NCBI RefSeq assembly: GCF_003473295.1 | Contig: NZ_QRMP01000009.1 | Coordinates: forward strand, 62,001-126,000 | Length of the DNA stretch: 64,000 nt | Source of the DNA: Parabacteroides sp. AM08-6 | GTDB taxonomy: Bacteria; Bacteroidota; Bacteroidia; Bacteroidales; Tannerellaceae | Reading direction: 5' to 3' | Part shown: piece after piece, positions 1-64,000 of the stretch | How the letters are laid out: each line of letters begins with the position of its first letter | How positions within the stretch are numbered: the stretch's first letter is position 1 | The notes under the pieces: model-generated | Seen by the model: only the letters and a program-made list of their open reading frames with translations | The model's database searches: none | What the model was told of the DNA's origin: nothing | Position numbers and translations under genes: made by a program

Positions 1-192
1 GATTACCTCCTGCCGGGCATCCTCCCGTCCGATGTCGTATATGGCACGGAATATCATATAGAAATTGACTGCCGCGAATACGGTGCACAGTCCGATGACA
101 ACCGCCTTTCTCCTTTCGGGAGTCAGGCTGTCGCACAAGTCCCGCAGCTTGGCTTCTGCCAGACTTCTGATTTTCAAGATTCTCTTTCTCAT
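1..192 (-). CDS. traL: TraL-like conjugative transposon protein (partial)
   Basis: This reading frame runs off the left edge; only its first 64 codons are present, starting at the ATG at 192-190. It begins MRKRILKIRS, has a charged N-terminal region of about 27 residues and then one hydrophobic segment (roughly residues 31-50), which fits a small inner-membrane component of the Bacteroides type IV secretion apparatus. It lies 12 bases after the stop of traK on the same strand, which is the place of traL in CTnDOT-type operons. The name rests mainly on that position and on length and topology, so it is moderately sure. Confidence 0.7.
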   Translation of the reverse strand, partial: MRKRILKIRSLAEAKLRDLCDSLTPERRKAVVIGLCTVFAAVNFYMIFRAIYDIGREDARQEVI

Positions 193-204
193 ACATTCAA
201 AATG

Positions 205-828
205 TTAACGGTCATACACTCTTATATCCTTGTTCTCCACCACGCGGAACGCCTCCATGATGAAGCCGTGCGGGTTGTTGTCGCTGCGTGTGGAGTTCAG
301 CAGCCTGCCCCGTGTGACGAGGCTGCGCTCGGTCACGCTCTTCTCCCGGATGATGGAGAGCTTCGCGTAGGTCACAACCTCGTAAGGATAGGTGTTGAAG
401 TCGCATTTCACGCTGTCTATCCCGATACGCTGGTTCACGTTCCCCGAAATGATCCGGTTGTAGTACCCCTGCTCCGCCAGGTCCACATAGTGGGCATACG
501 CGGAACGGTCGCCGAGGAACATGGCCCGCTGGATATTGCTCTCAATCGCACTCTTGTCGGGAGCGAGCGTGAAGAACAGCTCGTGGAAGCGTTTTACATG
601 CTCCCTTGCCTCCACGGGGCGGTTCTGTTCCAAGTCCTGCGAGAGGGCCAGCATCAGTGACTTACCCTCGTCCAGCACATAGATTTTCTCCCGCTGCGCC
701 TCCGCGAAGCTGTAGGCCTTCCACACGGAGAATCCCACGAGCAGGGTACATACGCAGAGATAGGCTATCCCGAACAGGCGGAGCTGCCTGAAACTGGTCT
801 CGATATTTTTCAATGATTTGAATTCCAT
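205..828 (-). CDS. traK: TraK, VirB8-like conjugation channel protein
   Basis: A 207-residue protein that begins MEFKSLKNIETSFRQLRL, the usual opening of Bacteroides TraK. A short cytoplasmic N-terminus precedes one membrane segment (about residues 20-38, rich in Leu, Val and Phe), then a soluble domain that would face the periplasm. This is the layout of VirB8-type assembly factors that nucleate the mating channel. It lies between traJ and traL on the same strand. The family assignment is recognised from the sequence; equivalence to VirB8 is established for the class and inferred here. Confidence 0.88.
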   Translation of the reverse strand: MEFKSLKNIETSFRQLRLFGIAYLCVCTLLVGFSVWKAYSFAEAQREKIYVLDEGKSLMLALSQDLEQNRPVEAREHVKRFHELFFTLAPDKSAIESNIQRAMFLGDRSAYAHYVDLAEQGYYNRIISGNVNQRIGIDSVKCDFNTYPYEVVTYAKLSIIREKSVTERSLVTRGRLLNSTRSDNNPHGFIMEAFRVVENKDIRVYDR

Positions 829-849
829 TCCAATGTCGTTTTAATGTTA

Positions 850-1860
850 TTACTTGATAAGTCTTCCGGCCACATTGCCCACCGCTGCACCGGCAGTACC
901 GGCCACGACAGAGCCTGTCTTGGATGCCGTCTGGGTCACGTTCTTGCTGTAGTTGCCCGCACCGCCTCCTGCCTGGATGATCCAGTTCGCGACCGTCGGG
1001 ATGGTGAAATACCCGATGATTCCGATAATAAGGAACGTGATGTACACGCCGTTGGAGCCGTCAGGGATGAAGTTCGGGTCGGCAAGCCGCTCGATGTCCT
1101 GCTGGAGCATCAGCACCTGAATCCTTGCCAGCACGCTGCTGAACAGGTCGTTGACCGGAAGCCACAGGTAGATGCTGATATAGCGGACGAACCACTGGCT
1201 GAGCGAGGCCTGGAATCCGTCCCAGCAGGAGATGGCGAAGGAGATAGGACCAAGTATCGAAAGGACTATCAGGAAGAAGGTCCTCAGTGTGTCGATAACG
1301 AGGGCGGCGGCGTTGAACATCAGCTCCAGCAGTTCGCGGAAGAAATTCTGCACCGCCTTCTTCATGTTGTACATCGCCCGGTCCACATACATCCCGCAGG
1401 CCTCAATCGCGTCCAGCGCACCAAGTTCGTCCAGCTTGTTGTCGAAGGCTTCCTTATCGACCAGATAGGCCGTTTCCGGATTGCGCTTCATCGCCTCGAA
1501 CTCCAGCTTGTCCTTCTGCGCCCGGTACTCGTTCATGTCGAAGGTCTGAGACTCCAATATCGTGTGCGTACCCTTTACTATGGGCGACATGACACTGTTC
1601 AGCGTGCCCAGCACGAGTGTCGGGAAGAACATGATGCACAGCCCCAAAGCAAAGGGACGGAGAAGAGGAAAGACATCTACAGGCTCGGCTCTTGCCAATG
1701 ACTGCCACACGCGGTAAGCCACGTAGAACAGGGCTCCCAATCCTGCAAGGCCCTTGGCGACACCGGTCATCTGCGAGCAGAGCGGCATCATGTCCGTGTA
1801 CAGGTTCTGCAAAATCTGATGCAGGTTGTCGAAATTTATTGCCAGCAATACCATAAGCAT
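850..1860 (-). CDS. traJ: TraJ, polytopic inner-membrane conjugation protein
   Basis: A 336-residue membrane protein with several hydrophobic stretches (for example near residues 38-50, 72-95, 160-190 and 270-295) and a Gly/Ala-rich C-terminus. It matches TraJ of Bacteroides conjugative transposons, the counterpart of VirB6/TrbL, which forms part of the inner-membrane pore for DNA and protein export. It sits between traI and traK in the conserved order, with 12 bases separating it from the traI stop codon. Confidence 0.88.
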   Translation of the reverse strand: MLMVLLAINFDNLHQILQNLYTDMMPLCSQMTGVAKGLAGLGALFYVAYRVWQSLARAEPVDVFPLLRPFALGLCIMFFPTLVLGTLNSVMSPIVKGTHTILESQTFDMNEYRAQKDKLEFEAMKRNPETAYLVDKEAFDNKLDELGALDAIEACGMYVDRAMYNMKKAVQNFFRELLELMFNAAALVIDTLRTFFLIVLSILGPISFAISCWDGFQASLSQWFVRYISIYLWLPVNDLFSSVLARIQVLMLQQDIERLADPNFIPDGSNGVYITFLIIGIIGYFTIPTVANWIIQAGGGAGNYSKNVTQTASKTGSVVAGTAGAAVGNVAGRLIK

Positions 1861-1872
1861 TCGGATTCAGGA

Positions 1873-2502
1873 TTACCAATAACGCTCATGGGGTGAGCCG
1901 TAAAGAGCCATCACACGATCAATGTCGTTCTGCTTCTTGGCACGCAGGTAGGACACGCCGATGTTCTTGTTGGTGTAATACTGCACCAGACTCCGGTACT
2001 GGAGCATGTCGGTGTAGCACCGGTCGATGATATCCATGCGCTCCTTGTCGTTCATCGACAGCCCGTTCTCGTTGACCACCGTCTTCAGGTCATTCAGCAG
2101 GTGTGCGCTCTCTTCCAGCAGCTTGGTGTAGCCGAGGGCTATCGCGCTCAGTTCCTCCGGCGTGAAGTACGGGTCGCTGAGCATCCGCTCGAAGCTGTTC
2201 ACGTAGATGTCCGTGATGTCGCCCACCATCAGGATGGTCTGCTGCACCTTGCGGGCGTCGCGGACAAGGTTCTTCACCTTGCGGAGCCCGTCATAGAACT
2301 CCTTTCCCTGCTGGTAGATCTTGACGGTTTCCTGAAAATTTTTCACCATATTCGTGGCCGTCGTAGATGTCTGCACGATGTTTTTCGCGGCATTGATGAT
2401 GCCCTGTGCGAGATTGGTCGGGTCTGTCACGACCCACTGCGCCTTTGCCGTGAGGCTGAAGAAGAAGCAGCCCATACACAGCACTAAAACTTTTACTTTC
2501 AT
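1873..2502 (-). CDS. traI: TraI, secreted conjugation protein (DUF4141 type)
   Basis: A 209-residue protein with a clear signal peptide (MKVKVLVLCMGCFFF, cleavage after TAKA-Q). The mature part is alpha-helical and rich in charged residues and Gln, without membrane segments, as in the DUF4141/TraI family, which occupies a VirB5-like place in the Bacteroides apparatus. The order TraG, TraH position, TraI, TraJ, TraK is intact. A periplasmic or pilus-associated location is inferred from the signal peptide. Confidence 0.87.
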   Translation of the reverse strand: MKVKVLVLCMGCFFFSLTAKAQWVVTDPTNLAQGIINAAKNIVQTSTTATNMVKNFQETVKIYQQGKEFYDGLRKVKNLVRDARKVQQTILMVGDITDIYVNSFERMLSDPYFTPEELSAIALGYTKLLEESAHLLNDLKTVVNENGLSMNDKERMDIIDRCYTDMLQYRSLVQYYTNKNIGVSYLRAKKQNDIDRVMALYGSPHERYW

Positions 2503-2552
2503 AAATCTACTTTTTTAATGATGAATAATCTGATTGTTGTTTCGATGGGAAA

Positions 2553-3173
2553 TCAAAGTCCCATTTTCCGCCCTTTGGACAGCGGGTTACGGAGAATTGT
2601 CCGATGGGACTGTTTCGGGCGGTTCTCCTTCGCCACATCTTCCGTTTTGCGTTTGAGAGAAGCGAACAGCTCGTCGGCATACGGCCTTCGACCTGTCATC
2701 CTGACGAAACGGGCATCCAGTTCACGGTACGCCTTTTCCGCCTGACGGGAGCATTCCTCCGGGGAATCCTTTTTGTCGATGCCGTACCTGACAAGAAAAG
2801 CGGGACTGATGTGAAGGATGTCATGGACTGCATCCGGCATGGCGGCTATCTGTCCCAACTTCTGCAAATCCTCGTTCAGCTTGTCAAGGTATTCTGCCGG
2901 AGGATGGGGACAGACCGTTTCAAAGACTTTCTCAACGGCATGTGTCAGCCTTGCATCCACTTCTAAAATATCGGGAACTTCCCCCGCTTCCCTTTTACGG
3001 TTATACACATCGGAGTCCATATCCTCAAGTTGATGATACAGCCGGTAATCTTCCGAGAATCCATAATAGTCCTGTATGGACTGCGGAATGTTCCAGTTCT
3101 GCATCAGGGACCAATAGAGGGCCGATATGACCTCCCTGCGTTTACCTTCGTCTGATTCCAAATTACTGTACAT
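2553..3173 (-). CDS. Conjugative transfer operon protein at the traH position, function unknown
   Basis: A 206-residue soluble protein with no signal peptide or membrane segment, rich in charged residues, with an Arg/Lys-rich C-terminal tail. It lies between the VirB4-type ATPase traG (32 bases upstream) and traI (50 bases downstream) on the same strand, so it is almost certainly cotranscribed with them. In CTnDOT the gene in this place is called traH, but I do not recognise the protein family well enough to assign the name. It may be a cytoplasmic accessory of the mating machine. Confidence 0.7.
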   Translation of the reverse strand: MYSNLESDEGKRREVISALYWSLMQNWNIPQSIQDYYGFSEDYRLYHQLEDMDSDVYNRKREAGEVPDILEVDARLTHAVEKVFETVCPHPPAEYLDKLNEDLQKLGQIAAMPDAVHDILHISPAFLVRYGIDKKDSPEECSRQAEKAYRELDARFVRMTGRRPYADELFASLKRKTEDVAKENRPKQSHRTILRNPLSKGRKMGL

Positions 3174-3205
3174 GATTATTGGTGTTTAACGGTTGATAAA
3201 ATGGA

Positions 3206-5704
3206 TTACTTTTCACGCTTGCTTTCCGCCAGCTGCTTGATGGCAAGCTCGATATTGCCGCCGAGTTTCTCCGTAAGCCGCATAAGTTCAAGCTTTTCGG
3301 TCTCCTCTGTCGTGTAACAATAATACTCCTCAAGCGACACCTCGGTGGCATAGACCGCCGACTGCGAACCGCCCAGACCGACCCAGACTTCCTTATATTT
3401 TCGGGAAGGGTTGTTCGCCATGTTGATGGAGAGTATCTGCGCACGCTCCTTGTCGGTCAGGCCGAGCAACGCCTGTATCTCATCGAACTTGTTGACATAT
3501 TTTCTCTGGTCGAGAAGAATCTTGCAGTCGGAATTGTTGATGATGGTCCCCTTGACAATGGAAGACGAGATGATGTCCTCGACCTCCTGAGTGACCACCA
3601 CCGCCTCGCCGAAAAACTTGCGGACCGTCTTGAAGAGATAGCGTAAATACTCCGCCATGCCCTCCTTGCTGATGGCCTTCCAAGCTTCCTCCAACAATAT
3701 CATCTTGCGGATGCCTTTCAATTTCCTCATCTTGTTGATGAAGGTTTCCATGATGATGATGGTGACAATCGGGAACAGTACCTTGTTGTCCTTGATGTTG
3801 TCCAACTCGAAGACAATGAATCGTTTATTCAACAAGTCAAGCTGTTTGTCCGAGTTGAGAAGGAAGTCATATTCCCCACCACGGTAATACGGTTCAAGCA
3901 CATTCAGGAAACCCCACACGTCAAAATCCTTCTCACGGGTACGCTTCTCCCTCAGAATATCCTGGTACTCGTCACGGATGAACTCGTAGAAGGTGTTGAA
4001 GGAGGGCCTGATGCTGTTGTCCCTGCGGATATTCTCTAAAAAGAGGTTCACCGCGTTGGATAGCGCCACCTCCTCAGCCCTTGTCGGCGGCTCGTCGTCA
4101 CGCTTCCACAAGGTGAGGATGAGCGTCTTGATGGACTCCTTCTTCTCGATGTCAAAAACACCGTCCTCCACATAGAATGGATTGAAGGCAATCGGATCGT
4201 TTTCCTCGTAAGTGAAATAAATCCCGTCCTCGCCGTGTGTCCGGGCATGGATAAGGTTGCAAAGCCCCTGATAGGAGTTTCCCGTATCCACCAATAGCAC
4301 ATGCGTTCCCTGCTCGTAATACTGGCGCACCATGTGGTTGGTAAAGAAAGACTTGCCTGAGCCGGACGGTCCGAGGATAAATTTATTCCGGTTCGTTATC
4401 GTGCCGTTCTTCATGGGCAAATCGGAAATATCCAGATGGACGGGCTTTCCGGTCAGCCTGTCAACCATGCGGATGCCGAACGGGGAAAGCGAATCCTTGT
4501 AAGAGGTCTCACCGATGAACAGACACAAGGCCTGCTCGATGAAGGTGTAGAAACTTTCCTCCGCAGGAAAATCACCTGCATTGCCGGGTATCGCCGCCCA
4601 GAACAATGTCGGCACATCCACCGTATTGTGTCGTGGCTTCGCCTCCATCAATGCCAACTGACTGCCGACATCATTCTTAATACGCTTGAGCTTTTCGCGG
4701 TCGTCACTCCAAGCCATCACATTGCAGTGGGCACGGATGGAGGTCAGTCCCTTGCTGTGCGCCTCGTTCAGATACTCCTCGATCCATTCCCGGTTTATCT
4801 GGTTGGAACGGCTGTAGCGGGAAAGCGAGTGCATGTTCCTCGCCGTCTGCTCGAACTTCCGCAGGTTCTCCGCCGAATCGTCGATGAAGAGGTACTGGTT
4901 CACCACATGGTTGCAGGTGAGCAGTATCCCTATCGGAGCGGCAAATGACAGGCGGCAGTCGCTTCGGTCGGTGGATAAACGCTCGTAGCGTGTGTCTGTC
5001 GCCACGCCCGACGGCAGGTCTTCCGGATCGGAAAGGGTATGCAGGCAGAGGTAGTTGTCGCCCACCTTCATTTCCCCCGCTCCGAGCGAGAGGTCCTGCA
5101 AGCAGGCGGTGTTCTCCTGCGAGAGCGAGAAATACTTCTCGATGATACCGGCCGAAGTGTCCGTCCCGGTTATCTCCTCATCCGTCAGGCGCGTGATGCG
5201 GAGCAGGCCGCTGTCGTTCACGATACGCTCGAACTGCCCGCAGCTTTCCAAAAAACGGGTGACGGTTTCCTTGTCCTGCATCTCCCTGGGGATGATGAAT
5301 CCCCGTGTCAGGGCGTTGAAACTGCTGGTCGTGCGGCTGTGCTCCCTCGTGGTCTTGGTCAGGAACAGGTAGCAGGTGTGCTGCAAGTAAGGACGCTCGT
5401 TGAAGTGCCGCTCGAAACTGCGGCTCAGGAAACTGAGGTCGTCCTTGCAGATGTCCGGCTTGTAGCTCTCCTCCACGAAGAAGTCCTGCTTGTGCACGAT
5501 GCTGTAGTTCGGCAGCACCTTGACCGCTTTCGCCCATGTGGAATGGATGGCCTCGTACTCCGTCCTCGTGAGCGTGAAGAGTTCGGGCAGCTCCACCCTG
5601 TAGGCCGCGGTGATGTCCGCATCCTTGCTGATGATGCAGCCGTTCTCCACGGCGAGCAGCGGGAACTTGCTCTCCAGCGTGGCTGTCTTCATTACATTTC
5701 TCAT
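3206..5704 (-). CDS. traG: TraG, VirB4-like conjugation ATPase
   Basis: An 832-residue ATPase that powers pilus or channel assembly. The Walker A motif GPSGSGKS lies near residue 443 and a Walker B-type segment MILLEEAW near residue 668. The N-terminal half matches the VirB4/CagE type domain. The length is normal for Bacteroides TraG of the VirB4 class; this is not the VirD4-type coupling protein, which is mobC at 12.7 kb. The start codon overlaps the stop of traF (ATGA at 5704-5701), so translation is probably coupled. A second in-frame ATG four codons later could also serve. Confidence 0.93.
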   Translation of the reverse strand: MRNVMKTATLESKFPLLAVENGCIISKDADITAAYRVELPELFTLTRTEYEAIHSTWAKAVKVLPNYSIVHKQDFFVEESYKPDICKDDLSFLSRSFERHFNERPYLQHTCYLFLTKTTREHSRTTSSFNALTRGFIIPREMQDKETVTRFLESCGQFERIVNDSGLLRITRLTDEEITGTDTSAGIIEKYFSLSQENTACLQDLSLGAGEMKVGDNYLCLHTLSDPEDLPSGVATDTRYERLSTDRSDCRLSFAAPIGILLTCNHVVNQYLFIDDSAENLRKFEQTARNMHSLSRYSRSNQINREWIEEYLNEAHSKGLTSIRAHCNVMAWSDDREKLKRIKNDVGSQLALMEAKPRHNTVDVPTLFWAAIPGNAGDFPAEESFYTFIEQALCLFIGETSYKDSLSPFGIRMVDRLTGKPVHLDISDLPMKNGTITNRNKFILGPSGSGKSFFTNHMVRQYYEQGTHVLLVDTGNSYQGLCNLIHARTHGEDGIYFTYEENDPIAFNPFYVEDGVFDIEKKESIKTLILTLWKRDDEPPTRAEEVALSNAVNLFLENIRRDNSIRPSFNTFYEFIRDEYQDILREKRTREKDFDVWGFLNVLEPYYRGGEYDFLLNSDKQLDLLNKRFIVFELDNIKDNKVLFPIVTIIIMETFINKMRKLKGIRKMILLEEAWKAISKEGMAEYLRYLFKTVRKFFGEAVVVTQEVEDIISSSIVKGTIINNSDCKILLDQRKYVNKFDEIQALLGLTDKERAQILSINMANNPSRKYKEVWVGLGGSQSAVYATEVSLEEYYCYTTEETEKLELMRLTEKLGGNIELAIKQLAESKREK

Positions 5705-6033
5705 ACGCTTCTTTTTTTAGAGGTTAGGGAAAACAACCGAAGAAATCTTCTCCGGTTGATGATGTAGCGGGGATGCCTGCGCAACGCCTGGAGCTTCATC
5801 AGCCCCCATTCGCCGTACTTCGCGTTCATGCGGAAGGTCGCCCACACGAGCACCGAGGCGGCGATGACACCGAAACCGATGCAGACCCACTGGCCGATGC
5901 CTGCCATGTACATGATGACGAACACCACGAACAGGGCGAGCAGACCTCCGGCGAAAACGAACAGGTACTGGCTCTTGAGTCCCTTGAACTCCGGGCTGCG
6001 ACCGATCCCCTTGTTAACAGGATATTCCGCCAT
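5701..6033 (-). CDS. traF: TraF, small membrane conjugation protein (DUF4133 type)
   Basis: The start MAEYPVNKGIG at 6033 is preferred over a start 13 codons upstream, because it is the conserved N-terminus of DUF4133/TraF and places the gene just after traE. The 110-residue product has two close hydrophobic segments (about residues 27-45 and 48-65) followed by a basic C-terminus, the layout of VirB3-like proteins. It overlaps traG by 4 bases. Confidence 0.88.
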   Translation of the reverse strand: MAEYPVNKGIGRSPEFKGLKSQYLFVFAGGLLALFVVFVIMYMAGIGQWVCIGFGVIAASVLVWATFRMNAKYGEWGLMKLQALRRHPRYIINRRRFLRLFSLTSKKRSV

Positions 6034-6034
6034 A

Positions 6035-6331
6035 CTACAGGAAGAATGAGCGTAAGATGGTGGCCGCGACAATCAGGAAAATACACGCCCCGAACCAGCT
6101 GGCGGCGGTCTTCGAGGTGTCCGGGTCGCCGGACGAGAACTTGGAATATACCTTCACGCCACCGATAAGGCCGACTACGGCACCGATAGCGTAAATCAAC
6201 TTGGTGCCGGGGTCAAAATAGCTTGTGACCATATTGGTCGCTTCGGTGATACCGCCGATACCGTTACCCTGGGCGAAAGCCCCCACTGAAACCAGCAGCG
6301 TCATGACTGCCGAAAAGAATCTTTTTTTCAT
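6035..6331 (-). CDS. traE: TraE, pilin-like conjugation protein (DUF4134 type)
   Basis: From the ATG at 6331 the product is 98 residues: signal peptide MKKRFFSAVMTLLVSVGAFA, then a mature part with two hydrophobic helices separated by a short charged stretch (SKFSSGDPDTSK). This is the architecture of VirB2-type pilins and of DUF4134/TraE. It is the first gene of the leftward traE-F-G operon. An alternative ATG four codons upstream (6343) exists. Confidence 0.87.
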   Translation of the reverse strand: MKKRFFSAVMTLLVSVGAFAQGNGIGGITEATNMVTSYFDPGTKLIYAIGAVVGLIGGVKVYSKFSSGDPDTSKTAASWFGACIFLIVAATILRSFFL

Positions 6332-6415
6332 GTGTCGAAACATTTAATTAGTGAGACAAAAAATCATTTCGACAGCGAATATATAGCGTTTAATTTATTG
6401 ATTTACAAACCTTAC

Positions 6416-6447
6416 GACCTATGACACCGTATGTCATCACGTTACAT
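6416..6447. promoter_or_regulatory. 32-bp motif shared with 10619-10650, candidate regulator site
   Basis: Positions 6416-6447 and 10619-10650 match at 27 of 32 bases, including an exact 16-bp core TGTCATCACGTTACAT. The first copy also contains the inverted repeat ATGAC/GTCAT. This copy lies about 85 bases upstream of the traE start on the minus strand, the other just upstream of the mobA promoter, so both sit at the heads of transfer operons. A binding site for an element-encoded regulator is an inference. Confidence 0.5.
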
Positions 6448-6527
6448 CGGGAGGGGATTTTGAGCCAATCAAAAAAGGCTTTTTCCAGCAACGGGGACAA
6501 GAAAACGAGGATAAGGGGAAAGCCGGC

Positions 6528-6694
6528 ATTTCATTTCTTCCGGCAAAGGTCGTCCCGTGTCCTGACGGATCGGGCAAGGCGGCCCTGCGGGCTGGTTGCC
6601 GTGAAATAATCATCCTCGCTTCGCTTGCGGTATTTTTTCACGGCAAGCCTTGCGCAATCCCGGACCGGGACGGTAAGGCCTGCATGAAATAAAA
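6528..6694 (+). ncRNA. Dispersed ICE stem-loop element, copy 1
   Basis: A long imperfect inverted repeat. The outer arms begin ATTTCATTTC and end with the complement GAAATAAAAT; inner arms carry GGCAAGGC/GCCTTGC and TTGCCGTGAAA/TTTCACGGCAA. The apical loop TCATCCTCGCTTCGCTTG is shared, with small changes, by the copies at 14.7, 22.7 and 23.3 kb, although the stem sequences differ between copies and still pair. A second small hairpin TACCGT/ACGGTA follows at 6695-6714. It ends 48 bases before the start of the SLOG gene. It may be a 5' leader RNA or a palindromic mobile repeat; strand is inferred from the shared orientation. Confidence 0.6.
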
Positions 6695-6741
6695 TACCGT
6701 TCGGATTGACGGTACAGGTCAAACATTAAATTTTCAATGGT

Positions 6742-7257
6742 ATGGAAGCAAAAAACAATCTGGCAGTGGCATTCACGGGACACCGCAAGGAACGTATCCT
6801 GCAAGGAAACGGGAACAATCTCTTGACACTTGCACAAATCAAGGATGCAGTGGTGGAAATGGTAACGGAATTGTATGGTAAAGGATATAAGGCATATTAT
6901 ACCGGAATGGCCAATGGCTTTGACATGATAGCTGCGGAAGCGGTCTTGCAGGTCCGGGAAGAATACGGGGATATCGTGCTAATAGCGGCAGTACCCTTCA
7001 GGAAACAGCCCTTGTGGTTCGATGCGGAAGACCAGCTGCTGTATGCCCGTCTGCTGGAAAGGACGAACCGGGTGGTGATGGTTTCCGAGAACTACCATAA
7101 AGGCTGCTACCTTCGCAGGGACGAATACATGGTACGCAAGGCTGATATGATTATAGCGTACTGGGATCATGTTCCGGATGGAGGCACTTTCTACACGATG
7201 AACAAGGCACTGGAAAGCGGAAAACCGGTCATCAATCTTTATGAAAGGATGAAATAG
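6742..7257 (+). CDS. SLOG family protein (DUF1273/YpsA-like)
   Basis: A 171-residue protein beginning with a FTGHR motif near residue 11, typical of the DUF1273/YpsA branch of the SLOG superfamily, which have Rossmann-like folds and are thought to bind nucleotide-derived ligands. Further features fitting the fold are GMANGFDMIAAE (about residues 54-65) and DGGTFYTMNKAL near the C-terminus. It is transcribed opposite to the neighbouring tra genes and has its own upstream stem-loop element. Its job in the ICE is unknown. Confidence 0.82.
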   Translation: MEAKNNLAVAFTGHRKERILQGNGNNLLTLAQIKDAVVEMVTELYGKGYKAYYTGMANGFDMIAAEAVLQVREEYGDIVLIAAVPFRKQPLWFDAEDQLLYARLLERTNRVVMVSENYHKGCYLRRDEYMVRKADMIIAYWDHVPDGGTFYTMNKALESGKPVINLYERMK

Positions 7258-7343
7258 CGGAAATCGGTCTGTCTGTATAGAACGGAAAAGCGCAGTCTGA
7301 AAGCCGGCGGCTTTCAGACTGCGCCTCATTCCATGCGCGATGC

Positions 7344-7673
7344 CTATTCCGCAGAATCGGAAGAGAGCGCACGCTGTTTTCTCCGTTCCTCCTTTTTCTC
7401 TTTTTGCAGCTTTTTCTTGGCTTCCATTTCCGCCATAATCTGTTTCAGAGGCTTGACCGTTTCCGGTTCCTCACGCTTGAACCGCTTGAAATAGATGCTT
7501 TCGATAAACTGCGGAAGCGGAGCTTTCCAGGACTCCTGTCTGTGGTTGTCTATCTTGCCGAGCTTGTCGGGATTCAGTCCCAATTCACGGGCCATCTGGA
7601 CCTGTTTATCCGATAGCCGGTGACGCTTCTGCGCCACCATCCATTTTTCCAATATCGCTTTTGTCACTGCCAT
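7344..7673 (-). CDS. Small conserved ICE protein, basic coiled C-terminus
   Basis: The start MAVTKAILEKW at 7673 is chosen because a TAnnTTTG-type promoter box lies just upstream (7695-7702, minus strand); a longer frame to 7832 would run over it. The 109-residue protein has a Glu/Lys-rich C-terminal coil (MEAKKKLQKEKKEERRKQ). No catalytic motif is seen. It lies in the transfer region between the DUF4122 gene and the SLOG gene. Function unknown. Confidence 0.7.
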   Translation of the reverse strand: MAVTKAILEKWMVAQKRHRLSDKQVQMARELGLNPDKLGKIDNHRQESWKAPLPQFIESIYFKRFKREEPETVKPLKQIMAEMEAKKKLQKEKKEERRKQRALSSDSAE

Positions 7674-7694
7674 ACTACATCGTTCATTTTTTTG

Positions 7695-7702
7695 CAAAGA
7701 TA
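7695..7702 (-). promoter_or_regulatory. Bacteroides -7 promoter box
   Basis: TATCTTTG read on the minus strand matches the Bacteroidetes -7 consensus TAnnTTTG and lies about 22 bases before the chosen start of the gene at 7673. No clear -33 box was found. Confidence 0.5.
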
Positions 7703-7828
7703 GGAAGCCTGCCATATAATAAAGGTATGGATACCTGAAATTTTCCGGTGGAATCTTCTGAAAGTGAAAAAGGCACACCGATATCACATCGGCATGCCTC
7801 CAAAAACTATGACTACAAAAAGAAACAA

Positions 7829-8614
7829 TCAAACGAATTTGCCTATATCGAAAGCCTCCTTTTTCTTGGATGTGGACTTTCGTCTTGTCAACGGTCTGCC
7901 CGTATCATCCAGACATTCACTGAGCAATTGATTTACTTTTTCCTGATTGCTCAATTTGTCTGTAAGAAAAGAGAGTATAACCGTCTCCTGCATCTTATGG
8001 TGTATGGTCGAAGCTGCACGGATGGCTTTCTGTTCATCAGGATTTTCTGACATCAGCACCTCCGCCACATTGCTTATATCCTCGAATGTCATGGCCGTGA
8101 CAAATTCCGGATCCGGTTCGGAGTCCACGGGAGCCATCAGTTCACGCTTATCCTCATCGGTCAGTCTTTTATCATCTTGCCGAAAATTATCCTCCACATC
8201 ATCCGTGCGTATTTCCTCATCTTCCTCTATGGGTTCTTTTTTCAAAGGTTCTGAGCGTGTAGGGGTTTTCCTTGCCACTTCCGGATCTTCCAGATAGACA
8301 ATCTTTGTTTTGCCTATTACATCATCGCCATTGGCAGGAGAAGATGCCTCCATTTCAGTTCCTTGCCCAACTGTATCCGGCAGCGGTTCCCGGAACTGTT
8401 TTTTGCTGTGCCTCGTCTTACGGCCGGCATTCCGTGCTTTTTCGGCCATACGCTTTTTACGATATTCCCATAACCAGATACGGACAATACGCATCCGATG
8501 ATAAAGCCTGTCCCATACCTCGTACATTTTCTGACCGAAAATGAATGACCACAAATGCCACAATATAAAAATCGCACAGGCAATCTTTATTAGAAAATAG
8601 AGTGCTGCTTCCAT
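7829..8614 (-). CDS. TraD-like ICE membrane protein (DUF4122 type)
   Basis: A 261-residue protein with an N-terminal hydrophobic helix (about residues 4-27), a basic stretch, then a long acidic low-complexity middle (EPIEEDEEIRTDDVED) and a helical C-terminal domain ending in a Lys-rich tail. It resembles the DUF4122 proteins found after the two DUF3408 genes in CTnDOT-type elements, where the gene is named traD. Two bases separate it from the gene upstream, so it is in the ParA-led operon. Confidence 0.7.
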   Translation of the reverse strand: MEAALYFLIKIACAIFILWHLWSFIFGQKMYEVWDRLYHRMRIVRIWLWEYRKKRMAEKARNAGRKTRHSKKQFREPLPDTVGQGTEMEASSPANGDDVIGKTKIVYLEDPEVARKTPTRSEPLKKEPIEEDEEIRTDDVEDNFRQDDKRLTDEDKRELMAPVDSEPDPEFVTAMTFEDISNVAEVLMSENPDEQKAIRAASTIHHKMQETVILSFLTDKLSNQEKVNQLLSECLDDTGRPLTRRKSTSKKKEAFDIGKFV

Positions 8615-8616
8615 AA

Positions 8617-9072
8617 TTACAAAGGTTTATTGATACATTCCGTGTATAATGCCGACATCTCTTTCTCGTGTTTTTTCAGATGCTCATCTATAATCCTGCT
8701 TATAAAACCTGACATGGATGTATCCGGAGAAACAACAGACAAAAACCGTTTGATATAGGTATAACTGTCCCTGTTTATATATACCTGTATTCGATTACCG
8801 AGCGGATAAGTTATCAGATATGCAATCTGATACGATACCTTTTCTGAATTTTCTTTTGGAAGACTATCGGCATACTCTTCAATGACGGATGAAAAACTTC
8901 GTGCCGGCTCTATTGCAGGGTTTATCCGGTCTGAAGTTTCATACGAGGTGACCTGGACGGCTTTCGCTGTCTTGTTGTTCTTACGCAGTTTCTTGTAAAT
9001 GAACAATCCCAATCTGTAGGCTGTGTAAATGCAGCAGCCTATGGCTGCGACTTGAAAAATAATCTGTGTCAT
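8617..9072 (-). CDS. DUF3408 family protein with N-terminal membrane helix (TraC-like)
   Basis: A 151-residue protein. Residues 1-20 form a hydrophobic helix; the C-terminal half (about residues 80-148) is a DUF3408-type domain, with NRIQVYINRDSYTYIKRFL followed by a helix, and is similar to the end of the next gene upstream (SHVYINREVAECIKRFLPV). The pair looks like a duplication of a ribbon-helix-helix-like DNA-binding module, one copy membrane-tethered. It belongs to the ParA operon. Confidence 0.8.
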   Translation of the reverse strand: MTQIIFQVAAIGCCIYTAYRLGLFIYKKLRKNNKTAKAVQVTSYETSDRINPAIEPARSFSSVIEEYADSLPKENSEKVSYQIAYLITYPLGNRIQVYINRDSYTYIKRFLSVVSPDTSMSGFISRIIDEHLKKHEKEMSALYTECINKPL

Positions 9073-9074
9073 GA

Positions 9075-9506
9075 CTAAAACGGTTTTAATGGTTTATAAT
9101 ATTCTTTGTTGTACAATTCATTGATCTCCTCCCAATGCTGTTGGATATGCTCCACGAGGATATTGCTTATATACCCGGATATGCTCATATTCGGGGCAAT
9201 GACCGGAAGGAAACGCTTGATACATTCGGCTACCTCACGATTTATATAGACATGGGAACGGTTGGATGCCGGAATATTGACCAGATACCTTTCCCTATAG
9301 CTACCCGTTTCCTCTTTCTTTTTCCGGGGCTTTGCAGCAACCGTTTTCTCTGAAGGGGCTTCGGCAGGTTCTGTAATGGGAGGCACTTCCGTTTCCGGCT
9401 GTTCCGTACTTTCTTCTTTGGGCTTCTCTCTGCCGAAGATGGGTATGTCCCCGACAATGATATTCTTGAGGACATCCTCATTCACTTCAACTTTTTTCTT
9501 TGTCAT
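9075..9506 (-). CDS. DUF3408 family protein (TraB-like)
   Basis: A 143-residue soluble protein with a Pro/Glu-rich linker (about residues 30-65) and a C-terminal DUF3408 domain containing VYINREVAECIKRFLPVIAPNMS. It overlaps the upstream parA-like gene by 4 bases and stops 3 bases before the next gene, a tight operon. Small ribbon-helix-helix proteins of this sort often serve as the DNA-binding partner of ParA-type ATPases; that role is inferred from position. Confidence 0.82.
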   Translation of the reverse strand: MTKKKVEVNEDVLKNIIVGDIPIFGREKPKEESTEQPETEVPPITEPAEAPSEKTVAAKPRKKKEETGSYRERYLVNIPASNRSHVYINREVAECIKRFLPVIAPNMSISGYISNILVEHIQQHWEEINELYNKEYYKPLKPF

Positions 9507-10267
9507 GACTGTACCAGTTTAAGTTTGACGATAAGTTCTTCCGCCAATTCCGCAATACCGCTTCCTTCCAGCTGCCTGGCAGGAGGCGGCAGCATGGTAC
9601 AGCGGAAAAAGGCGCGTTTGCAATGGGTGATTTCTTTCTCGTAGCGGCACAAGTCGGGAAGCGTACTGTCAAGAACGGTCAGGTGCAGTTCCCGCATGAC
9701 TTCCGAGTATGATTTGAAGACTTCCACGTTAGTACGCTTTTTCAGCCTGTTCCAAAAGAAGATGATATCCTTGAGCGGCACATCCTTCGTGTTTCTGACA
9801 TAATCGAGTACCGTAGTGGAAAAAGCAAGCGTACTCTGCATGATGATAAGATCCGGCGTGGTAGGTGTCAGGACATAATCCATGTTGACGATAGTGCGGA
9901 ATACCCCTGTGGATTCCACCGTACCGGGCAAGTCCACAAAAATCAGGTCATAATCTCCGTTTGCGGCAAGCTCGTCCGCCGCCTCTCTCGCTTTTTCCGC
10001 AGTGGCTCCTACAATAGGATAGGCTTTCTTCTTTACACGCTCCCATTGCTGGTTCAACAGCTGCTGGTAATAGGCATTGTTGGCGGCGGCTTTTTTGTCC
10101 CGTTCCCTCATGCGCACAAGGCTGTGCTGGGGAGAGTCACAATCAATGATTGCCACGTTCAGGTTTTTCTCGAAATGGAGGTAGCTGGAAAGCACCACTG
10201 TCAAGGCTGATTTTCCGACCCCTCCCTTTTGGTTGCTGACAGCAACGAATAAAGGTTCTTTGCTCAT
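9503..10267 (-). CDS. traA: ParA family ATPase (TraA of the ICE)
   Basis: A 254-residue ParA/MinD-type ATPase with the deviant Walker A motif KGGVGKSALT near residue 15, AIIDCDSPQHS (Walker A') near 40 and IFVDLPGT (Walker B) near 110. It heads an operon with two DUF3408 proteins, the arrangement named traA-traB-traC in CTnDOT-type elements. The likely role is positioning or maintenance of the circular intermediate, or polar recruitment of the transfer apparatus. Confidence 0.9.
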   Translation of the reverse strand: MSKEPLFVAVSNQKGGVGKSALTVVLSSYLHFEKNLNVAIIDCDSPQHSLVRMRERDKKAAANNAYYQQLLNQQWERVKKKAYPIVGATAEKAREAADELAANGDYDLIFVDLPGTVESTGVFRTIVNMDYVLTPTTPDLIIMQSTLAFSTTVLDYVRNTKDVPLKDIIFFWNRLKKRTNVEVFKSYSEVMRELHLTVLDSTLPDLCRYEKEITHCKRAFFRCTMLPPPARQLEGSGIAELAEELIVKLKLVQS

Positions 10268-10287
10268 AATCTTAACTTTTTAGTTTG

Positions 10288-10608
10288 TTATTGAATAAAT
10301 GTCTGTCTTATCCATCCGTCAATCCGTGAACGCTTCTTTCCAACCGACTGCCGGACACTGCATCCGTTATCGGATTTATCCATCATTCCAACCGATAGTG
10401 TATCCGTTATCGTATCCGACTTTCCGTCAATGGCCGGTCTGTTGGTCATGACATTCCGATAACCGTCATATCCGACATTGTTTCCACTATTCCGACCGCT
10501 AACGGAAGCATCCGACAATATGACCATTATTCCATTATCGGAAGCCCGGTTCCATCCGTTCACGCTGCAAATAAAAAGGTAATTTTTCATACCGTCACCA
10601 TGTTTCAA
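10288..10608 (-). CDS. Doubtful leader ORF upstream of traA
   Basis: A 106-codon frame ends 20 bases before the traA start on the same strand. Its product is rich in Ser, Asp, Gly and Asn (SDASVSGRNSGNNVGYDGY) and matches no family I know. The underlying DNA is full of short repeats (TCCGAC several times, ATCCGTTATCG twice), so the frame could be a by-product of a repeat-rich control region. A better start may be MKNYLFICS at 10590. Confidence 0.3.
   Translation of the reverse strand: MKHGDGMKNYLFICSVNGWNRASDNGIMVILSDASVSGRNSGNNVGYDGYRNVMTNRPAIDGKSDTITDTLSVGMMDKSDNGCSVRQSVGKKRSRIDGWIRQTFIQ
10338..10510. repeat. Short-repeat cluster upstream of traA
   Basis: Direct repeats ATCCGTTATCG at 10362-10372 and 10402-10412 (40 bases apart), TTCCAACCGA at 10338-10347 and 10386-10395, and repeated TCCGAC words (for example in 10415-10420 and 10471-10476), with an inverted CCGATAAC at 10456-10463. 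The density is unlike the rest of the window and suggests protein-binding iterons near the traA promoter or the transfer origin. Confidence 0.45.
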
Positions 10609-10618
10609 GGGAGGTGAC

Positions 10619-10650
10619 GACCTGTGTCACCATTTGTCATCACGTTACAT
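10619..10650. promoter_or_regulatory. 32-bp motif, second copy, upstream of mobA promoter
   Basis: Partner of the motif at 6416-6447, with the identical 16-bp core at 10635-10650. It lies about 35 bases upstream of the mobA -7 box, a usual place for an activator site. Function inferred. Confidence 0.5.
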
Positions 10651-10684
10651 ATAACTAGCTATTTCACAGTAATATATACCGCCA

Positions 10685-10692
10685 TAACTTTG
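10685..10692 (+). promoter_or_regulatory. Bacteroides -7 promoter box for mobABC
   Basis: TAACTTTG matches TAnnTTTG on the plus strand. It would give a mob transcript with a leader of about 200 bases that includes the large hairpin at 10802-10855. Confidence 0.45.
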
Positions 10693-10801
10693 CTGTCGAG
10701 AACGAAATGGATGTCGCGGAGGGGTAATCCCGAAGCCGAAGAATGAGGCTGAAGGTCAAAACACAATTTGACGAAGGAAAATTCATGTTCAAGTGAACAT
10801 A

Positions 10802-10855
10802 GCAAGTTGTGTTTTGAGGCACCCGAAATGAATTCGGGCACTCAAAACAACTTGC
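10802..10855. other. Large perfect-arm hairpin upstream of mobA, candidate oriT
   Basis: Arms GCAAGTTGTGTTTTGAG and CTCAAAACAACTTGC pair with one bulge, and an inner stem CCGAA/TTCGG closes the loop. A smaller dyad GTTCA/TGAAC lies just before it (10789-10800). Inverted repeats immediately upstream of the mobilisation and relaxase genes are characteristic of transfer origins. The nick site cannot be named from sequence alone. Confidence 0.5.
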
Positions 10856-10903
10856 CGCTCGCCTGCCGGCTCAGGGTGGGATTCACTCCAAAGTCGTGAA
10901 TCC

Positions 10904-11392
10904 ATGACGGAAGATCAGAAACAAAAAACATCAATGCGTATGGAAGAAAACAAGAACAGAAAAACAAGAAAAGGTGTAGGGCGGAAACCGAAAACCGACC
11001 CTGCCGTGTACCGTTATGTGGTGCGGCTAAACTCGGAAGAGAACGTAAAGTTCGATATCCAGTTTCAAAAATCGGGACTGAGGGAACGCTCCAAATTCAT
11101 CAAGGCAATGATTTTCGGAAAGGAAATCAAGGTGGTCAGAATCGACAAGGCGACGATGGACTACTATGTCCGCCTTACCAATTTCTACCACCAGTTCCAG
11201 GCCATCGGCAACAACTACAACCAGACGGTCAAGGCAATCAAGAACAATTTCGGGGAGAAACGGGCATACGCCCTGCTCCGCAATCTGGAAAAGACGACCA
11301 TAGATCTGGTGGTGCTGAGCAAGCGGATCATCATGCTGACCCATGAGTTTGAGGAAACCTACCTTATCAAAAAGCAGAGGGAGGAGGAATGA
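10904..11392 (+). CDS. mobA: MobA-like relaxosome accessory protein
   Basis: A 162-residue basic protein (pattern RKGVGRKPKTDP near residue 25, then VRLNSEENVKFD) resembling ribbon-helix-helix accessory proteins that bind oriT and recruit the relaxase. It is directly upstream of the relaxase gene: its TGA at 11390-11392 is one base before the next ATG. ATG at 10904 is used, though a start at codon 11 is possible. Confidence 0.8.
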   Translation: MTEDQKQKTSMRMEENKNRKTRKGVGRKPKTDPAVYRYVVRLNSEENVKFDIQFQKSGLRERSKFIKAMIFGKEIKVVRIDKATMDYYVRLTNFYHQFQAIGNNYNQTVKAIKNNFGEKRAYALLRNLEKTTIDLVVLSKRIIMLTHEFEETYLIKKQREEE

Positions 11393-11393
11393 C

Positions 11394-12647
11394 ATGGTGG
11401 CGAAAATCAACAGGGGCGCCTCGCTCTATGGGGCTGTCATCTACAACCAGCAGAAAGTGGACGACTCCACGGCACGCATCATTTCGGGCAACCGCATGAT
11501 TGCCGATGTCACGGGTAATCCGGAGCAGGTCATGAGGAACACGCTTTGGGCATTCGAGAACTACCTGCTCGCCAACAAGAATACGGAAAAGCCCATACTG
11601 CATATATCCCTTAATCCTTCTGTGGACGACAAACTGACCGATAGCCAGTTTGCGGATTTGGCAAGGGAGTATATGCAACGCATGGGCTACGGCGACCAGC
11701 CTTACATCGTGTATATCCACGAGGACATAGACCGCAGGCATATCCATATCGTTTCCACCTGCGTGAACGAGAAAGGGGAAAAGATAGATGACGCCTACGA
11801 GTGGAATCGCTCGATGAAAGCCTGCCGGGAACTGGAACGCAAGTTCGGACTGAAGCAGGTGGAGGACAAACGCAGGGAAATGTTGGAACCATATCTGAAA
11901 AAAGCAGACTATCAGAATGGCGATGTAAAGCAACAAGTTTCCAACATCCTCAAGAGCGTGTTCTCCACTTACCGCTTTCAGTCATTCGGGGAGTACAGCG
12001 CGTTGCTGTCCTGCTTCAACATCGAGGCGAAGCAGGTCAGGGGCGAATTTGAAGGGACGCCTTACAACGGCATTGTCTATACCATGACAGACGATACAGG
12101 CAAGCCGGTATGTACGCCCATCAAGTCCTCCCTTATCGGAAAACGCTTTGGCTATGAAGGACTGGAAAAGCGTATCGGATTCAATGCCCGTGAATACAAG
12201 GACAAGAAATGGCAGCCCAAGATACGGAACGGTGTCGCACTCGCCATGCACGGCTGCCGGGGCAACCGGGAGGACTTCATCCGCCTGCTCAACAGGCAGG
12301 GAATAGACGTGGTATTCCGTGAAAATAATGAAGGCCGCATTTACGGTGCTACTTTCATCGACCACAAGAACAGGGAGGTGTATAACGGCTCGCGGCTCGG
12401 AAAGGAGTTCTCGGCAAATGCCTTTGAACGATTGTTCAATGGGCCGAACAATATTCCTGACTTGGATGCTCCCACACCGGAAATCAGCAGGCAAAGCAGT
12501 TTCTCTGCCGACATGGAAAACGCCATCGGGCAGGCTTTCGGAATCTTCGATTTTGAAGCCAATGGTCCCGACCCGCAGGAAGAGGCTCTCGCACGCAGGC
12601 TGCAACGCAAGAAGAAAAAGAAACGCCGCTCACGGGGTATCTCCTGA
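11394..12647 (+). CDS. mobB: MobB relaxase (MobP-type nickase)
   Basis: The start MVAKINRGASLYGA at 11394 is preferred over a longer frame because GAGGAGGA precedes it and it matches the relaxase N-terminus. Of 417 residues, the first ~170 form the relaxase domain with the metal-binding HIHIVS motif near residue 114. The protein would nick oriT, stay bound to the 5' end and pilot the strand to the coupling ATPase mobC. The C-terminus ends in a basic cluster (RKKKKKRRSR). Order mobA-mobB-mobC is conserved in Bacteroides ICEs. Confidence 0.92.
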   Translation: MVAKINRGASLYGAVIYNQQKVDDSTARIISGNRMIADVTGNPEQVMRNTLWAFENYLLANKNTEKPILHISLNPSVDDKLTDSQFADLAREYMQRMGYGDQPYIVYIHEDIDRRHIHIVSTCVNEKGEKIDDAYEWNRSMKACRELERKFGLKQVEDKRREMLEPYLKKADYQNGDVKQQVSNILKSVFSTYRFQSFGEYSALLSCFNIEAKQVRGEFEGTPYNGIVYTMTDDTGKPVCTPIKSSLIGKRFGYEGLEKRIGFNAREYKDKKWQPKIRNGVALAMHGCRGNREDFIRLLNRQGIDVVFRENNEGRIYGATFIDHKNREVYNGSRLGKEFSANAFERLFNGPNNIPDLDAPTPEISRQSSFSADMENAIGQAFGIFDFEANGPDPQEEALARRLQRKKKKKRRSRGIS

Positions 12648-12681
12648 AAACAGTATTCATTCACCATTAAAATTATTCAAT

Positions 12682-14706
12682 ATGCAACAAGAAGATGATT
12701 TGAGAGGATTGGCAAAGGTCATGGAGTTCATGCGTGCCATATCCATCGTGTTTGTCGTCATCCACGTTTATTGGTTCTGTTACCGGGCATTCGTGGATGC
12801 GGGTATCAACATCGGAGTGGTCGATAAGATACTCCTGAATTTCCAGAGGACGGCGGGGCTTTTCAGCAACCTGCTGGTGACAAAAGTATTCGCCGTCATA
12901 TTCCTTGCCCTGTCATGTTTGGGCACGAAGGGCGTGAAGAACCAGAAGATGACCTGGCGGAAGATATATACCGCCTTCCTTTCGGGGCTTGTATTGTTCT
13001 TCATGAACTGGTGGATGCTTGATTTGCCGTTCAATCCTACGGTCAATGCCGCCATTTACACGGTAACGCTGACCGCCGGGTACATCCTTCTTTTGATGTC
13101 GGGCGTATGGATAAGCCGTATGCTGAAACACAACCTTATGGAGGACGTGTTCAACACCGCCAACGAGAGTTTCATGCAGGAAACCCGCTTTATGGAAAAC
13201 GAGTATTCCGTCAACCTGCCGACCAAGTTCGTGTATCAGGGCAAGGAATGGGACGGATGGATCAACGTTGTAAACGTTTTTCGTGCGTCCATCGTGCTTG
13301 GAACACCGGGCAGCGGGAAATCCTACGCGGTGGTAAACAACTACATCAAACAGCAAATCGAGAAATCCTTTGCCATGTACATTTATGATTACAAGTTTCC
13401 GGATTTATCCGAAATAGCTTATAATCACCTGCTTAAACACAAGGAACATTACAAGGTTAAACCGGAGTTCTATGTCATAAACTTCGATGACCCCCGACGC
13501 TCGCACAGGTGCAATCCCATCAATCCCAAATTCATGGTGGATATTTCCGATGCCTACGAATCCGCCTACACGATAATGCTCAATTTGAACAAGACCTGGA
13601 TACAGAAACAGGGTGATTTCTTCGTGGAGTCACCGATTATCCTGCTCGCGGCGATTATCTGGTACTTGCGGATTTACAAAGACGGCAAGTATTGCACCTT
13701 CCCCCACGCGATAGAATTTCTTAACAAGCCGTATGCCGATATCTTCACGATTCTTACCTCTTATCCCTCGCTGGAAAACTACCTTTCCCCGTTCATGGAT
13801 GCCTGGCAATCTGGAGCGCAAGATCAGCTCCAGGGCCAGATAGCGTCCGCAAAAATTCCGCTTTCGAGGATGATTTCACCCCAGTTGTATTGGGTGATGA
13901 CGGGCGATGATTTTACACTTGATCTGAACAATCCGGAACAGCCCAAAATCCTCTGTGTGGGAAACAATCCTGACAGGCAGAACATCTATTCGGCGGCCTT
14001 GGGACTGTACAATTCCCGTATCGTGAAGTTGGTGAACAAGAAGGGACAGCTGAAGAGTTCCATTATTATAGACGAGCTACCGACCATCTATTTCCGCGGC
14101 ATCGACAACCTGATAGCCACCGCCCGAAGCAACAAGGTGGCGGTATGTCTCGGCTTCCAGGACTTCTCGCAGCTGACCCGTGACTACGGTGAAAAAGAGG
14201 CGAAAGTGATCCAAAATACAGTCGGCAATATTTTCTCCGGACAGGTGGTAGGCGAAACGGCAAAGAACCTTTCGGAGCGTTTCGGCAAAATCCTTCAGCA
14301 AAGGCAGTCCATATCCATCAACCGGCAGGACACATCCACCTCCATCAACACGCAATTGGATTCCCTGATACCCGCTTCCAAGATTGCCAACCTCTCGCAG
14401 GGTACATTCGTGGGCAGCGTGGCGGACAACTTCGGTGAGGAAATCGAGCAGAAGATTTTCCATGCCCGTATCATCGTCGATAACGAGAAGGTGGCGGCGG
14501 AGACCAGAGCCTACAAAAAAATCCCTGTCATCAACGAGTTCAAGGATGCAGACGGTAACGACATCATGCAGCAGCAGATAGACAGCAACTACTCCCGTAT
14601 CAAGGCGGACGTACTGCAAATAATTGAAGATGAGATGGAAAGAATTGCCAATGACCCGGATTTGAAACACCTGATTCCACAGGAGGACGGAAAAAAAGAG
14701 GAATAG
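12682..14706 (+). CDS. mobC: MobC, VirD4-like type IV coupling ATPase
   Basis: Start MQQEDDLRGLAKVMEF at 12682; the frame is open upstream, but that part overlaps mobB out of frame. The 674-residue protein has about four N-terminal membrane segments (roughly residues 18-40, 60-80, 100-118 and 125-145), Walker A GTPGSGKS near residue 210 and Walker B SSIIIDELP near residue 460. It links the relaxosome to the TraG-driven channel. The product follows mobB by 34 bases, so they are cotranscribed. Confidence 0.92.
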   Translation: MQQEDDLRGLAKVMEFMRAISIVFVVIHVYWFCYRAFVDAGINIGVVDKILLNFQRTAGLFSNLLVTKVFAVIFLALSCLGTKGVKNQKMTWRKIYTAFLSGLVLFFMNWWMLDLPFNPTVNAAIYTVTLTAGYILLLMSGVWISRMLKHNLMEDVFNTANESFMQETRFMENEYSVNLPTKFVYQGKEWDGWINVVNVFRASIVLGTPGSGKSYAVVNNYIKQQIEKSFAMYIYDYKFPDLSEIAYNHLLKHKEHYKVKPEFYVINFDDPRRSHRCNPINPKFMVDISDAYESAYTIMLNLNKTWIQKQGDFFVESPIILLAAIIWYLRIYKDGKYCTFPHAIEFLNKPYADIFTILTSYPSLENYLSPFMDAWQSGAQDQLQGQIASAKIPLSRMISPQLYWVMTGDDFTLDLNNPEQPKILCVGNNPDRQNIYSAALGLYNSRIVKLVNKKGQLKSSIIIDELPTIYFRGIDNLIATARSNKVAVCLGFQDFSQLTRDYGEKEAKVIQNTVGNIFSGQVVGETAKNLSERFGKILQQRQSISINRQDTSTSINTQLDSLIPASKIANLSQGTFVGSVADNFGEEIEQKIFHARIIVDNEKVAAETRAYKKIPVINEFKDADGNDIMQQQIDSNYSRIKADVLQIIEDEMERIANDPDLKHLIPQEDGKKEE

Positions 14707-14717
14707 GACACCGCTGT

Positions 14718-14874
14718 TTTATTTCAGCCTGCAAAGTTCGTCCCGTGCCTTATGGATTGTGCAAGGCCGGGCCCTTCGGGTTTCGCGGAAAAATCATCCT
14801 CGCTGCGCTTGCGGTATTTTTCCCGAAAGCCTTGCGCAATCCGGCACGGAACGGCGGGGCAGGCAAGAAATAAA
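14718..14874 (+). ncRNA. Dispersed ICE stem-loop element, copy 2
   Basis: Outer arms TTTATTTC...GAAATAAA, middle arms GCCTGC/GCAGGC-like, CGTGCC/GGCACG and GGATTGTGCAAGGC/GCCTTGCGCAATCC, inner stem GGAAAAAT/ATTTTTCC and apical loop TCATCCTCGCTGCGCTTG. A second small hairpin CGGCT/AGCCG follows at 14879-14894. It ends 49 bases before the ATG at 14923. The loop matches the other copies while the stems differ in sequence but still pair. Confidence 0.62.
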
Positions 14875-14922
14875 ATCTCGGCTCTACAAAGCCGGGGATG
14901 TCTAACTCAAAAAACAAAAGGT

Positions 14923-15186
14923 ATGAGCAGAAGCAACTTTACACCGATGGGACGGTTCAAAGAGATAATCGACCGATACGGACTGAAACTGATGGAGGTG
15001 GGAACCAACCACCTGAGAATATTCGCTGACAACAGGAAGCTGTTCGACTACTATCCGCTACGGATGAAACTGTTCGATTACCGACAGTGGAAACAGCTGA
15101 CCTACCCGCCACTCATTGAGGGGGCGGACAAGTGGGAAACGGAGCTTGACGAAATTATAAAAAGACTTATGGTTTCACCCCAATAA
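14923..15186 (+). CDS. Small hypothetical ICE protein
   Basis: An 87-residue protein, start MSRSNFTPMGRFKEI at 14923 (the longer frame to 14752 runs through the stem-loop element and is rejected). It is charged and aromatic-rich, with no signal peptide or membrane segment. It opens a run of small plus-strand genes (14.9-16.3 kb) that follow the mob genes. No family recognised; it may be an anti-host-defence or regulatory protein, but nothing in the sequence shows this. Confidence 0.65.
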   Translation: MSRSNFTPMGRFKEIIDRYGLKLMEVGTNHLRIFADNRKLFDYYPLRMKLFDYRQWKQLTYPPLIEGADKWETELDEIIKRLMVSPQ

Positions 15187-15197
15187 TCAGCAGGACT

Positions 15198-15452
15198 ATG
15201 AATAACAATAACAGCAAGACGATCGTTTGGGACAACATTCCCGAATGGGCGATTTTTTCATTGGAGTACGGCATCGACGAGGAACTGTTCCTGCCCGATG
15301 AAGACAAGGAGATGATAACCAAGTTCATCGTTGAAAACTTTCCGAACGGTTACACCATGTCGGTGGATTGGGAGTCATACAACGAATTCGACACCAATCC
15401 GGCATTCGGAAAGGCGTGCAAGACTTATAAGGTAACTTTCTGTATCCTATAA
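15198..15452 (+). CDS. Small acidic hypothetical protein
   Basis: An 84-residue acidic protein (MNNNNSKTIVWDNIPEW) that follows the previous gene by 11 bases. Aromatic and acidic residues are spread throughout; no motif is recognised. Its small size, acidic charge and ICE location are seen in some DNA-mimic or antirestriction proteins, but no specific resemblance was found. Confidence 0.62.
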   Translation: MNNNNSKTIVWDNIPEWAIFSLEYGIDEELFLPDEDKEMITKFIVENFPNGYTMSVDWESYNEFDTNPAFGKACKTYKVTFCIL

Positions 15453-15462
15453 AAACATTGAC

Positions 15463-15951
15463 ATGAAGAAGATAACATTAAGCGAATACAATTCCATATC
15501 TGAAGCCTATCGCGGGGTATGGACTACCGAGCGTTGGGATATACCCGACTGGGCGGAAATGCGTAAAAAACACATCGGCAAACGCACCATGATGGTATAT
15601 GATAATGGTACTTGCCTGCTGGTCGAAGGGCTGAGTTTTGAAATCGTGGATGACAGTTCATGGAAAAAGCCGGATGAGGTCAGAAAGGAAATCGGAAGCC
15701 ATTATCTTAAATTCTATACAGAAAAAGGATGTGAACCTCATTACGCGGATTGCGTGATACGGTGGAACGATACGTTGGAAACGGAAGAGGCAAGAATTGC
15801 TTTGGCTATGGATGCCGATACGGAAAAGGACGATGAAATATTCTTCTACTGCGACAGCCTGAATGATATGAAATCCATGGCGGACAAAGGCAGGGAAGAT
15901 TTCACCATAGCAGAGTGTATCGGTTTCGGAACATACGAAGAACTATTATAA
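15463..15951 (+). CDS. Hypothetical ICE protein
   Basis: A 162-residue acidic soluble protein, 10 bases after the previous stop, starting MKKITLSEYNSISEAYRGVW. The pattern of Trp and acidic residues suggests a compact globular fold. No known domain is recognised. It is part of the 14.9-16.3 kb operon. Confidence 0.65.
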   Translation: MKKITLSEYNSISEAYRGVWTTERWDIPDWAEMRKKHIGKRTMMVYDNGTCLLVEGLSFEIVDDSSWKKPDEVRKEIGSHYLKFYTEKGCEPHYADCVIRWNDTLETEEARIALAMDADTEKDDEIFFYCDSLNDMKSMADKGREDFTIAECIGFGTYEELL

Positions 15952-15969
15952 ATCCAATTAAATCATGTT

Positions 15970-16260
15970 ATGAAAATCAGATGTCAGGAACACTACGATA
16001 AGGTAGTGGAGTACGCCAAAAGTATCGGCGACACAACATTTCAGAATTGCATTGAACGCCTCAAACAATGGGAGAAGAACTCAAACGGCAGGTATGAAAT
16101 TGAACTCTACCGGGATTTCGCCCCACATTCATTCGGTTTTGCGGAAGTGGCCGCTAACGGAAGCAGCGGTATTGTCGGAGGATTGCTTTACCATGGAAAA
16201 CCGGACCAGTCTTATGCGGTTACACTGACTCCCATACACGGCTGGAGTATACATACTTGA
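15970..16260 (+). CDS. Small hypothetical protein (possibly DUF4120)
   Basis: A 96-residue protein starting MKIRCQEHYDKVVEYAK. It looks like a small family common on Bacteroides ICEs that I believe is DUF4120; that name is from memory and unverified. It is the last gene of the small operon, followed by a terminator at 16302-16341. Confidence 0.62.
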   Translation: MKIRCQEHYDKVVEYAKSIGDTTFQNCIERLKQWEKNSNGRYEIELYRDFAPHSFGFAEVAANGSSGIVGGLLYHGKPDQSYAVTLTPIHGWSIHT

Positions 16261-16301
16261 ACTTGTATATCTCTAAAAGGAATCCTGGATTATAAAAATG
16301 A

Positions 16302-16341
16302 TGCGTAGGTCATCTTGTATAGAGACCTACGCACCATTTTT
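16302..16341 (+). terminator. Rho-independent terminator
   Basis: Ten-base stem TGCGTAGGTC/GACCTACGCA with a 12-base loop, followed by CCATTTTT. It lies between converging genes and closes the operon ending at 16260. Confidence 0.8.
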
Positions 16342-16371
16342 AGCACACCATTTTGCCCATATTGTAATTAT

Positions 16372-17628
16372 TTACAATAGCCCCATTTCTGTATCTTTAA
16401 GGAAGTCAATCACATTCATGATTGATATGCCATCAGTATTCACATAAGAAGGGGTTAAGCCTCCAACTATGACTATTTTAGGGAATCCATCATTGATATG
16501 ACGAAGTGAATTTGTTTCCTGATCAATTTTCTCAGGAGTAGGCATATCAAGTGCTGATTGTATATACATACGTTTGTTCCCACTGTTACAAATAAAATCC
16601 ACTTCCAATAGTTTTCGTATTTTCTTTCCTTCGGCATTTGTTGTTCTCACCTCCACTTGCCCGACATCAACAGAATACCCTCTGATACGCAGTTCATTAT
16701 ATATAATATTTTCCATAAGGTGGCCACCGTCAATCTGACGATAATTCAGACGGGCATTGCGCAATCCTACATCTTCAAAATAGTATTTTGAAGGTGTATT
16801 GATGTAATGCTTACCTTTAATGTCATACCGAATGGCTTTTTCCACCATAAACGCATCTTGTAACATCCCGAGATAACTCTGTATGGTTGTATCTGAGATA
16901 CTATGACCTTTCACAGATTTGAATGTATTTTCAAGGTTTGTCGGATTTGTCAGGCAACCGATATTAGAAGCTATAATGTCTATAAGTTCGTTCAAATCAT
17001 CATCATTCCTAATATTATACCGTTCTTTTATATCGCGTATATAAGTACCCTGAAACAATGATTTAAGATAGTTTTCTTTCTTCTTTTTGTCAGAAAAAGA
17101 CACAATCTGCGGCATTCCTCCATAAATCATATAGTCTTGCAGAGCGTTAAGTTCGCTTGCGTACTGTCCTGTCTTGAGAAATTCCGAAAAACTTAAAGGA
17201 TGTACTCTGATTTCATATCCTCGACCACGAAATTCGGTTTTTACATCACTGGATAGCATTCGACTATTACTACCGGTCACATATACATCTGCATTTTTAA
17301 TTTTCAGATAGCTATTGAGTACATCTTCAAATTCTGGAACAAGTTGAATCTCATCCAATAGTATGTAGTACATATCGTTATCTACAATATGCCCGTCAAT
17401 ATAATCCAATAATGTGTCCGGATTCCTGAGATCTTTACTACGTCGGTTTTCCAAATCTACTTGAATAACATGATCTTCATTCACGCCATTATCAAGTAAT
17501 GATTGTTTGAATAACTCAAATAGAAGGTAAGATTTTCCACAACGTCGTACACCTGTAATAATCTTAATCATTCCGTTGTGCATCACACTTTGCAGCTCTT
17601 GTAAGTATTTGTCTCTTGGTATTTTCAT
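16372..17628 (-). CDS. AAA-type ATPase with DUF4143 domain
   Basis: A 418-residue protein with Walker A TGVRRCGKSYL near residue 26 and Walker B YYILLDEIQ near residue 90, followed by the C-terminal nuclease-like DUF4143 region with SNSRMLSSD. This family of archaeal/bacterial ATPases is of unknown physiological role. Its AT-rich composition and reverse orientation suggest it is cargo inserted between two blocks of ICE genes. A -7 box (17633-17640) lies only 4 bases before the ATG, so the mRNA may be almost leaderless. Confidence 0.85.
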   Translation of the reverse strand: MKIPRDKYLQELQSVMHNGMIKIITGVRRCGKSYLLFELFKQSLLDNGVNEDHVIQVDLENRRSKDLRNPDTLLDYIDGHIVDNDMYYILLDEIQLVPEFEDVLNSYLKIKNADVYVTGSNSRMLSSDVKTEFRGRGYEIRVHPLSFSEFLKTGQYASELNALQDYMIYGGMPQIVSFSDKKKKENYLKSLFQGTYIRDIKERYNIRNDDDLNELIDIIASNIGCLTNPTNLENTFKSVKGHSISDTTIQSYLGMLQDAFMVEKAIRYDIKGKHYINTPSKYYFEDVGLRNARLNYRQIDGGHLMENIIYNELRIRGYSVDVGQVEVRTTNAEGKKIRKLLEVDFICNSGNKRMYIQSALDMPTPEKIDQETNSLRHINDGFPKIVIVGGLTPSYVNTDGISIMNVIDFLKDTEMGLL

Positions 17629-17632
17629 GTTG

Positions 17633-17640
17633 CAAAAGTA
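17633..17640 (-). promoter_or_regulatory. -7 promoter box abutting a start codon
   Basis: TACTTTTG on the minus strand, 4 bases upstream of the ATG at 17628. Transcription would begin at or near the start codon, which would make the message leaderless unless translation begins further in. Confidence 0.5.
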
Positions 17641-17729
17641 GTAAAAATTATCTGTAGTGCGATTATTCTATTGGAAAAAAATGGGAAAAGTACCAAATTT
17701 CTCCAATAGCAATAGCCGGGCTTATTAAT

Positions 17730-17904
17730 GTCGCTTCCCTTACCAAGTCCCATCAAGAAGGTAACTCGGAGGGCGAATACCTGCACGTTCAAGCCTTCGG
17801 TTTTCGGGACATAAAATTCCCTGCGGTAATTTTCCGCCCGAAAAAACGCTCCGGTATTGCCGTCCGAGTTGCGGAAAGGTTTGGGACTTGGCAAGCGAAG
17901 CGAC
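17730..17904. repeat. Dispersed ICE stem-loop element, divergent copy 5
   Basis: Arms GTCGCTTCCCTTACCAAG and the complementary CTTGGCAAGCGAAGCGAC, then AACTCGGA/TCCGAGTT and TTTTCGGG/CCCGAAAA. The layout matches the other four copies but the apical part (AAAATTCCCTGCGGTAATTTT) has diverged. It lies between the minus-strand ATPase and the plus-strand DUF3945 gene, 493 bases from the latter. Confidence 0.5.
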
Positions 17905-17999
17905 CTACGACGCATAATACAAGGTCAATGAAAAAATCTGCCGGGGGATATTTTGCCGCGTTATGATATCCCAATGGGTCACGCCACCCGGAGTTTTCC

Positions 18000-18345
18000 A
18001 AACAAAATCTTCTTCCTGTCCCATCAGGGGATACCTCAAACGGGGACAAGGGCTGCGCTCGCTCCCAACTCTGCATATTACAGTTTTTCCTTTGCCGTTT
18101 GCGTGCCGTCCTTGCGGTTTGCCTCCGTTTTCCGTGTCGTCCCTGCCGTTTTTCCTCGATTGGTTGCGGCTGTCCGTACGCTTCCCCCTTTTTTCCGCTT
18201 TCGGGCTTTGGTGCGTTGTTCCGGCTTCTCCCTCCGTTTTTCCCATTTTCCGGCCCACACTCTTTCCTCTCGCGGTGAAACATGATGACACTTGATGAAA
18301 TGGATAGCCTAACGCATTGAAACATAGTCATTTATCAAAATTATG
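18000..18345. other. Pyrimidine-rich intergenic region with CCGTTTTTCC words
   Basis: About 300 bases in which the plus strand is mostly C and T, with repeated words such as CCGTTTTTCC (near 18145 and 18232), CCGTTTTCC (18124) and GCCGTTTGC. Overlapping frames on both strands have low-complexity Arg/Lys or Pro/Ser products and look non-coding. It could be a replication or protein-binding region ahead of the topoisomerase block, or a transcribed leader. Confidence 0.35.
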
Positions 18346-18349
18346 CCTA

Positions 18350-18357
18350 TATATTTG
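18350..18357 (+). promoter_or_regulatory. -7 promoter box of the DUF3945-topoisomerase block
   Basis: TATATTTG fits TAnnTTTG, 40 bases before the ATG at 18398. No other candidate lies closer. Confidence 0.5.
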
Positions 18358-18397
18358 CGGTGACAACAACAATTATCAACGCTAAAAACTCAAAGTT

Positions 18398-20164
18398 ATG
18401 GCAAAGAAAAACGTGAGGGACGAACCCCTCAAACCGCAAGTCACCGAGAACGAGCAGATGAGTGACATCGTCCTTATCCTCGACAAGATGGAGCTGCTCC
18501 TCCAGGCGGTCAGCAAGCTCGACAAGGACGGCAGGTACGAAACAGTGCCGGCAGACAAGGAGCACCGCAACTCCTTCCTCAAAATCGACCGCTACGCGAA
18601 CATGTTCGAGAATTTCCTGAAGAACTTCTGGAGCCAGCTCAAGGACCCGACACGCTTCGGCATCCTTTCCATCAAGGAAGACACGCTGGACGACCCGAAA
18701 GTGCGGCAGACCGTCGAAGACCTCGCCGCCGGAAAAAAGACAGACGCGGTGGAGGAATTCCTCAAACAGTACGAGATTGTCCCCCGCGACAAGGAAAACC
18801 AAAGTATCAACCATCAAAATCAAGAAGAAATGGCAAAGAAAAACGAAACACAGCAGCAGGCCGCCCAAGGTGACGGCACGCAGCAGCAGCCCCAGTACCG
18901 CTACAACGAGTCCATGATCAACTGGGAGCAGCTGAAGAACTTCGGGCTCTCCCGTGAAGAACTCCATGAACGGGGGCTGCTCGACCAGATGCTCAGGGGC
19001 TACAAGACCAACCAGGTCGTGCCCATCAGCATGAACTTCGGCTCCGCCGTGCTACGCACCGACGCGAGGCTCTCGTTCCAGCAGTCCCGCTCCGGAGACA
19101 TCGTGCTGGGCATCCACGGTATCCGGCAGAAACCCGACCTCGACCGTCCCTACTTCGGGCACATCTTCTCGGACGAGGACAAGAAAAATTTGCTTGAGAC
19201 GGGCAACATGGGGCGTGTCGTGGAACTGAAGAACCGCAACGGCGAGTATGTCCCCTCTTTCGTCAGCATCGACAAGCTGACCAACGAGGTGGTGGCGATG
19301 AAAGCCGAGAATGTCTTCATACCGCGTGAAATCAGCGGAGTTGAACTGACCGAGCAGGAGCAGAACGACCTGCGGGAAGGCAAGAAGATATTCGTCGAAG
19401 GAATGACAGCCAGATCGGGCAACCCGTTCGACGCCCACCTCCAGGTCAACGCCGAGCGCAGGGGCGTGGAATTCATCTTCGAGAACGACAAGCTCTTCAA
19501 CCGGCAGTCTTTGGGAGGCGTCGAACTGACCAAGAAGCAGATTGACGACCTGAACGAGGGCAAGGCCATCTTCGTGGAGGGCATGAAGCGCAAGGACGGG
19601 GAACTGTTCTCCTCCTACGTGAAACTCGACGAGGCGACAGGCCGCCCGTCCTACACCCGCTACAATCCCGACTCCCCGGAAGGTGCACGGGAAATCTACA
19701 TCCCGAATGAAATCAATGGCGTGAAAATCACTCCCGAGGAACAGAAAGAGTTGCGCGAAGGGAAGCCCATCTTCCTCAACGACATGGTGAACCGCAAGGG
19801 AGAGGAATTCTCCTCGTTCATCAAGGCAGACCTCGAAACGGGCAGGCTGAGCTACTCGCGCACCCGGGACGGCTTTGACCAGCGCGAGGAGTTCAAGATA
19901 CCGGCCAAGGTATGGGACGTAGAGCTTACCCGCAAGCAGCGTGCCGACCTCCAGAGCGGCAAGGCGGTGCTGGTCGAGGGCATCAAGGGGTATGACGGCA
20001 AGACCATCTCGCAGTACGTCAAGGCGAACTTCAACCAGGGCAGACTGGACTTCTACAACGAGAATCCCGACCGCAGACGCGACGCCTCGCAGCGCAACGT
20101 GGTGTCCGCCACACAAAGACAGGGAGAGGAAAACCGCCAATCCAGGGGGGCGAGCATAGCCTGA
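18398..20164 (+). CDS. DUF4099/DUF3945 repeat protein
   Basis: A 588-residue acidic protein. After an N-terminal helical domain (1-140) and a Gln-rich linker comes a DUF4099-type segment (about residues 168-255, INWEQLKNFGLSREEL). The rest holds four DUF3945-type repeats of roughly 55-80 residues, each built on a pattern like GVELTxxQxxxLxEGKxIFVEGM (starting near residues 308, 370, 445 and 505). This architecture is typical of Bacteroides ICEs, next to topoisomerase genes. The function is unknown; repeated DNA- or protein-binding modules are plausible. Confidence 0.85.
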   Translation: MAKKNVRDEPLKPQVTENEQMSDIVLILDKMELLLQAVSKLDKDGRYETVPADKEHRNSFLKIDRYANMFENFLKNFWSQLKDPTRFGILSIKEDTLDDPKVRQTVEDLAAGKKTDAVEEFLKQYEIVPRDKENQSINHQNQEEMAKKNETQQQAAQGDGTQQQPQYRYNESMINWEQLKNFGLSREELHERGLLDQMLRGYKTNQVVPISMNFGSAVLRTDARLSFQQSRSGDIVLGIHGIRQKPDLDRPYFGHIFSDEDKKNLLETGNMGRVVELKNRNGEYVPSFVSIDKLTNEVVAMKAENVFIPREISGVELTEQEQNDLREGKKIFVEGMTARSGNPFDAHLQVNAERRGVEFIFENDKLFNRQSLGGVELTKKQIDDLNEGKAIFVEGMKRKDGELFSSYVKLDEATGRPSYTRYNPDSPEGAREIYIPNEINGVKITPEEQKELREGKPIFLNDMVNRKGEEFSSFIKADLETGRLSYSRTRDGFDQREEFKIPAKVWDVELTRKQRADLQSGKAVLVEGIKGYDGKTISQYVKANFNQGRLDFYNENPDRRRDASQRNVVSATQRQGEENRQSRGASIA

Positions 20165-20206
20165 CGGTCAAAGCAAAACGAATGTTGAACCCAAAAGAAT
20201 CAGAAC

Positions 20207-20470
20207 ATGGAAATGAACAAGGAAAACAACACGCCTTTCAAGGCGGAAGACGTGAACTGGGACGAGCTGGCAGCCATCGGCATCCTGAAGGATGAACTGG
20301 AAATGGCCGGGGAACTCGATACGCTGCTCAGCGGTGAGAAGACAAACGTGGTATCGCTCAGCCTGGTGCTGCTCGGCGTGGACGTGGTGATGGACGCCAC
20401 ACTCCAGTTGGTACGCAAGGACGGCGACCCGCTGCTCGAAATCCTCGGTATCAAGCCCGTGGAACAGTAA
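20207..20470 (+). CDS. Stand-alone DUF4099-like protein
   Basis: An 87-residue protein whose middle (VNWDELAAIGILKDELE, then GEKTNVVSLSL) aligns with the DUF4099 segment of the large protein just upstream (INWEQLKNFGLSREELH, GYKTNQVVPISM). It is therefore a short paralogue of its neighbour, possibly competing or complexing with it. It begins 42 bases after the upstream stop and precedes the topoisomerase gene by 96 bases. Confidence 0.75.
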   Translation: MEMNKENNTPFKAEDVNWDELAAIGILKDELEMAGELDTLLSGEKTNVVSLSLVLLGVDVVMDATLQLVRKDGDPLLEILGIKPVEQ

Positions 20471-20566
20471 CCCCGCCTTCTTATAATATGTAAACCGAAT
20501 GTATAACCGCCGTTTCCCGTCTTCGCGTACCGGCAAGCGGGAAACGGCTTAAATTTTATCCGAATC

Positions 20567-22663
20567 ATGATAGCAATCATAGCAGAGAAACCGAGTGTCG
20601 GTCAGGACATAGCCCGCGTAGTCGGGGCTACAGAAAAAATGGACGGCTACATAACAGGAAACGGCTACATGGTGACATGGGCGCTGGGACATTTAGTGTC
20701 GCTGGCATTGCCGGGAACATACGGCTACACGAGGACCACCGCCGAAGACCTCCCGATGATTCCCGAACCGTTCCGCCTTGTGCCACGGCAGATACGCACG
20801 GACAGGGGGATGGTGACGGACATCGCCGCCGGCAAACAGCTCAAAATCATTGATGAAGTATTCTCCAAATGCGACAGCATCATCGTGGCAACGGACGCGG
20901 GCCGCGAGGGGGAACTTATCTTCCGGTGGATATATTCTTATCTGGGCTATACCAAGCCCTTCAGACGGCTGTGGATCTCCTCGCTTACCGACGAGGCCAT
21001 CCGCGAGGGCATGGCGAACCTCAGGGAGGGAAGCGGATACGACAGCCTCTATGCCGCCGCCGACAGCCGTGCGAAGGCCGACTGGCTGGTGGGCATGAAC
21101 GCGAGCCGCGCCCTGGCGACAGCCTCCGGATCGGCGAACAACTCCATAGGCCGTGTGCAGACTCCCACGCTCGCCATGATATGCGCACGCTTCAAGGAAA
21201 ACCGGAACTTCGTCTCCACTCCATACTGGCAGCTGCATATCGCGCTGAAAAAAGACGACGTGCACCGGCAGTTCTTCCACCCGGAGGACTTCAGGGACAA
21301 GAATGGGGCGGAGGCCGCGTACAGGCGCATTACTTCCGACTCTGTGGTGACCATAAATAAGGTAGAACGAAAGACGGTATTTCAGCAGGCTCCGCTTCTG
21401 TATGACCTTACCGCACTACAGAAGGACTGCAACATCCACCACGACCTTTCGGCGGACAAGACCCTTTCCATCGCCCAGTCCCTGTACGAAAAGAAACTGG
21501 TCTCCTACCCGAGAACGGGCAGCCGTTATATCCCGGGGGATGTCATGGCACATGTCCCGGCCTTGCTGGAAAAGGTCATCACCATGCCCTGGTTCAGGGA
21601 ATACGGACGGACTTTCGACCTTTCCGGCCTGAACACCCGGAGCGTGGACGCCACGAAAGTGACCGACCACCATGCACTGATCGTCACGGGCGTCGTTCCC
21701 GAAGGGCTGTCCGAGGCGGAAGCGGTTGTTTATGAGATGATAGCCGGAAGGATGCTGGAAGCCTTCTCTCCACGCTGCGAGAAAGAGTCACTGAAGATGG
21801 AGTGCGTGTGCGAGGGTATGGATTTCCGCTCACAATCCGCCGTCATCGTCAATCCCGGCTGGCGTGCCGTGTTCTCCCGGAAGGAAGACCGTGAAAAGGA
21901 CGAGCCGGAAGGTAACGGGGGAACGGCGGTGTTTGCCGAAGGCGAGGAAATCCCGGTCATGGGATACGGGCTGGCACAGAAAAAGACCCTGCCCAGACCC
22001 CTTTACACGGAAGCGACCTTGCTCACCGCCATGGAGAACTGCGGTAAGGAAATCGCTGACGGACAGGCACGGGAAGCGGTGAAGGAGCTGGGCATCGGCA
22101 CGCCCGCTACCCGTGCCGCCATCATCACGACCCTTTTCAAGCGTGACTATATCGAGCGTTCCGGCAAGAGCATCCGCCCGACGGAAAAGGGGCTTTACCT
22201 CTACGAGTCGGTCAAGGGCATGATGGTGGCCGATGCCGAACTGACCGGTACATGGGAGAAGGCACTGGCACAGATAGAGGGGCACACCCTCGATCCGGAA
22301 AGCTTCATGCTCTCCATCCGGGAATACACCGGGAAAGTGACCGGTGAGATACTGCGTCTCAAATTCCCCGAACCGTCGTCACGCGCCTTTACCTGCCCCA
22401 AGTGCAAGACCGGCAATGTGATAGTGAAGGCAAAAGTCGCCAAGTGCGACCATGAGGGGTGCGGACTGCTGGTGTTCCGCCGTTTCCTGAACAAGGAGCT
22501 GACCGACCAGCATCTGGAACAGCTTTTCTCTTCCGGCTCCACCAGGCTGATCAAGGGGGTCAAGGGCAAGAAAGGGGCCTCTTTCGACGCCGCGGTAGCC
22601 TTTGACGCGGACTTCAACCTGAAACTCTCGTTCCCCAAGCCCAAGGGAGGGAAGGGGAAATAA
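20567..22663 (+). CDS. Type IA DNA topoisomerase (topoisomerase III-like)
   Basis: A 698-residue enzyme. The TOPRIM domain lies at the N-terminus (AEKPSVGQDIARVVGA; then DAGREGELIFRW near 105), and the catalytic tyrosine is in SYPRTGSRYIP near residue 311. A C-terminal zinc-ribbon-like segment has CPKC...CDHEGC (about residues 609-630). It relaxes single-stranded-containing DNA and on ICEs may act in resolution or transfer of the circular intermediate. Related enzymes (Exc) aid excision of CTnDOT, but this gene is not next to the integrase here. Confidence 0.93.
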   Translation: MIAIIAEKPSVGQDIARVVGATEKMDGYITGNGYMVTWALGHLVSLALPGTYGYTRTTAEDLPMIPEPFRLVPRQIRTDRGMVTDIAAGKQLKIIDEVFSKCDSIIVATDAGREGELIFRWIYSYLGYTKPFRRLWISSLTDEAIREGMANLREGSGYDSLYAAADSRAKADWLVGMNASRALATASGSANNSIGRVQTPTLAMICARFKENRNFVSTPYWQLHIALKKDDVHRQFFHPEDFRDKNGAEAAYRRITSDSVVTINKVERKTVFQQAPLLYDLTALQKDCNIHHDLSADKTLSIAQSLYEKKLVSYPRTGSRYIPGDVMAHVPALLEKVITMPWFREYGRTFDLSGLNTRSVDATKVTDHHALIVTGVVPEGLSEAEAVVYEMIAGRMLEAFSPRCEKESLKMECVCEGMDFRSQSAVIVNPGWRAVFSRKEDREKDEPEGNGGTAVFAEGEEIPVMGYGLAQKKTLPRPLYTEATLLTAMENCGKEIADGQAREAVKELGIGTPATRAAIITTLFKRDYIERSGKSIRPTEKGLYLYESVKGMMVADAELTGTWEKALAQIEGHTLDPESFMLSIREYTGKVTGEILRLKFPEPSSRAFTCPKCKTGNVIVKAKVAKCDHEGCGLLVFRRFLNKELTDQHLEQLFSSGSTRLIKGVKGKKGASFDAAVAFDADFNLKLSFPKPKGGKGK

Positions 22664-22671
22664 TGCACTGC

Positions 22672-22832
22672 CATTCCAATTCAAGGGCAAAGGTAGCGGA
22701 ACCGCCCGTTTCCACCCGCAAGGTCGGGCCTTGCAGGTTTCGGGGAAAATCATCCTCACTCGCGTTCCGGTATTTTCCCCGAAAACCTTGCCGGTGGAGG
22801 CGGTCCGCTTTCCGGCCCCTGAAATTGGAAAT
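22672..22832 (+). ncRNA. Dispersed ICE stem-loop element, copy 3
   Basis: Arms TTCCAATT/AATTGGAA, GCGGAACCGCC/GGCGGTCCGC, TCCACC/GGTGGA, GCAAGG/CCTTGC and TTTCGGGGAAAAT/ATTTTCCCCGAAA; loop TCATCCTCACTCGCGTTC. It starts 9 bases after the topoisomerase stop codon and ends 31 bases before the next ATG. This copy has no clear second hairpin. Confidence 0.6.
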
Positions 22833-22863
22833 GACATGTTTCACCCATTAACCATATACGGTC

Positions 22864-23100
22864 ATGAAAACAAGGGAATGTATCGAAAAACTCAGGACAG
22901 CCAAATGGATAAGGATTATGGCATTGGCCATTGTCGCCTTCATCGTGTTCAGCTATCTCCACTCAAGAGGAATATCGCCCGTATGGGCGGCAGTCGCCAT
23001 CGTGTGTTTCAAGGGATTCTTCAGGTTTTTATATAAAATAGCCTGCCTGCTGGTAGCGGCGGCTATACTTTTCTGCATTCTCAGCTATCTGGTTTTCTAA
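22864..23100 (+). CDS. Small two-helix membrane protein
   Basis: A 78-residue protein with a basic N-terminus (MKTRECIEKLRTAKWIR) and two or three hydrophobic segments (about residues 18-33, 39-55 and 58-77). No family recognised. It is preceded by stem-loop copy 3 and followed by copy 4, so it is bracketed by the repeats. Confidence 0.6.
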   Translation: MKTRECIEKLRTAKWIRIMALAIVAFIVFSYLHSRGISPVWAAVAIVCFKGFFRFLYKIACLLVAAAILFCILSYLVF

Positions 23101-23267
23101 AGATACAGACATATGAAGCGGATATACCATACAGGTCCAAATATCACCTCGCGGAACAGGGCTGTCCTTTCGGGCGGCTCTTTTTGTTTCCCATGCCTTA
23201 TGGAAATGAGAATGACGAGGACACGCATGGAAAAGACAGGGAAGCGCATACAGCCATTGACAGACCG

Positions 23268-23420
23268 TGAACTACAGGGCAAAGTTGGCAAACGCTTCTT
23301 TTCGGACGGCAAGGCCGGGCCCTTCGGGTTTCGCGGAAAAATCATCCTCGCTGCGCTCCGGTATTTTTCCCGAAAGCCTTGCCTTTCCGGAAGCGTTTAC
23401 CGTAAAGCCCTTGTAGTTCA
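23268..23420 (+). ncRNA. Dispersed ICE stem-loop element, copy 4
   Basis: The clearest copy. Arms TGAACTACA/TGTAGTTCA, AAACGCTTC/GAAGCGTTT, CGG.GGCAAGGC/GCCTTGCC and GGAAAAAT/ATTTTTCC enclose the loop TCATCCTCGCTGCGCTCC. A second hairpin CGGGCT/AGCCCG follows at 23422-23438. It ends 46 bases before the ATG at 23466. An open frame (23113-23469) crosses the element but is judged accidental. Confidence 0.65.
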
Positions 23421-23465
23421 ACGGGCTGCCAAAGCCCGGATATTCACAATTAAAATTATAAAGTC

Positions 23466-23681
23466 ATGAACCAAGCAATCATCTCAAGACCGCCGATGGC
23501 ACCGGTGCAGATGCCGATGCCCGCAACAAGAAGAAAAAGGACAGTGGAGCCGAATCCCGTAGTCAAGTTCCCGCCAAGAGGCACAGGACCGGTACACATC
23601 TCCACGCTGCTGAACCCCATCCTGGAAATATGCCACCATCCCGACAGGGACAGGCTGCTGGCGGAGTTCTTCAACCGATAA
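23466..23681 (+). CDS. Small proline-rich hypothetical protein
   Basis: A 71-residue protein beginning MNQAIISRPPMAPVQMPM. The first half is rich in Pro, Met and Arg; the second (HISTLLNPILEICHHPDRD) is helical. It lies 36 bases before the PRTRC E gene and is probably in the same operon. No family recognised. Confidence 0.55.
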   Translation: MNQAIISRPPMAPVQMPMPATRRKRTVEPNPVVKFPPRGTGPVHISTLLNPILEICHHPDRDRLLAEFFNR

Positions 23682-23717
23682 AAAATACGATTATTCACAC
23701 TTTAAATTATTACAGTT

Positions 23718-24695
23718 ATGTTTTTTACAGCAATCAACCAGATGATGACCGAGGGCGTGGACCTCACGATAGTCATCCGCAAAGCGAACGGACAAATGGC
23801 GGTATCCACACTGCCGAAGTCGAACGGGCTGAAGGACGAGGCCCAGAACCACATCGTGCCCCTGACGGTCAGCGGACTGCCGGAGGAACTGGACGCGGGA
23901 TTCCTGCAAACCGTCGCCCGGCCGATACAGAAGGTGGCGGGACTGATCACCAACATGGCGCAGTTCGAGGCGCAGGCTGACAAGGCCGCTGCCGACAGCA
24001 AGGCGGCGAAGGAAGAAAAAGCCAAAGAGACGAAGGAGGAGAAGGAGAAACGCGAGAAGTACGAGAAGCATCTCAAGAAGGCGGAGGAACTGATTGCCGC
24101 CGGGAAGCACAGCGAGGCTGTCACCGCACTCGGCCAGGCACGCCTCCATGCCAAGCCGCAAGACCTGAAGAAGATTGACAGCATGGTGGAGGAACAGAAG
24201 AAGGCGATGAACAAGGGCAGCCTGTTCGAGCTGATGGATGAACCGGCACCGCAACCGCAGCCACAGCCACAGCAGCAACCGCAACCTATGGCGGCAACGG
24301 CACAACAGCCACAGCCACGACCAATGGCAGTTCCCGTGCAGCAACCGCCCTATCCGCCGCAGCCCCAGGCTCCGAGACCGATAGCAGGACAACCGCAGCG
24401 GCCTATGACGGCACAACCGCTGCAACAGCCTTCGATGTGGCCACCGCAACAACCGCCGCAAAGACCGCTTCCGCCACAGCCGCAATATGCCGGACAACAG
24501 CCTACGGCTCCGCAGCCTCCATACGGGGCACAGTCTGACACGCACTGGCAGGAACAGGCATTCTCTCCCGAAGACTACCCTGCGCAATATCCCGCGGACG
24601 GAGAAATCAATTACAATCCCAAGGATTACGAGGAATATCCCGATTTTCCCCAATCCATGTTAGAACCCAAGTATTCACCTTATCAGACAGTTTAA
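23718..24695 (+). CDS. PRTRC system protein E
   Basis: A 325-residue protein. The N-terminal ~95 residues (MFFTAINQMMTEGVDLTIVI, then LPLTVSGLPEELD-like) match PRTRC E; a Lys/Glu coiled coil (about 95-135) and a Pro/Gln-rich region (about 175-280) follow. PRTRC cassettes (ParB-related, ThiF-related) are found on plasmids and ICEs; their biochemical role is not settled. It opens the cassette E, C, F-like, B, ThiF. Confidence 0.85.
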   Translation: MFFTAINQMMTEGVDLTIVIRKANGQMAVSTLPKSNGLKDEAQNHIVPLTVSGLPEELDAGFLQTVARPIQKVAGLITNMAQFEAQADKAAADSKAAKEEKAKETKEEKEKREKYEKHLKKAEELIAAGKHSEAVTALGQARLHAKPQDLKKIDSMVEEQKKAMNKGSLFELMDEPAPQPQPQPQQQPQPMAATAQQPQPRPMAVPVQQPPYPPQPQAPRPIAGQPQRPMTAQPLQQPSMWPPQQPPQRPLPPQPQYAGQQPTAPQPPYGAQSDTHWQEQAFSPEDYPAQYPADGEINYNPKDYEEYPDFPQSMLEPKYSPYQTV

Positions 24696-24699
24696 GATT

Positions 24700-24921
24700 A
24701 TGGCACTCGAAATCACAGGAATGACACGCTCGTTCACGTTCAAGAAAGGCAGCGGAATGATTACGCTCGACGATCCCAACCCGTCGGACAGCCCCGAAAT
24801 GGTCATGAGTTACTACTCCAACTTCTACCCGGAGCTGACCACGGCGACGGTACACGGACCGGTCATCAAGAATGACAAGGCGGTGTACGAGTTCAAGACC
24901 ACCATCGGGACAAAAGGATAG
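24700..24921 (+). CDS. PRTRC system protein C
   Basis: A 73-residue protein (MALEITGMTRSFTFKKG) with the pattern LDDPNPSDSPEMVMSYYS near residue 27, as in PRTRC C proteins. It follows PRTRC E by 4 bases. Confidence 0.85.
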   Translation: MALEITGMTRSFTFKKGSGMITLDDPNPSDSPEMVMSYYSNFYPELTTATVHGPVIKNDKAVYEFKTTIGTKG

Positions 24922-24927
24922 GAAACC

Positions 24928-25092
24928 ATGAAGAAGGACAATAAAAAGAAGAAATCATGTGTACCATTGGACGAACATCAGTCGGCACTGCTCGCAAGGC
25001 TCATCATCGGCCAGACAGAACGGAATGTACGACACGGTGTGAACAGGACAGAACGGATTACGGCTCCAAGCGGGGCCGTAATTCTTTTCTGA
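24928..25092 (+). CDS. N-terminal part of PRTRC protein F, in another frame from the rest
   Basis: A 54-residue frame with a good start 6 bases after PRTRC C (MKKDNKKKKSCVPLDEHQ) ends at TGA 25090-25092. The long F-like frame continues the theme directly after this stop in a different frame (SFLNTALAPIAQ). The simplest reading is one gene of about 370 codons split by a frameshift near 25075-25092. A separate small protein that is translationally coupled to F is the alternative. Confidence 0.45.
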   Translation: MKKDNKKKKSCVPLDEHQSALLARLIIGQTERNVRHGVNRTERITAPSGAVILF

Positions 25093-26039
25093 ATACGGCA
25101 CTTGCCCCGATAGCACAGAAAAGTATTGTCGTGGATTCATACGGCAGTAATGGCATCAACGTGATTACGCAGGAAAACTACGAGTTCCTGCGTGACTCGT
25201 TTTTCAACTATGCCCTTTTGTTGAAACAGGAAGCGGTGCATACTCCGGGCAAAAGTATCGGGGCAAGCATAGCCAATCTGTACGACGAGATGGACAAACT
25301 TGTCGGGGAAGGGATGAATGTGAATATCGAACAGGATAACGGCAGGCTCTATTTCAATCTGTGGAAGTGTCACAAATGGGGCGAACTGACCTTGTACTAT
25401 TTCCCGATGAAATTCGTTGAATCCCTCAATTCCACACTCAGGCGGATTTCCATTACATTCATCCACAAGCTGATGAGGGCGAACGGAATCTCCACCATCC
25501 TGGACGAAGAGGACACGGATTATATATTCATGTGGCTGAAAGAGGATGATTCGCAGGAGGAGGAAGAGGAAACTGTCAAAAGACTGGAACTGGTACGGTC
25601 ATACGAGAAAGGGAAAATCGGCAGGCTGCTAAAGCATGTTGAAAAAAAGTCCTATTACAAGGATTTGCCGAAGGCACTTGAAAAATACACCCCGCAAAAC
25701 GACTTCGAGCGTTCCATTGTCGGAGCGATGAAAAAGGGATTGCCCTTCCTTAACCCGGAACACGGTATCATGCAATACGGCTATGATGCCTTTTACGAGG
25801 AGGAACCGGATTTTCAGCCGATGCGTCTGGATCAGCAGATAAGGGTGGTCTATGACTGCGACGACATGGTGTCCGAATATCTGGTGGACTATTACAATAA
25901 TAACAGCCAGGAGACATACGATATCATCCCGATTACCACCTGTGCCCTGTCACCGGAAACCGACCGCCTGTTTATCATGGATGACTATCCGGAACGGTTC
26001 TTCAAGTGGGCGGATGAATTTATTAACATTGTATATTGA
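25080..26039 (+). CDS. PRTRC system protein F-like, start uncertain
   Basis: The convincing part of this frame begins about SFLNTALAPIAQKSIVVDSYG (25083 on); the frame is open back to an ATG at 24957, but the residues before 25080 look like out-of-frame translation of the gene's own N-terminus. The product is acidic and soluble, with YFNLWKCHKWGELTLYY and an acidic EEEEE patch. Its place between C and B suggests PRTRC F. It ends 6 bases before the next ATG. Confidence 0.65.
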   Translation, partial: NSFLNTALAPIAQKSIVVDSYGSNGINVITQENYEFLRDSFFNYALLLKQEAVHTPGKSIGASIANLYDEMDKLVGEGMNVNIEQDNGRLYFNLWKCHKWGELTLYYFPMKFVESLNSTLRRISITFIHKLMRANGISTILDEEDTDYIFMWLKEDDSQEEEEETVKRLELVRSYEKGKIGRLLKHVEKKSYYKDLPKALEKYTPQNDFERSIVGAMKKGLPFLNPEHGIMQYGYDAFYEEEPDFQPMRLDQQIRVVYDCDDMVSEYLVDYYNNNSQETYDIIPITTCALSPETDRLFIMDDYPERFFKWADEFINIVY

Positions 26040-26045
26040 AAGATT

Positions 26046-26765
26046 ATGGTAGAAACGAATGAACTTACAAGAAAACTGAGGACGCTGCTTCATCCGAGGG
26101 CGGCGTTGATTGTCTATGCGGAAGAGAATGACAACCACAGCACGGATGACGACGGTTATTTTATCGAAGTCAGGGACATAGACGAAAATGGGACAATGGG
26201 CGAAGGCCGTCCGGTGACGGTGGAGTTCATGAACGAACTGGTACGGGGCTATTCCGAAAGCCACAGTGTGACACCATACGGCAGGATACCGTCCAACCTG
26301 CTGTGGTTTGACCCGCGCAAGGGCAGTGAGAAATACATCTGGTACAACCCGCCCCAAAAGCGCATGATGTTCTTCCATGACATCCTGAAGATTGAAAGCG
26401 CGGAATACAACCTGCCGGGCGTGATCTATGAGGCCGGAGAAAACCGTCTGAATGTCTATGCCTATACAGATGTTGAACTGACAGACAATTCGGACCTTTT
26501 TGCGGCTCCGTTCTTCAATGTGACGGGAGCGAGCGTCTGTCTGGGCTCCGCAAAAATTGAGAAGCCGAAAGACCTGACCTACACGAACCTGCTGGAGTAT
26601 TGGGAAAAGAGGTTCTGGCTGACGGAGTTCTCCCATCTGGGTGGAGGTGGGAACCCCACGAAATCCAATCTGGTACTGGTAACGAAAGCGGCAAAGGACA
26701 AGCCTTTTGACCTTGACGAACTGCAACCTTTAAAAAAACTGAAACTAAAAGACATATTGCGATGA
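26046..26765 (+). CDS. PRTRC system protein B
   Basis: A 239-residue protein of the PRTRC B family (a ubiquitin-E2-like fold has been proposed for such proteins). It contains YGRIPSNLLWFDPRKG near residue 75 and KTLEWYNPPQ-like strands. It overlaps the ThiF gene by 4 bases (ATGA at 26762-26765), pointing to a stoichiometric partner. Confidence 0.83.
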   Translation: MVETNELTRKLRTLLHPRAALIVYAEENDNHSTDDDGYFIEVRDIDENGTMGEGRPVTVEFMNELVRGYSESHSVTPYGRIPSNLLWFDPRKGSEKYIWYNPPQKRMMFFHDILKIESAEYNLPGVIYEAGENRLNVYAYTDVELTDNSDLFAAPFFNVTGASVCLGSAKIEKPKDLTYTNLLEYWEKRFWLTEFSHLGGGGNPTKSNLVLVTKAAKDKPFDLDELQPLKKLKLKDILR

Positions 26766-27550
26766 AAAGAGTACATTATACAGACAGTTACCTGATGAAC
26801 CCGCAACATCCGGTGACGGTAAACATCATAGGCGCGGGCGGTACAGGCTCGCAAGTGCTGACCGGTATGGCAAGACTGGATGTCACGCTCCGTGCACTCG
26901 GACATCCGGGATTGTTCGTAACGGTCTACGATCCAGACATCGTGACGGACGCAAACATTGGGCGGCAGCTCTTCGGACCGTCGGACCTGGGACTGAACAA
27001 GTCACAATGTCTGGTCACAAGGATAAACAATTTTTTCGGAAACGACTGGAAAGCGGAGGCGAGTTTCTATCCGTCGGTATTGAAGGAGGTAAAGCGGACC
27101 GAAATTGCGAACATCACCATTACCTGTACGGATAATATAAAATCCAGACTCGATTTGTGGAACGTGCTTGCGAAAGTTCCTTCATCCTCCTATACGGACA
27201 ATAACACGCCGCTCTACTGGATGGATTTCGGGAATACAAAGACCGCCGGGCAGGTTGTACTGGGAACCGTGCCGAAGAAAATCAAACAGCCGGTTTCCAC
27301 GATGTATGAAACGGTCGGCTCACTGAAAGTCATTACCCGTTTTGTGAAATATGCGAGAGTGAAAGAAGTGGATTCCGGACCGAGTTGCTCACTGGCAGAG
27401 GCATTGGAAAAACAGGATCTGTTTATCAACTCCACGCTGGCGCAACTCGGCTGCAATATCCTCTGGAAAATGTTCCGCCACGGGATGATTGAGCATCACG
27501 GGCTGTTCCTGAACTTAGAAACGATGAAAGTCAATCCGATAGGGGTATAA
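26762..27550 (+). CDS. PRTRC system ThiF/E1-like protein
   Basis: A 262-residue protein with the Rossmann nucleotide-binding loop IIGAGGTGSQV (about residues 21-31) and the DANIGRQLF motif (about 61-69) of ThiF/MoeB/E1 enzymes, which adenylate the C-terminus of a ubiquitin-like protein. A TCTDN motif follows near residue 122. Together with protein B it suggests a ubiquitin-like conjugation chemistry in the cassette; that is inferred, not shown. Confidence 0.88.
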   Translation: MKRVHYTDSYLMNPQHPVTVNIIGAGGTGSQVLTGMARLDVTLRALGHPGLFVTVYDPDIVTDANIGRQLFGPSDLGLNKSQCLVTRINNFFGNDWKAEASFYPSVLKEVKRTEIANITITCTDNIKSRLDLWNVLAKVPSSSYTDNNTPLYWMDFGNTKTAGQVVLGTVPKKIKQPVSTMYETVGSLKVITRFVKYARVKEVDSGPSCSLAEALEKQDLFINSTLAQLGCNILWKMFRHGMIEHHGLFLNLETMKVNPIGV

Positions 27551-27648
27551 GACAGGCAAAAGCAAATATGAAAAAGTGGAACCGCCTTGCCGGAAAGGTT
27601 TCTGCAAAATAATATCATTCAATTCATTGCGGAATGAGAAATTATTTG

Positions 27649-27656
27649 TACTTTTG
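27649..27656 (+). promoter_or_regulatory. Promoter ahead of the fimbrial operon
   Basis: TACTTTTG (-7 box) with TTG at 27627-27629, a 19-base spacing, a good match to the Bacteroidetes promoter. Transcripts would start near 27662 with a leader of nearly 480 bases before the first fimbrial gene. Confidence 0.6.
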
Positions 27657-27743
27657 CTATTGTATTTCGAGAATGTTTTGTTAGCGATGTATGAACGGCA
27701 ATAAAAGCACATATAAATACCACCCGTATATAACAAATATTTT

Positions 27744-27784
27744 TTGTTCAGGCGGTGCTTCGTCCTATAAGACGGAGGCTTTTT
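27744..27784 (+). terminator. Hairpin with T-run in the fimbrial leader
   Basis: A GCTTCGTC/GACGGAGGC stem with one bulge and a short loop is followed by TTTTTT. It is about 85-120 bases after the predicted transcription start, so it may be an attenuator or the end of a small RNA. Confidence 0.45.
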
Positions 27785-28051
27785 TCGTGTCATTACTGTT
27801 TCGTAAAGTTGTTTCCATATCCGGAAAATATTTGTCCGATGCGCTTAAAATGTGTGCCGATTATTTGGATATTCAGATAATTCGGTTACTCTCTCTCTCT
27901 CTCATGGCTACGCGCGTCAATATACAAAATATTCCTTAAATACCAATCACTTACGGAGAGTCCGTTTTCCGGAATATCTCTCCTTTCCACGTTATTATCC
28001 GAACCTTTACATGCCGCCCTCACCAATCGGGGGCGCGTATCGTCATATCCG

Positions 28052-28115
28052 TCGGCGGTGTATGCCGGAGCATGGAACAACAATGCCCGCATACGCCGCC
28101 GATATGCTTTTTTAT
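28052..28115 (+). terminator. Strong hairpin with T-run just before the fimbrial genes
   Basis: Stem TCGGCGGTGTATGC/GCATACGCCGCCGA (one wobble or mismatch), loop of about 23 bases, then GCTTTTTTATT. It lies 29 bases before the first fimbrial ATG. It may stop readthrough from the leader, so the operon could be controlled by antitermination. Confidence 0.6.
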
Positions 28116-28143
28116 TAACCCGTAACAACAAATCTTATCAAAT

Positions 28144-29358
28144 ATGACAGTGATAAAACGAATATTATTGACGGTCTTTCTTGCCGTTACAGGATTGTCG
28201 CTTTCGGCACAGGAGAAGCCGGACTCCACTGCCTACCGTTTCCGGTTCGTGGCAGAGAACGATATGTTCTTCTCCCCGTGGAGCGGCAACGGACAGGAAC
28301 TTGAGCGGTTGCTTGCAGCCATCGACGAACACCGCCCCGCCATCGAAGCCGGACAAATGTATCTTTTAGTGACAAGCTACGCTACGGACGGCAACGAAGA
28401 ACAGACTGCGGCGCAAGTGGCAAAGACACGCCGCAATCGTGTGAAGTCGGAACTGATTGTGCGCGGCAAGATAAAAGAGTCGAACTTCGTCACCGACCAG
28501 TTGTTTGACGAAGCCTATACGGACGGGAACGGAAAATCCCTGCACAACATGGTCATCGTCACCCTCCCTGCCTCTGTTGAGAAAGTGGCGGAGATAGCCG
28601 GTGCGGAAGCCGCCGCCAGAGTGGAAGCCTATAACAAAGAGGTGTCTGGCGAGGCGGAGCGCGAACGTATGGCAGCGAAAGAGCAGGCAAAAGCGGAACA
28701 GACTGCCAAGGAAAAGGCAGAACAGGAGCGTATCGCTGCAGAGCAGGCAGCCCGAGAGAAAGCCGAGGCGGAACGGATGGAGCGTGAACGCATGGCAGCG
28801 GAACAAGTCGAAAAAGAGCGTCTGGAAGCGGAGGAACAAGCCCGCCTGCAAGCTGAAGAAACGGCAATAGCCACCCCGTATCATTTTGCCTTGCGTGCCA
28901 ACCTCCTGCGTTGGGCAACCCTCACTCCCGATTTGGGTATCGAGTGGCGCATCAACCGCCATGTGGGTATTGCCGTGAACGGTACGTGGGCTTCATGGAG
29001 CTGGGACGACAAGAATCGCCGCTATGCCCTTTGGGAAGTGGCTCCCGAAGTGCGCTATTATATAGATAAGGAGAAACGGGGCTATATCGGCGCGATGTAC
29101 AAGGCAGGGCAGTTCAATTACAAGCTGTCGGGAACAGGCCGTCAGGGCGACCTCATGGGCGGTGGTATCGTCGGAGGTTATCAGCTGAAACTCAACAATG
29201 CCCTTTCTCTTGATTTCAACCTCGGCATCGGCTATATCCATGCCGACTATGACAAGTATGTGGTCATCAACGGCGTGAGGGTAAGGCGCGGCAGCGAAAC
29301 AAAGAACTGGTGGGGCCCCGTCTCGGCGGGTGTCACCCTGGTGTGGAACATCTTTTAG
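28144..29358 (+). CDS. DUF3575-type outer-membrane protein of the fimbrial operon
   Basis: A 404-residue protein: signal peptide (MTVIKRILLTVFLAVTGLSLSA), a domain with EFVAENDMFF-like start and conserved turns (about 25-160), a long Ala/Glu/Lys coiled coil (about 165-235), then a C-terminal beta-barrel-like domain (LRANLLRWATLTPDLGIEW to the final VTLVWNIF). This layout is common for the first gene of Mfa-type fimbrial operons. An outer-membrane or periplasmic assembly role is inferred. Confidence 0.8.
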   Translation: MTVIKRILLTVFLAVTGLSLSAQEKPDSTAYRFRFVAENDMFFSPWSGNGQELERLLAAIDEHRPAIEAGQMYLLVTSYATDGNEEQTAAQVAKTRRNRVKSELIVRGKIKESNFVTDQLFDEAYTDGNGKSLHNMVIVTLPASVEKVAEIAGAEAAARVEAYNKEVSGEAERERMAAKEQAKAEQTAKEKAEQERIAAEQAAREKAEAERMERERMAAEQVEKERLEAEEQARLQAEETAIATPYHFALRANLLRWATLTPDLGIEWRINRHVGIAVNGTWASWSWDDKNRRYALWEVAPEVRYYIDKEKRGYIGAMYKAGQFNYKLSGTGRQGDLMGGGIVGGYQLKLNNALSLDFNLGIGYIHADYDKYVVINGVRVRRGSETKNWWGPVSAGVTLVWNIF

Positions 29359-29373
29359 CGGAAAGGAGGAACA

Positions 29374-30264
29374 ATGAATACAACGATAATCATACGACAG
29401 ATAAAGGAATATACGGGAGCATACGGAAAGGCTTATACCTTATTATATCTAATAGGTGCGGTGACCATACTGACCTCGTGCGTGAAGGACGACCTCTATG
29501 ACACGCCGCACCCCGACCGTGGGGCGGTGGTCGTAACCACGGACTGGAGCGGAAAGAGCACCGAGGCGGACATACCGCAGGCATACACACTGCGCATCGG
29601 CGGGAGGGAACAGAACGTGAGCGCGGCGACCAACGTGTTCGACGCGCTGCTCGCGCCCGGTGGCTACGGTCTGACGGTGTACAACTCCCCGGAGGGGATT
29701 AGTATCGACGGAAACAAGGCAACGGTGAATCCGGTGGATCTGACGGGTGCAATAGAGCCGCACCCCGGCTACCTCTTCGCCTCGCACCAGGACATCAGCG
29801 TCGTGGCGGACGACACCCTGCACGTCACCGCCCCGATGAGACAATACGTGCGCAGGCTCGACATCGAACTGACCGCCACGGAAGGCGACTACAGCCGTGT
29901 ACAGTCGGCTACGGCAACGCTCTCCGGCGTGGCTTCGGCAGCGGATATGGCAACAGGCGACCGGAGTGTAGCGGCACAAGTAACAAACGCTTTCAGGCAG
30001 GACGACAACAAGTTCACAATCTTTTTCCGACTGCTCGGCATCGTCCCGACGGAAACGCATACGCTGACGGTGGACATCACTTTCAACAACGGTGACACGC
30101 AGCGGGTAGTGAGCGACCTTACCGAGGCCATAAGGGACTTCAATAACGGCACCAAACCGGTTAAACTCACGGGTAATCTGCTTTTGCCCGTAGAGGCCGG
30201 GGTAACGGGCGCAACCATCACGGGCTGGAACGAGGTAGAAAGCGGCAATGGGGATGCTAACTGA
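29374..30264 (+). CDS. FimB/Mfa2-like fimbrial anchor lipoprotein (DUF5119 type)
   Basis: A 296-residue protein with a lipobox (LTSC near residue 36) after a hydrophobic segment. The mature part has alternating beta-strand patterns (VVVTTDWSGKSTE, then LTGAIEPHPGYL) as in the DUF5119/FimB-Mfa2 group, which terminate or anchor fimbriae at the outer membrane. It starts 15 bases after the upstream stop. A start nearer the hydrophobic segment is possible. Confidence 0.78.
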   Translation: MNTTIIIRQIKEYTGAYGKAYTLLYLIGAVTILTSCVKDDLYDTPHPDRGAVVVTTDWSGKSTEADIPQAYTLRIGGREQNVSAATNVFDALLAPGGYGLTVYNSPEGISIDGNKATVNPVDLTGAIEPHPGYLFASHQDISVVADDTLHVTAPMRQYVRRLDIELTATEGDYSRVQSATATLSGVASAADMATGDRSVAAQVTNAFRQDDNKFTIFFRLLGIVPTETHTLTVDITFNNGDTQRVVSDLTEAIRDFNNGTKPVKLTGNLLLPVEAGVTGATITGWNEVESGNGDAN

Positions 30265-30294
30265 CGATAAATATTTTAATCAAAAAACAAGATT

Positions 30295-31326
30295 ATGACA
30301 ATGAACATGAGGTTTTTCATTATTGCAGCAGCGGCAACGCTATTGGCTGCGTGTACACAAGAGAAGGAGGTACAGAACAATCCGGTGGAAGCACGAATCA
30401 CGGCAGGCGTGAGCGGGCCGAAGACCCGTGCTGTGGACAACGGGTGGAACGCCGACCGAATCGGCGTGATGGTGGTGGATGCCCCTGGCACGACCACGAC
30501 CATGGGCGGCAAGTACAAGAACGTGGGATACGCGACCACGAGCACCGGCACCAACGCGGACTTCACCCCGATGACGGCGGGTGGCGGCATCTTCTTCGAG
30601 GATGCTTTCCTCGAGTTTACTTTTGCCGCCTACGCGCCTTACGCATCGGGCGCAAACGCCTCCACCCTGCCTGGTACAGACGGGAAGATTACGGTAAATA
30701 CAAGCAACCAGCCCACGACCACGGAACAGGAGAAGGTGGACTACATCCATGCCACGGGAGCCAAGGCCGATAAAGACAGCCCGACCGTCAGCTTCACGGA
30801 CAACACCGCCGCGGGCGGCAGCGACTGCTCCTTCAAGCACAAGATGGCCCGTCTTATCCTCAAGGTGCAGGTGTCGAACACCGACGGTTTCGACGACACT
30901 GCCGTGCTGGAATTCGCCGACTACAAGCTGGGCGGCCTGGTTCACGAGGGAACGTTCGATGTGAAGACCGGTACCGCCGCGACCGCGGGCAGCGTTGTGA
31001 GCGACTGGATGTTACGCCAGTGCACCGGTGCCCCGAAGACGGCCACGGACAAGTGCGTGGCAACCTTTGACGCCGCCACGGGCGTGATGACTTTCACCAT
31101 GATCCTGCTCCCGCAGACACTCGCCAACGCTTTGGTGCTTGAGATATCTCCCGATGACGGGGAATACCAGAGCTACTCCAACAAGGACATGATCAAACCC
31201 GCGTTGGAGGCCGGTTATTCTTATACCTACACCATCACGGTGAAGAAGACGGGGCTGACCCTTAGCGGAAGCACCATCGAAAACTGGAACGACGGTGGTA
31301 GCCATTCGGGTGATGCAAAAATGTAG
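30295..31326 (+). CDS. Fimbrillin family lipoprotein
   Basis: A 343-residue fimbrillin. Lipobox LLAAC near residue 20 after a short hydrophobic signal; the strand-rich middle contains KTRAVDNGW (about 45), typical of FimA/Mfa1 propeptide sites where an Arg-gingipain-like or lipoprotein-processing cut exposes the donor groove. The C-terminus ENWNDGG matches the conserved end of fimbrillins. It is likely the main shaft subunit. Confidence 0.85.
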   Translation: MTMNMRFFIIAAAATLLAACTQEKEVQNNPVEARITAGVSGPKTRAVDNGWNADRIGVMVVDAPGTTTTMGGKYKNVGYATTSTGTNADFTPMTAGGGIFFEDAFLEFTFAAYAPYASGANASTLPGTDGKITVNTSNQPTTTEQEKVDYIHATGAKADKDSPTVSFTDNTAAGGSDCSFKHKMARLILKVQVSNTDGFDDTAVLEFADYKLGGLVHEGTFDVKTGTAATAGSVVSDWMLRQCTGAPKTATDKCVATFDAATGVMTFTMILLPQTLANALVLEISPDDGEYQSYSNKDMIKPALEAGYSYTYTITVKKTGLTLSGSTIENWNDGGSHSGDAKM

Positions 31327-31447
31327 TGTGTCTGAAAGCCACTGCCGTGCATCAGGCGTAAGCACGGAGGCACGCCATATATAATAAATGGTGCCACCGC
31401 CCGCGTTGCAACGGGCGGTGGCACAAAACGAAATAAATAAAGACAAT

Positions 31448-33175
31448 ATGAAAATAATAAGGAACATAGCGAGAAGGCCGTGGCCGCGCATCGGCGGCTG
31501 GTTGCCGGTTATGATGCTCATCTGTGGGGTGCTCGCTTCCTGTAGCAGTGAGGATGAAAGCACCGCGCCCCTGCCCGACGGCAAGTACCCGCTGCAACTG
31601 ACGGCGGAGGTGGCGCAGCCGCAGACCCGCGCCGCGGGCAAGGACGCGTGGACGGGCGGCGAGGAGATTAGAGTGTCACTGGAAGGCGTGTTTGGTAACA
31701 AAACATACGTGATGGACGCATCGGGCAATGCAAGCCCGAAGGATGCCGATAATGCCTTCTATTGGAAGAACACCGATGAAGCCCGCGTCAGTGCATGGAC
31801 CCCGGACATAGAATCGGAAACGGATATTTCCGACCAAAGTGGCGGGTACGCCGCTTTCGATGTCCTGTACGCCAGTGCCATAGGGCGTTATGACCAAGCC
31901 ATAAATCTCCGTTTCATCCACCGCATGGCGAAAATCGAAGTAATTCTCAAAGCTAGCGAAGGCATTACGGAAGAGGAGTTGGAGGGTGCGACCGTCACCA
32001 TTTTCGGAGACCCGCTAACGCACTCAACCGCCGGCTTGGTATCACCGGGTGACCAATCGGACGGCGAGATAAAGCCCTATTACGATGCCGCAACGAAGAA
32101 ATACGAGGCGTTAGTGCCGCCGCAGGATATGACGGGCAAGCCGCTCATCCGAATCAGCATAGGCAGCAATGACTTTACCTACACTCCCGAAACAGAAGCT
32201 GCCGGCAAATTTGGGTTTTTCGGTGGCAAGCGGTATGCCTACACCATCACCGTGAAAGCAAGCGGAATAGACGTGCAGGCGGTGACCGGTGGCACGTGGG
32301 TTGCATGTGGCGAGGAGAACGTCACCTCCAAAAAGGTAAAGCAAAGTTTCACAGCTGACGAACTTAAAATCGGCGACTACTTCTATTCCGACGGGACTTG
32401 GAGCGACGGCGGCCTGCGCAAAATCTATACTGACGGCAGTATGAAGATAGCAAGCCCCAAGCCTGCTCCCGTACTCCAAACAAAAAGTGAAATAGAAAGA
32501 AGAGTCATCGGTATCGTTTTCCAGACGGACCCGAGCCGTATCGGCACTGCCGAAAAGTCCAAATTGGGCGAAGGGAATGTGCATGGCCTTGTAATGGCCT
32601 TAAAGAACACCGCAACAGATATCCAATGGAGCCATGAAGAGAATAATTTGGAAGACGTGAAAGACTGCTGGTCCAAGTCTGAAATCTACTCTGACATCAG
32701 CGGTCTGCACAATTACACCAAGATTCTTGACCATGCAAATAGTATCGGTGGAATTGAGGCATATCCGGCCTTCGAAGCCGTCGAGAAATGGAATGATATG
32801 TACAGTATAAATGAATACCGCCCACCTCGTAATACCACAGGCTGGTTTATTCCTTCCTCCGGTCAGTGGTGGGACATCCTTCAGAATCTGGGCGGTTGTC
32901 CGGCTATGGCGGATAAAGGTCAGCAAACCTCGTCGGATTCCGGTGATTTCCGTTGGCTAGGTCAAGGCGATGTTCCAGCTGCCTTGAATGCTTGGATGAA
33001 TAAAATTGCAGCCGACAGCAAGAATGATTTTACCACCGGTGACCGTTTTTGGTCGTCATCGGAGTTAAATCAGTTCCGCGCACGGAACTGGAACGTGTAC
33101 TCCTCTGATTACGTGTGCTGCGACTTTGTCTATAAGAAATGGAGTAACGCTGTCCGTCCCGTCCTTGCTTTCTGA
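31448..33175 (+). CDS. Fimbrillin-like adhesin with C-type-lectin-like C-terminus, non-matching to the template
   Basis: Start MKIIRNIARRPWPR at 31448; lipobox GVLASC near residue 32. Residues ~40-295 are fimbrillin-like (PQTRAAGKDAW near 60); the remainder is a formylglycine-enzyme/C-lectin-type fold with GWFIPSSGQWWD near 480 and the end FWSSSELNQF...VRPVLAF. Its end resembles the DGR target next door at protein level (WSSSE, VRPVLAF), but the DNA differs from the template at many non-A sites, so the present template did not write it. It may be a retired target or served by a template elsewhere. Confidence 0.8.
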   Translation: MKIIRNIARRPWPRIGGWLPVMMLICGVLASCSSEDESTAPLPDGKYPLQLTAEVAQPQTRAAGKDAWTGGEEIRVSLEGVFGNKTYVMDASGNASPKDADNAFYWKNTDEARVSAWTPDIESETDISDQSGGYAAFDVLYASAIGRYDQAINLRFIHRMAKIEVILKASEGITEEELEGATVTIFGDPLTHSTAGLVSPGDQSDGEIKPYYDAATKKYEALVPPQDMTGKPLIRISIGSNDFTYTPETEAAGKFGFFGGKRYAYTITVKASGIDVQAVTGGTWVACGEENVTSKKVKQSFTADELKIGDYFYSDGTWSDGGLRKIYTDGSMKIASPKPAPVLQTKSEIERRVIGIVFQTDPSRIGTAEKSKLGEGNVHGLVMALKNTATDIQWSHEENNLEDVKDCWSKSEIYSDISGLHNYTKILDHANSIGGIEAYPAFEAVEKWNDMYSINEYRPPRNTTGWFIPSSGQWWDILQNLGGCPAMADKGQQTSSDSGDFRWLGQGDVPAALNAWMNKIAADSKNDFTTGDRFWSSSELNQFRARNWNVYSSDYVCCDFVYKKWSNAVRPVLAF

Positions 33176-33204
33176 ACTATTTGCCTATTTAGTCCTTTAA
33201 GAAT

Positions 33205-34767
33205 ATGAAGATACAAAACATATACCACCTCTTGCAAGCTGCGTTGCTCCTGCTGCTTGTATCCTGCACGCAAGAAGAGTTCCCTGCCGTGCAAGACAAG
33301 GCGCAGCAACTGACAATCTCCGTTACCGATGGCGGATATACATCGGCTGTTGAGAATATGAAAACCCGTGTCGAGACCCGTGCCGTGGAGAACGGCTACA
33401 CCACCGAGTTCACCGAAGGCGATGCCTGCGGATTCTACATGGTGCGCGGCGGAAAGCCGGTTTATTCAAACGTGAAGCTGACAGCCGAAAAGGATGCCGC
33501 CACGGGCGGCATCATGTGGAAAACCGACGGTACGACGCTTGCCGCCGGAATGGATGGAGAGAGCTACTACCTCTACTATCCTTATCAGGCGGACATGGCG
33601 GGCAAGACTGCCACACCTGCGGAGGGGGCGGTCATGACCGATGCCGAGTTCTTCAAGCCGCTCATTGATGGCTGGCAACCCGGGGACGACCAGAGCACCC
33701 ATGCCGCTTACACCGCCTCCGACCTGATGACAGCCGGAGGCTCAACGACAGGGACGGGCAACACCATCCACCTCTCTTTCGCCATGAAACACCGCATGGC
33801 GTTGGCCGTCATCGAGATGCCGAAGACCGTTTACAAGTTTATCGACGCGAATGTTCCCGACTACACCGTGGGGGCAGAAGCTACGTTCACAGGCACCGCC
33901 AAGCCGCTGCGCATGGCTGACGGCACTTACCGCTACTTGGTGCACTCGTCCATGCCGACTATCGAGGGATGTTATGACGGGGGGAACAGGGAGTTTACCA
34001 TCACCACGTCCGCGTCCCATCCTATCGTAGGGGAATACAAGAGATACAAGGTGGACGGTGCGCAGGCTATGGAAAAGAATTATAACTTGCAGATGGGCGA
34101 CTACCTGTGCAAGAATTCCGATGGTAATTGGTATATTATCCCCGGTGAGGAAATGCCGAATGAGGAGTGCATCGCCATCGTGTTCCATGCCGGTCATCAC
34201 GAAAACGATGCCTCCGATTACTCCGCCACCGGTATCGGTCAGCAGAAGTGCCACGGCTATGCCATTGCCTTGCAGGATGCCACAAACGGTTATTGTCAGT
34301 GGGGCGTTTACGGAACCGAGTTGGGTTGCTGCCCCACGGATGGAAGCGGAAACATACAGAACAATTACTCTACACCTGACATCGACTGGAGCGGCTACGC
34401 CTGGACACAGAAAATCATCGCCGCTGCCGGAGGTACGGGCAACTTGAATGCCGCCGAAGATTCCGGTTATCCTGCCACCTACTATGCTGTTGTGGATTAT
34501 GCGAGCAAAGTCCCGTCCCCTGCCAATAGCAGCGGTTGGTTTCTTCCTTCTATCGGTCAGATGTGGAATGTTTATCAAAACCGTACTTCTTTGTTTGACG
34601 GCAAGACAGTGGTATCAGGCTTAAAGTCCGATTGGTACTGGTCCTCCTCGGAGGGCTACCGCAATCCGGCGTACCGCGCTCTTTATGTGAGTGTGGTCAG
34701 CGGCCGCGTGAGCAACGACAATAAGAACCGCAGGGATAGCTACGTGCGTCCGGTCTTGGCTTTCTGA
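33205..34767 (+). CDS. DGR target: variable fimbrillin-like adhesin lipoprotein
   Basis: A 520-residue lipoprotein (signal MKIQNIYHLLQAALLLLLVSC, lipobox LVSC). The N-terminal ~290 residues are fimbrillin-like (KTRVETRAVENGY; FAMKHRMALAVIE). The C-terminal ~220 are a C-lectin/sulfatase-modifying type fold with GWFLPSIGQMWNVY near 450 and the variable region from YWSSSEG to the end VRPVLAF. Twelve residues there differ from the template-encoded ones. It probably forms the diversified tip of the fimbria, exposed for binding host, phage or bacterial ligands; the ligand is unknown. Confidence 0.88.
   Translation: MKIQNIYHLLQAALLLLLVSCTQEEFPAVQDKAQQLTISVTDGGYTSAVENMKTRVETRAVENGYTTEFTEGDACGFYMVRGGKPVYSNVKLTAEKDAATGGIMWKTDGTTLAAGMDGESYYLYYPYQADMAGKTATPAEGAVMTDAEFFKPLIDGWQPGDDQSTHAAYTASDLMTAGGSTTGTGNTIHLSFAMKHRMALAVIEMPKTVYKFIDANVPDYTVGAEATFTGTAKPLRMADGTYRYLVHSSMPTIEGCYDGGNREFTITTSASHPIVGEYKRYKVDGAQAMEKNYNLQMGDYLCKNSDGNWYIIPGEEMPNEECIAIVFHAGHHENDASDYSATGIGQQKCHGYAIALQDATNGYCQWGVYGTELGCCPTDGSGNIQNNYSTPDIDWSGYAWTQKIIAAAGGTGNLNAAEDSGYPATYYAVVDYASKVPSPANSSGWFLPSIGQMWNVYQNRTSLFDGKTVVSGLKSDWYWSSSEGYRNPAYRALYVSVVSGRVSNDNKNRRDSYVRPVLAF
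34636..34760 (+). repeat. DGR variable region (VR)
   Basis: 125 bases aligned without gaps to the template at 35368-35492. There are 19 differences in 13 codons, and every one is at a template A (42 A in total). The last 24 bases, containing GCTACGTGCGTCCGGTCTTG, are identical and would act as the initiation-of-homology site. The VR ends 7 bases before the stop codon. Confidence 0.96.
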
Positions 34768-34799
34768 CCTATTTACCTATTCAATCTATTTATCTATTT

Positions 34800-34845
34800 G
34801 CGGCGTAGCCGCTCATTTAAAAGATGGAATACCCGCGAAGCGGGT
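34800..34845 (+). other. Two short hairpins downstream of the VR
   Basis: GCGGC-GTA-GCCGC at 34800-34812 and ACCCGC-GAA-GCGGGT at 34831-34845, within 40-85 bases after the VR. In studied DGRs a small stem-loop just after the target's initiation site promotes retrohoming; these are candidates for that role. Confidence 0.5.
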
Positions 34846-34871
34846 CGGAAAAATTTTTGAAAAATCGAGTT

Positions 34872-35246
34872 ATGGCATTATCCGAAGAATTACCCCTATA
34901 CCGCGACACTTACCGGTTGTTGAACAACCTGTTGATCCTGACGCAGGATTTTCCGCGCTTCTTCCGCTACAGTATGGGCAGCCGTATGGTGGATTTGACT
35001 TTGGATATGCTTTCTCTGATTTACAAGGCGAACAGCAGCTATGAAAAAGTGGGCGTATTGACCGAATTTCTCGACCGTTACCGCATGTTGCAGATGCTTT
35101 TCCGCGTATGTGTGGAGCAGAAGGTCATTACCGAGCGCAAATACGCCTCGTTCGGGCTGCTGTTGGAGAAGATAGGCAAGCAGGCTACGAGCTGGAAACA
35201 ATATAACGAACGCGGAATGAAGAAACAGGAAGATAAAAGGCAATGA
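34872..35246 (+). CDS. avd: Avd, DGR accessory variability determinant
   Basis: The start MALSEELPLYRDTYRLL at 34872 is preferred; the frame extends 16 codons upstream through a hairpin. The 124-residue product is basic and helical, with repeated patterns of the four-helix-bundle Avd family (LLNNLLILTQDFPRFFRYSMG; EKVGVLTEFLDRYRML). Avd binds the reverse transcriptase and template RNA and is needed for mutagenic retrohoming. It lies between VR and TR, a usual location. Confidence 0.9.
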   Translation: MALSEELPLYRDTYRLLNNLLILTQDFPRFFRYSMGSRMVDLTLDMLSLIYKANSSYEKVGVLTEFLDRYRMLQMLFRVCVEQKVITERKYASFGLLLEKIGKQATSWKQYNERGMKKQEDKRQ

Positions 35247-35367
35247 TTTATCAGTCGGGATTCGGGCGGTCAAGGCTTCCCGAAGCGAACTGTTTATTAT
35301 TGAAAAAGGGTTGTCGGCAGGCTTTCCTCGTGCAGGGAGGCTCGCAAAGACAAAAACAGACAACATT

Positions 35368-35492
35368 TACTGGTCCTCCTCGGAGAACTACAACAATCCG
35401 GCGAACAACGCTCTTTATGTGAATGTGAACAACGGCAACGTGAACAACAACAATAAGAACAACAGAAATAGCTACGTGCGTCCGGTCTTGGC
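35368..35492 (+). repeat. DGR template repeat (TR)
   Basis: 125 bases, in the non-coding gap between avd and the reverse transcriptase. Sixteen of 41 codons in the VR frame are AAC or AAT, so A-mutagenesis can give many amino acids but no stop codon. The end GTGCGTCCGGTCTTGGC is followed by CTTTTCA in TR and TTTCTGA in VR, where the two diverge. Confidence 0.96.
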
Positions 35493-35535
35493 CTTTTCAA
35501 TAAAAACTTTACGATAAACAAAATGGTATTGCGAT

Positions 35536-36798
35536 ATGGAGTTACAACAAAGTCTTTTCACGGATGAGGAACTCGGAGGCATTCCGTTGGAGGATGTTTT
35601 CGAGGCGTATTTCGAGTGCCGTAAAAAGAAACGCAATACCTGTAATGCCCTTGCCTTCGAGAGCGATTACGAACGCAGGTGTGTGGAACTGTGGCGGGAA
35701 ATCAATGCCGGCACATACCGCCCTTCGCGTTCCATCGCTTTCATTATCAACAAACCCGTGAAACGGGAGATTTTCGCTGCAGACTTCCGCGACCGTGTGG
35801 TACACCACCTCATAGCCCGCAGGCTCGTTCCGCTTTTGGAAGAGAAGTTCATCAATGACAGCTACAGCACCCGCAAGGGAAAAGGTACGCTCTATGGCAT
35901 CGAACATGTGGCGGAACATATCCGGCTCTGTTCGGAAAACTACACGAAAGAGTGCTACATCCTGAAAATAGACATCCGTTCGTTCTTCATGAAAATATCG
36001 AAGAGGCGGCTGTATGACCTGACCGAAGAACTCTTGCACGAACGCTACGGGGGAAACGACCTGGCGATACTGCTCTATCTGCTCCGTGAGACTATATTCA
36101 ACCGTCCGGAAAAGAACTGCATCCGCAAGACGCCTCCCCAAAGCTGGCGCGGATTGCCCAAAGACAAGAGCCTGTTCCATTCCGACGGCTCGTGCGGACT
36201 GCCTATCGGCAACCTGACAAGCCAGTTGCTCGCCCTTAACTTCCTGGACGGACTGGACCATCTCATCAGCGAAGAATGGGGCGTGAAGCACTACGGCAGG
36301 TATGTGGACGACATGGTGCTTGTCCATCCCTCGAAAGAGCACCTGATAGAGGTGAAAGCGAAAATTGCCGGCTGGCTCTCCGAACACGGGCTGTCGTTGC
36401 ACCCGCGCAAGATCTATCTGCAACATTACACGAAAGGTGTCCTGTTTATCGGAGGGATGATACTTCCGGGGCGGAAATACCTGAGCAACCGCACAGTCGG
36501 CTTCTGCTACGATGCCATCGACCGCCTGAACCGCTTGGCGGCAGGCTCGCCCGATTACGTGAAAACCCACGGGGAGGAGTTTGTCAGTACGATAAACTCC
36601 TATTTGGGAATGATGCGGCATTTTTCCTCCTACAACCTGCGGTGCAAGGTCATGAGCCGTATCGGTAAGGAATGGTGGCAGGTCATCTATTTTGCCGGAC
36701 ACTTGGAGAAAGTCGTGTTGAAAAAACGGTACAGACAGATTGAATGCAAAAAAGAGGAGATTTGTAATGAAATCAAAGAACTGAGGAGGACTGTATGA
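35536..36798 (+). CDS. DGR reverse transcriptase
   Basis: A 420-residue reverse transcriptase. GLPIGNLTSQ near residue 222 carries the DGR/retron-type motif in place of the QGxxxSP of other reverse transcriptases, and YVDDMVLVH near residue 256 holds the catalytic aspartates. It copies the template RNA with errors at A. The start is 43 bases after the TR. The stop overlaps the next gene by 4 bases (ATGA at 36795). Confidence 0.96.
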   Translation: MELQQSLFTDEELGGIPLEDVFEAYFECRKKKRNTCNALAFESDYERRCVELWREINAGTYRPSRSIAFIINKPVKREIFAADFRDRVVHHLIARRLVPLLEEKFINDSYSTRKGKGTLYGIEHVAEHIRLCSENYTKECYILKIDIRSFFMKISKRRLYDLTEELLHERYGGNDLAILLYLLRETIFNRPEKNCIRKTPPQSWRGLPKDKSLFHSDGSCGLPIGNLTSQLLALNFLDGLDHLISEEWGVKHYGRYVDDMVLVHPSKEHLIEVKAKIAGWLSEHGLSLHPRKIYLQHYTKGVLFIGGMILPGRKYLSNRTVGFCYDAIDRLNRLAAGSPDYVKTHGEEFVSTINSYLGMMRHFSSYNLRCKVMSRIGKEWWQVIYFAGHLEKVVLKKRYRQIECKKEEICNEIKELRRTV

Positions 36799-37271
36799 CA
36801 GAACGCGAATTGATACAACAACAGCAGGAACTCGGCGACAGCCGTTTCCTCGTGACCCGGTCGGGCAAGTTTTTCTCCGCCTACGGTTGCGGGGCTTTCG
36901 CCTTGGCACGCGCCACAGGCTACCGTGTCATGCACCGGCAGCGTAAAGGCGGAAATTTTGTGCTGACCACAGGATTCCCGGAAAGCCATGTAGGGAAAGT
37001 GATGGAACAGATAATAGCCGCCGGAGGAAAAATCGACCGGCAGGACGACGGTTCTTTCGTCTTTTCCGGCATAGACGGCAGCGAAGCGGAGGCGTTGGTC
37101 TCCATCCCCGAAAAAACGGAGGGCGGGCAAGACCGCAAGGGCAGCAAAAGTTCGTATGACAACAGCCTGCAGGCTATGATACTCTCGTTCGACCTCTCTC
37201 GCTCCACCCCTATGGATGCCATGAACTTTATAGACCTGCTGCAAAAGAGGATTTACGATACAGATGTTTAA
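36795..37271 (+). CDS. Probable DGR-associated MutS-like accessory protein
   Basis: A 158-residue protein. The N-terminal ~90 residues (LIQQQQELGDSRFLVTRSGKFFSAYGCGAF) look like the mismatch-recognition domain I of MutS, which has been reported as an accessory of DGRs; I call it by resemblance, not by search. It overlaps the reverse transcriptase start-stop by 4 bases and overlaps rteA by 8, tying the DGR to the regulatory genes. A role in choosing or resolving mismatches between cDNA and VR is possible. Confidence 0.7.
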   Translation: MTERELIQQQQELGDSRFLVTRSGKFFSAYGCGAFALARATGYRVMHRQRKGGNFVLTTGFPESHVGKVMEQIIAAGGKIDRQDDGSFVFSGIDGSEAEALVSIPEKTEGGQDRKGSKSSYDNSLQAMILSFDLSRSTPMDAMNFIDLLQKRIYDTDV

Positions 37272-39624
37272 TATGACCTTGTTATATATGAACAGAAACA
37301 TACCCCTGCAAGCTAAAATCCTCTTCGGCTATATGATGTTAATGGCGGTCATCATCAGCATGGCCGCTATTCTTTTCCATGAACACGCACGCCTTCGGAA
37401 AATCGAGGCCGACACCTACGAAATCAGACAGGCACGCCGTGACATATCCGAGATACACCGCAACATCACGGTACTCGCCTCATTGGGCGAGAGCGTCATC
37501 GCTTGGGAGGATGAGGACTACCATGCCTACCAAACGAGACGGCTGAGGGTGGACAGCCTGCTGCAAATGCTGCAAACGAACCATAGCTACATATTCGGTC
37601 TGTCGCAGATAGATACCCTGCAACAGTTGTTGGCGGACAAGGAGACACACCTGCACCAAATCATGCAGGTGTTCCACCGGCAGGACAAAGCCGACAGCCT
37701 GCTGGTGAACCATCTGCCAGAAGCTGCAAGGCAAGCGACACAGACCCGTACCGTCGTGCAGAAGAAGAAAGGCATAGCCGGATGGTTCGGCGGCAAGGAA
37801 ACGGTGCAAGTGCCCGCCTCGTCCGACAAGCTCCGCTCGCTGAACGAACAGCTTATCGCCCTGCAAGCGGAGCGGATACGCAACATGGAGAATTACACCG
37901 ACAGCCTGCGCATCCGCAACAGGGAACTGAACCGCAAACTGTTCGCCCTGCTCGGTAACATCAGCGACCATGCACAAGCCGCCTTCCGGGACAGGGAAGA
38001 GCAGATAGCCCAAGCGCACCAACGCTCCACCTCCATCATCACCGGGCTGATCATCGCCGCCATCCTCCTGCTGGTGTTCTCGTACCTGATTATCCAGAAA
38101 CATCTGAAACGGGATTCGCTGCTCAGGAAAAAGATGGAGGGTGTCATTGACCGGAATAATGAACTGCTGGAAACGCGTAAAAACGTCATACTTACTATCT
38201 CGCATGACATACGCGGCCCCCTGAACATCATTTACGGATATGTCGAACTGGCAAAAGATACCCGGGACAGGAAACGCAGGAATCACCATTTGGAAAATAT
38301 CGAAACGGAGTGCAAACATATCCTGCACCTGCTGAACAATCTGCTGGACGTGTACCGCCTGAACGAGTCCAAGGAAACCTGCAACAATGTACCGTTCAAC
38401 CTTAATGATCTGTTGGAACGTATTGTGACCGGATTTTCACATATTGCCAATAATAAGGGAATCATATTCCACCATGATTCCCAAAATACGGATGTCGTAC
38501 TGTGCGGTGACATGGATCGTATCTCTCAAATTATAGACAATCTACTGACGAATGCTGTGAAGTTTACAAACGCCGGTATGATACAGTTCAATGTCCGATA
38601 TGAAAATGGAATGCTTTATATAGAAATAAAGGATACGGGAATCGGTATGGATCAAGACACCGTTTCGCGTATCTTCCGTCCGTTTGAACGCCTGTCGTCT
38701 GAGGCGAATGCCGAAGGTTTCGGGTTGGGCTTGCCCATCACAAAAGGATTGGTCAAACTTTTAGGAGGCAGCATTGATGTGGAAAGTAAAATCGGGCATG
38801 GCAGCACATTTCGTGTATCCCTGCCGTTAGCGGTTTCCAATGAGAAAATCAATAGTGAAGCGTCGGCAGTTCCGCAAGACCGTCTGCCATTGCCACAGCG
38901 CGTACTTGTTATAGACAATGACACATTACAACTGGAAATAGCCAAGGAAATGCTTGAACGCAACGGAGTATCGTGTACCACCTGTTCCAATGCCAAAGAA
39001 CTGGTCAATGAGATGCGTAGGCAGGATTACGACTTGCTGCTAAGCGACATACAGATGCCGGAAACCAACGGTTTTGAAATTCTGGCATTGCTTCGCAAAT
39101 CCTGCATCGGAAATTCACACACAATTCCGATAGTAGCCATGACTGCACGAGGAGAAGGAGAAAAAGAGGCATTCATAAAGGGCGGATTCACGGACTCCAT
39201 CCACAAGCCGTTTTCCATGAGAGAACTGTTGGATATGGTCTCTTCTGTGGTGTCACGCGATGTGGAAGAGTCACATACACCGGATTTTGCCACGTTCACG
39301 GCAGATGTGCTTGATAAAAGAGAACTGCTAAGAACTTTCATTATCCAGTCCGAACAAAATATGGCAGACTTGCAATCGGCAATAAAGACAGGGGACATTG
39401 AAAAGCTCCATGACATAGCCCACGAGATAAAGCCCTCGTTGGAGTTGTTACGGGCCGATGCTCCACTGGTAAAACTCCGCACAACGTTAAACGATTCTGC
39501 ATGCGATATGAATACCGTCAATGAACAGGTGAAGCTGCTGATAGGACACATCTCCGGACTTATAACAGAAGCTGAAAAGGAAATAAAGAAAATGAGCGAT
39601 GAAACAGAAGGTACTGATAGTTGA
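37264..39624 (+). CDS. rteA: RteA, hybrid sensor histidine kinase
   Basis: A 786-residue sensor kinase: N-terminal membrane helix (about 15-38), a helical extracytoplasmic sensing domain (~40-255), a second membrane helix (~260-285), HisKA with TISHDIRGPLN near residue 313, HATPase with NLLTNAVKF and DTGIGM, a receiver domain with LLSDIQMPETNG (Asp near 595), and a C-terminal phosphotransfer-like segment (DIAHEIKPSLELL). It is RteA of CTnDOT-type ICEs, upstream of its partner rteB. Several ATGs within the first nine codons are candidates for the start. Confidence 0.92.
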   Translation: MFNMTLLYMNRNIPLQAKILFGYMMLMAVIISMAAILFHEHARLRKIEADTYEIRQARRDISEIHRNITVLASLGESVIAWEDEDYHAYQTRRLRVDSLLQMLQTNHSYIFGLSQIDTLQQLLADKETHLHQIMQVFHRQDKADSLLVNHLPEAARQATQTRTVVQKKKGIAGWFGGKETVQVPASSDKLRSLNEQLIALQAERIRNMENYTDSLRIRNRELNRKLFALLGNISDHAQAAFRDREEQIAQAHQRSTSIITGLIIAAILLLVFSYLIIQKHLKRDSLLRKKMEGVIDRNNELLETRKNVILTISHDIRGPLNIIYGYVELAKDTRDRKRRNHHLENIETECKHILHLLNNLLDVYRLNESKETCNNVPFNLNDLLERIVTGFSHIANNKGIIFHHDSQNTDVVLCGDMDRISQIIDNLLTNAVKFTNAGMIQFNVRYENGMLYIEIKDTGIGMDQDTVSRIFRPFERLSSEANAEGFGLGLPITKGLVKLLGGSIDVESKIGHGSTFRVSLPLAVSNEKINSEASAVPQDRLPLPQRVLVIDNDTLQLEIAKEMLERNGVSCTTCSNAKELVNEMRRQDYDLLLSDIQMPETNGFEILALLRKSCIGNSHTIPIVAMTARGEGEKEAFIKGGFTDSIHKPFSMRELLDMVSSVVSRDVEESHTPDFATFTADVLDKRELLRTFIIQSEQNMADLQSAIKTGDIEKLHDIAHEIKPSLELLRADAPLVKLRTTLNDSACDMNTVNEQVKLLIGHISGLITEAEKEIKKMSDETEGTDS

Positions 39625-40912
39625 AGACAATATAAGTTTGTCACAACGCCAGAAAGACTGGCTTGAACAGGCGGGGTACGATGTAATGACCGCCATGCGT
39701 GAACCGGCCGCACGTGCATTGATACGCAAGCATCGGTTCGACTTCATATTGTCCGATGTGCGCTTGCCTGAAGGTGACGGAATATCGCTTTTAGAGTGGC
39801 TCACAAAAGAGAAGAAAGACATTCCATTCATAGTGACAACGGAATACGGGTCTATACCGGATGCGGTACGCGCCATCAAGTTGGGGGCAAAAGACTATCT
39901 GCCCAAGCCGGTACACCGGGAACACCTGCTTGAACTGGCGGAAGAGATATTCCGTCCGCTCGCGACTGTCCGCACGAAACCGAAAGACCTGTTCAGACGT
40001 ACCTGCCCTAAAATACTTGAGGTGGAGAGATACGCGAGGATAGTAGCCCCGTCGGATATGTCGGTGCTGATACTCGGTGCCAACGGTACCGGCAAGGAGT
40101 CCGTGGCACAGGGCATTCACGCGAACAGCGGACGTGACGGCAAGTTTTTAGCGGTCAATTGCGGAGCGTTGCCACGCGAACTTGCGGCATCCCTCCTGTT
40201 CGGACACGAGAAAGGCGCCTTCACCGGTGCGGATACGGCAAAGAACGGATATTTCGACATGGCAAAAGGCGGTACGCTCTTCCTGGATGAAATCGGCACG
40301 ATGCCTATTGACATACAGTCCATGCTCCTTAGAGTGTTGCAGGAGAATACCTATACCCCTATCGGCAGCGACAGGGAGCGGATGGCAGACGTGCGGATTG
40401 TGGCGGCAACGAATGAAAATCTGGAACGGGCCATCAAGGAAGGACGATTCCGGGAAGACCTGTACCACCGTCTGGCAGAGATGGAAATCAGGATGCCATC
40501 TTTGGCCGAGTGTGCTGATGACATTTTGCCTTTGGCGGAATTTTTCCGTGAACGGTTTTCCAAAGAACTTAAGAAAGAGACAAAAGGCTTTTCAAAAGAT
40601 GCCATATACCGACTTCGTTCTTATCGTTGGCCGGGCAATGTCAGGGAATTGCAGAACCGGATCAAACGGGCGGTGTTGCTTACGGAAACCCCTGTATTGG
40701 AGTTGCCGGACTTGAACGCAGACAGTCAGACTGATATTCGGATTACGGAGAAAACTCCGGACATATTGCCTTTGAAAGACGAAAACAGCGAGAGGGAAGC
40801 CATTGCAAATGCCCTTCAAGCGTGCAACGGGCATCGTGAACAGACCGCACGATTGTTGAATGTAAACTCTTCAACACTGTACCGGAAGATGAAGAAATAC
40901 GGGATAAGATAA
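39599..40912 (+). CDS. rteB: RteB, sigma-54-dependent response regulator
   Basis: A 437-residue NtrC-type activator: receiver (LIVEDN, SDVRLPEGDG), AAA+ domain with Walker A GANGTGKES near residue 161, GAFTGAD (sigma-54 contact) near 204 and Walker B GGTLFLDEIG near 222, and a Fis-type HTH at the end (REQTARLLNVNSSTLYRKM). In CTnDOT, RteB activates rteC, which starts excision. No rteC was found in this window. The gene overlaps rteA by 26 bases. Confidence 0.93.
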   Translation: MKQKVLIVEDNISLSQRQKDWLEQAGYDVMTAMREPAARALIRKHRFDFILSDVRLPEGDGISLLEWLTKEKKDIPFIVTTEYGSIPDAVRAIKLGAKDYLPKPVHREHLLELAEEIFRPLATVRTKPKDLFRRTCPKILEVERYARIVAPSDMSVLILGANGTGKESVAQGIHANSGRDGKFLAVNCGALPRELAASLLFGHEKGAFTGADTAKNGYFDMAKGGTLFLDEIGTMPIDIQSMLLRVLQENTYTPIGSDRERMADVRIVAATNENLERAIKEGRFREDLYHRLAEMEIRMPSLAECADDILPLAEFFRERFSKELKKETKGFSKDAIYRLRSYRWPGNVRELQNRIKRAVLLTETPVLELPDLNADSQTDIRITEKTPDILPLKDENSEREAIANALQACNGHREQTARLLNVNSSTLYRKMKKYGIR

Positions 40913-40993
40913 TCCCCGATATTCTATCTATTTCCGGCAACAGTGTTGACACAGAATATATTGAAATGATTTTTCAATCCGACTGAAATTTTG

Positions 40994-41252
40994 TAAATTT
41001 GCAAAAGATTTGGCAGGGTATAGCCTTGCCGGTCTGAAACATAGAAGAAAACCGGTGGAGGGAAAACCCCTCTGCTGATTATATAACATAAGAGCGCAAG
41101 CTTCTCGGACAGAAATCTGGTAAATTGACGTTAAAGGAGAATGATTGCGTAATGCTTATGCTATGCTCTGTCATAGCGTGGTGTTGCGTGTTCTCCTTTA
41201 GGCTTTACCAGAGCCTCTGTCTGAGTGCGTGGCTACCACGCTTCTTTTTTTA
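40994..41252 (+). ncRNA. Structured RNA with its own promoter and terminator, after rteB
   Basis: TAAATTTG (40994-41001) is a -7 box. After it come a hairpin GGCAGGGT/GCCTTGCC (41012-41030), GAGGG/CCCTC (41058-41072), and a ~120-base arm pair: CTCGGACAGA/TCTGTCTGAG (41104-41113 with 41216-41225), TCTGGTAAA/TTTACCAGA, AAAGGAGAA/TTCTCCTTT and ATGCTATG/CATAGCGT. It ends with terminator GCGTGG-CTA-CCACGC plus a T-run (41227-41251). It could be a free small RNA or an attenuating leader/riboswitch for the gene at 41264, which starts 12 bases after the T-run. Confidence 0.6.
41227..41251 (+). terminator. Rho-independent terminator before the RibD-like gene
   Basis: Six-base stem GCGTGG/CCACGC with a three-base loop, followed by TTCTTTTTTT. 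It lies only 12 bases before the next ATG. Confidence 0.8.
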
Positions 41253-41263
41253 GACGGACAGGT

Positions 41264-41680
41264 ATGGCAAGAATACAAATCATAACGGCAGTGACATTGG
41301 ACGGTTATCTTCCCGACCCGAATGAAGAGTTGTTGCAATGGGTGAAGACGGACAGCCAAGGTTTCCCGTTCTGGCACGAGAGGAGTACCTTCACGCTGTT
41401 TCCCGGCTATCCCATGCTGGACTTGATTTGTGAAAAGGACGAGAAACCGGACTCCTTTACCTTTACCTCAGAAATATCCGACCCAAAGAGCCTTGACTTG
41501 CTACACGGGCTTTCCATCTACCACCTCATTGACGAAATCATCATCTACATTCTTCCTCTGACAACAGGCAACGGTACGGACTGCCTGCATCGACTTCCGG
41601 TCAATCGTTGGAAACTTTACAGGACAGTTGCTTTCAAAAACGGGATTGTCCGTCTCATTTATCGCAAATCCTCGCGATAG
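41264..41680 (+). CDS. RibD C-terminal/dihydrofolate-reductase-like protein, short
   Basis: Start MARIQIITAVTLDGYL at 41264, after the terminator. The 138-residue product matches the RibD C-terminal/DHFR-like superfamily (ITAVTLDGYLPDP at the start), but is shorter than the usual ~170-180 residues and lacks an obvious central NADPH loop. Such genes are frequent on CTnDOT-type ICEs near the integrase; no substrate is known. It may be a degenerate enzyme or a ligand-binding protein. Confidence 0.7.
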   Translation: MARIQIITAVTLDGYLPDPNEELLQWVKTDSQGFPFWHERSTFTLFPGYPMLDLICEKDEKPDSFTFTSEISDPKSLDLLHGLSIYHLIDEIIIYILPLTTGNGTDCLHRLPVNRWKLYRTVAFKNGIVRLIYRKSSR

Positions 41681-41700
41681 TCCATTGCATCCTGCAAGGA

Positions 41701-41856
41701 AATCTTGCAATTTGCAAGATTCGCCATTTATTCATTTTTACAGCCTCAGATTTTTATTTCACTGATATACAATGTTATATCAGTTCCTCTTGGTGTCTAT
41801 CGGTGTCATTGGTACGCTGTTGGCCTTATAATATGATATAACCTGTTGCGCAACAA
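41701..41856. promoter_or_regulatory. Cluster of palindromes upstream of the HTH genes
   Basis: A perfect 21-base palindrome AATCTTGCAA-T-TTGCAAGATT at 41701-41721, an inverted repeat ACTGATATA-6-TATATCAGT at 41761-41784, and GTTGCGCAAC at 41846-41855. They precede the excisionase-like operon and could be operators or arm sites for the recombinase/excisionase complex. Confidence 0.5.
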
Positions 41857-41897
41857 GGTGTAAGCAAACGATAAGTTACACTTAAAACAGATTACTC

Positions 41898-42203
41898 ATG
41901 TTACAGATAAACAGCGAGATGTTCGCCCAAATCATGGAACGGTTCGACAGGATAGAGCGGGCATTGGAGCGTATGAACAAGCTGAAGGAATGCCTGGACG
42001 GCGACACGCTCTTGGACAACTACGACCTGTGCCGGCTGCTCGGCATCACCAAACGCACGCTGGCGCGTTACCGCCAGAAGAAGCTCGTGACCTATTACAT
42101 GATTGACGGGAGAACCTACTACAAGGCATCCGAAGTGGAGGCGTTCCTCAACCAAAAGGGCAAGTCATTGCCGGCGAGGTTCAGACATCAGCCAAATGTT
42201 TAA
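41898..42203 (+). CDS. Excisionase-like helix-turn-helix protein 1
   Basis: A 101-residue protein. An N-terminal helical stretch is followed by a MerR/excisionase-type HTH (LLGITKRTLARYRQKKLV, wing YYMIDGRTYYKASEVEAFL). It is the first of three paralogues in a row; CTnDOT has similar genes (xis2c, xis2d) at this place, which direct excision and also activate transfer genes. Confidence 0.8.
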   Translation: MLQINSEMFAQIMERFDRIERALERMNKLKECLDGDTLLDNYDLCRLLGITKRTLARYRQKKLVTYYMIDGRTYYKASEVEAFLNQKGKSLPARFRHQPNV

Positions 42204-42222
42204 TTAAAATGAAGCAAGGATT

Positions 42223-42519
42223 ATGGAAATAATATGTGTTGACAAACAGACTTTTGAAGAATTGCGTGTCCGGTTCTGTGATTTTGAGGAACGGATGACG
42301 CGGGTATGCCGTCCGGCCGAGGACCTCGGCTTGAAAAACTGGCTGGATAATCAGGAGGTGTGCGATGTGCTTCGCATCAACAAGAAGACACTACAGGTAT
42401 ATCGCAACAAAGGGATATTGCCTTTCAGCCGTATCAAGAACAAGCTGTTCTACAAGCCTGAAGACGTACAGAGATTGTTGGATTTGAATTATCACCCTTT
42501 AATAAAAAGCAGATTATGA
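42223..42519 (+). CDS. Excisionase-like helix-turn-helix protein 2
   Basis: A 98-residue paralogue with HTH CDVLRINKKTLQVYRNKGILP and wing IKNKLFYKPEDVQRLL. It follows gene 1 by 19 bases and overlaps gene 3 by 4 bases. Expected to bind att or promoter DNA as an accessory factor. Confidence 0.8.
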   Translation: MEIICVDKQTFEELRVRFCDFEERMTRVCRPAEDLGLKNWLDNQEVCDVLRINKKTLQVYRNKGILPFSRIKNKLFYKPEDVQRLLDLNYHPLIKSRL

Positions 42520-42827
42520 GCTATCATTTCTTGGACGACAAAGACCCTCGGATCGACGTGATGTTTCAAGGGCTGGAAAAAATGGAGAAGATGCTCTCCG
42601 TGATTGAGAAGATGCCGAAATCCCTCTTTAACGGTGAGCGCTTCCTCACTGACGAGGAACTCTCCAAAGTCCTGCGGGTAAGCAGGCGCACATTGCAGGA
42701 GTACCGGACATTCGGGGTGGTTCCTTATTACATGGTGCAGGGCAAGACTCTGTATAAGGAATCGGATATTCTGAAGATACTGGAGGATTCCTACAAGCGT
42801 TGCCGGGAAGAACAACGATGGGTATAG
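42516..42827 (+). CDS. Excisionase-like helix-turn-helix protein 3
   Basis: A 103-residue third paralogue: HTH VLRVSRRTLQEYRTFGVVP and wing VQGKTLYKESDILKIL. It ends before a bidirectional terminator that separates it from the converging integrase gene. Confidence 0.8.
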   Translation: MSYHFLDDKDPRIDVMFQGLEKMEKMLSVIEKMPKSLFNGERFLTDEELSKVLRVSRRTLQEYRTFGVVPYYMVQGKTLYKESDILKILEDSYKRCREEQRWV

Positions 42828-42845
42828 CATCGTTCACTAAAAGAG

Positions 42846-42890
42846 ACGGAGAAATGATTTCCTTTTTACAAAGGGCATTTCTCCGTTTTT
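42846..42890. terminator. Bidirectional terminator
   Basis: Eleven-base stem ACGGAGAAATG/CATTTCTCCGT with a 19-base loop, flanked by an A-rich and a T-rich side, between converging genes. Confidence 0.8.
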
Positions 42891-42893
42891 ATT

Positions 42894-44201
42894 TTATGCC
42901 ATTTCAGACTTTCTTCCCCGTTTTTTCTTGACGATGAAATCTTCTTCGCAAAGCTGTATCTGTTTTCCGAAACCTGTGGACTTTAGCCGTTTCATATCCT
43001 CGTCCACTTTGGTGTCCGTTACTTGGGCATACAGCTGGGTGGTGGAAATGGAGTTGTGTCCCATCATGCGGCTGACCGTCTCTATCGGCACACCGAGCGA
43101 GAGGGTGATGTGGGTCCCGAAATTATGCCTGGCCTGATGGTAGGTCAAATCAAAGCCATATACCTGTCCCAGCTCTCGTGTCAATGTTATAAAATATCCA
43201 CGATTGTAAACATTGAATACCTTGTCCCCGGTTCTTTGGCTACGATATTTCTCGATGATTTGAAGGGGAATATCCAACAGGCGGACAGACGAAAGCGTAT
43301 CCGTCTTTTGCCTGTGGATGTGAATCCACCATGTGCCGTCCTCAGCCTGCGTGACATCATTGACCGACAGTTTTTTCAAGTCCGCATACGCCAATCCGGT
43401 AAATGTCGAGAAAATGAACATATCCCTTACGAATTGCAGTTGAGGCTTCTCCACCGGGGTGGTCATCAGTGTCTTCAAGTCCTCCAATTTCATGTGCCGG
43501 CTTTTTCTTTTTGGCAGTTCGGGATGCAGGCGGCAGTAAGGGTCACGGCGCAATGTCCCCTGGCTGACCGCCCGCATTGTCAGCTTCTTCAGGCGGTACA
43601 GGTGTTCATGTACGGTCTTGGGTTTTTGGTTGCGGTTCGTGCGCAGGAACAACTCGAAGTCGTCATAAAACGCACGGTCAAGGCTTCTCAATGTCACGTC
43701 CTCCACGCCTTTCTTCTCCTGAACAAAAGCGGAAAGGTGCTTGTAGGAACGCTTGTAGGAGTCGTATGTTTCCTGTATGCGGTCTATCCCGATACGCTTC
43801 TTGAACTCCTCGTTATGCTCCCTGAACAAGGCAAGCAGGGTAAGTGGTTTCTGCCCGATGCCTTTGACTGCATTCTTGACAAGTTCCGCTGTAATGAACC
43901 CCAGACTGTTCTTTATCCTGTCGTAATGTCCGGTTATCTCGTCTGTCAGGTCATCTATGGCGCGGTTCACCGTAACTGCATTTTCACTCCGCCCGTCGGC
44001 ACGTCCTTTGTCGGGATTCCAGATGGAGGGATTGACGGATACTTTGGTTCCTATCTGTGCCCATTCGGCATCAATGCTTACCTTGCACAACAACTGGCAC
44101 ATACCGTCCTTGCGTACTTTCGTGCGGTTGATATAGAACAATACGGCAAAAGTGCTGCGCCGTTTGATATTCTGGTTTTCCATATTCTTATCCATATCCA
44201 T
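42894..44201 (-). CDS. Tyrosine recombinase 1 (integrase)
   Basis: A 435-residue tyrosine recombinase. C-terminal catalytic part: TGLAYADL at the place where the first catalytic Arg normally sits, HQARHNFGTH with the second Arg, MMGHNSISTTQLYAQ with the nucleophilic Tyr. The first Arg is replaced by Ala, a feature shared with the IntDOT family, in which this Arg is also missing. It lies 16 bases downstream of integrase 2 on the same strand. Confidence 0.9.
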   Translation of the reverse strand: MDMDKNMENQNIKRRSTFAVLFYINRTKVRKDGMCQLLCKVSIDAEWAQIGTKVSVNPSIWNPDKGRADGRSENAVTVNRAIDDLTDEITGHYDRIKNSLGFITAELVKNAVKGIGQKPLTLLALFREHNEEFKKRIGIDRIQETYDSYKRSYKHLSAFVQEKKGVEDVTLRSLDRAFYDDFELFLRTNRNQKPKTVHEHLYRLKKLTMRAVSQGTLRRDPYCRLHPELPKRKSRHMKLEDLKTLMTTPVEKPQLQFVRDMFIFSTFTGLAYADLKKLSVNDVTQAEDGTWWIHIHRQKTDTLSSVRLLDIPLQIIEKYRSQRTGDKVFNVYNRGYFITLTRELGQVYGFDLTYHQARHNFGTHITLSLGVPIETVSRMMGHNSISTTQLYAQVTDTKVDEDMKRLKSTGFGKQIQLCEEDFIVKKKRGRKSEMA

Positions 44202-44217
44202 GTTTTTTAAGAGGTAA

Positions 44218-45441
44218 TCAAATCACGACGGAGAAGCGTTCCGATATTTTCTGGTTCAAAGTCCTTGTGTCGGTATCGATCTTGTCATCGGTCACTTTCG
44301 CGTAAATTCGTGTGGTTTCAATCCGGCTGTGTCCGAGCATCCTGCTGACGGTTTCAAGCGGAACTCCATGCGAAAGGGTGATTTCCGTGGCGTAGGTATG
44401 GCGGGCCGCGTGAAATACCAGCGGACGGTTGATGTTGCAAATCCGGGCAATCTCTTTCAGGTAGAGATTCAGCATAGAGTTACAATACATCGGTAGCAGC
44501 CTGTTATCAGAAGCGGTATCACTGTACTTTTTCAGGATCTGTAACGGCAAGTCCAACAAGGGGATTTCAAATTCTATCTTGGTCTTCTGGCGGGCACTTT
44601 TAATCCACCATGTGCCGTCTTCCGCAAGCGACAGGTTTTCTTTTGTCAGCGAGCGCATATCCCTGTATGAAATGCCGGTGAAGCAGGAAAACAGGAACAT
44701 GTCACGGACAAGGTAAAGTGTCTGCCTGTGAAGCGGAGTGGTCATAAGCCGTTGCAGCTCTTCGTCGGTAAGATACTTCTGCACCGCTTTCGGACGAACC
44801 GGCTCGTAACCCATGAATGGATAAGCGGTAATGATACCGTCAGCTATAGCTTCACCCACGATGGTTTTCAGTTGGACGGTCAGGTTGATGACGGTTCCGG
44901 GAGCGAGATTGCGTTCTGTACGAAGGTACAGGTCGTATTTGTCGATGAAGGAGCGGTCCAATGCCGAGAAAGGAATATCCGTCAGCCTGTATTTTTTTTG
45001 CAGAAACTTCTCAATGTGCCTATAGGCATTGCGGTATGCCTGCAAACTTTTGGCTGTGCGGTTGACTCCAACCCGCTTTTCAAAATTGTTGATGAATTGC
45101 CTGAAATAGCTCAACAGTGTTTCCTGCCCGCTTGCCATTCCAAGCAAAATGCTTTTCACTTCCTCTGCGGTCACACCGTCACGGACGGCAGACTGCTCGT
45201 TATAGATACTCAACGCCACCGCACGGATCTCATCCAACCGGTTGTTGATTTCCTTTGCCGCCACACTCTTGCCGGACGCACGCCCCGAAGTCCATCGGGA
45301 TTGCGGCACTTTCATCTTCACGCTGAATGCCGCTTCGGAGTACTTCCCGATGTTCAACTTAGCCATTACCGGACACTCTCCATTGGCATCCGCCTCGCTC
45401 TTTTTCAGGTAGAACGACACCTTTACATTTGCCTGATTCAT
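44218..45441 (-). CDS. Tyrosine recombinase 2 (integrase)
   Basis: A 407-residue tyrosine recombinase with an N-terminal arm-binding-like domain (SFYLKKSEADANGECP), core-binding domain and catalytic domain: TGISYRDM at the first-Arg site (Ser in place of Arg), HAARHTYATEITL, MLGHSRIETTRIYAK. The -7 box TAATTTTG (minus strand, 45460-45467) lies ~20 bases upstream. Tandem integrases are found on some Bacteroidales ICEs; which one performs integration cannot be told. Confidence 0.9.
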   Translation of the reverse strand: MNQANVKVSFYLKKSEADANGECPVMAKLNIGKYSEAAFSVKMKVPQSRWTSGRASGKSVAAKEINNRLDEIRAVALSIYNEQSAVRDGVTAEEVKSILLGMASGQETLLSYFRQFINNFEKRVGVNRTAKSLQAYRNAYRHIEKFLQKKYRLTDIPFSALDRSFIDKYDLYLRTERNLAPGTVINLTVQLKTIVGEAIADGIITAYPFMGYEPVRPKAVQKYLTDEELQRLMTTPLHRQTLYLVRDMFLFSCFTGISYRDMRSLTKENLSLAEDGTWWIKSARQKTKIEFEIPLLDLPLQILKKYSDTASDNRLLPMYCNSMLNLYLKEIARICNINRPLVFHAARHTYATEITLSHGVPLETVSRMLGHSRIETTRIYAKVTDDKIDTDTRTLNQKISERFSVVI

Positions 45442-45927
45442 AACCTATTCCTTTGTTTGCAAAATTATTATATAGCGAGCAAATGAATGGCATGAAAAAT
45501 ATAGCGGAATATAGAAAAAGCCCCCTTGACTTCCAATCTGAGACTGTATTTTTTCCTGATACGGAAAATTTTGACTAACTTTGCATTAGCAAAAAACAGA
45601 CAGAACAGCGTTCTTGCGGTGGTGAACAGGGGTAGAAAAACAGTTTTGGAAGTAAATTTCATACCTATTTTCAATCCCGAAAAGGCAACGGATAAGTAGC
45701 GATTTGTTTGCCTAACTCCCCAAAAACAGGTCAAAAACCTCAAATGGAAGAATGTGGAACAAAACGACTTATCCCTTTCTCGTCCAAGCACTTTGCATTA
45801 TTCCTCTGAAATCCATCCGTATGTGAGCGAGTTTTGTTATATTTGCATATCTTAAAATTTCATTGGATACTTTAGTGAGTATGTGATGAACTAATAACAC
45901 TCAACAGCCAACAAGCAAGACTGAATT
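45442..45927. other. Integrase-proximal end of the ICE, probable att region
   Basis: 486 bases with no convincing gene. It holds sites resembling the CTnDOT-type core GTANNTTTGC at 9 of 10 bases: CTAACTTTGC at 45575-45584 and TTATATTTGC near 45837-45846. The word CTTTGCATTA occurs at 45579-45588 and again at 45791-45800. The junction with the chromosome is probably here, but the exact site cannot be set without the other end. A weak 107-codon minus-strand frame (45468-45791) is not believed. Confidence 0.45.
45460..45467 (-). promoter_or_regulatory. -7 promoter box of the integrase operon
   Basis: TAATTTTG on the minus strand fits TAnnTTTG, ~20 bases before the ATG at 45441. Confidence 0.45.
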
Positions 45928-46968
45928 ATGATAGATACACTCACATCCTTGCGCTTTATATTTGCTTTAATGATTTTTGGAGCGCATTGTTACGAAATAG
46001 ACGATTTATTTATGTCTCATTTCTTTAAAGAAGGCTTTGTCGGAGTCAGTTTCTTCTTTGTTTTAAGTGGTTTTATTATTGCATATAATTATCAGAAAAA
46101 GTTTCAGGAAGAAAAGACTACTAAGCGGACCTTTTGGATAGCACGTATCGCACGTATATATCCCTTGCACTGGCTGACTTTGTTTATAGCAGCTGCTTTA
46201 GGTACTTATGTAGTAGCCACTGACGCTTTCGATTGGTGTAAGCACTTCCTTGCTTCATTCACATTAACAAATGCCTATATACCGGAACCAAGCTATTTCT
46301 TTTCCTTCGACAGTCCTTCCTGGAGTTTATGCAGTGAACAACTATTTTATTTCTGTTTCCCGTTCCTTATTCCGATGACAAAGAACTATAAGAATTTGCT
46401 TTATGTTCTTCTGGTCGTTGCCGTATTGATGCTTATCGGAATGTATTATACGCCGGAAAACCTTATAAAAGGATATTGGTACGTCAATCCGATTACCCGG
46501 TTCCCGGATTTCATTGTCGGCATGCTGCTGTTTCAGCTATACAGCCGCTTGAAAAACAAGAACATCACTTTACGCCAAGGAAGCATCATCGAAATCGCAT
46601 CCATCGTTCTATTTTTCGCATTCTATCTGTATGCAGCCGAAATACCCAAAGTGTACCGGTATTCCTGCTATTACTGGCTGCCGGTTACTTTTGTCCTGAC
46701 TAGTTTCGCTTTACAAAAAGGCATTATTTCCAAAATCTTATCGAACCGTTTCCTGATAATCGGAGGAGAAATCAGTTTTAGTTTTTATCTGATTCACCTT
46801 TTTATTATAACAACCTATCTTGAATGGCAGAAAGAGAGCAGTTTTCAGATAGCCTCGTACATTTCTATACCAGTTCTATTCTGTATCACCGTCTTGCTAA
46901 GCCTGCTTTCTTATTATTACTTCGAGAAACCCATGAACAAGCGAGTTAAAACATTATTAAACAAATAA
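45928..46968 (+). CDS. OafA/YrhL-type membrane acyltransferase
   Basis: A 346-residue polytopic acyltransferase-3 family protein: MIDTLTSLRFIFALMIFGAH (conserved His near 20), FVGVSFFFVLSGF near 36-48, WIARIARIYPLHW near 69-81, then several membrane helices. Such enzymes O-acetylate cell-surface sugars. It is the first chromosomal gene right of the ICE and is 3 bases before the next gene. Confidence 0.9.
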   Translation: MIDTLTSLRFIFALMIFGAHCYEIDDLFMSHFFKEGFVGVSFFFVLSGFIIAYNYQKKFQEEKTTKRTFWIARIARIYPLHWLTLFIAAALGTYVVATDAFDWCKHFLASFTLTNAYIPEPSYFFSFDSPSWSLCSEQLFYFCFPFLIPMTKNYKNLLYVLLVVAVLMLIGMYYTPENLIKGYWYVNPITRFPDFIVGMLLFQLYSRLKNKNITLRQGSIIEIASIVLFFAFYLYAAEIPKVYRYSCYYWLPVTFVLTSFALQKGIISKILSNRFLIIGGEISFSFYLIHLFIITTYLEWQKESSFQIASYISIPVLFCITVLLSLLSYYYFEKPMNKRVKTLLNK

Positions 46969-46971
46969 CGT

Positions 46972-48147
46972 ATGGAACAACTTCTCAATAAAAATCCTCG
47001 TATCGAGGTAGTGGATGCCTTGCGCGGTTTTGCCGTGATGGCTATTATCCTGGTTCATAATCTGGAGCATTTTATTTTTCCGGTCTATCCTACCGACTCT
47101 CCAACTTGGCTGAATATACTGGACCAAGGAGTATTTACCGCCATTTTCGCCCTGTTTGCCGGAAAGGCTTATGCCATCTTCGCACTCTTGTTTGGATTTA
47201 CATTTCATATCCAGAGCAACAACCAGAAAAAACAAGGCAAAGACTTCGGTTACCGTTTCCTGTGGCGTTTGGTGCTATTGTTGGGTTTTGCCACATTAAA
47301 CGCAGCTTTCTTCCCTGCCGGAGATGTATTGCTGCTGTTTGCCGTTGTCGGAATAGTACTGTTCCTTACCCGAAATTGGAGCGACAAAGCCATCCTTATA
47401 ACAGCCGTTATCTTCCTGTTGCAACCTGTCGAATGGTATCATTACATCGCAAGTCTGATAAATCCGGGCCATCAGTTACCGGACTTGAAAGTCGGTGAAA
47501 TGTACACAGAAGTAGCCGAATATACAAAAGCCGGCAACTTTTGGGATTTCATCTTGGGGAATATTACCTTAGGACAGAAAGCCAGCTTATTATGGGCCGT
47601 AGGTGCCGGACGTTTCTTACAAACAGCCGGATTGTTTCTTTTAGGTTTTTACATAGGCAGGAGACAACTCTTCATCGGGACTGAAAAAAATCTCCGTCTT
47701 TGGATAAAAATACTAATCATCTCCGCCATCTCTTTTGCTCCTTTATATGCGTTGCAAAATGTGATTATGAAAAATGACCCGATTATCCAACAGACTGTCA
47801 GCACAGCATTCGACATGTGGCAGAAATTAGCTTTCACATTCGTATTAATAGCATCATTCATATTGCTCTACCAACGTGAAAAATTCAGTACAGCCGTTAC
47901 CGCTCTGCGGTTTTATGGTAAAATGAGCCTTACCAACTACATAACCCAATCCATAATCGGAGCAATCATTTACTTTCCATTCGGTCTGTACCTGGCTCCC
48001 TATTGTGGATATACACTCAGCCTGATAATCGGATTTTTCACTTTTATGCTCCAAGTAAAATTCTGCAAATGGTGGCTGGCCGGACACAAACAAGGCCCAT
48101 TAGAACATATTTGGCATAAATGGACCTGGATAGGAACCAACAAATAA
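46972..48147 (+). CDS. DUF418 family membrane protein
   Basis: A 391-residue polytopic protein; the start EVVDALRGFAVMAIILVHN is typical for DUF418/heparan-alpha-glucosaminide acetyltransferase-like proteins, and the C-terminal CGRMSLTNYITQS-type motif (GKMSLTNYITQSIIG) is the DUF418 signature. It begins 3 bases after the upstream stop, so the two membrane proteins are an operon. Confidence 0.88.
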   Translation: MEQLLNKNPRIEVVDALRGFAVMAIILVHNLEHFIFPVYPTDSPTWLNILDQGVFTAIFALFAGKAYAIFALLFGFTFHIQSNNQKKQGKDFGYRFLWRLVLLLGFATLNAAFFPAGDVLLLFAVVGIVLFLTRNWSDKAILITAVIFLLQPVEWYHYIASLINPGHQLPDLKVGEMYTEVAEYTKAGNFWDFILGNITLGQKASLLWAVGAGRFLQTAGLFLLGFYIGRRQLFIGTEKNLRLWIKILIISAISFAPLYALQNVIMKNDPIIQQTVSTAFDMWQKLAFTFVLIASFILLYQREKFSTAVTALRFYGKMSLTNYITQSIIGAIIYFPFGLYLAPYCGYTLSLIIGFFTFMLQVKFCKWWLAGHKQGPLEHIWHKWTWIGTNK

Positions 48148-48163
48148 CCTAAGTAAAAAAACA

Positions 48164-48200
48164 AGTCTCCGGCAGGGAATCCCACCGGAGACTCTTTCTA
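48164..48200 (+). terminator. Rho-independent terminator
   Basis: Nine-base stem AGTCTCCGG/CCGGAGACT with a 12-base loop and a T-rich tail (CTTTCTATTT), after the DUF418 gene. Confidence 0.8.
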
Positions 48201-48291
48201 TTTATACGGAAATAAGTATCCGACGAAGAAAATCATTTCATGAGATACGTTTTTCATTCTTACTTTCCTTGCTTTCCCTTCTTATATTTCG

Positions 48292-48299
48292 TATATTTG
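48292..48299 (+). promoter_or_regulatory. -7 promoter box before the tandem palindromes
   Basis: TATATTTG fits TAnnTTTG. Transcription would start just before the repeat array and read into the HU-like gene. Confidence 0.55.
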
Positions 48300-48314
48300 G
48301 TCGTTACAAAGTTT

Positions 48315-48405
48315 GTTTTCGATGCCGTCATTAATATTTTCGACGGCGTCAAAAATATTCACGACAGCGTCGAAAATATTAATGACGCCGTCGAAAACAA
48401 AATAG
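48315..48405 (+). repeat. 21-bp tandem palindromic repeats in the leader of the HU-like gene
   Basis: Three to four 21-base units of the form GCCGTC-nnn-AATATT-nnn-CGAC lie head to tail (units beginning about 48324, 48345, 48366, 48387). Each unit is itself a dyad and the whole is a near-perfect inverted repeat. Read as protein the plus frame would give seven-residue repeats (FDAVINI, FDGVKNI, HDSVENI, NDAVENK), but its ATG (48240) lies upstream of the promoter. A leader structure or a protein-binding array is favoured. Confidence 0.65.
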
Positions 48406-48494
48406 TAGGTAATGTATTTTCGAATACATCACCTGCAAAAAAATAAAAAGTACCGGATAGAAATCCGAATATCATCTATTAATATTCTAACAAC

Positions 48495-49106
48495 ATGAGA
48501 AGAGTTGGATTTTCAGTTTATGATTTACCTGGTAAAAACCAGGCATCCTGCGCCCGCCTTATCTCCAACGGGACAAAGAACATGCAGGAAGTTTGCGAGT
48601 ACATCAACGAATGTTGCTCGGTTACCTCATCCGATATAAAAGGTGTATTGGATGCGCTGTCCAATTACATAGGCCATCAATTATCCAACGGATATAGTGT
48701 AGAGTTGGATGGTTTCGGACATTTCTCGCCAGCTCTTAAAACACAAAAGAAAGAGGATAAAGAGAATGGGAAAACGGTATTCACGGTTAGCGTGGATGGA
48801 GTTAACTTCCGTTGTGCTCCCGAGCTGAAAGAAAAGGTAAAAGAATGTCGTCCGAAAAAAGTGAAACGTGAAAACGAAGCGACAAGCAGCCGGGAAGAAC
48901 GGAAAACACAGATGCTGGAATATCTACAAAACCACCATTCCATCAACATTTCGGATTATGCCATTCTCAACCAATGTACTTACTACACCGCCCAACACGA
49001 CATCAAAAAGTACGAAGAAGAAGGTTATATCCAACAAGAAGGATACAAAACGCACCGTGTGTACCGACTCACAGAAAAAGGTACGGAATGCAAACAACCG
49101 GATTAA
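48495..49106 (+). CDS. HU-family DNA-binding protein with winged-helix tail
   Basis: A 203-residue protein. Residues ~1-120 are HU/IHF-like (SNGTKNMQEVCEYINECC; HQLSNGYSVELDGFGHFSPAL), and the C-terminal ~65 (MLEYLQNHHSINISDYAIL; EEEGYIQQEGYKTHRVYRL) look like a winged helix. Two-domain HU-like proteins of this type are common in Bacteroidales. It overlaps the end of the converging histidine kinase gene by 4 bases. Confidence 0.85.
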   Translation: MRRVGFSVYDLPGKNQASCARLISNGTKNMQEVCEYINECCSVTSSDIKGVLDALSNYIGHQLSNGYSVELDGFGHFSPALKTQKKEDKENGKTVFTVSVDGVNFRCAPELKEKVKECRPKKVKRENEATSSREERKTQMLEYLQNHHSINISDYAILNQCTYYTAQHDIKKYEEEGYIQQEGYKTHRVYRLTEKGTECKQPD

Positions 49107-51442
49107 ACACCCCTGTCGTCCCCTCCACTTATCTCGCAAGGCACCCAAGCCCAGAAAGTGGAGCCGATGCCGGGAGTCGAAGAAAAGCCAATCTTTCCTC
49201 CGGCAGTTTCAACTATCGCTTTGGAGATAGCTAATCCCAATCCTGCCCCTTGTACGAAATCATCTAACTTTTGAAAACGGGTAAATATCTTACAGTGTAA
49301 ATCCTCCGGAATACCGATACCCGTGTCCTCCACATAAATTCGAATCCCCTTGTTCTCGAGAGCACATCCCATTTTTATATGACCGGATTTCGTATTTTTC
49401 ACAGCATTGGTCAGAAAGTTCATCCACACTTGTCTGAGTCGGTTCTTATCCAAAGTGACCCAGCAATCCGAAGAGGATTTATCCAAGCAAAAGTCGACTT
49501 CCGAATTCTTTATTTTCGGTTGGACGACAGTATATATTTCATCACAGACTTCGGATAAATGGAACTTCTCACATTTACGTTCAAGAATGCCCGCTTCTAT
49601 TTTGGAAAGGTCGAGAATGTCATTAATCAATCGCAGCAACAACTCATTATTGGACTTGATAATATTAATGTATACGGCTTGCTCATCCGGATCAGTGCAC
49701 TCCGTCATCAGTTCGGAAAACCCGACAATGGCATTTAAAGGAGTCCGTATCTCATGACTCATATTGGCAAGGAAAGCCGACTTGAGCCGGTCGGAAAGTT
49801 CTGCTTTCTCCTTCAAATCCTTTAATTCCCGAATCATTTTTTCCCATTTCGTATTATTGACGGTTATGCCTGTATATCGTGTGACATGTCCTTCCGGGTC
49901 GGTTTCAATCTGAATTCCGGTAACCAACAATGTTTGCCATTCATTATCCCATTTGGTTTTAGAACGATATTTATAATTAAACTCTTTGTCGACCCCAAGA
50001 AGAATACGGTCAAAACATTCACGAAGATAATCGGCATCGTCCGGATGAACAACATTCAGATAATCATCCGGAACTATTATTTTCTTGGGATTAAAGTCAT
50101 TCACCGGATCATTGAACGCTTTGAGTTGCCGGTTCTTGACATCACAATCCCAATACGACATTCCGACTGTTTTGAAAGAAAGTTCTATTTTATAGTTCCG
50201 GTCTTCCAGCTCTCTGTTGAGTTGTTGAAGTTGGGGTATGCTCTGCCTGAAGCCGGTAAAACGGATGATACTTCCATCTTCATCTCTTTCAAAAGGAACA
50301 CTGATGAAATCGCAATATTGCCATTCCTGATTACGCATAGTGCGCAAACGGCAAGTAAAATTAATAGTGGTATCCTTACCCCCTAGCATAGAATGTATCG
50401 CTTCATTAAAAGCCGAAAGGTCCTCCGGATGAATGTTGGCCTGGTATTCCGGTATAGTCAACGGTTTGTTACTATTATAATCGTTGAGCGGATCATTATA
50501 AGATTCAAATAACTGGGTCCGTACATCGAAATCCCAATGAACGATTTTACTGACTTTCATGGTCAATTCACGTTTTGCCGTCAGTTCTTGCGTTTTTTTT
50601 GCCATTTGGATTCTTTCCGTCACATCAAGCTGTGTTCCGATAATCTGTACTTTTCCCCTGTGCTCGGTGGACAACCGCATTCTGCTTTCATAATAACGAT
50701 ACTGCTCTGTCTGTTCATCATAAAAGCGTAGTGTCATGTGCCCATACTTGATTTCTTTATTTATCAGTTGCGAAAAAAGCTGCATCAGAGGGACACGGTC
50801 CTGAGGATGCAAGATATTCAGCATGTCTTCAAAAGGCATAAAATCCTTTGCAATCGCATTTCCATATAAAGAACTGAATATCTTTTTTCTCACATCATAC
50901 ACCCACGAAGTCATATTGGCCGCATCCATAGCCATTTCCAAATTCTTCTTAGTTTCTTCCGTACGGTACTCCACTTCCTTTATAGCAGTCACATCATTAG
51001 TAAGCAAGACATGCCCGATAATCGAACCTTTTTTATTCCATACAGCAAAAATCTTAACTTCATAAATCATTGAGTTTTTATTGCTACTCTCGAAATATGC
51101 TTCTTTTCTTATACGTTCGAAATCATATTCAAATTCTAAAGTCACGTCCTCCCCTTTCTTTATCTTCCTCAACAGTTCCTCATCCACATAAGGACTTTTG
51201 AAAAGATTGACAGTACCCACAACTTTCTTCCGGTCATCCACACCATAAATATTCAAAGCATAGTCATTTATGCTCCGCAAAATACCGGTCGTATCATAAA
51301 TCTCAAATCCTATCGGCAAGCGAGCATAAATACGTTCTTCTGCAAACAGGATTTTTTCATGTATCAATTCGGAGATTTCTTTGTCAAAAGAGAAGTCTTC
51401 ATCTTGGCGAGAAGTCATTTTATTTTGTTTCATGTCTGTCAT
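49103..51442 (-). CDS. Multi-PAS sensor histidine kinase
   Basis: A 779-residue soluble kinase with about four PAS/PAC segments (beginning near residues 35, 165, 295 and 420), HisKA with LANMSHEIRTPLNAIVG near residue 555, and a HATPase domain with NFLTNAVKN, EDTGIGIP and GLGLAISKAI. There is no membrane segment and no receiver domain, so it would signal in the cytoplasm to an unlinked regulator. Confidence 0.9.
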   Translation of the reverse strand: MTDMKQNKMTSRQDEDFSFDKEISELIHEKILFAEERIYARLPIGFEIYDTTGILRSINDYALNIYGVDDRKKVVGTVNLFKSPYVDEELLRKIKKGEDVTLEFEYDFERIRKEAYFESSNKNSMIYEVKIFAVWNKKGSIIGHVLLTNDVTAIKEVEYRTEETKKNLEMAMDAANMTSWVYDVRKKIFSSLYGNAIAKDFMPFEDMLNILHPQDRVPLMQLFSQLINKEIKYGHMTLRFYDEQTEQYRYYESRMRLSTEHRGKVQIIGTQLDVTERIQMAKKTQELTAKRELTMKVSKIVHWDFDVRTQLFESYNDPLNDYNSNKPLTIPEYQANIHPEDLSAFNEAIHSMLGGKDTTINFTCRLRTMRNQEWQYCDFISVPFERDEDGSIIRFTGFRQSIPQLQQLNRELEDRNYKIELSFKTVGMSYWDCDVKNRQLKAFNDPVNDFNPKKIIVPDDYLNVVHPDDADYLRECFDRILLGVDKEFNYKYRSKTKWDNEWQTLLVTGIQIETDPEGHVTRYTGITVNNTKWEKMIRELKDLKEKAELSDRLKSAFLANMSHEIRTPLNAIVGFSELMTECTDPDEQAVYINIIKSNNELLLRLINDILDLSKIEAGILERKCEKFHLSEVCDEIYTVVQPKIKNSEVDFCLDKSSSDCWVTLDKNRLRQVWMNFLTNAVKNTKSGHIKMGCALENKGIRIYVEDTGIGIPEDLHCKIFTRFQKLDDFVQGAGLGLAISKAIVETAGGKIGFSSTPGIGSTFWAWVPCEISGGDDRGV

Positions 51443-51633
51443 TATGGTATATACTTCATATTAATTCACTTACCAAGCAAGCAATACAGAATCATTGATT
51501 CACATAGCTTATTCGTCACAAAAGTAGAACAATAAAACAGATATGTAAAATATAAAATCGCAAAAGGAGAGAAATACTTCAACAAAATTGCAAAAAAGAC
51601 TTTTTTCCAAGAAAAAGAAGAAATTATATGACA

Positions 51634-51714
51634 AAAAAAGGCTATCCATCACGGACAGCCAATCTTCATTGTTAACCTTAAATCTAATACCATGAAAAAC
51701 ACGATGCAAATATA
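51634..51714 (-). ncRNA. Predicted small RNA upstream of nadK region
   Basis: On the minus strand, TATATTTG (51707-51714) is followed by about 45 bases containing GGTATTAGATTTAAGG and then the terminator hairpin GGCTGTCC/GGATAGCC with seven T's. The product would be about 65-70 bases long with no gene inside. A related word (GTATTAGTATTAAGG) lies in the leader-like segment at 62665-62685. It sits between two minus-strand genes (nadK and the kinase). Confidence 0.5.
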
Positions 51715-51809
51715 GAGGTTTTATGTTATGTAGCATAATATTTTGTTTGGAAATCTCATTTCTTTAACCACGTTTAACAAATACATGCTATAAAACATAC
51801 TTTTTAAAC

Positions 51810-52697
51810 CTATTTCATACGCGCATCGGCTCCCCACATCAGTTTCTCACGTAGAGTCTGATAAAAGGTATGATTATAACGCTTGATGACTTTGGTCGTA
51901 TAATCAGCCTTGCAAATTTTCAGCTCGATACCGGTCGGGAATATTTCAGAGCGTCCGTCAAGGGCTATCAGGAAATATTCATTCCGGCTTTCTACCCCTA
52001 AAGTGATTGTATACGAATCCGGAATAATCAAGGGACGTACATTCAAAGAATGCGGAGCAACCGGACTTAAGACAAGATTTTTACTTTGCGGTATGATAAT
52101 CGGTCCGTTCACACTCATGGAATAAGCGGTCGAACCCGTTGGAGTTGCAATGACCAAACCATCCGCCTGATAAGATGTCAGATATTCATCATTTAAAGAA
52201 GTATGGATGGTAATCATAGAAGAGGTATCCCGTTTCAATATCGCAATTTCATTTAAAGCATAATTATATCCGCGAAAAGTACGCTCATCCGTACGAAGCC
52301 GCAACAATGTTCGTTCCTCTATCTTATAATAGTTTTTAAAAAGTTCTTCCAAAGTATCTTCTATCTCATTACTCCCGATATCGGCCAGAAACCCCAAACG
52401 GCCGGTATTAATTCCCAAAATAGGAATATCCTGCTTGTTTACGCGGGCTGCCGTACGCAAGAAAGTGCCATCCCCTCCTACACTTAAAGCCACATCCAAA
52501 TCAAACTCGTCGCCAACCAAAATTCCGGCAACCGGAGGTTCGTAGCTCAACGCGTCTGTAAGGAAACAATAAAAACTGCTGTCAATATATATTTCAGCCT
52601 CCTGTTCTCGCAGCTTCTCGAATAATCGTTTGATAATACTCTGCTTATCAGCCTGATATTCACTCCCAAACACACCTACTTTCATATTCCCTGCCAT
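51810..52697 (-). CDS. nadK: NAD kinase
   Basis: A 295-residue NAD kinase with the catalytic GGDGTFLRTA near residue 74, NTGRLGFLAD near 96, a characteristic ITIHTSLNDEY and STAYSMSVNGP motif near 190. It phosphorylates NAD to NADP using ATP. The start overlaps the stop of the CBS gene upstream by one base (52697). Confidence 0.96.
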   Translation of the reverse strand: MAGNMKVGVFGSEYQADKQSIIKRLFEKLREQEAEIYIDSSFYCFLTDALSYEPPVAGILVGDEFDLDVALSVGGDGTFLRTAARVNKQDIPILGINTGRLGFLADIGSNEIEDTLEELFKNYYKIEERTLLRLRTDERTFRGYNYALNEIAILKRDTSSMITIHTSLNDEYLTSYQADGLVIATPTGSTAYSMSVNGPIIIPQSKNLVLSPVAPHSLNVRPLIIPDSYTITLGVESRNEYFLIALDGRSEIFPTGIELKICKADYTTKVIKRYNHTFYQTLREKLMWGADARMK

Positions 52698-53356
52698 TAA
52701 ATATTCATATAACGTACCAACTCTTCCACCCTCCGTTGCAATAAATCATCCACCATTCCTTTTTTCATAAAATAGTAAAGGACCGTATAGTTGAAACGCT
52801 CGAAACTACGGATAACAGGAGAAGCATCTTCCAAATCTATTTTAATAATAAGATGTAACCGCCCGGTATCTTTATCCGTATATGAAAGCAGATTCAGTAC
52901 ATGCGCATTATTTGACTCAATAAGACGGGCAATATCGGTCAATGAATAATCCTGCGGCATCACTTCCAAGACAAACACACTTCCAGCCGTTTCGGAATTA
53001 CAAAGCTCGGAAAGTATATCAATCAATTGCTCACGGGTAATAGCTCCTTTATACTCCCCTTCGGGGGTGACAACGGGAAGAAGGCTCAACTGATAACGGG
53101 AAATCAGGGCTAAAGCTTCATGGATATGTGTATTTTCCAACACACTGGGAGCGAACAATAACGGTTCACCGATAGACAAGGACAAGTCGGGCATCGCTAA
53201 AAGATCCTTTTCCGATACCAGACATTTATATATATTATCGCCCAACAACGGCAGATGCCTGAGTTTAAAATCATCCATCAATGCCAATGCATATTCCCCT
53301 GTATCAAAACTTTTTAACACCGGAGGTTCTTTCGTTATGAAATCTTTTACCAACAT
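52697..53356 (-). CDS. CBS-domain protein
   Basis: A 219-residue protein with two CBS motifs (residues ~1-60 and ~70-130) and a C-terminal ACT-like or beta-alpha-beta domain (SLTDIARLIESNNAHVLNL). It is directly upstream of nadK and one base overlapping, so an adenine-nucleotide sensor of the NADP pathway is plausible. Confidence 0.85.
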   Translation of the reverse strand: MLVKDFITKEPPVLKSFDTGEYALALMDDFKLRHLPLLGDNIYKCLVSEKDLLAMPDLSLSIGEPLLFAPSVLENTHIHEALALISRYQLSLLPVVTPEGEYKGAITREQLIDILSELCNSETAGSVFVLEVMPQDYSLTDIARLIESNNAHVLNLLSYTDKDTGRLHLIIKIDLEDASPVIRSFERFNYTVLYYFMKKGMVDDLLQRRVEELVRYMNI

Positions 53357-53382
53357 TATTCTGTATATTCCCTAAATACTGC

Positions 53383-53412
53383 TAAATTTGCCGATACTTT
53401 TATGCAAATGTA
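53383..53412. promoter_or_regulatory. Divergent promoters of the CBS gene and pdxJ
   Basis: TAAATTTG (plus, 53383-53390) and TACATTTG (minus, 53405-53412) face apart within 30 bases, serving pdxJ and the CBS-nadK pair. Confidence 0.6.
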
Positions 53413-53441
53413 ATGAAAGAAAAAAGATATAACGATATACG

Positions 53442-54155
53442 ATGACAAATTTAAGTGTAAACATTAACAAGGTTGCAACCATTCGTAACGCACGTGGTGG
53501 CAATGTTCCCGACATTCTCAAAGTCGCACAAGATTGCGAAACATTCGGTGCACAAGGGATTACCGTTCATCCCAGACCGGACGAACGACATATCCGCTAC
53601 AGTGACGTATATACATTGAAACCGGAAATTAAAACAGAGTTTAACATAGAAGGTTATCCTTCCGATAAGTTTGTCGATTTGGTATTAAAAATAAAACCGA
53701 CACAGGTAACATTAGTTCCGGATGCTCCGGATGCCGTTACGTCCAACGCCGGATGGGATGTAAAAGCTAATTTTGAGCTATTGAATGATTTAGTGGATAC
53801 ATTCACTACCCACGGTATCCGGACTTCCCTTTTTGTCGGAACGGATTTAGCAAATATCGAACTGGCGGCAAAAACGGGAACGGACCGTATTGAATTATAC
53901 ACGGAGCCTTATGCCTCGCGGTATCCCGTGAACCGGGATGAAGCGATAGCTCCTTTTATAGCCGCAGCCCAACAAGCTAAGAATTTGGGGTTAGGGGTTA
54001 ATGCCGGACACGACCTAAGTTTGGAAAATCTGGCCTTCTTCCATCAGCAAATTCCCTGGCTGGATGAAGTTTCCATTGGGCACGCGCTGATTTGTGACGC
54101 GCTTTATTACGGATTAAAAGAAACAATCCGGCTGTATAAAGAATGTCTGAAATAA
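53442..54155 (+). CDS. pdxJ: Pyridoxine 5'-phosphate synthase PdxJ
   Basis: A 237-residue TIM-barrel enzyme with the conserved [17 protein letters not shown] start, [11 protein letters not shown] near 48, and ELYTEPYA and AGHDLS motifs later. It condenses 1-deoxyxylulose 5-phosphate with 3-amino-2-oxopropyl phosphate, the final ring closure of vitamin B6 synthesis. Confidence 0.97.
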
Positions 54156-54229
54156 GAATAAACAAATAAAAACAAGGATAAAAGAGAGTTATTATCAACT
54201 ATTAATTATTCATTAATAAGATTCTAATC

Positions 54230-54940
54230 ATGAGTATTTTACTATCCCTACAAGCTGTAGGGGCACAAGCTGCAGAACAGATGCCGGATTTGACGGCCGT
54301 AACGGTCCCCACCGAAGCAAAAATCAATGTGATAGATCTCGCTTTCAAGGGGGGATGGATCATGATTGTGTTATTATTGCTATCTTTGATGGCATGCTAT
54401 ATTTTCATCCAGCGCCTGATGGTCATCCGCCGGGCAGGAAAAGAGGATGAAACATTTATGAATCGTATTAAAGATTACATCCATGAAGGAAAAGTAGATT
54501 CGGCCCTGAATTTATGCCGTAGTACCGACACACCTTCTGCCCGTATGATAGAAAAAGGTATTTCCCGTTTAGGACGTCCGATGAATGATGTACTGGTTGC
54601 CATCGAAAATGTAGGCAACCTCGAAATTGCCAAATTGGAAAAAGGCTTCCCATTAATCGCGACAACAGCGGCAGGTGCTCCCATGTTAGGGTTCTTAGGT
54701 ACGGTAACCGGTATGGTTCGCGCCTTTTTCGATATGGCAAATGCCGGAACCAATGTGGATGTAACGCTGCTTTCCGGTGGTATTTATGAAGCACTTGTCA
54801 CTACCGTCGGTGGTTTGGTAGTAGGTATTATCACCCTGTTTGCCTATAACTATCTGGTTTCGCAGGTGGATAATGTTATAAACAAGATGGAAGCCCGTAC
54901 CATGGAATTTATGGACTTATTGAACGAACCCGCAAACTGA
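54230..54940 (+). CDS. ExbB/TolQ-type proton channel protein
   Basis: A 236-residue MotA/TolQ/ExbB protein with an Ala-rich N-terminal region, a first membrane helix (about 42-62), a cytoplasmic stretch, and two further helices with LGFLGTVTGMV near 152. It forms the proton channel that energises the neighbouring TonB. First gene of the ExbB-ExbD-TonB operon. Confidence 0.92.
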   Translation: MSILLSLQAVGAQAAEQMPDLTAVTVPTEAKINVIDLAFKGGWIMIVLLLLSLMACYIFIQRLMVIRRAGKEDETFMNRIKDYIHEGKVDSALNLCRSTDTPSARMIEKGISRLGRPMNDVLVAIENVGNLEIAKLEKGFPLIATTAAGAPMLGFLGTVTGMVRAFFDMANAGTNVDVTLLSGGIYEALVTTVGGLVVGIITLFAYNYLVSQVDNVINKMEARTMEFMDLLNEPAN

Positions 54941-54947
54941 TAAAGCT

Positions 54948-55358
54948 ATGGCTTTAAAACGAAGAACAAAAGTAAATGAAAGCTTCAGCATGGCTTCAAT
55001 GACAGATGTCATATTCCTACTGTTGATTTTCTTTATGGTTACCTCAACGGTCGTAATTCCGAACGCAATCAAAGTGACTTTGCCCCAAGCACAAAAGCAA
55101 ACGGCGGCTAAACCGCTTACGCGTGTCACAATCGATGCAAGCCTGAATTACTATGTAGCGTTCGGGAACCAGCGGGAAAAACAGGTTTCTTTCGATGAAA
55201 TCACCCCATTCCTGCAGGAAAGTTATGCAAAAGAGCCGGAAATGTTCGTAGCACTTTATGCCGACGAATCAGTTCCTTATAAAGAAATCGTACGTATTCT
55301 GAATATCGCGAACGAAAATAAATTCAAGATGGTGCTTGCCACCCGTCCACAAAGATAA
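54948..55358 (+). CDS. exbD: ExbD/TolR family protein
   Basis: A 136-residue protein with a single N-terminal membrane helix (about 19-38) containing the Asp essential for proton flow (SMTDVIFLLLIFFM) and a periplasmic domain. It starts 7 bases after the ExbB stop and its stop is one base before tonB. Confidence 0.92.
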   Translation: MALKRRTKVNESFSMASMTDVIFLLLIFFMVTSTVVIPNAIKVTLPQAQKQTAAKPLTRVTIDASLNYYVAFGNQREKQVSFDEITPFLQESYAKEPEMFVALYADESVPYKEIVRILNIANENKFKMVLATRPQR

Positions 55359-55359
55359 T

Positions 55360-56229
55360 ATGAAGCTGAATAAAGATGACATATATGGTATAACCGGTTC
55401 AGTAGCCTTCCACGTCGTTATTTTGCTGATTCTATGGTTTTCCGTACTTTCCACCGTCATACCTGAAGAAGAAGGTGGAGTATTGGTAAACTTCGGCAAT
55501 ATCAATTCGGCAGCAGGGACGTTTGAACCTAAATATACCGGTCAGGAACTTCCCCGGGAAACAACAACTCCCACTCCTCCACCCACACCGGAGCCAAAAG
55601 TAGAAACTCCCAAAGAGGAACTGGTGACTCAGGATATGGAAGAAAGCGTTGCTATCGAAGAAGCGAAAAAGAAGAAAGAAGAGCAACGTAAGAAAGACGA
55701 AGAAAAGAGAAAGAGAGAGGAACAGGAAAAAGAACGTATCCGGAAAGAAGAAGCCGAAAAGAAACGTCTGGCCGAAGAAAAGCGTTTGGCTGAAGAAAAG
55801 CGGAAAAAAGAAGAAGCTATCAGCAACCGGGTAGCCGGAGCTTTCGGTTCAGGAAGTGCCGAAGGAAGCAGTCAAGGCGATGCAGAAACCGGCACCGGTA
55901 ATCAGGGTAGTCCGTTCGGCAATTCCGACCAGGGAGCCAACGAAGGTGTAGGCGGATATGGTTCGTTCAACCTGAATGGCCGTACCATCGGAGCCGGAGG
56001 TCTTCCCCGTCCTGCTTATACAATTCAGGAAGAAGGGAAAATTGTGATAAATATTACGGTAGACCCGAAAGGAAATGTTATATTTGCAGAAATAGGTAAA
56101 GGTACTAACATTGACAATGCTTCTATGCGTAAAAGCGCAATTGATGCTGCTAAACGAGCCAAGTTCAACAGTATCAGCGGAGCAAACAACCAAAGCGGTA
56201 CAATTACTTATGTGTATAAACTGAAATAA
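55360..56229 (+). CDS. tonB: TonB-like energy-transducing protein
   Basis: Start MKLNKDDIYGITGS at 55360. A 289-residue protein: N-terminal membrane helix (about 13-32), Pro-rich stretch, long Lys/Glu-rich coil (about 95-155), Gly/Ser-rich linker, and a C-terminal TonB domain (EEGKIVINITVDPKGNVIFA near 222). It carries the ExbB/ExbD energy to outer-membrane receptors. The low-complexity middle gives spurious frames on the other strand. Confidence 0.9.
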   Translation: MKLNKDDIYGITGSVAFHVVILLILWFSVLSTVIPEEEGGVLVNFGNINSAAGTFEPKYTGQELPRETTTPTPPPTPEPKVETPKEELVTQDMEESVAIEEAKKKKEEQRKKDEEKRKREEQEKERIRKEEAEKKRLAEEKRLAEEKRKKEEAISNRVAGAFGSGSAEGSSQGDAETGTGNQGSPFGNSDQGANEGVGGYGSFNLNGRTIGAGGLPRPAYTIQEEGKIVINITVDPKGNVIFAEIGKGTNIDNASMRKSAIDAAKRAKFNSISGANNQSGTITYVYKLK

Positions 56230-56240
56230 AACAAGGTAGT

Positions 56241-56789
56241 ATGAAGAAAGCAATTGTATTCTTGGCCAGCGGCTTCGAAGAAATGGAAGCTCTGGGAACA
56301 GTCGACATTCTACGCCGCGGAGGTATCGAAGTGGTTACTGTTTCCATCACTGCAAATCCGATTGTTACAGGAGCGCATAATATTCCGGTAACAGCCGATA
56401 CGACATTGGAAAAGGTAGTCCTGACAGGTGTTGACGCCCTGATTCTTCCTGGAGGAATGCCGGGAGCTTCTAATCTGAATAGCAGTGAAGCTGTTAAAGA
56501 GGCCCTACTTCAACAATATCGGGAAGGCCGCATAGTAGCTGCAATCTGTGCCGCACCGTTGGTCTTAGGCGGGCTTGGCTTATTGAAAGGTCGTAATGCC
56601 ACTTGTTATCCTGGTTTTGAGCCTCAACTAATCGGTGCTAATACCACCGGTGAAGGAGTAGAAATATCCGACAATATCATTACCGGCAAAGGTCCCGGAT
56701 TTGTAATGGATTTTGCCTTGACACTTGTCGCTACCATCAAAAGTGATGCTGTAGCGGAAGAGGTGGCAGCCGGATTGCTTTTAAAGTAA
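56241..56789 (+). CDS. DJ-1/PfpI family protein (YajL-like)
   Basis: A 182-residue class I glutamine-amidotransferase-like protein: FLASGFEEMEALGTVDILRR at the N-terminus and the nucleophile elbow AICAAPLVLGG near residue 100 with Cys. It is of the YajL/DJ-1 type, often linked with protein or methylglyoxal repair. It follows tonB by 11 bases. Confidence 0.92.
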   Translation: MKKAIVFLASGFEEMEALGTVDILRRGGIEVVTVSITANPIVTGAHNIPVTADTTLEKVVLTGVDALILPGGMPGASNLNSSEAVKEALLQQYREGRIVAAICAAPLVLGGLGLLKGRNATCYPGFEPQLIGANTTGEGVEISDNIITGKGPGFVMDFALTLVATIKSDAVAEEVAAGLLLK

Positions 56790-57030
56790 TAATTATCTTA
56801 TATAGAGATACCTAAATCATTCGAATGTCTAAATATTTGGCAGTATTGTCCTATATTTAGACATTCTGTTTTTCGTTCACATCATAAAACAATAAGCCGG
56901 AATAGAGGCAAGATCTTAACATTTAGAAATACCTATGTTTTGAAAATGAGAGTAGGAACAGACTATTTATAGCAGCTTCCTTTATATGCAAAAAATCCTT
57001 TATCAATAAACAACAAAAACGTATTCGACT

Positions 57031-57038
57031 TATCTTTG
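57031..57038 (+). promoter_or_regulatory. -7 promoter box of the EamA gene
   Basis: TATCTTTG fits TAnnTTTG, 30 bases before the ATG at 57068. The 270 bases upstream hold only an AT-rich spacer with the repeated word TATTTAGACATT-like around 56828-56865. Confidence 0.55.
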
Positions 57039-57067
57039 TTCCCTGTTTTACGAAAAGAAAAAGATAT

Positions 57068-57964
57068 ATGAGCAATGTAAAAGGCTTTGCTTACGGTATA
57101 GTAACGTCGGCAACCTTCGGTTTAATTCCCCTATTTACCCTGCCTTTAATGACTAAAGGAATGCAATTCGATTCCATTTTATTCTACCGTTTCCTGTTTG
57201 CATCGTTTGCATTGACAGGAATCATGATTGCCAGAAAAGAATCCTTCCGGGTAGAGAAAAAGGATATTCCGGTATTGATACTACTGGGGTTCTTTTATAC
57301 TGCTTCTGCCATGTTCTTATTTTGGGGATACAACTTTATGTCGGCGGGAATTGCTACGACTTTGCATTTTACCTATCCTATTTTCGTAACACTGATTATG
57401 TTGTTGTTTTTCCGTGAAAAAACTTCGTGGGTGACACTCACCGCCATCGGACTTGCGATTTGCGGGGTAGCCCGCTTGTCCATTAACGAAGGAGAAATGA
57501 AGTTAAGCACATTGGGCGTTTTTATCGTATTACTTTCAGCCATTGGTTATGCACTTTACATCACGACAGTCAATAAATCAAGAATACAAATGATGTCAGG
57601 ACGAAAACTCACATTCTTCGTATTCGTAATCAGTACAATACTTTTTGCCGTCAAGGCAAGCACCAACCAAGGTATCCAGGCTATTCCGGATACGATGTCC
57701 GCAATCAATCTGATATTGTTGGCCATCGTTCCGACTGTCGTCTCCAATATAACACTGATAATTGCCGTACATAACATCGGAGGTACACTCACCGCCGTAC
57801 TCGGAGCAATGGAACCAGTAACAGCCGTCTGTATCGGTGTTTTAATATTCGGTGAACCTTTCACCCTCCATCTGGCATTCGGTATTTCATTGATTATTGT
57901 TGCCGTCACTATGATAATCCTCTCCAAGTCCATACAAAAAGCTCTGCGGGATATTCGTATGTAA
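57068..57964 (+). CDS. EamA/DMT-family transporter
   Basis: A 298-residue protein with ten membrane segments in two repeats of the EamA domain, starting MSNVKGFAYGIVTSATFGLIP. Drug/metabolite transporters of this type export amino acids or other small metabolites; the substrate is not shown. Followed by the SRP RNA and tRNA. Confidence 0.92.
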   Translation: MSNVKGFAYGIVTSATFGLIPLFTLPLMTKGMQFDSILFYRFLFASFALTGIMIARKESFRVEKKDIPVLILLGFFYTASAMFLFWGYNFMSAGIATTLHFTYPIFVTLIMLLFFREKTSWVTLTAIGLAICGVARLSINEGEMKLSTLGVFIVLLSAIGYALYITTVNKSRIQMMSGRKLTFFVFVISTILFAVKASTNQGIQAIPDTMSAINLILLAIVPTVVSNITLIIAVHNIGGTLTAVLGAMEPVTAVCIGVLIFGEPFTLHLAFGISLIIVAVTMIILSKSIQKALRDIRM

Positions 57965-58082
57965 AGAAATAAATCGACAATATACATTTTTTAACCATAC
58001 CAAAAGTCGAAGGTTTCCAACCGGTTAGATGCAAATATCATTCCAAACATAGAAATCCGCTTGTATTGTAAAAAATAATATC

Positions 58083-58090
58083 TACTTTTG
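58083..58090 (+). promoter_or_regulatory. -7 promoter box of the SRP RNA
   Basis: TACTTTTG, 6 bases before the predicted RNA start at 58096, with TTG near 58062, the usual Bacteroidetes spacing. Confidence 0.65.
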
Positions 58091-58095
58091 CACCC

Positions 58096-58191
58096 GGGTA
58101 AGTCCTATACGGCATGCTCCCTCGGAATCCCCCAGGGCTTGACCGCAGCAAGGGTACTTGGTTGTAGCGGCGCGATGTAGTAAGCTTACCC
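58096..58191 (+). ncRNA. ffs: Signal recognition particle RNA (4.5S type)
   Basis: Ends pair as GGGTAAG/CTTACCC and the middle holds the conserved CAGGGCTTGACCGCAGCAAGGG-type SRP apical motif (positions 58130-58153; key parts GGAATCCCCCAGG and CCGCAGCAAGGGTA). It binds Ffh and guides co-translational secretion. It lies just upstream of a tRNA gene. Confidence 0.88.
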
Positions 58192-58195
58192 ACCT

Positions 58196-58269
58196 GCCTC
58201 TTTAGCTCAGTTGGCCAGAGCACGTGATTTGTAATCTCGGGGTCGTTGGTTCGAATCCGACAAGAGGCT
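58196..58269 (+). tRNA. tRNA-Thr (anticodon TGT)
   Basis: A cloverleaf with acceptor GCCTCTT/AAGAGGC, D stem GCTC/GAGC, anticodon stem CGTGA/TCTCG (one mismatch), loop TTTGTAA giving anticodon TGT, and T arm GTTGG-TTCGAAT-CCGAC. No CCA is encoded. Confidence 0.93.
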
Positions 58270-58389
58270 CAAAATAAAGGAAAGAGAGGAAGTCTTATTG
58301 GTAAGCTTCCTCTTTTTTTATTAATCACATTTGTATATTCTCACAAAAAGATTAATTTTGCTGATGAGAACATTAAAAACAGCATTATC

Positions 58390-58920
58390 ATGGAAGAGAA
58401 TAAAGGATTGCTTCTGAAGAGTACAATGTCTTACGGATTGATTATGGGTATATTTTGGGTTATCAAATATCTGTTTTTTATTTTCGGATATTCCACTCCT
58501 TCACTCATTTTCATCTATTGGTGCCTATCTTTCGCTGTTCCATTCATCGCCTATTACATGACAAAACGATATAAATATGAAATAGGCGGACATATCAGCT
58601 TCTTCCATGCATGGCGTTTCGGGACAATGCTTTATTTCTTTGCTGCGCTCATCGTATCGTTGGAGCAATTTATTTTTCTCCAATTCATCGCTCCTGACGA
58701 TTTTCTGACAAACATGGCGCATCAAATGATTACGATTTTACAAGACTCACAGGCAAACTCCGAGGTAGTTGATGCCATCAGCCAAATAAATTTCACTCCT
58801 ATCCACATGGTCATTCAACAGATATTCAACAATATATTTTACGGTATCTTGTTATCCGTTCCGGTAGCAGCTATTGTATGTCGCAAAGATGTCGCCGGAG
58901 CTGTCAGTGAGCAAGAATAA
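58390..58920 (+). CDS. DUF4199-type membrane protein
   Basis: Start MEENKGLLLKSTMSYGL at 58390; the frame is open further upstream but that part overlaps the tRNA. A 176-residue protein with four membrane segments (about 12-34, 37-55, 70-95 and 148-166) as in DUF4199 proteins, which often precede a glycosyltransferase gene in Bacteroidetes, as here (19 bases). Confidence 0.85.
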   Translation: MEENKGLLLKSTMSYGLIMGIFWVIKYLFFIFGYSTPSLIFIYWCLSFAVPFIAYYMTKRYKYEIGGHISFFHAWRFGTMLYFFAALIVSLEQFIFLQFIAPDDFLTNMAHQMITILQDSQANSEVVDAISQINFTPIHMVIQQIFNNIFYGILLSVPVAAIVCRKDVAGAVSEQE

Positions 58921-58939
58921 GTAGAAAAACAAACAAATA

Positions 58940-59890
58940 ATGGACATATCAGTAGTTATACCACTGTACAACGAAGCCGAATCTCTTCCTGAGCTTTTTG
59001 CCTGGATTGAGCGGGTAATGAAAGAACATAATTTCAGTTACGAAGTAATTTTCATTAATGACGGGAGTACGGACAACTCTTGGGAGGTGATTGAAGAATT
59101 AAAAAAGAAATCATCATGTGTGAAAGGCGTCAAATTCCGTCGTAACTATGGTAAATCACCCGGTTTAAACTGTGGTTTCCAACGGGCACAAGGAGATGTT
59201 GTCATCACAATGGATGCCGATTTGCAAGATAGTCCCGATGAAATACCCGAATTATACCGGATGATTAAGGAAGAAGGATACGATTTGGTATCGGGCTGGA
59301 AAAAGAAACGCTATGATCCGTTATCCAAAACCATACCGACCAAGTTGTTTAATGCGACGGCACGTAAATTTTCTGGCATCCGAAATCTACATGACTTCAA
59401 CTGTGGCTTGAAAGCATACAAAAATATCGTAATTAAAAATATAGAGGTATATAATGACATGCACCGTTATATACCATATTTGGCAAAAATTGCCGGTTTC
59501 AGTAAAATCGGAGAAAAGGTTGTAAAACACCAGGCCCGCAAATACGGTACTACGAAATTCGGATTGAATCGTTTTGTAAATGGTTACCTGGATTTGATAA
59601 CACTTTGGTTCACATCCAAATTCGGGAAAAAGCCTATGCATTTCTTCGGGTTATGGGGAAGCGTCATGTTCTTTATCGGTTTCGTAGCATTAGTGATTGT
59701 ATTAAGTGCCAAACTTATATCCATCTTTAACGGTGATTTGCGTCCGCTGGTAACAAATTCGCCCTATTTCTATATTTCACTGACAGCTATGATACTGGGA
59801 ACCCAGATGTTTTTAGCCGGATTTATCGGTGAATTAATTTCCAGAGATTCCCCTAACCGAAACAAATATAAAATAGAAACTGAAATATGA
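58940..59890 (+). CDS. Family 2 glycosyltransferase, membrane-anchored
   Basis: A 316-residue GT2 enzyme with VVIPLYNEAESLP, NDGSTDNSW, the metal-binding MDADLQDSPDEIP near residue 93, and two C-terminal membrane helices. Of the DPM1/GtrB type, which transfer a sugar from a nucleotide to a polyprenyl phosphate. The next gene starts before its stop (4-base overlap). Confidence 0.93.
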   Translation: MDISVVIPLYNEAESLPELFAWIERVMKEHNFSYEVIFINDGSTDNSWEVIEELKKKSSCVKGVKFRRNYGKSPGLNCGFQRAQGDVVITMDADLQDSPDEIPELYRMIKEEGYDLVSGWKKKRYDPLSKTIPTKLFNATARKFSGIRNLHDFNCGLKAYKNIVIKNIEVYNDMHRYIPYLAKIAGFSKIGEKVVKHQARKYGTTKFGLNRFVNGYLDLITLWFTSKFGKKPMHFFGLWGSVMFFIGFVALVIVLSAKLISIFNGDLRPLVTNSPYFYISLTAMILGTQMFLAGFIGELISRDSPNRNKYKIETEI

Positions 59891-60102
59891 AACTATTAGA
59901 GTTGGCCCGTAAACGTTGTTCTATCCGTCAATATTCGTCTACTCCGATTGAAGATGAAAAGTTGACATCTATTCTTGAGACAGCACAAATGGCATCGGTA
60001 GTCATATTAACCGTTGGTTATCCGGAAAGTCCGGAATTATTTGAGCAAACTCCCAAGAAGCGTAAAGCAATGAAGGAGATTATAAAAGAAGAAACATTTT
60101 AA
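59887..60102 (+). pseudogene. Collapsed nitroreductase remnant
   Basis: A 71-codon frame. The first ~36 residues (MKLLELARKRCSIRQYSSTPIEDEKL) are the N-terminus of a nitroreductase, and the last ~30 (ILTVGYPESPELFEQTPKKRK) resemble its C-terminus. The ~100 residues holding the FMN site between them are missing, without a frame change. It looks like a clean internal deletion, possibly still translated from the overlapping GT2 stop. Confidence 0.75.
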
Positions 60103-60107
60103 AAGAG

Positions 60108-60674
60108 ATGTCTTTTATTGATATAATGTTACTGGCGGTGGGATTATCAATGGATAGCCTTGCTGTTTCGGTTACGGGAGGAGCCCTCATACAGAATTGC
60201 AAACCCTATCATATTATCAAAATAGGTTCTGTAATGGGGATTTTCCAAGCAGGCATGACACTGGGAGGATATCTGGCAGGTATGAGTTTTAAGAAATACA
60301 TTACAGCTTTCGACCATTGGATTGCATTCCTGCTATTGCTTTATCTGGGTGGTAAAATGATTTATGAAAGCACAAAAGACAAAGAAGAAGATAATAAAAC
60401 CAACCCTTTATGCAATAAGACATTATGTGGTCTGGGAATTGCGACCAGCATCGACGCATTAGCCGTAGGCATATCCCTTGCCTGTTTAGAATCGGCTATT
60501 GCACTGGAAGCATTGACAATAGGTATTGTAACCTTTATCATATCCGCTTTCGGCGTATATTTCGGTAATCGCTTCGGCCGTAAAATAGATTTGAAACTCG
60601 ACCTCATAGGAGGGTTGATATTAATAGCCATCGGAACAAAAATCTTAATCGAACATATTTATTTCAATGGGTGA
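60108..60674 (+). CDS. mntP: Manganese efflux pump MntP
   Basis: A 188-residue membrane protein with six helices in two repeats; each carries an Asp motif (GLSMDSLAVSVTGG near 13 and TSIDALAVGISLAC near 110), the hallmark of MntP/YebN. It exports Mn2+. Begins 5 bases after the nitroreductase remnant. Confidence 0.95.
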   Translation: MSFIDIMLLAVGLSMDSLAVSVTGGALIQNCKPYHIIKIGSVMGIFQAGMTLGGYLAGMSFKKYITAFDHWIAFLLLLYLGGKMIYESTKDKEEDNKTNPLCNKTLCGLGIATSIDALAVGISLACLESAIALEALTIGIVTFIISAFGVYFGNRFGRKIDLKLDLIGGLILIAIGTKILIEHIYFNG

Positions 60675-60805
60675 TTGGACTTGGCAAATGAAAAAATTAG
60701 CCTATTCCGTTTAACGTTCAAATAAAATTTCCAAAAACCAATAAATTCTCAAAATATCTTCCATCCTATTGATATAGACATTATGGCAGACGCGAATAAA
60801 TTTTA

Positions 60806-60813
60806 TATCTTTG
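60806..60813 (+). promoter_or_regulatory. -7 promoter box of apbE
   Basis: TATCTTTG, 20 bases before the apbE ATG at 60834. Confidence 0.55.
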
Positions 60814-60833
60814 TGGCCTAAAGGACAAAAAAG

Positions 60834-61862
60834 ATGTATAAAGCGATATGTTTACTTACAGGATTGTGGATTGTGCTATTTGCTTCCTGCTCAAAAAAAA
60901 AGGAATATTACGAAGAAAGCGGTACAGTCTTCCATACGATTTATCGCATTAAATACGAAGCGCCTCAAATACTGACGGAAAAGATTGATGCGGAATTGCA
61001 AAAATTCAATTTGTCATTGAATCCATTCAACCCAAACTCCATTATTGCCAAAGTCAACAATAATGAACCTGTTGAAGTAGACGAATGGTTCAAGGAAGTG
61101 TTCAATAAGTCAATGGAAGTATCCCGAAACTCGGAAGGTGTTTTTGATATTACTTGCGCACCATTGATTAATCTTTGGGGATTCGGTTTCAGCAAACGAG
61201 ACAGCGTAACTCCCACCATGATAGACAGCCTGAAAACGTTTGTCGGTTATAAGAAAGTACATTTGGATGGTAACAACGTGATAAAAGACGACCCTCGTTT
61301 ATTGCTAAACTGTTCGGCGATTGCCAAAGGTTATTCCTGCGATATCATAGCCCGGGTATTAGAACGGGAAGGGGTAGAAAATTACATGATTGATATCGGA
61401 GGTGAAGTAGTCATGAAAGGAGTCAATCAAAACGGAGTCTGCTGGCGTATCGGGATTAATCTTCCGGAAGACGATACGACCGGTATAAAAAATGATTATG
61501 AAGAAATCGTGCAATTATGTAAAAAAGGAGGAATTGCCACATCCGGCAATTATCGGAACTTTTATATAAAAGACGGTAAAAAATATGCACATACAATTGA
61601 TCCGCGTACCGGTTATCCGGCAGAACAAAGCATATTAAGCGCAACAATTGTAGCCAATGATTGTATGACCGCCGATGCGTATGCCACTGCTTTTATGGCA
61701 ATGGGGCTTGAAAAAGCGCGGCAAATGGCGGCTTCACTTCCCGAAATTGAATATTACATTATCTATGCTGATGAAAACGGGCAACATCAGATAGAATATT
61801 CCAACGGTATGCTTCAATATCTGCCTAAACGACAACTCGGAGCTACCCCGAATAACTCTTAA
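60834..61862 (+). CDS. apbE: ApbE, FAD:protein FMN transferase
   Basis: A 342-residue lipoprotein (signal MYKAICLLTGLWIVLFASC). It contains the ApbE motifs CSAIAKGYSCD near 163, GGEVVMKG near 184 and HTIDPRTGYP near 263. It attaches FMN to Thr of subunits such as those of Rnf or Nqr. Gene order with the downstream small cupin-like gene (6 bases) suggests an operon. Confidence 0.95.
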   Translation: MYKAICLLTGLWIVLFASCSKKKEYYEESGTVFHTIYRIKYEAPQILTEKIDAELQKFNLSLNPFNPNSIIAKVNNNEPVEVDEWFKEVFNKSMEVSRNSEGVFDITCAPLINLWGFGFSKRDSVTPTMIDSLKTFVGYKKVHLDGNNVIKDDPRLLLNCSAIAKGYSCDIIARVLEREGVENYMIDIGGEVVMKGVNQNGVCWRIGINLPEDDTTGIKNDYEEIVQLCKKGGIATSGNYRNFYIKDGKKYAHTIDPRTGYPAEQSILSATIVANDCMTADAYATAFMAMGLEKARQMAASLPEIEYYIIYADENGQHQIEYSNGMLQYLPKRQLGATPNNS

Positions 61863-61868
61863 GTTCTT

Positions 61869-62249
61869 ATGATTAAAAACGTCCTAAATCAATTTGAATG
61901 TAAAAATGCAAATGCCGGGGACATTTTATACAACACAGATAATCTTGGAAATGTCCTGTTGTTTGTTTCGGCCGGTAAACTTATGATTTGTAATAAAGCA
62001 TCTACCCCTCTCACAGAAGTAGAAGAAGGCTATTTTGTTTTACTTCCTGAAGGAGAATGCCATATAGCTAAAGCTGTTACTACAGTGCGGACAATCCTTA
62101 TGCACGCCGGTCCTCTATCGGATTTCATAACAGAGGACCCGGAATGGCATCCGGAAAATCCAGTCGTGCTCCCTATATTCCCTTCTCTGGCCCACACGCT
62201 GAATCTGATTGAATTTTACGAACAGGAGAAACGGCGCAGCCTGAATTAG
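61869..62249 (+). CDS. Cupin-like small protein
   Basis: A 126-residue protein with a beta-rich pattern (LLFVSAGKLMIC, EEGYFVLLPEGECH) like the cupin domain of AraC-type regulators, but without the HTH. It may bind a small ligand. No family name is given with assurance. Confidence 0.6.
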   Translation: MIKNVLNQFECKNANAGDILYNTDNLGNVLLFVSAGKLMICNKASTPLTEVEEGYFVLLPEGECHIAKAVTTVRTILMHAGPLSDFITEDPEWHPENPVVLPIFPSLAHTLNLIEFYEQEKRRSLN

Positions 62250-62700
62250 AAACTCTCCAGTTCTTTATAAAGACGTTGTACCGGAAGCCCCATTACGTTA
62301 TAATGGAACCATATAAAAACAACAATCTGTAAATCAATATTTTAACACTAAAATCTCATACTATATAAATCAATAATAAAACATTTCTCCTAATAGCCAA
62401 CCATACCCATCAAGTACCCTTTAATTATAAGCATGCTATAAAACATAAAATCTTTCACTAAGACAAATAAAGGTTATTCATATTTCTATAAAAGCAAATG
62501 TCCAGAATATCACTACCCCAGACATTTTAACCTTAACTATGGCTGTCATACCAATGACAGCCTGACAAAGGTAGATATTATAATGTGCTAACCTATTTAT
62601 TTGATATGTTATATGACATAAAAAAAACAAAGCCGCCCCACCTTCACAGGCAAAGCGGCCTACTAACCTTAATACTAATACTATAAAAACAAAAAGAAAT
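62250..62700. other. AT-rich gap with two possible short transcripts on the minus strand
   Basis: 451 bases with no supported gene. On the minus strand: TACCTTTG (62566-62573) followed by hairpin GGCTGTCAT/ATGACAGCC (62541-62562) and AAATGTC/GACATTT (62496-62527); and a hairpin GCCGC/GCGGC (62632-62659) followed by T's, which is the terminator of the lysis genes. Frame 62478-62726 (minus) overlaps these and is not believed. Confidence 0.5.
62620..62659 (-). terminator. Terminator of the lysis genes
   Basis: GCCGC/GCGGC stem with a long loop and a run of T's on the minus strand, 40-80 bases after the stop at 62701. Confidence 0.6.
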
Positions 62701-63147
62701 CTACCAAATTCTATAATAAGCCCCAACCCCTAAGTAGGGAGATAAACCATTTCTACCTATCCCGTAGCCGACTGTTATACCAAGTCCCCAACGCCTATTT
62801 TTTTGATAAATAATTTCTTTTTTTTGATAGATAGCCATTGTATCGAGGTTAGGCATGAAACCACTTATAACAGCTCTATAATCTCCTGTTTCATAAACTT
62901 TCCGCGTAATAGGAATAGGTATGTATATCGTATCATGTTCCCTGACTGTATCCCCATTCCTATAGATAACAACCGGATAAGGTATTTCCACCTCTCCGAT
63001 ATCAACAATATAAGAAGGTTCTGGAATAGGCTTTATCAATGTATCTGTTGTTTCTACAAGTTTAATATCCGTACTCTTAGAGTACCTACCTGCAAAAAAA
63101 CAGGAGGCACAGAGTATAAGAACTAAAAGAACGTGCCAAGCTTTCAT
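62701..63147 (-). CDS. Rz/spanin-like lipoprotein or membrane protein
   Basis: A 148-residue protein with an N-terminal hydrophobic segment (HVLLVLILCASCFFAGRYS, Cys at 15) and a beta-rich remainder. It overlaps the endolysin gene by 4 bases and is at the place of spanin/Rz genes in Bacteroidetes phage lysis cassettes (related to proteins termed DUF6808, from memory). Confidence 0.6.
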   Translation of the reverse strand: MKAWHVLLVLILCASCFFAGRYSKSTDIKLVETTDTLIKPIPEPSYIVDIGEVEIPYPVVIYRNGDTVREHDTIYIPIPITRKVYETGDYRAVISGFMPNLDTMAIYQKKEIIYQKNRRWGLGITVGYGIGRNGLSPYLGVGAYYRIW

Positions 63148-63647
63148 TTCCTTATCTCCTTTTCTACCATTCGGAATAATTTTTTCATAGTGCTTACGTA
63201 GTCCGGAGATGTAGCGTATTTATTTCCGACACAGTCTTGTATCTTTTCAACGAACTTGTCAGGGTCGTAACGAAATGGCCATGCGTCTGCATATCCCGGC
63301 TTTTTCAGAATAGCCATGTGGTCAGACAGGCATTCTGCAAGATTATTGTACTTCCGAAACAAACGCTTTACACTGTACTTGTATCGGCCATTTCCTGCAG
63401 GTGTTACAGACAACACACATTCCGGAGCCTTAAACATCACGTCCGGTCGATTAAAATACTCCGTTGTGGTTACAAGCTCTGTCGGCCCCGTCCAACTACC
63501 TTTTGTGATACCAAACAAGTTATACTGCCCGATGGCCGACTTTCCCCAACCAGTTTCCAAAGCCGCCTGTGCTGTGACAAATACCGGAGAGATATCTCCT
63601 TTGCACGCCTCCGGATAAATCCATGCAACAAAATCTTTTACTGTCAT
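63144..63647 (-). CDS. Glucosaminidase-type endolysin
   Basis: A 167-residue FlgJ/glucosaminidase family enzyme: AQAALETGWGKSAIGQYNLFG near residue 27 with the catalytic Glu, then SYADAWPFRYDPDKF-type features near 120. It would cleave peptidoglycan. It overlaps the holin gene by one base (63647) and the spanin-like gene by 4. Confidence 0.88.
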   Translation of the reverse strand: MTVKDFVAWIYPEACKGDISPVFVTAQAALETGWGKSAIGQYNLFGITKGSWTGPTELVTTTEYFNRPDVMFKAPECVLSVTPAGNGRYKYSVKRLFRKYNNLAECLSDHMAILKKPGYADAWPFRYDPDKFVEKIQDCVGNKYATSPDYVSTMKKLFRMVEKEIRK

Positions 63648-64000
63648 TATTCTTTCTCCTTAAATTCCTTTAAATAGTTAATTTTATCTATAAATTTTAC
63701 CGTTAACACCCAGTACAGAAATAATATAACCTTGTTGTCTGGTTGTACTGATTTCCAATTCTTTAAAATATTAGTAGAATAAAACCATATCATTACCCAA
63801 GTTATCCAACTTATAATATTAGTTACATCTGATTCCTCAATACACATTAATAGGCCAACAATGGATACAGATATCAGTAAAACAATATATCCTCCGAAAT
63901 AAACACCAGCTTTTACCGCTTTCTTAAATTGCCAATCCCAGTTATCGGCTATCCAACCTACTATTATGTTAAAAGTAGCAAGGAACGCGATAACATACAG
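63647..64000 (-). CDS. Phage holin family protein (partial)
   Basis: An open frame of 118 codons running past the right edge; the ATG at 63847 is not its start because the frame continues upstream to 64000 without a stop. Hydrophobic helices near residues 1-15, 33-50 and 65-80 of the visible part, then a basic tail, fit the phage_holin_4 type. It heads a holin-endolysin-spanin order. Confidence 0.75.
   Translation of the reverse strand: MYVIAFLATFNIIVGWIADNWDWQFKKAVKAGVYFGGYIVLLISVSIVGLLMCIEESDVTNIISWITWVMIWFYSTNILKNWKSVQPDNKVILFLYWVLTVKFIDKINYLKEFKEKE

Follow-up and report, generated by a model that had tools for sequence, protein, structure and literature searches.

A stretch of 64,000 nucleotides from Parabacteroides sp. 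AM08-6 (termed the window herein) carries what we consider, at a probability of roughly 0.9, to be a diversity-generating retroelement (DGR), still active or active until very recently, by which the end of one tip pilin would be rewritten in an Mfa-type (type V) pilus borne by an integrative conjugative element (ICE). The parts that a preliminary description of this DNA had listed for a complete, ICE-borne DGR, namely, the target gene, hairpins, avd, a template repeat (TR), and a reverse transcriptase (RT) gene, are all present. In addition, we found a gene for a MutS-like protein (MSL), a second and near-constant tip gene, and an exchange of C-terminal cassettes between tip genes, none of which is mentioned in that description. 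The features follow one another on the + strand in the order DUF3575 gene, Mfa2 gene, Mfa_like_1 gene, tip A, tip B, two hairpins, avd, TR, RT, MSL, rteA-like gene, and rteB-like gene (Table 1). According to the known DGR pathway, an RNA of the TR would be copied by Avd and the RT with errors at A, and the resulting cDNA would replace the variable repeat (VR), guided by the 3′ end that both repeats share and by hairpins that follow the VR and not the TR. The pilus tip would then show a variable patch, and MSL might handle the mismatches that arise at this locus.

Table 1. Features of the fimbrial-DGR locus and its surroundings (positions in the window)
Feature	Positions	Strand	Basis or remark
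DUF3575 protein, fimbrial operon gene 1	28144..29358	+	Pfam PF12099, E 6.7e-37
Mfa2-type anchor pilin	29374..30264	+	Pfam PF08842, E 3.7e-9
Mfa-like pilin	30295..31326	+	Pfam PF13149, E 1.1e-50
Tip A, second tip-like gene	31388..33175	+	Mfa_like_1, E 9.7e-23; near-constant C-terminus
Tip B, DGR target, 520 aa	33205..34767	+	Mfa_like_1, E 3.3e-13
Variable repeat (VR)	34636..34760	+	19/19 differences at template A
Candidate IMH (identical VR 3′ end)	34736..34760	+	By position; no TR difference after offset 99
Hairpin GCGGC(GTA)GCCGC	34800..34812	+	Present in both L005 copies too
avd	34824..35246	+	Pfam bAvd, E 1.5e-16, above cut-off
Hairpin ACCCGC(GAA)GCGGGT	34831..34845	+	Core stem and loop the same after the VR in L060 and L062
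Template repeat (TR)	35368..35492	+	125-base near-copy of VR
Reverse transcriptase, YVDD	35536..36798	+	RVT_1, E 5e-20; 8ub7_A, E 1.2e-25
MSL, MutS-like protein, 158 aa	36795..37271	+	MutS_I, E 3.5e-6; profile alignment; model and fold
rteA-like hybrid histidine kinase	37264..39624	+	HisKA, HATPase_c, Response_reg
rteB-like sigma-54 response regulator	39599..40912	+	Response_reg, Sigma54_activat
Tandem tyrosine recombinases	42894-44201, 44218-45441	-	Near right part of element

The retroelement and the fimbrial operon that it targets

The VR and the TR align over 125 bases without a gap, and the coordinates given for them in the preliminary description are exact, with a sharp end of identity on both sides. 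The differences between the two repeats (13 A>G, 4 A>C, and 2 A>T) do all fall on the 42 A of the TR, as had been claimed, and the chance that 19 randomly placed differences would all be on A is 3.3e-11 (hypergeometric). Twelve residues are altered between the two translations, again as described, and a further A change, from AGA to AGG, is silent. Among the TR codons, edits at A could create stops only in AAG and AGA; a DNA comparison of three VRs showed no change at the A of AAG or at the first A of AGA.

The identical 3′ end of the VR is, by its position, a candidate for the initiation site (IMH), the role that this end has in BPP-1. Two short hairpins were found after the VR, where candidates had been proposed, and the folding z was −2.68 for the stretch after the VR and +1.70 for the stretch after the TR. 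The longest open reading frame (ORF) for avd begins at 34824 and includes the second hairpin; by alignment of homologues, avd would start at 34872. A search of Rfam gave no match in 27500-42800 up to an E value of 0.1. The avd and RT reading frames are intact in the window and the catalytic YxDD motif is kept, and the earlier assignment of these two genes is borne out by their bAvd and RVT_1 matches and by the presence of both GLPIGNLTSQ and YVDD in the RT translation. The best solved homologue of the RT is 8ub7_A, which we take to be the RT of the BPP-1 DGR.

An Mfa2 protein and three Mfa_like_1 proteins, all scoring above the cut-offs, are encoded consecutively on one strand, which identifies an Mfa-type (type V) pilus operon, and the VR forms the end of the last pilin-like gene in it. 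The Mfa-like pilin encoded upstream of tip A is probably the stalk. The product of tip B, the target, had been called an adhesin; its position in the operon and its family suggest that it may be one, that it may sit at the tip of the pilus, and that its variable patch may bind a ligand. Its match to Lcl_C (E 5.7e-6, 27 bits) is below the cut-off of 34.9 and its AF2 model has a mean pLDDT of 39, so a C-type lectin fold of the target is not established here; the best solved homologue, 4eps_A (E 7.4e-28), is matched almost entirely via the pilin part, with a weak second stretch.

The C-terminus of tip A (FWSSSE...VRPVLAF) is also tip-type and resembles a VR product. In its last ∼43 residues, 7 of 48 close homologues depart from the window sequence at one or two positions and the others are the same as the window, and none of the changes is VR-like in pattern; as a control, tip A is imperfectly matched, the 48 closest homologues being 96 to 99% identical and the VR peptides coming from proteins at 65 to 97%. 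A search for a template of the tip A C-terminus gave no mutated-copy fit in the window or in the loci compared with it, and tip A is not a target of the window TR. Behind the pilin part of the target itself, several further constant alleles of the tip A-type C-terminal domain are found. The size of sequence clusters was dropped as a sign of hypervariability, the target cluster comprising 3670 sequences and the near-constant tip A cluster 2410. Upstream of the fimbrial operon, there are imperfect 18-nucleotide (nt) inverted repeats (27726-27743 and 27926-27943, 182 nt apart). An invertible promoter at 27726-27943 was considered and rejected, as locus L090, which belongs to the same element, aligns straight across it.

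VR variation and cassette exchange in relatives

The preliminary description had suggested that VRs be compared among carriers of the same ICE, and we found one such case. An uncultured Bacteroides metagenome-assembled genome (CANSEY010000013.1, L005) carries the same element, with window positions 36346-42795 at 99.9% and 28990-32446 at 97%, and has a tandem pair of target genes. Between the two VRs, 25 of 125 positions differ, every one of them at an A of the window TR, and the 469 bases upstream are identical. Two tip genes that are the same beside the VR and differ inside it only at template-A sites provide direct comparative evidence for the expected behavior, with tip A as the control. 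Compared with the window TR, one VR is changed at 21 A positions and the other at 22, and both have a change at the same single C; a TR that differs at this position in that strain would explain the shared change, the TR stretch being absent from L005. The assembly lacks 34929-36345 (the remainder of avd, the TR, and the beginning of the RT gene), by deletion or misassembly, and this copy of the DGR may be dead or misassembled.

The first tip gene of L005 corresponds to tip A up to window position 32446 and then continues as the target from 34171 to 34849, at 91.5%, past the VR and both hairpins. This junction implies that the C-terminal domain, the VR, and the hairpins arrived together, thereby making tip A a target. 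Among the target homologues (best 120 of 2306 matches), 22 of 120 have the VR-type C-terminus and 98 of 120 the tip A-type C-terminus behind the target's pilin part, and all 120 tip A homologues (best 120 of 2520) have the tip A type; drawn from the best matches, these counts are not frequencies.

Among the matches listed, a 43-residue VR end is present in 22 sequences, the window included, which amount to 18 distinct VR peptides; P0131, with a VR longer by one residue, was excluded. Over the first 41 codons of these 18 peptides, 278 of 432 cells are changed at A-containing TR codons and 2 of 306 at A-free codons, and every changed cell can be reached by A-only edits except two (P0130 and P0132). 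The A-containing codons TAC, GAG, AAG, and AGC never vary in these 18 peptides among the matches listed.

The same pattern was seen in other DGRs. An RT match at E 0.001 was obtained in 54 of 158 genomes of one genus, many of the matches being weak and probably to other kinds of RT. The 31 loci examined (including L090, of the same element) gave 20 clear TR/VR pairs, 9 had no pair, and neither L081 (tandem-like) nor L084 (ambiguous) was used. With the window pair added (21 DGR pairs in all), 310 of 322 mismatches between VR and TR are at A and 12 at other bases, and a hairpin is found after the VR in 19 of 21 and after the TR in 0 of 21. In L060 and L062, the operon is ordered as in the window from the DUF3575 gene to MSL, with one or more extra pilin-like genes, and both share the hairpin CCCGC(GAA)GCGGG.

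These data bear on two other explanations. The cassette could be a recent relic that formerly diversified the tip and is silent in the window strain, which would fit with the incomplete assembly of the nearest relative, in which the TR, some of avd, and the beginning of the RT gene are missing, and with the fact that one genome cannot show present activity. We consider a relic unlikely, because avd and the RT gene are intact in the window and because its VR has no non-A change, which an idle VR would gather. It is still less probable that the VR differences stem from recombination among tip paralogues instead of mutagenic homing: tip genes do exchange their C-terminal cassettes, but such recombination would bring flanking differences, whereas in L005 the identical flank of 469 bases adjoins 25 differing template-A sites, and the 18 distinct VR peptides vary at A codons with only the 2 unreachable cells. 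Counting against a working DGR are the gap in L005, the C change shared by its VRs, and the two unreachable cells in P0130 and P0132. We favor a working or very recently working DGR, with mutagenic retrohoming presumably taking place in the window strain, as the comparison of related sequences suggests.

The MutS-like gene

MSL lies directly after the RT gene, its start overlapping the RT stop by 4 nt. In a profile alignment, its residues 19-79 and 123-158 align to the two ends of MutS, the hhalign probabilities being 42% and 33% when the full profile is used and 59% and 67% when the parts are. MSL has none of the connector, lever, clamp, or ATPase of MutS. It does have the fold of MutS domain I, and the wedge Phe is kept in 53 of 53 MSL sequences; the Glu of the FxE motif is absent (0 of 53). 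The protein is MutS-like and not a MutS. In a profile search against solved structures, the match to MutS (E 0.013) was on a par with one to a designed protein (E 0.014), and Foldseek gave no match at ≤0.001, with MutS coming first at 2.2e-3. The structural comparison covered residues 1-92, and the tail therefore rests on other evidence, namely, the profile alignment with shuffles, a single weak family match (E 0.12) in a set of six proteins, and two predicted helices. In MutS, the subunits associate through a C-terminal helix-turn-helix tail.

The window protein belongs to a recurrent arrangement, a MutS_I protein beside a DGR RT, in that 9 of 11 matches in 148 genomes lie ≤2 kb from a DGR RT match. 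No match to MSL was found among phage records. Two MSL-like proteins (P0023 and P0025) carry precomputed Pfam labels for RecA (PF00154) and PF02033 and are fusions or artefacts. Wu et al. 2018 is said to be the source for MSL. An MSL accessory of DGRs (PF01624), a MutS_I protein beside the DGR RT as in the window, is described in PMC10053308; the window protein has an additional tail match to the MutS C-terminus, of which the portion of that account available to us makes no mention, and in the accessible parts of the literature pairing DGRs with MutS or MSL, we saw no account that ascribes a MutS tail to MSL.

A domain that reads mismatches without signalling repair would protect new VRs, and for this reason MSL might be a mismatch-repair decoy. 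As a MutS cut to its ends, with the mismatch-reading domain I and the C-terminal tail left and the signalling middle gone, it could cover the mismatches from mutagenic homing, or pair with the MutS of the host, and a new VR would thereby escape back-repair; in parallel, the cassette of C-terminal domain, VR, and hairpins would move between tandem tip genes, letting one TR gain or lose targets. We put forward this combined proposal tentatively, with odds of about one in three. To the possibility that MSL is no decoy, and is instead a structural or nucleic-acid-binding homing helper (acting, e.g., on the cDNA or a hairpin) or a positive recruiter of repair, we give an even chance. It would fit with the Glu position of MutS never being Glu in MSL, with the modest hhalign probabilities, and with an unchanged mutation load, the mean fraction of TR A changed being 0.38 in 9 pairs with MSL and 0.42 in 12 pairs without (P 0.64), where "without" means no tblastn match in the stretch read. 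The lost Glu and the unchanged load speak against a decoy or are neutral. In the part of PMC12875486 that we could access, a recent DGR reconstitution in E. coli deleted mutS, which was expected to help preserve DGR substitutions.

The mobile element and known systems

TraK, TraJ, TraG, MobB, and MobC all score above curated cut-offs, and there are two tyrosine recombinases, which upholds the earlier statement that the DGR is carried by an ICE; with its conjugation, relaxase, and integrase genes, the element is a Bacteroides-type ICE. The Tra and Mob genes lie in the left part of the window, together with those for a topoisomerase and PRTRC proteins, and NAD kinase and PdxJ genes are found from 51.8 kb on. 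The fimbrial-DGR module fills the space between the PRTRC ThiF gene (end 27550) and the rteA-like gene (37264). If its first ATG is used, the rteA-like ORF overlaps MSL by 8 nt, and the module may be cotranscribed with rteAB.

We examined 16 regions upstream of rteA homologues in other genomes (roughly 10 kb each), and none of them contained avd, the RT gene, or MSL. In L152, the homologous ThiF gene is followed by rteA after ∼0.5 kb with no module gene between them, in L155 a Tet(Q) ORF reaches the start of the rteA match, and L142 and L154 have genes for an RND permease and FeoB, respectively. The variety of genes found upstream of rteA homologues points to a cargo slot, of which the fimbrial-DGR operon would be one cargo. 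A VgrG-related protein is encoded in L153 (8650-9513) and an AAA ATPase, distantly like the IteA anti-phage family and far below the cut-off, in L146 (8676-9968), both upstream of the rteA homologue. The stretch 31388-37271 had no match among plasmids, and the target patterns had none in viral contigs.

The CTnDOT-type ICEs of Bacteroides served as a comparison system. Like the window element, they have Bacteroidetes-type TraG/J/K and MobB/C and an rteA-rteB-like pair with cargo directly upstream; the window has the fimbrial-DGR operon where the CTnDOT-type locus (L155) has tetQ, and the rteA homologue of L155 is only 33% identical. The DGR of BPP-1 has the order target, avd, TR, and RT, as in the window. 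It acts on a phage tail fibre, whereas the window DGR would act on a bacterial pilus on an ICE and has an MSL gene. According to the accessible part of PMC3240598, a hairpin downstream of the BPP-1 VR is needed for efficient homing and lies downstream of the VR and not of the TR, as in the window; the phage DGRs have 7- to 10-bp stems with 4-nt GRNA loops, compared with 5- to 6-bp stems and 3-nt GAA or GTA loops here. The portion of PMC3521204 available to us reports DGR transfer among Bacteroides on a 42.6-kb fragment, perhaps a conjugative transposon or phage.

That such DGRs form a known class, as stated in the preliminary description, agrees with the literature: PMC12632263, as far as its text was accessible, cites Macadangdang et al. 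2024 for DGRs that diversify tip pilins in Bacteroides, as the window DGR would do. That study may or may not already cover MSL, the exchange of cassettes, and the slot upstream of rteA. As new leads, we regard the joint move of C-terminal domain, VR, and hairpins between tip genes and the match of MSL to both ends of MutS. MSL makes it testable how DGRs stop the host mismatch repair from undoing their changes, and the locus would be a natural case of adhesin diversification that is able to travel between gut bacteria.
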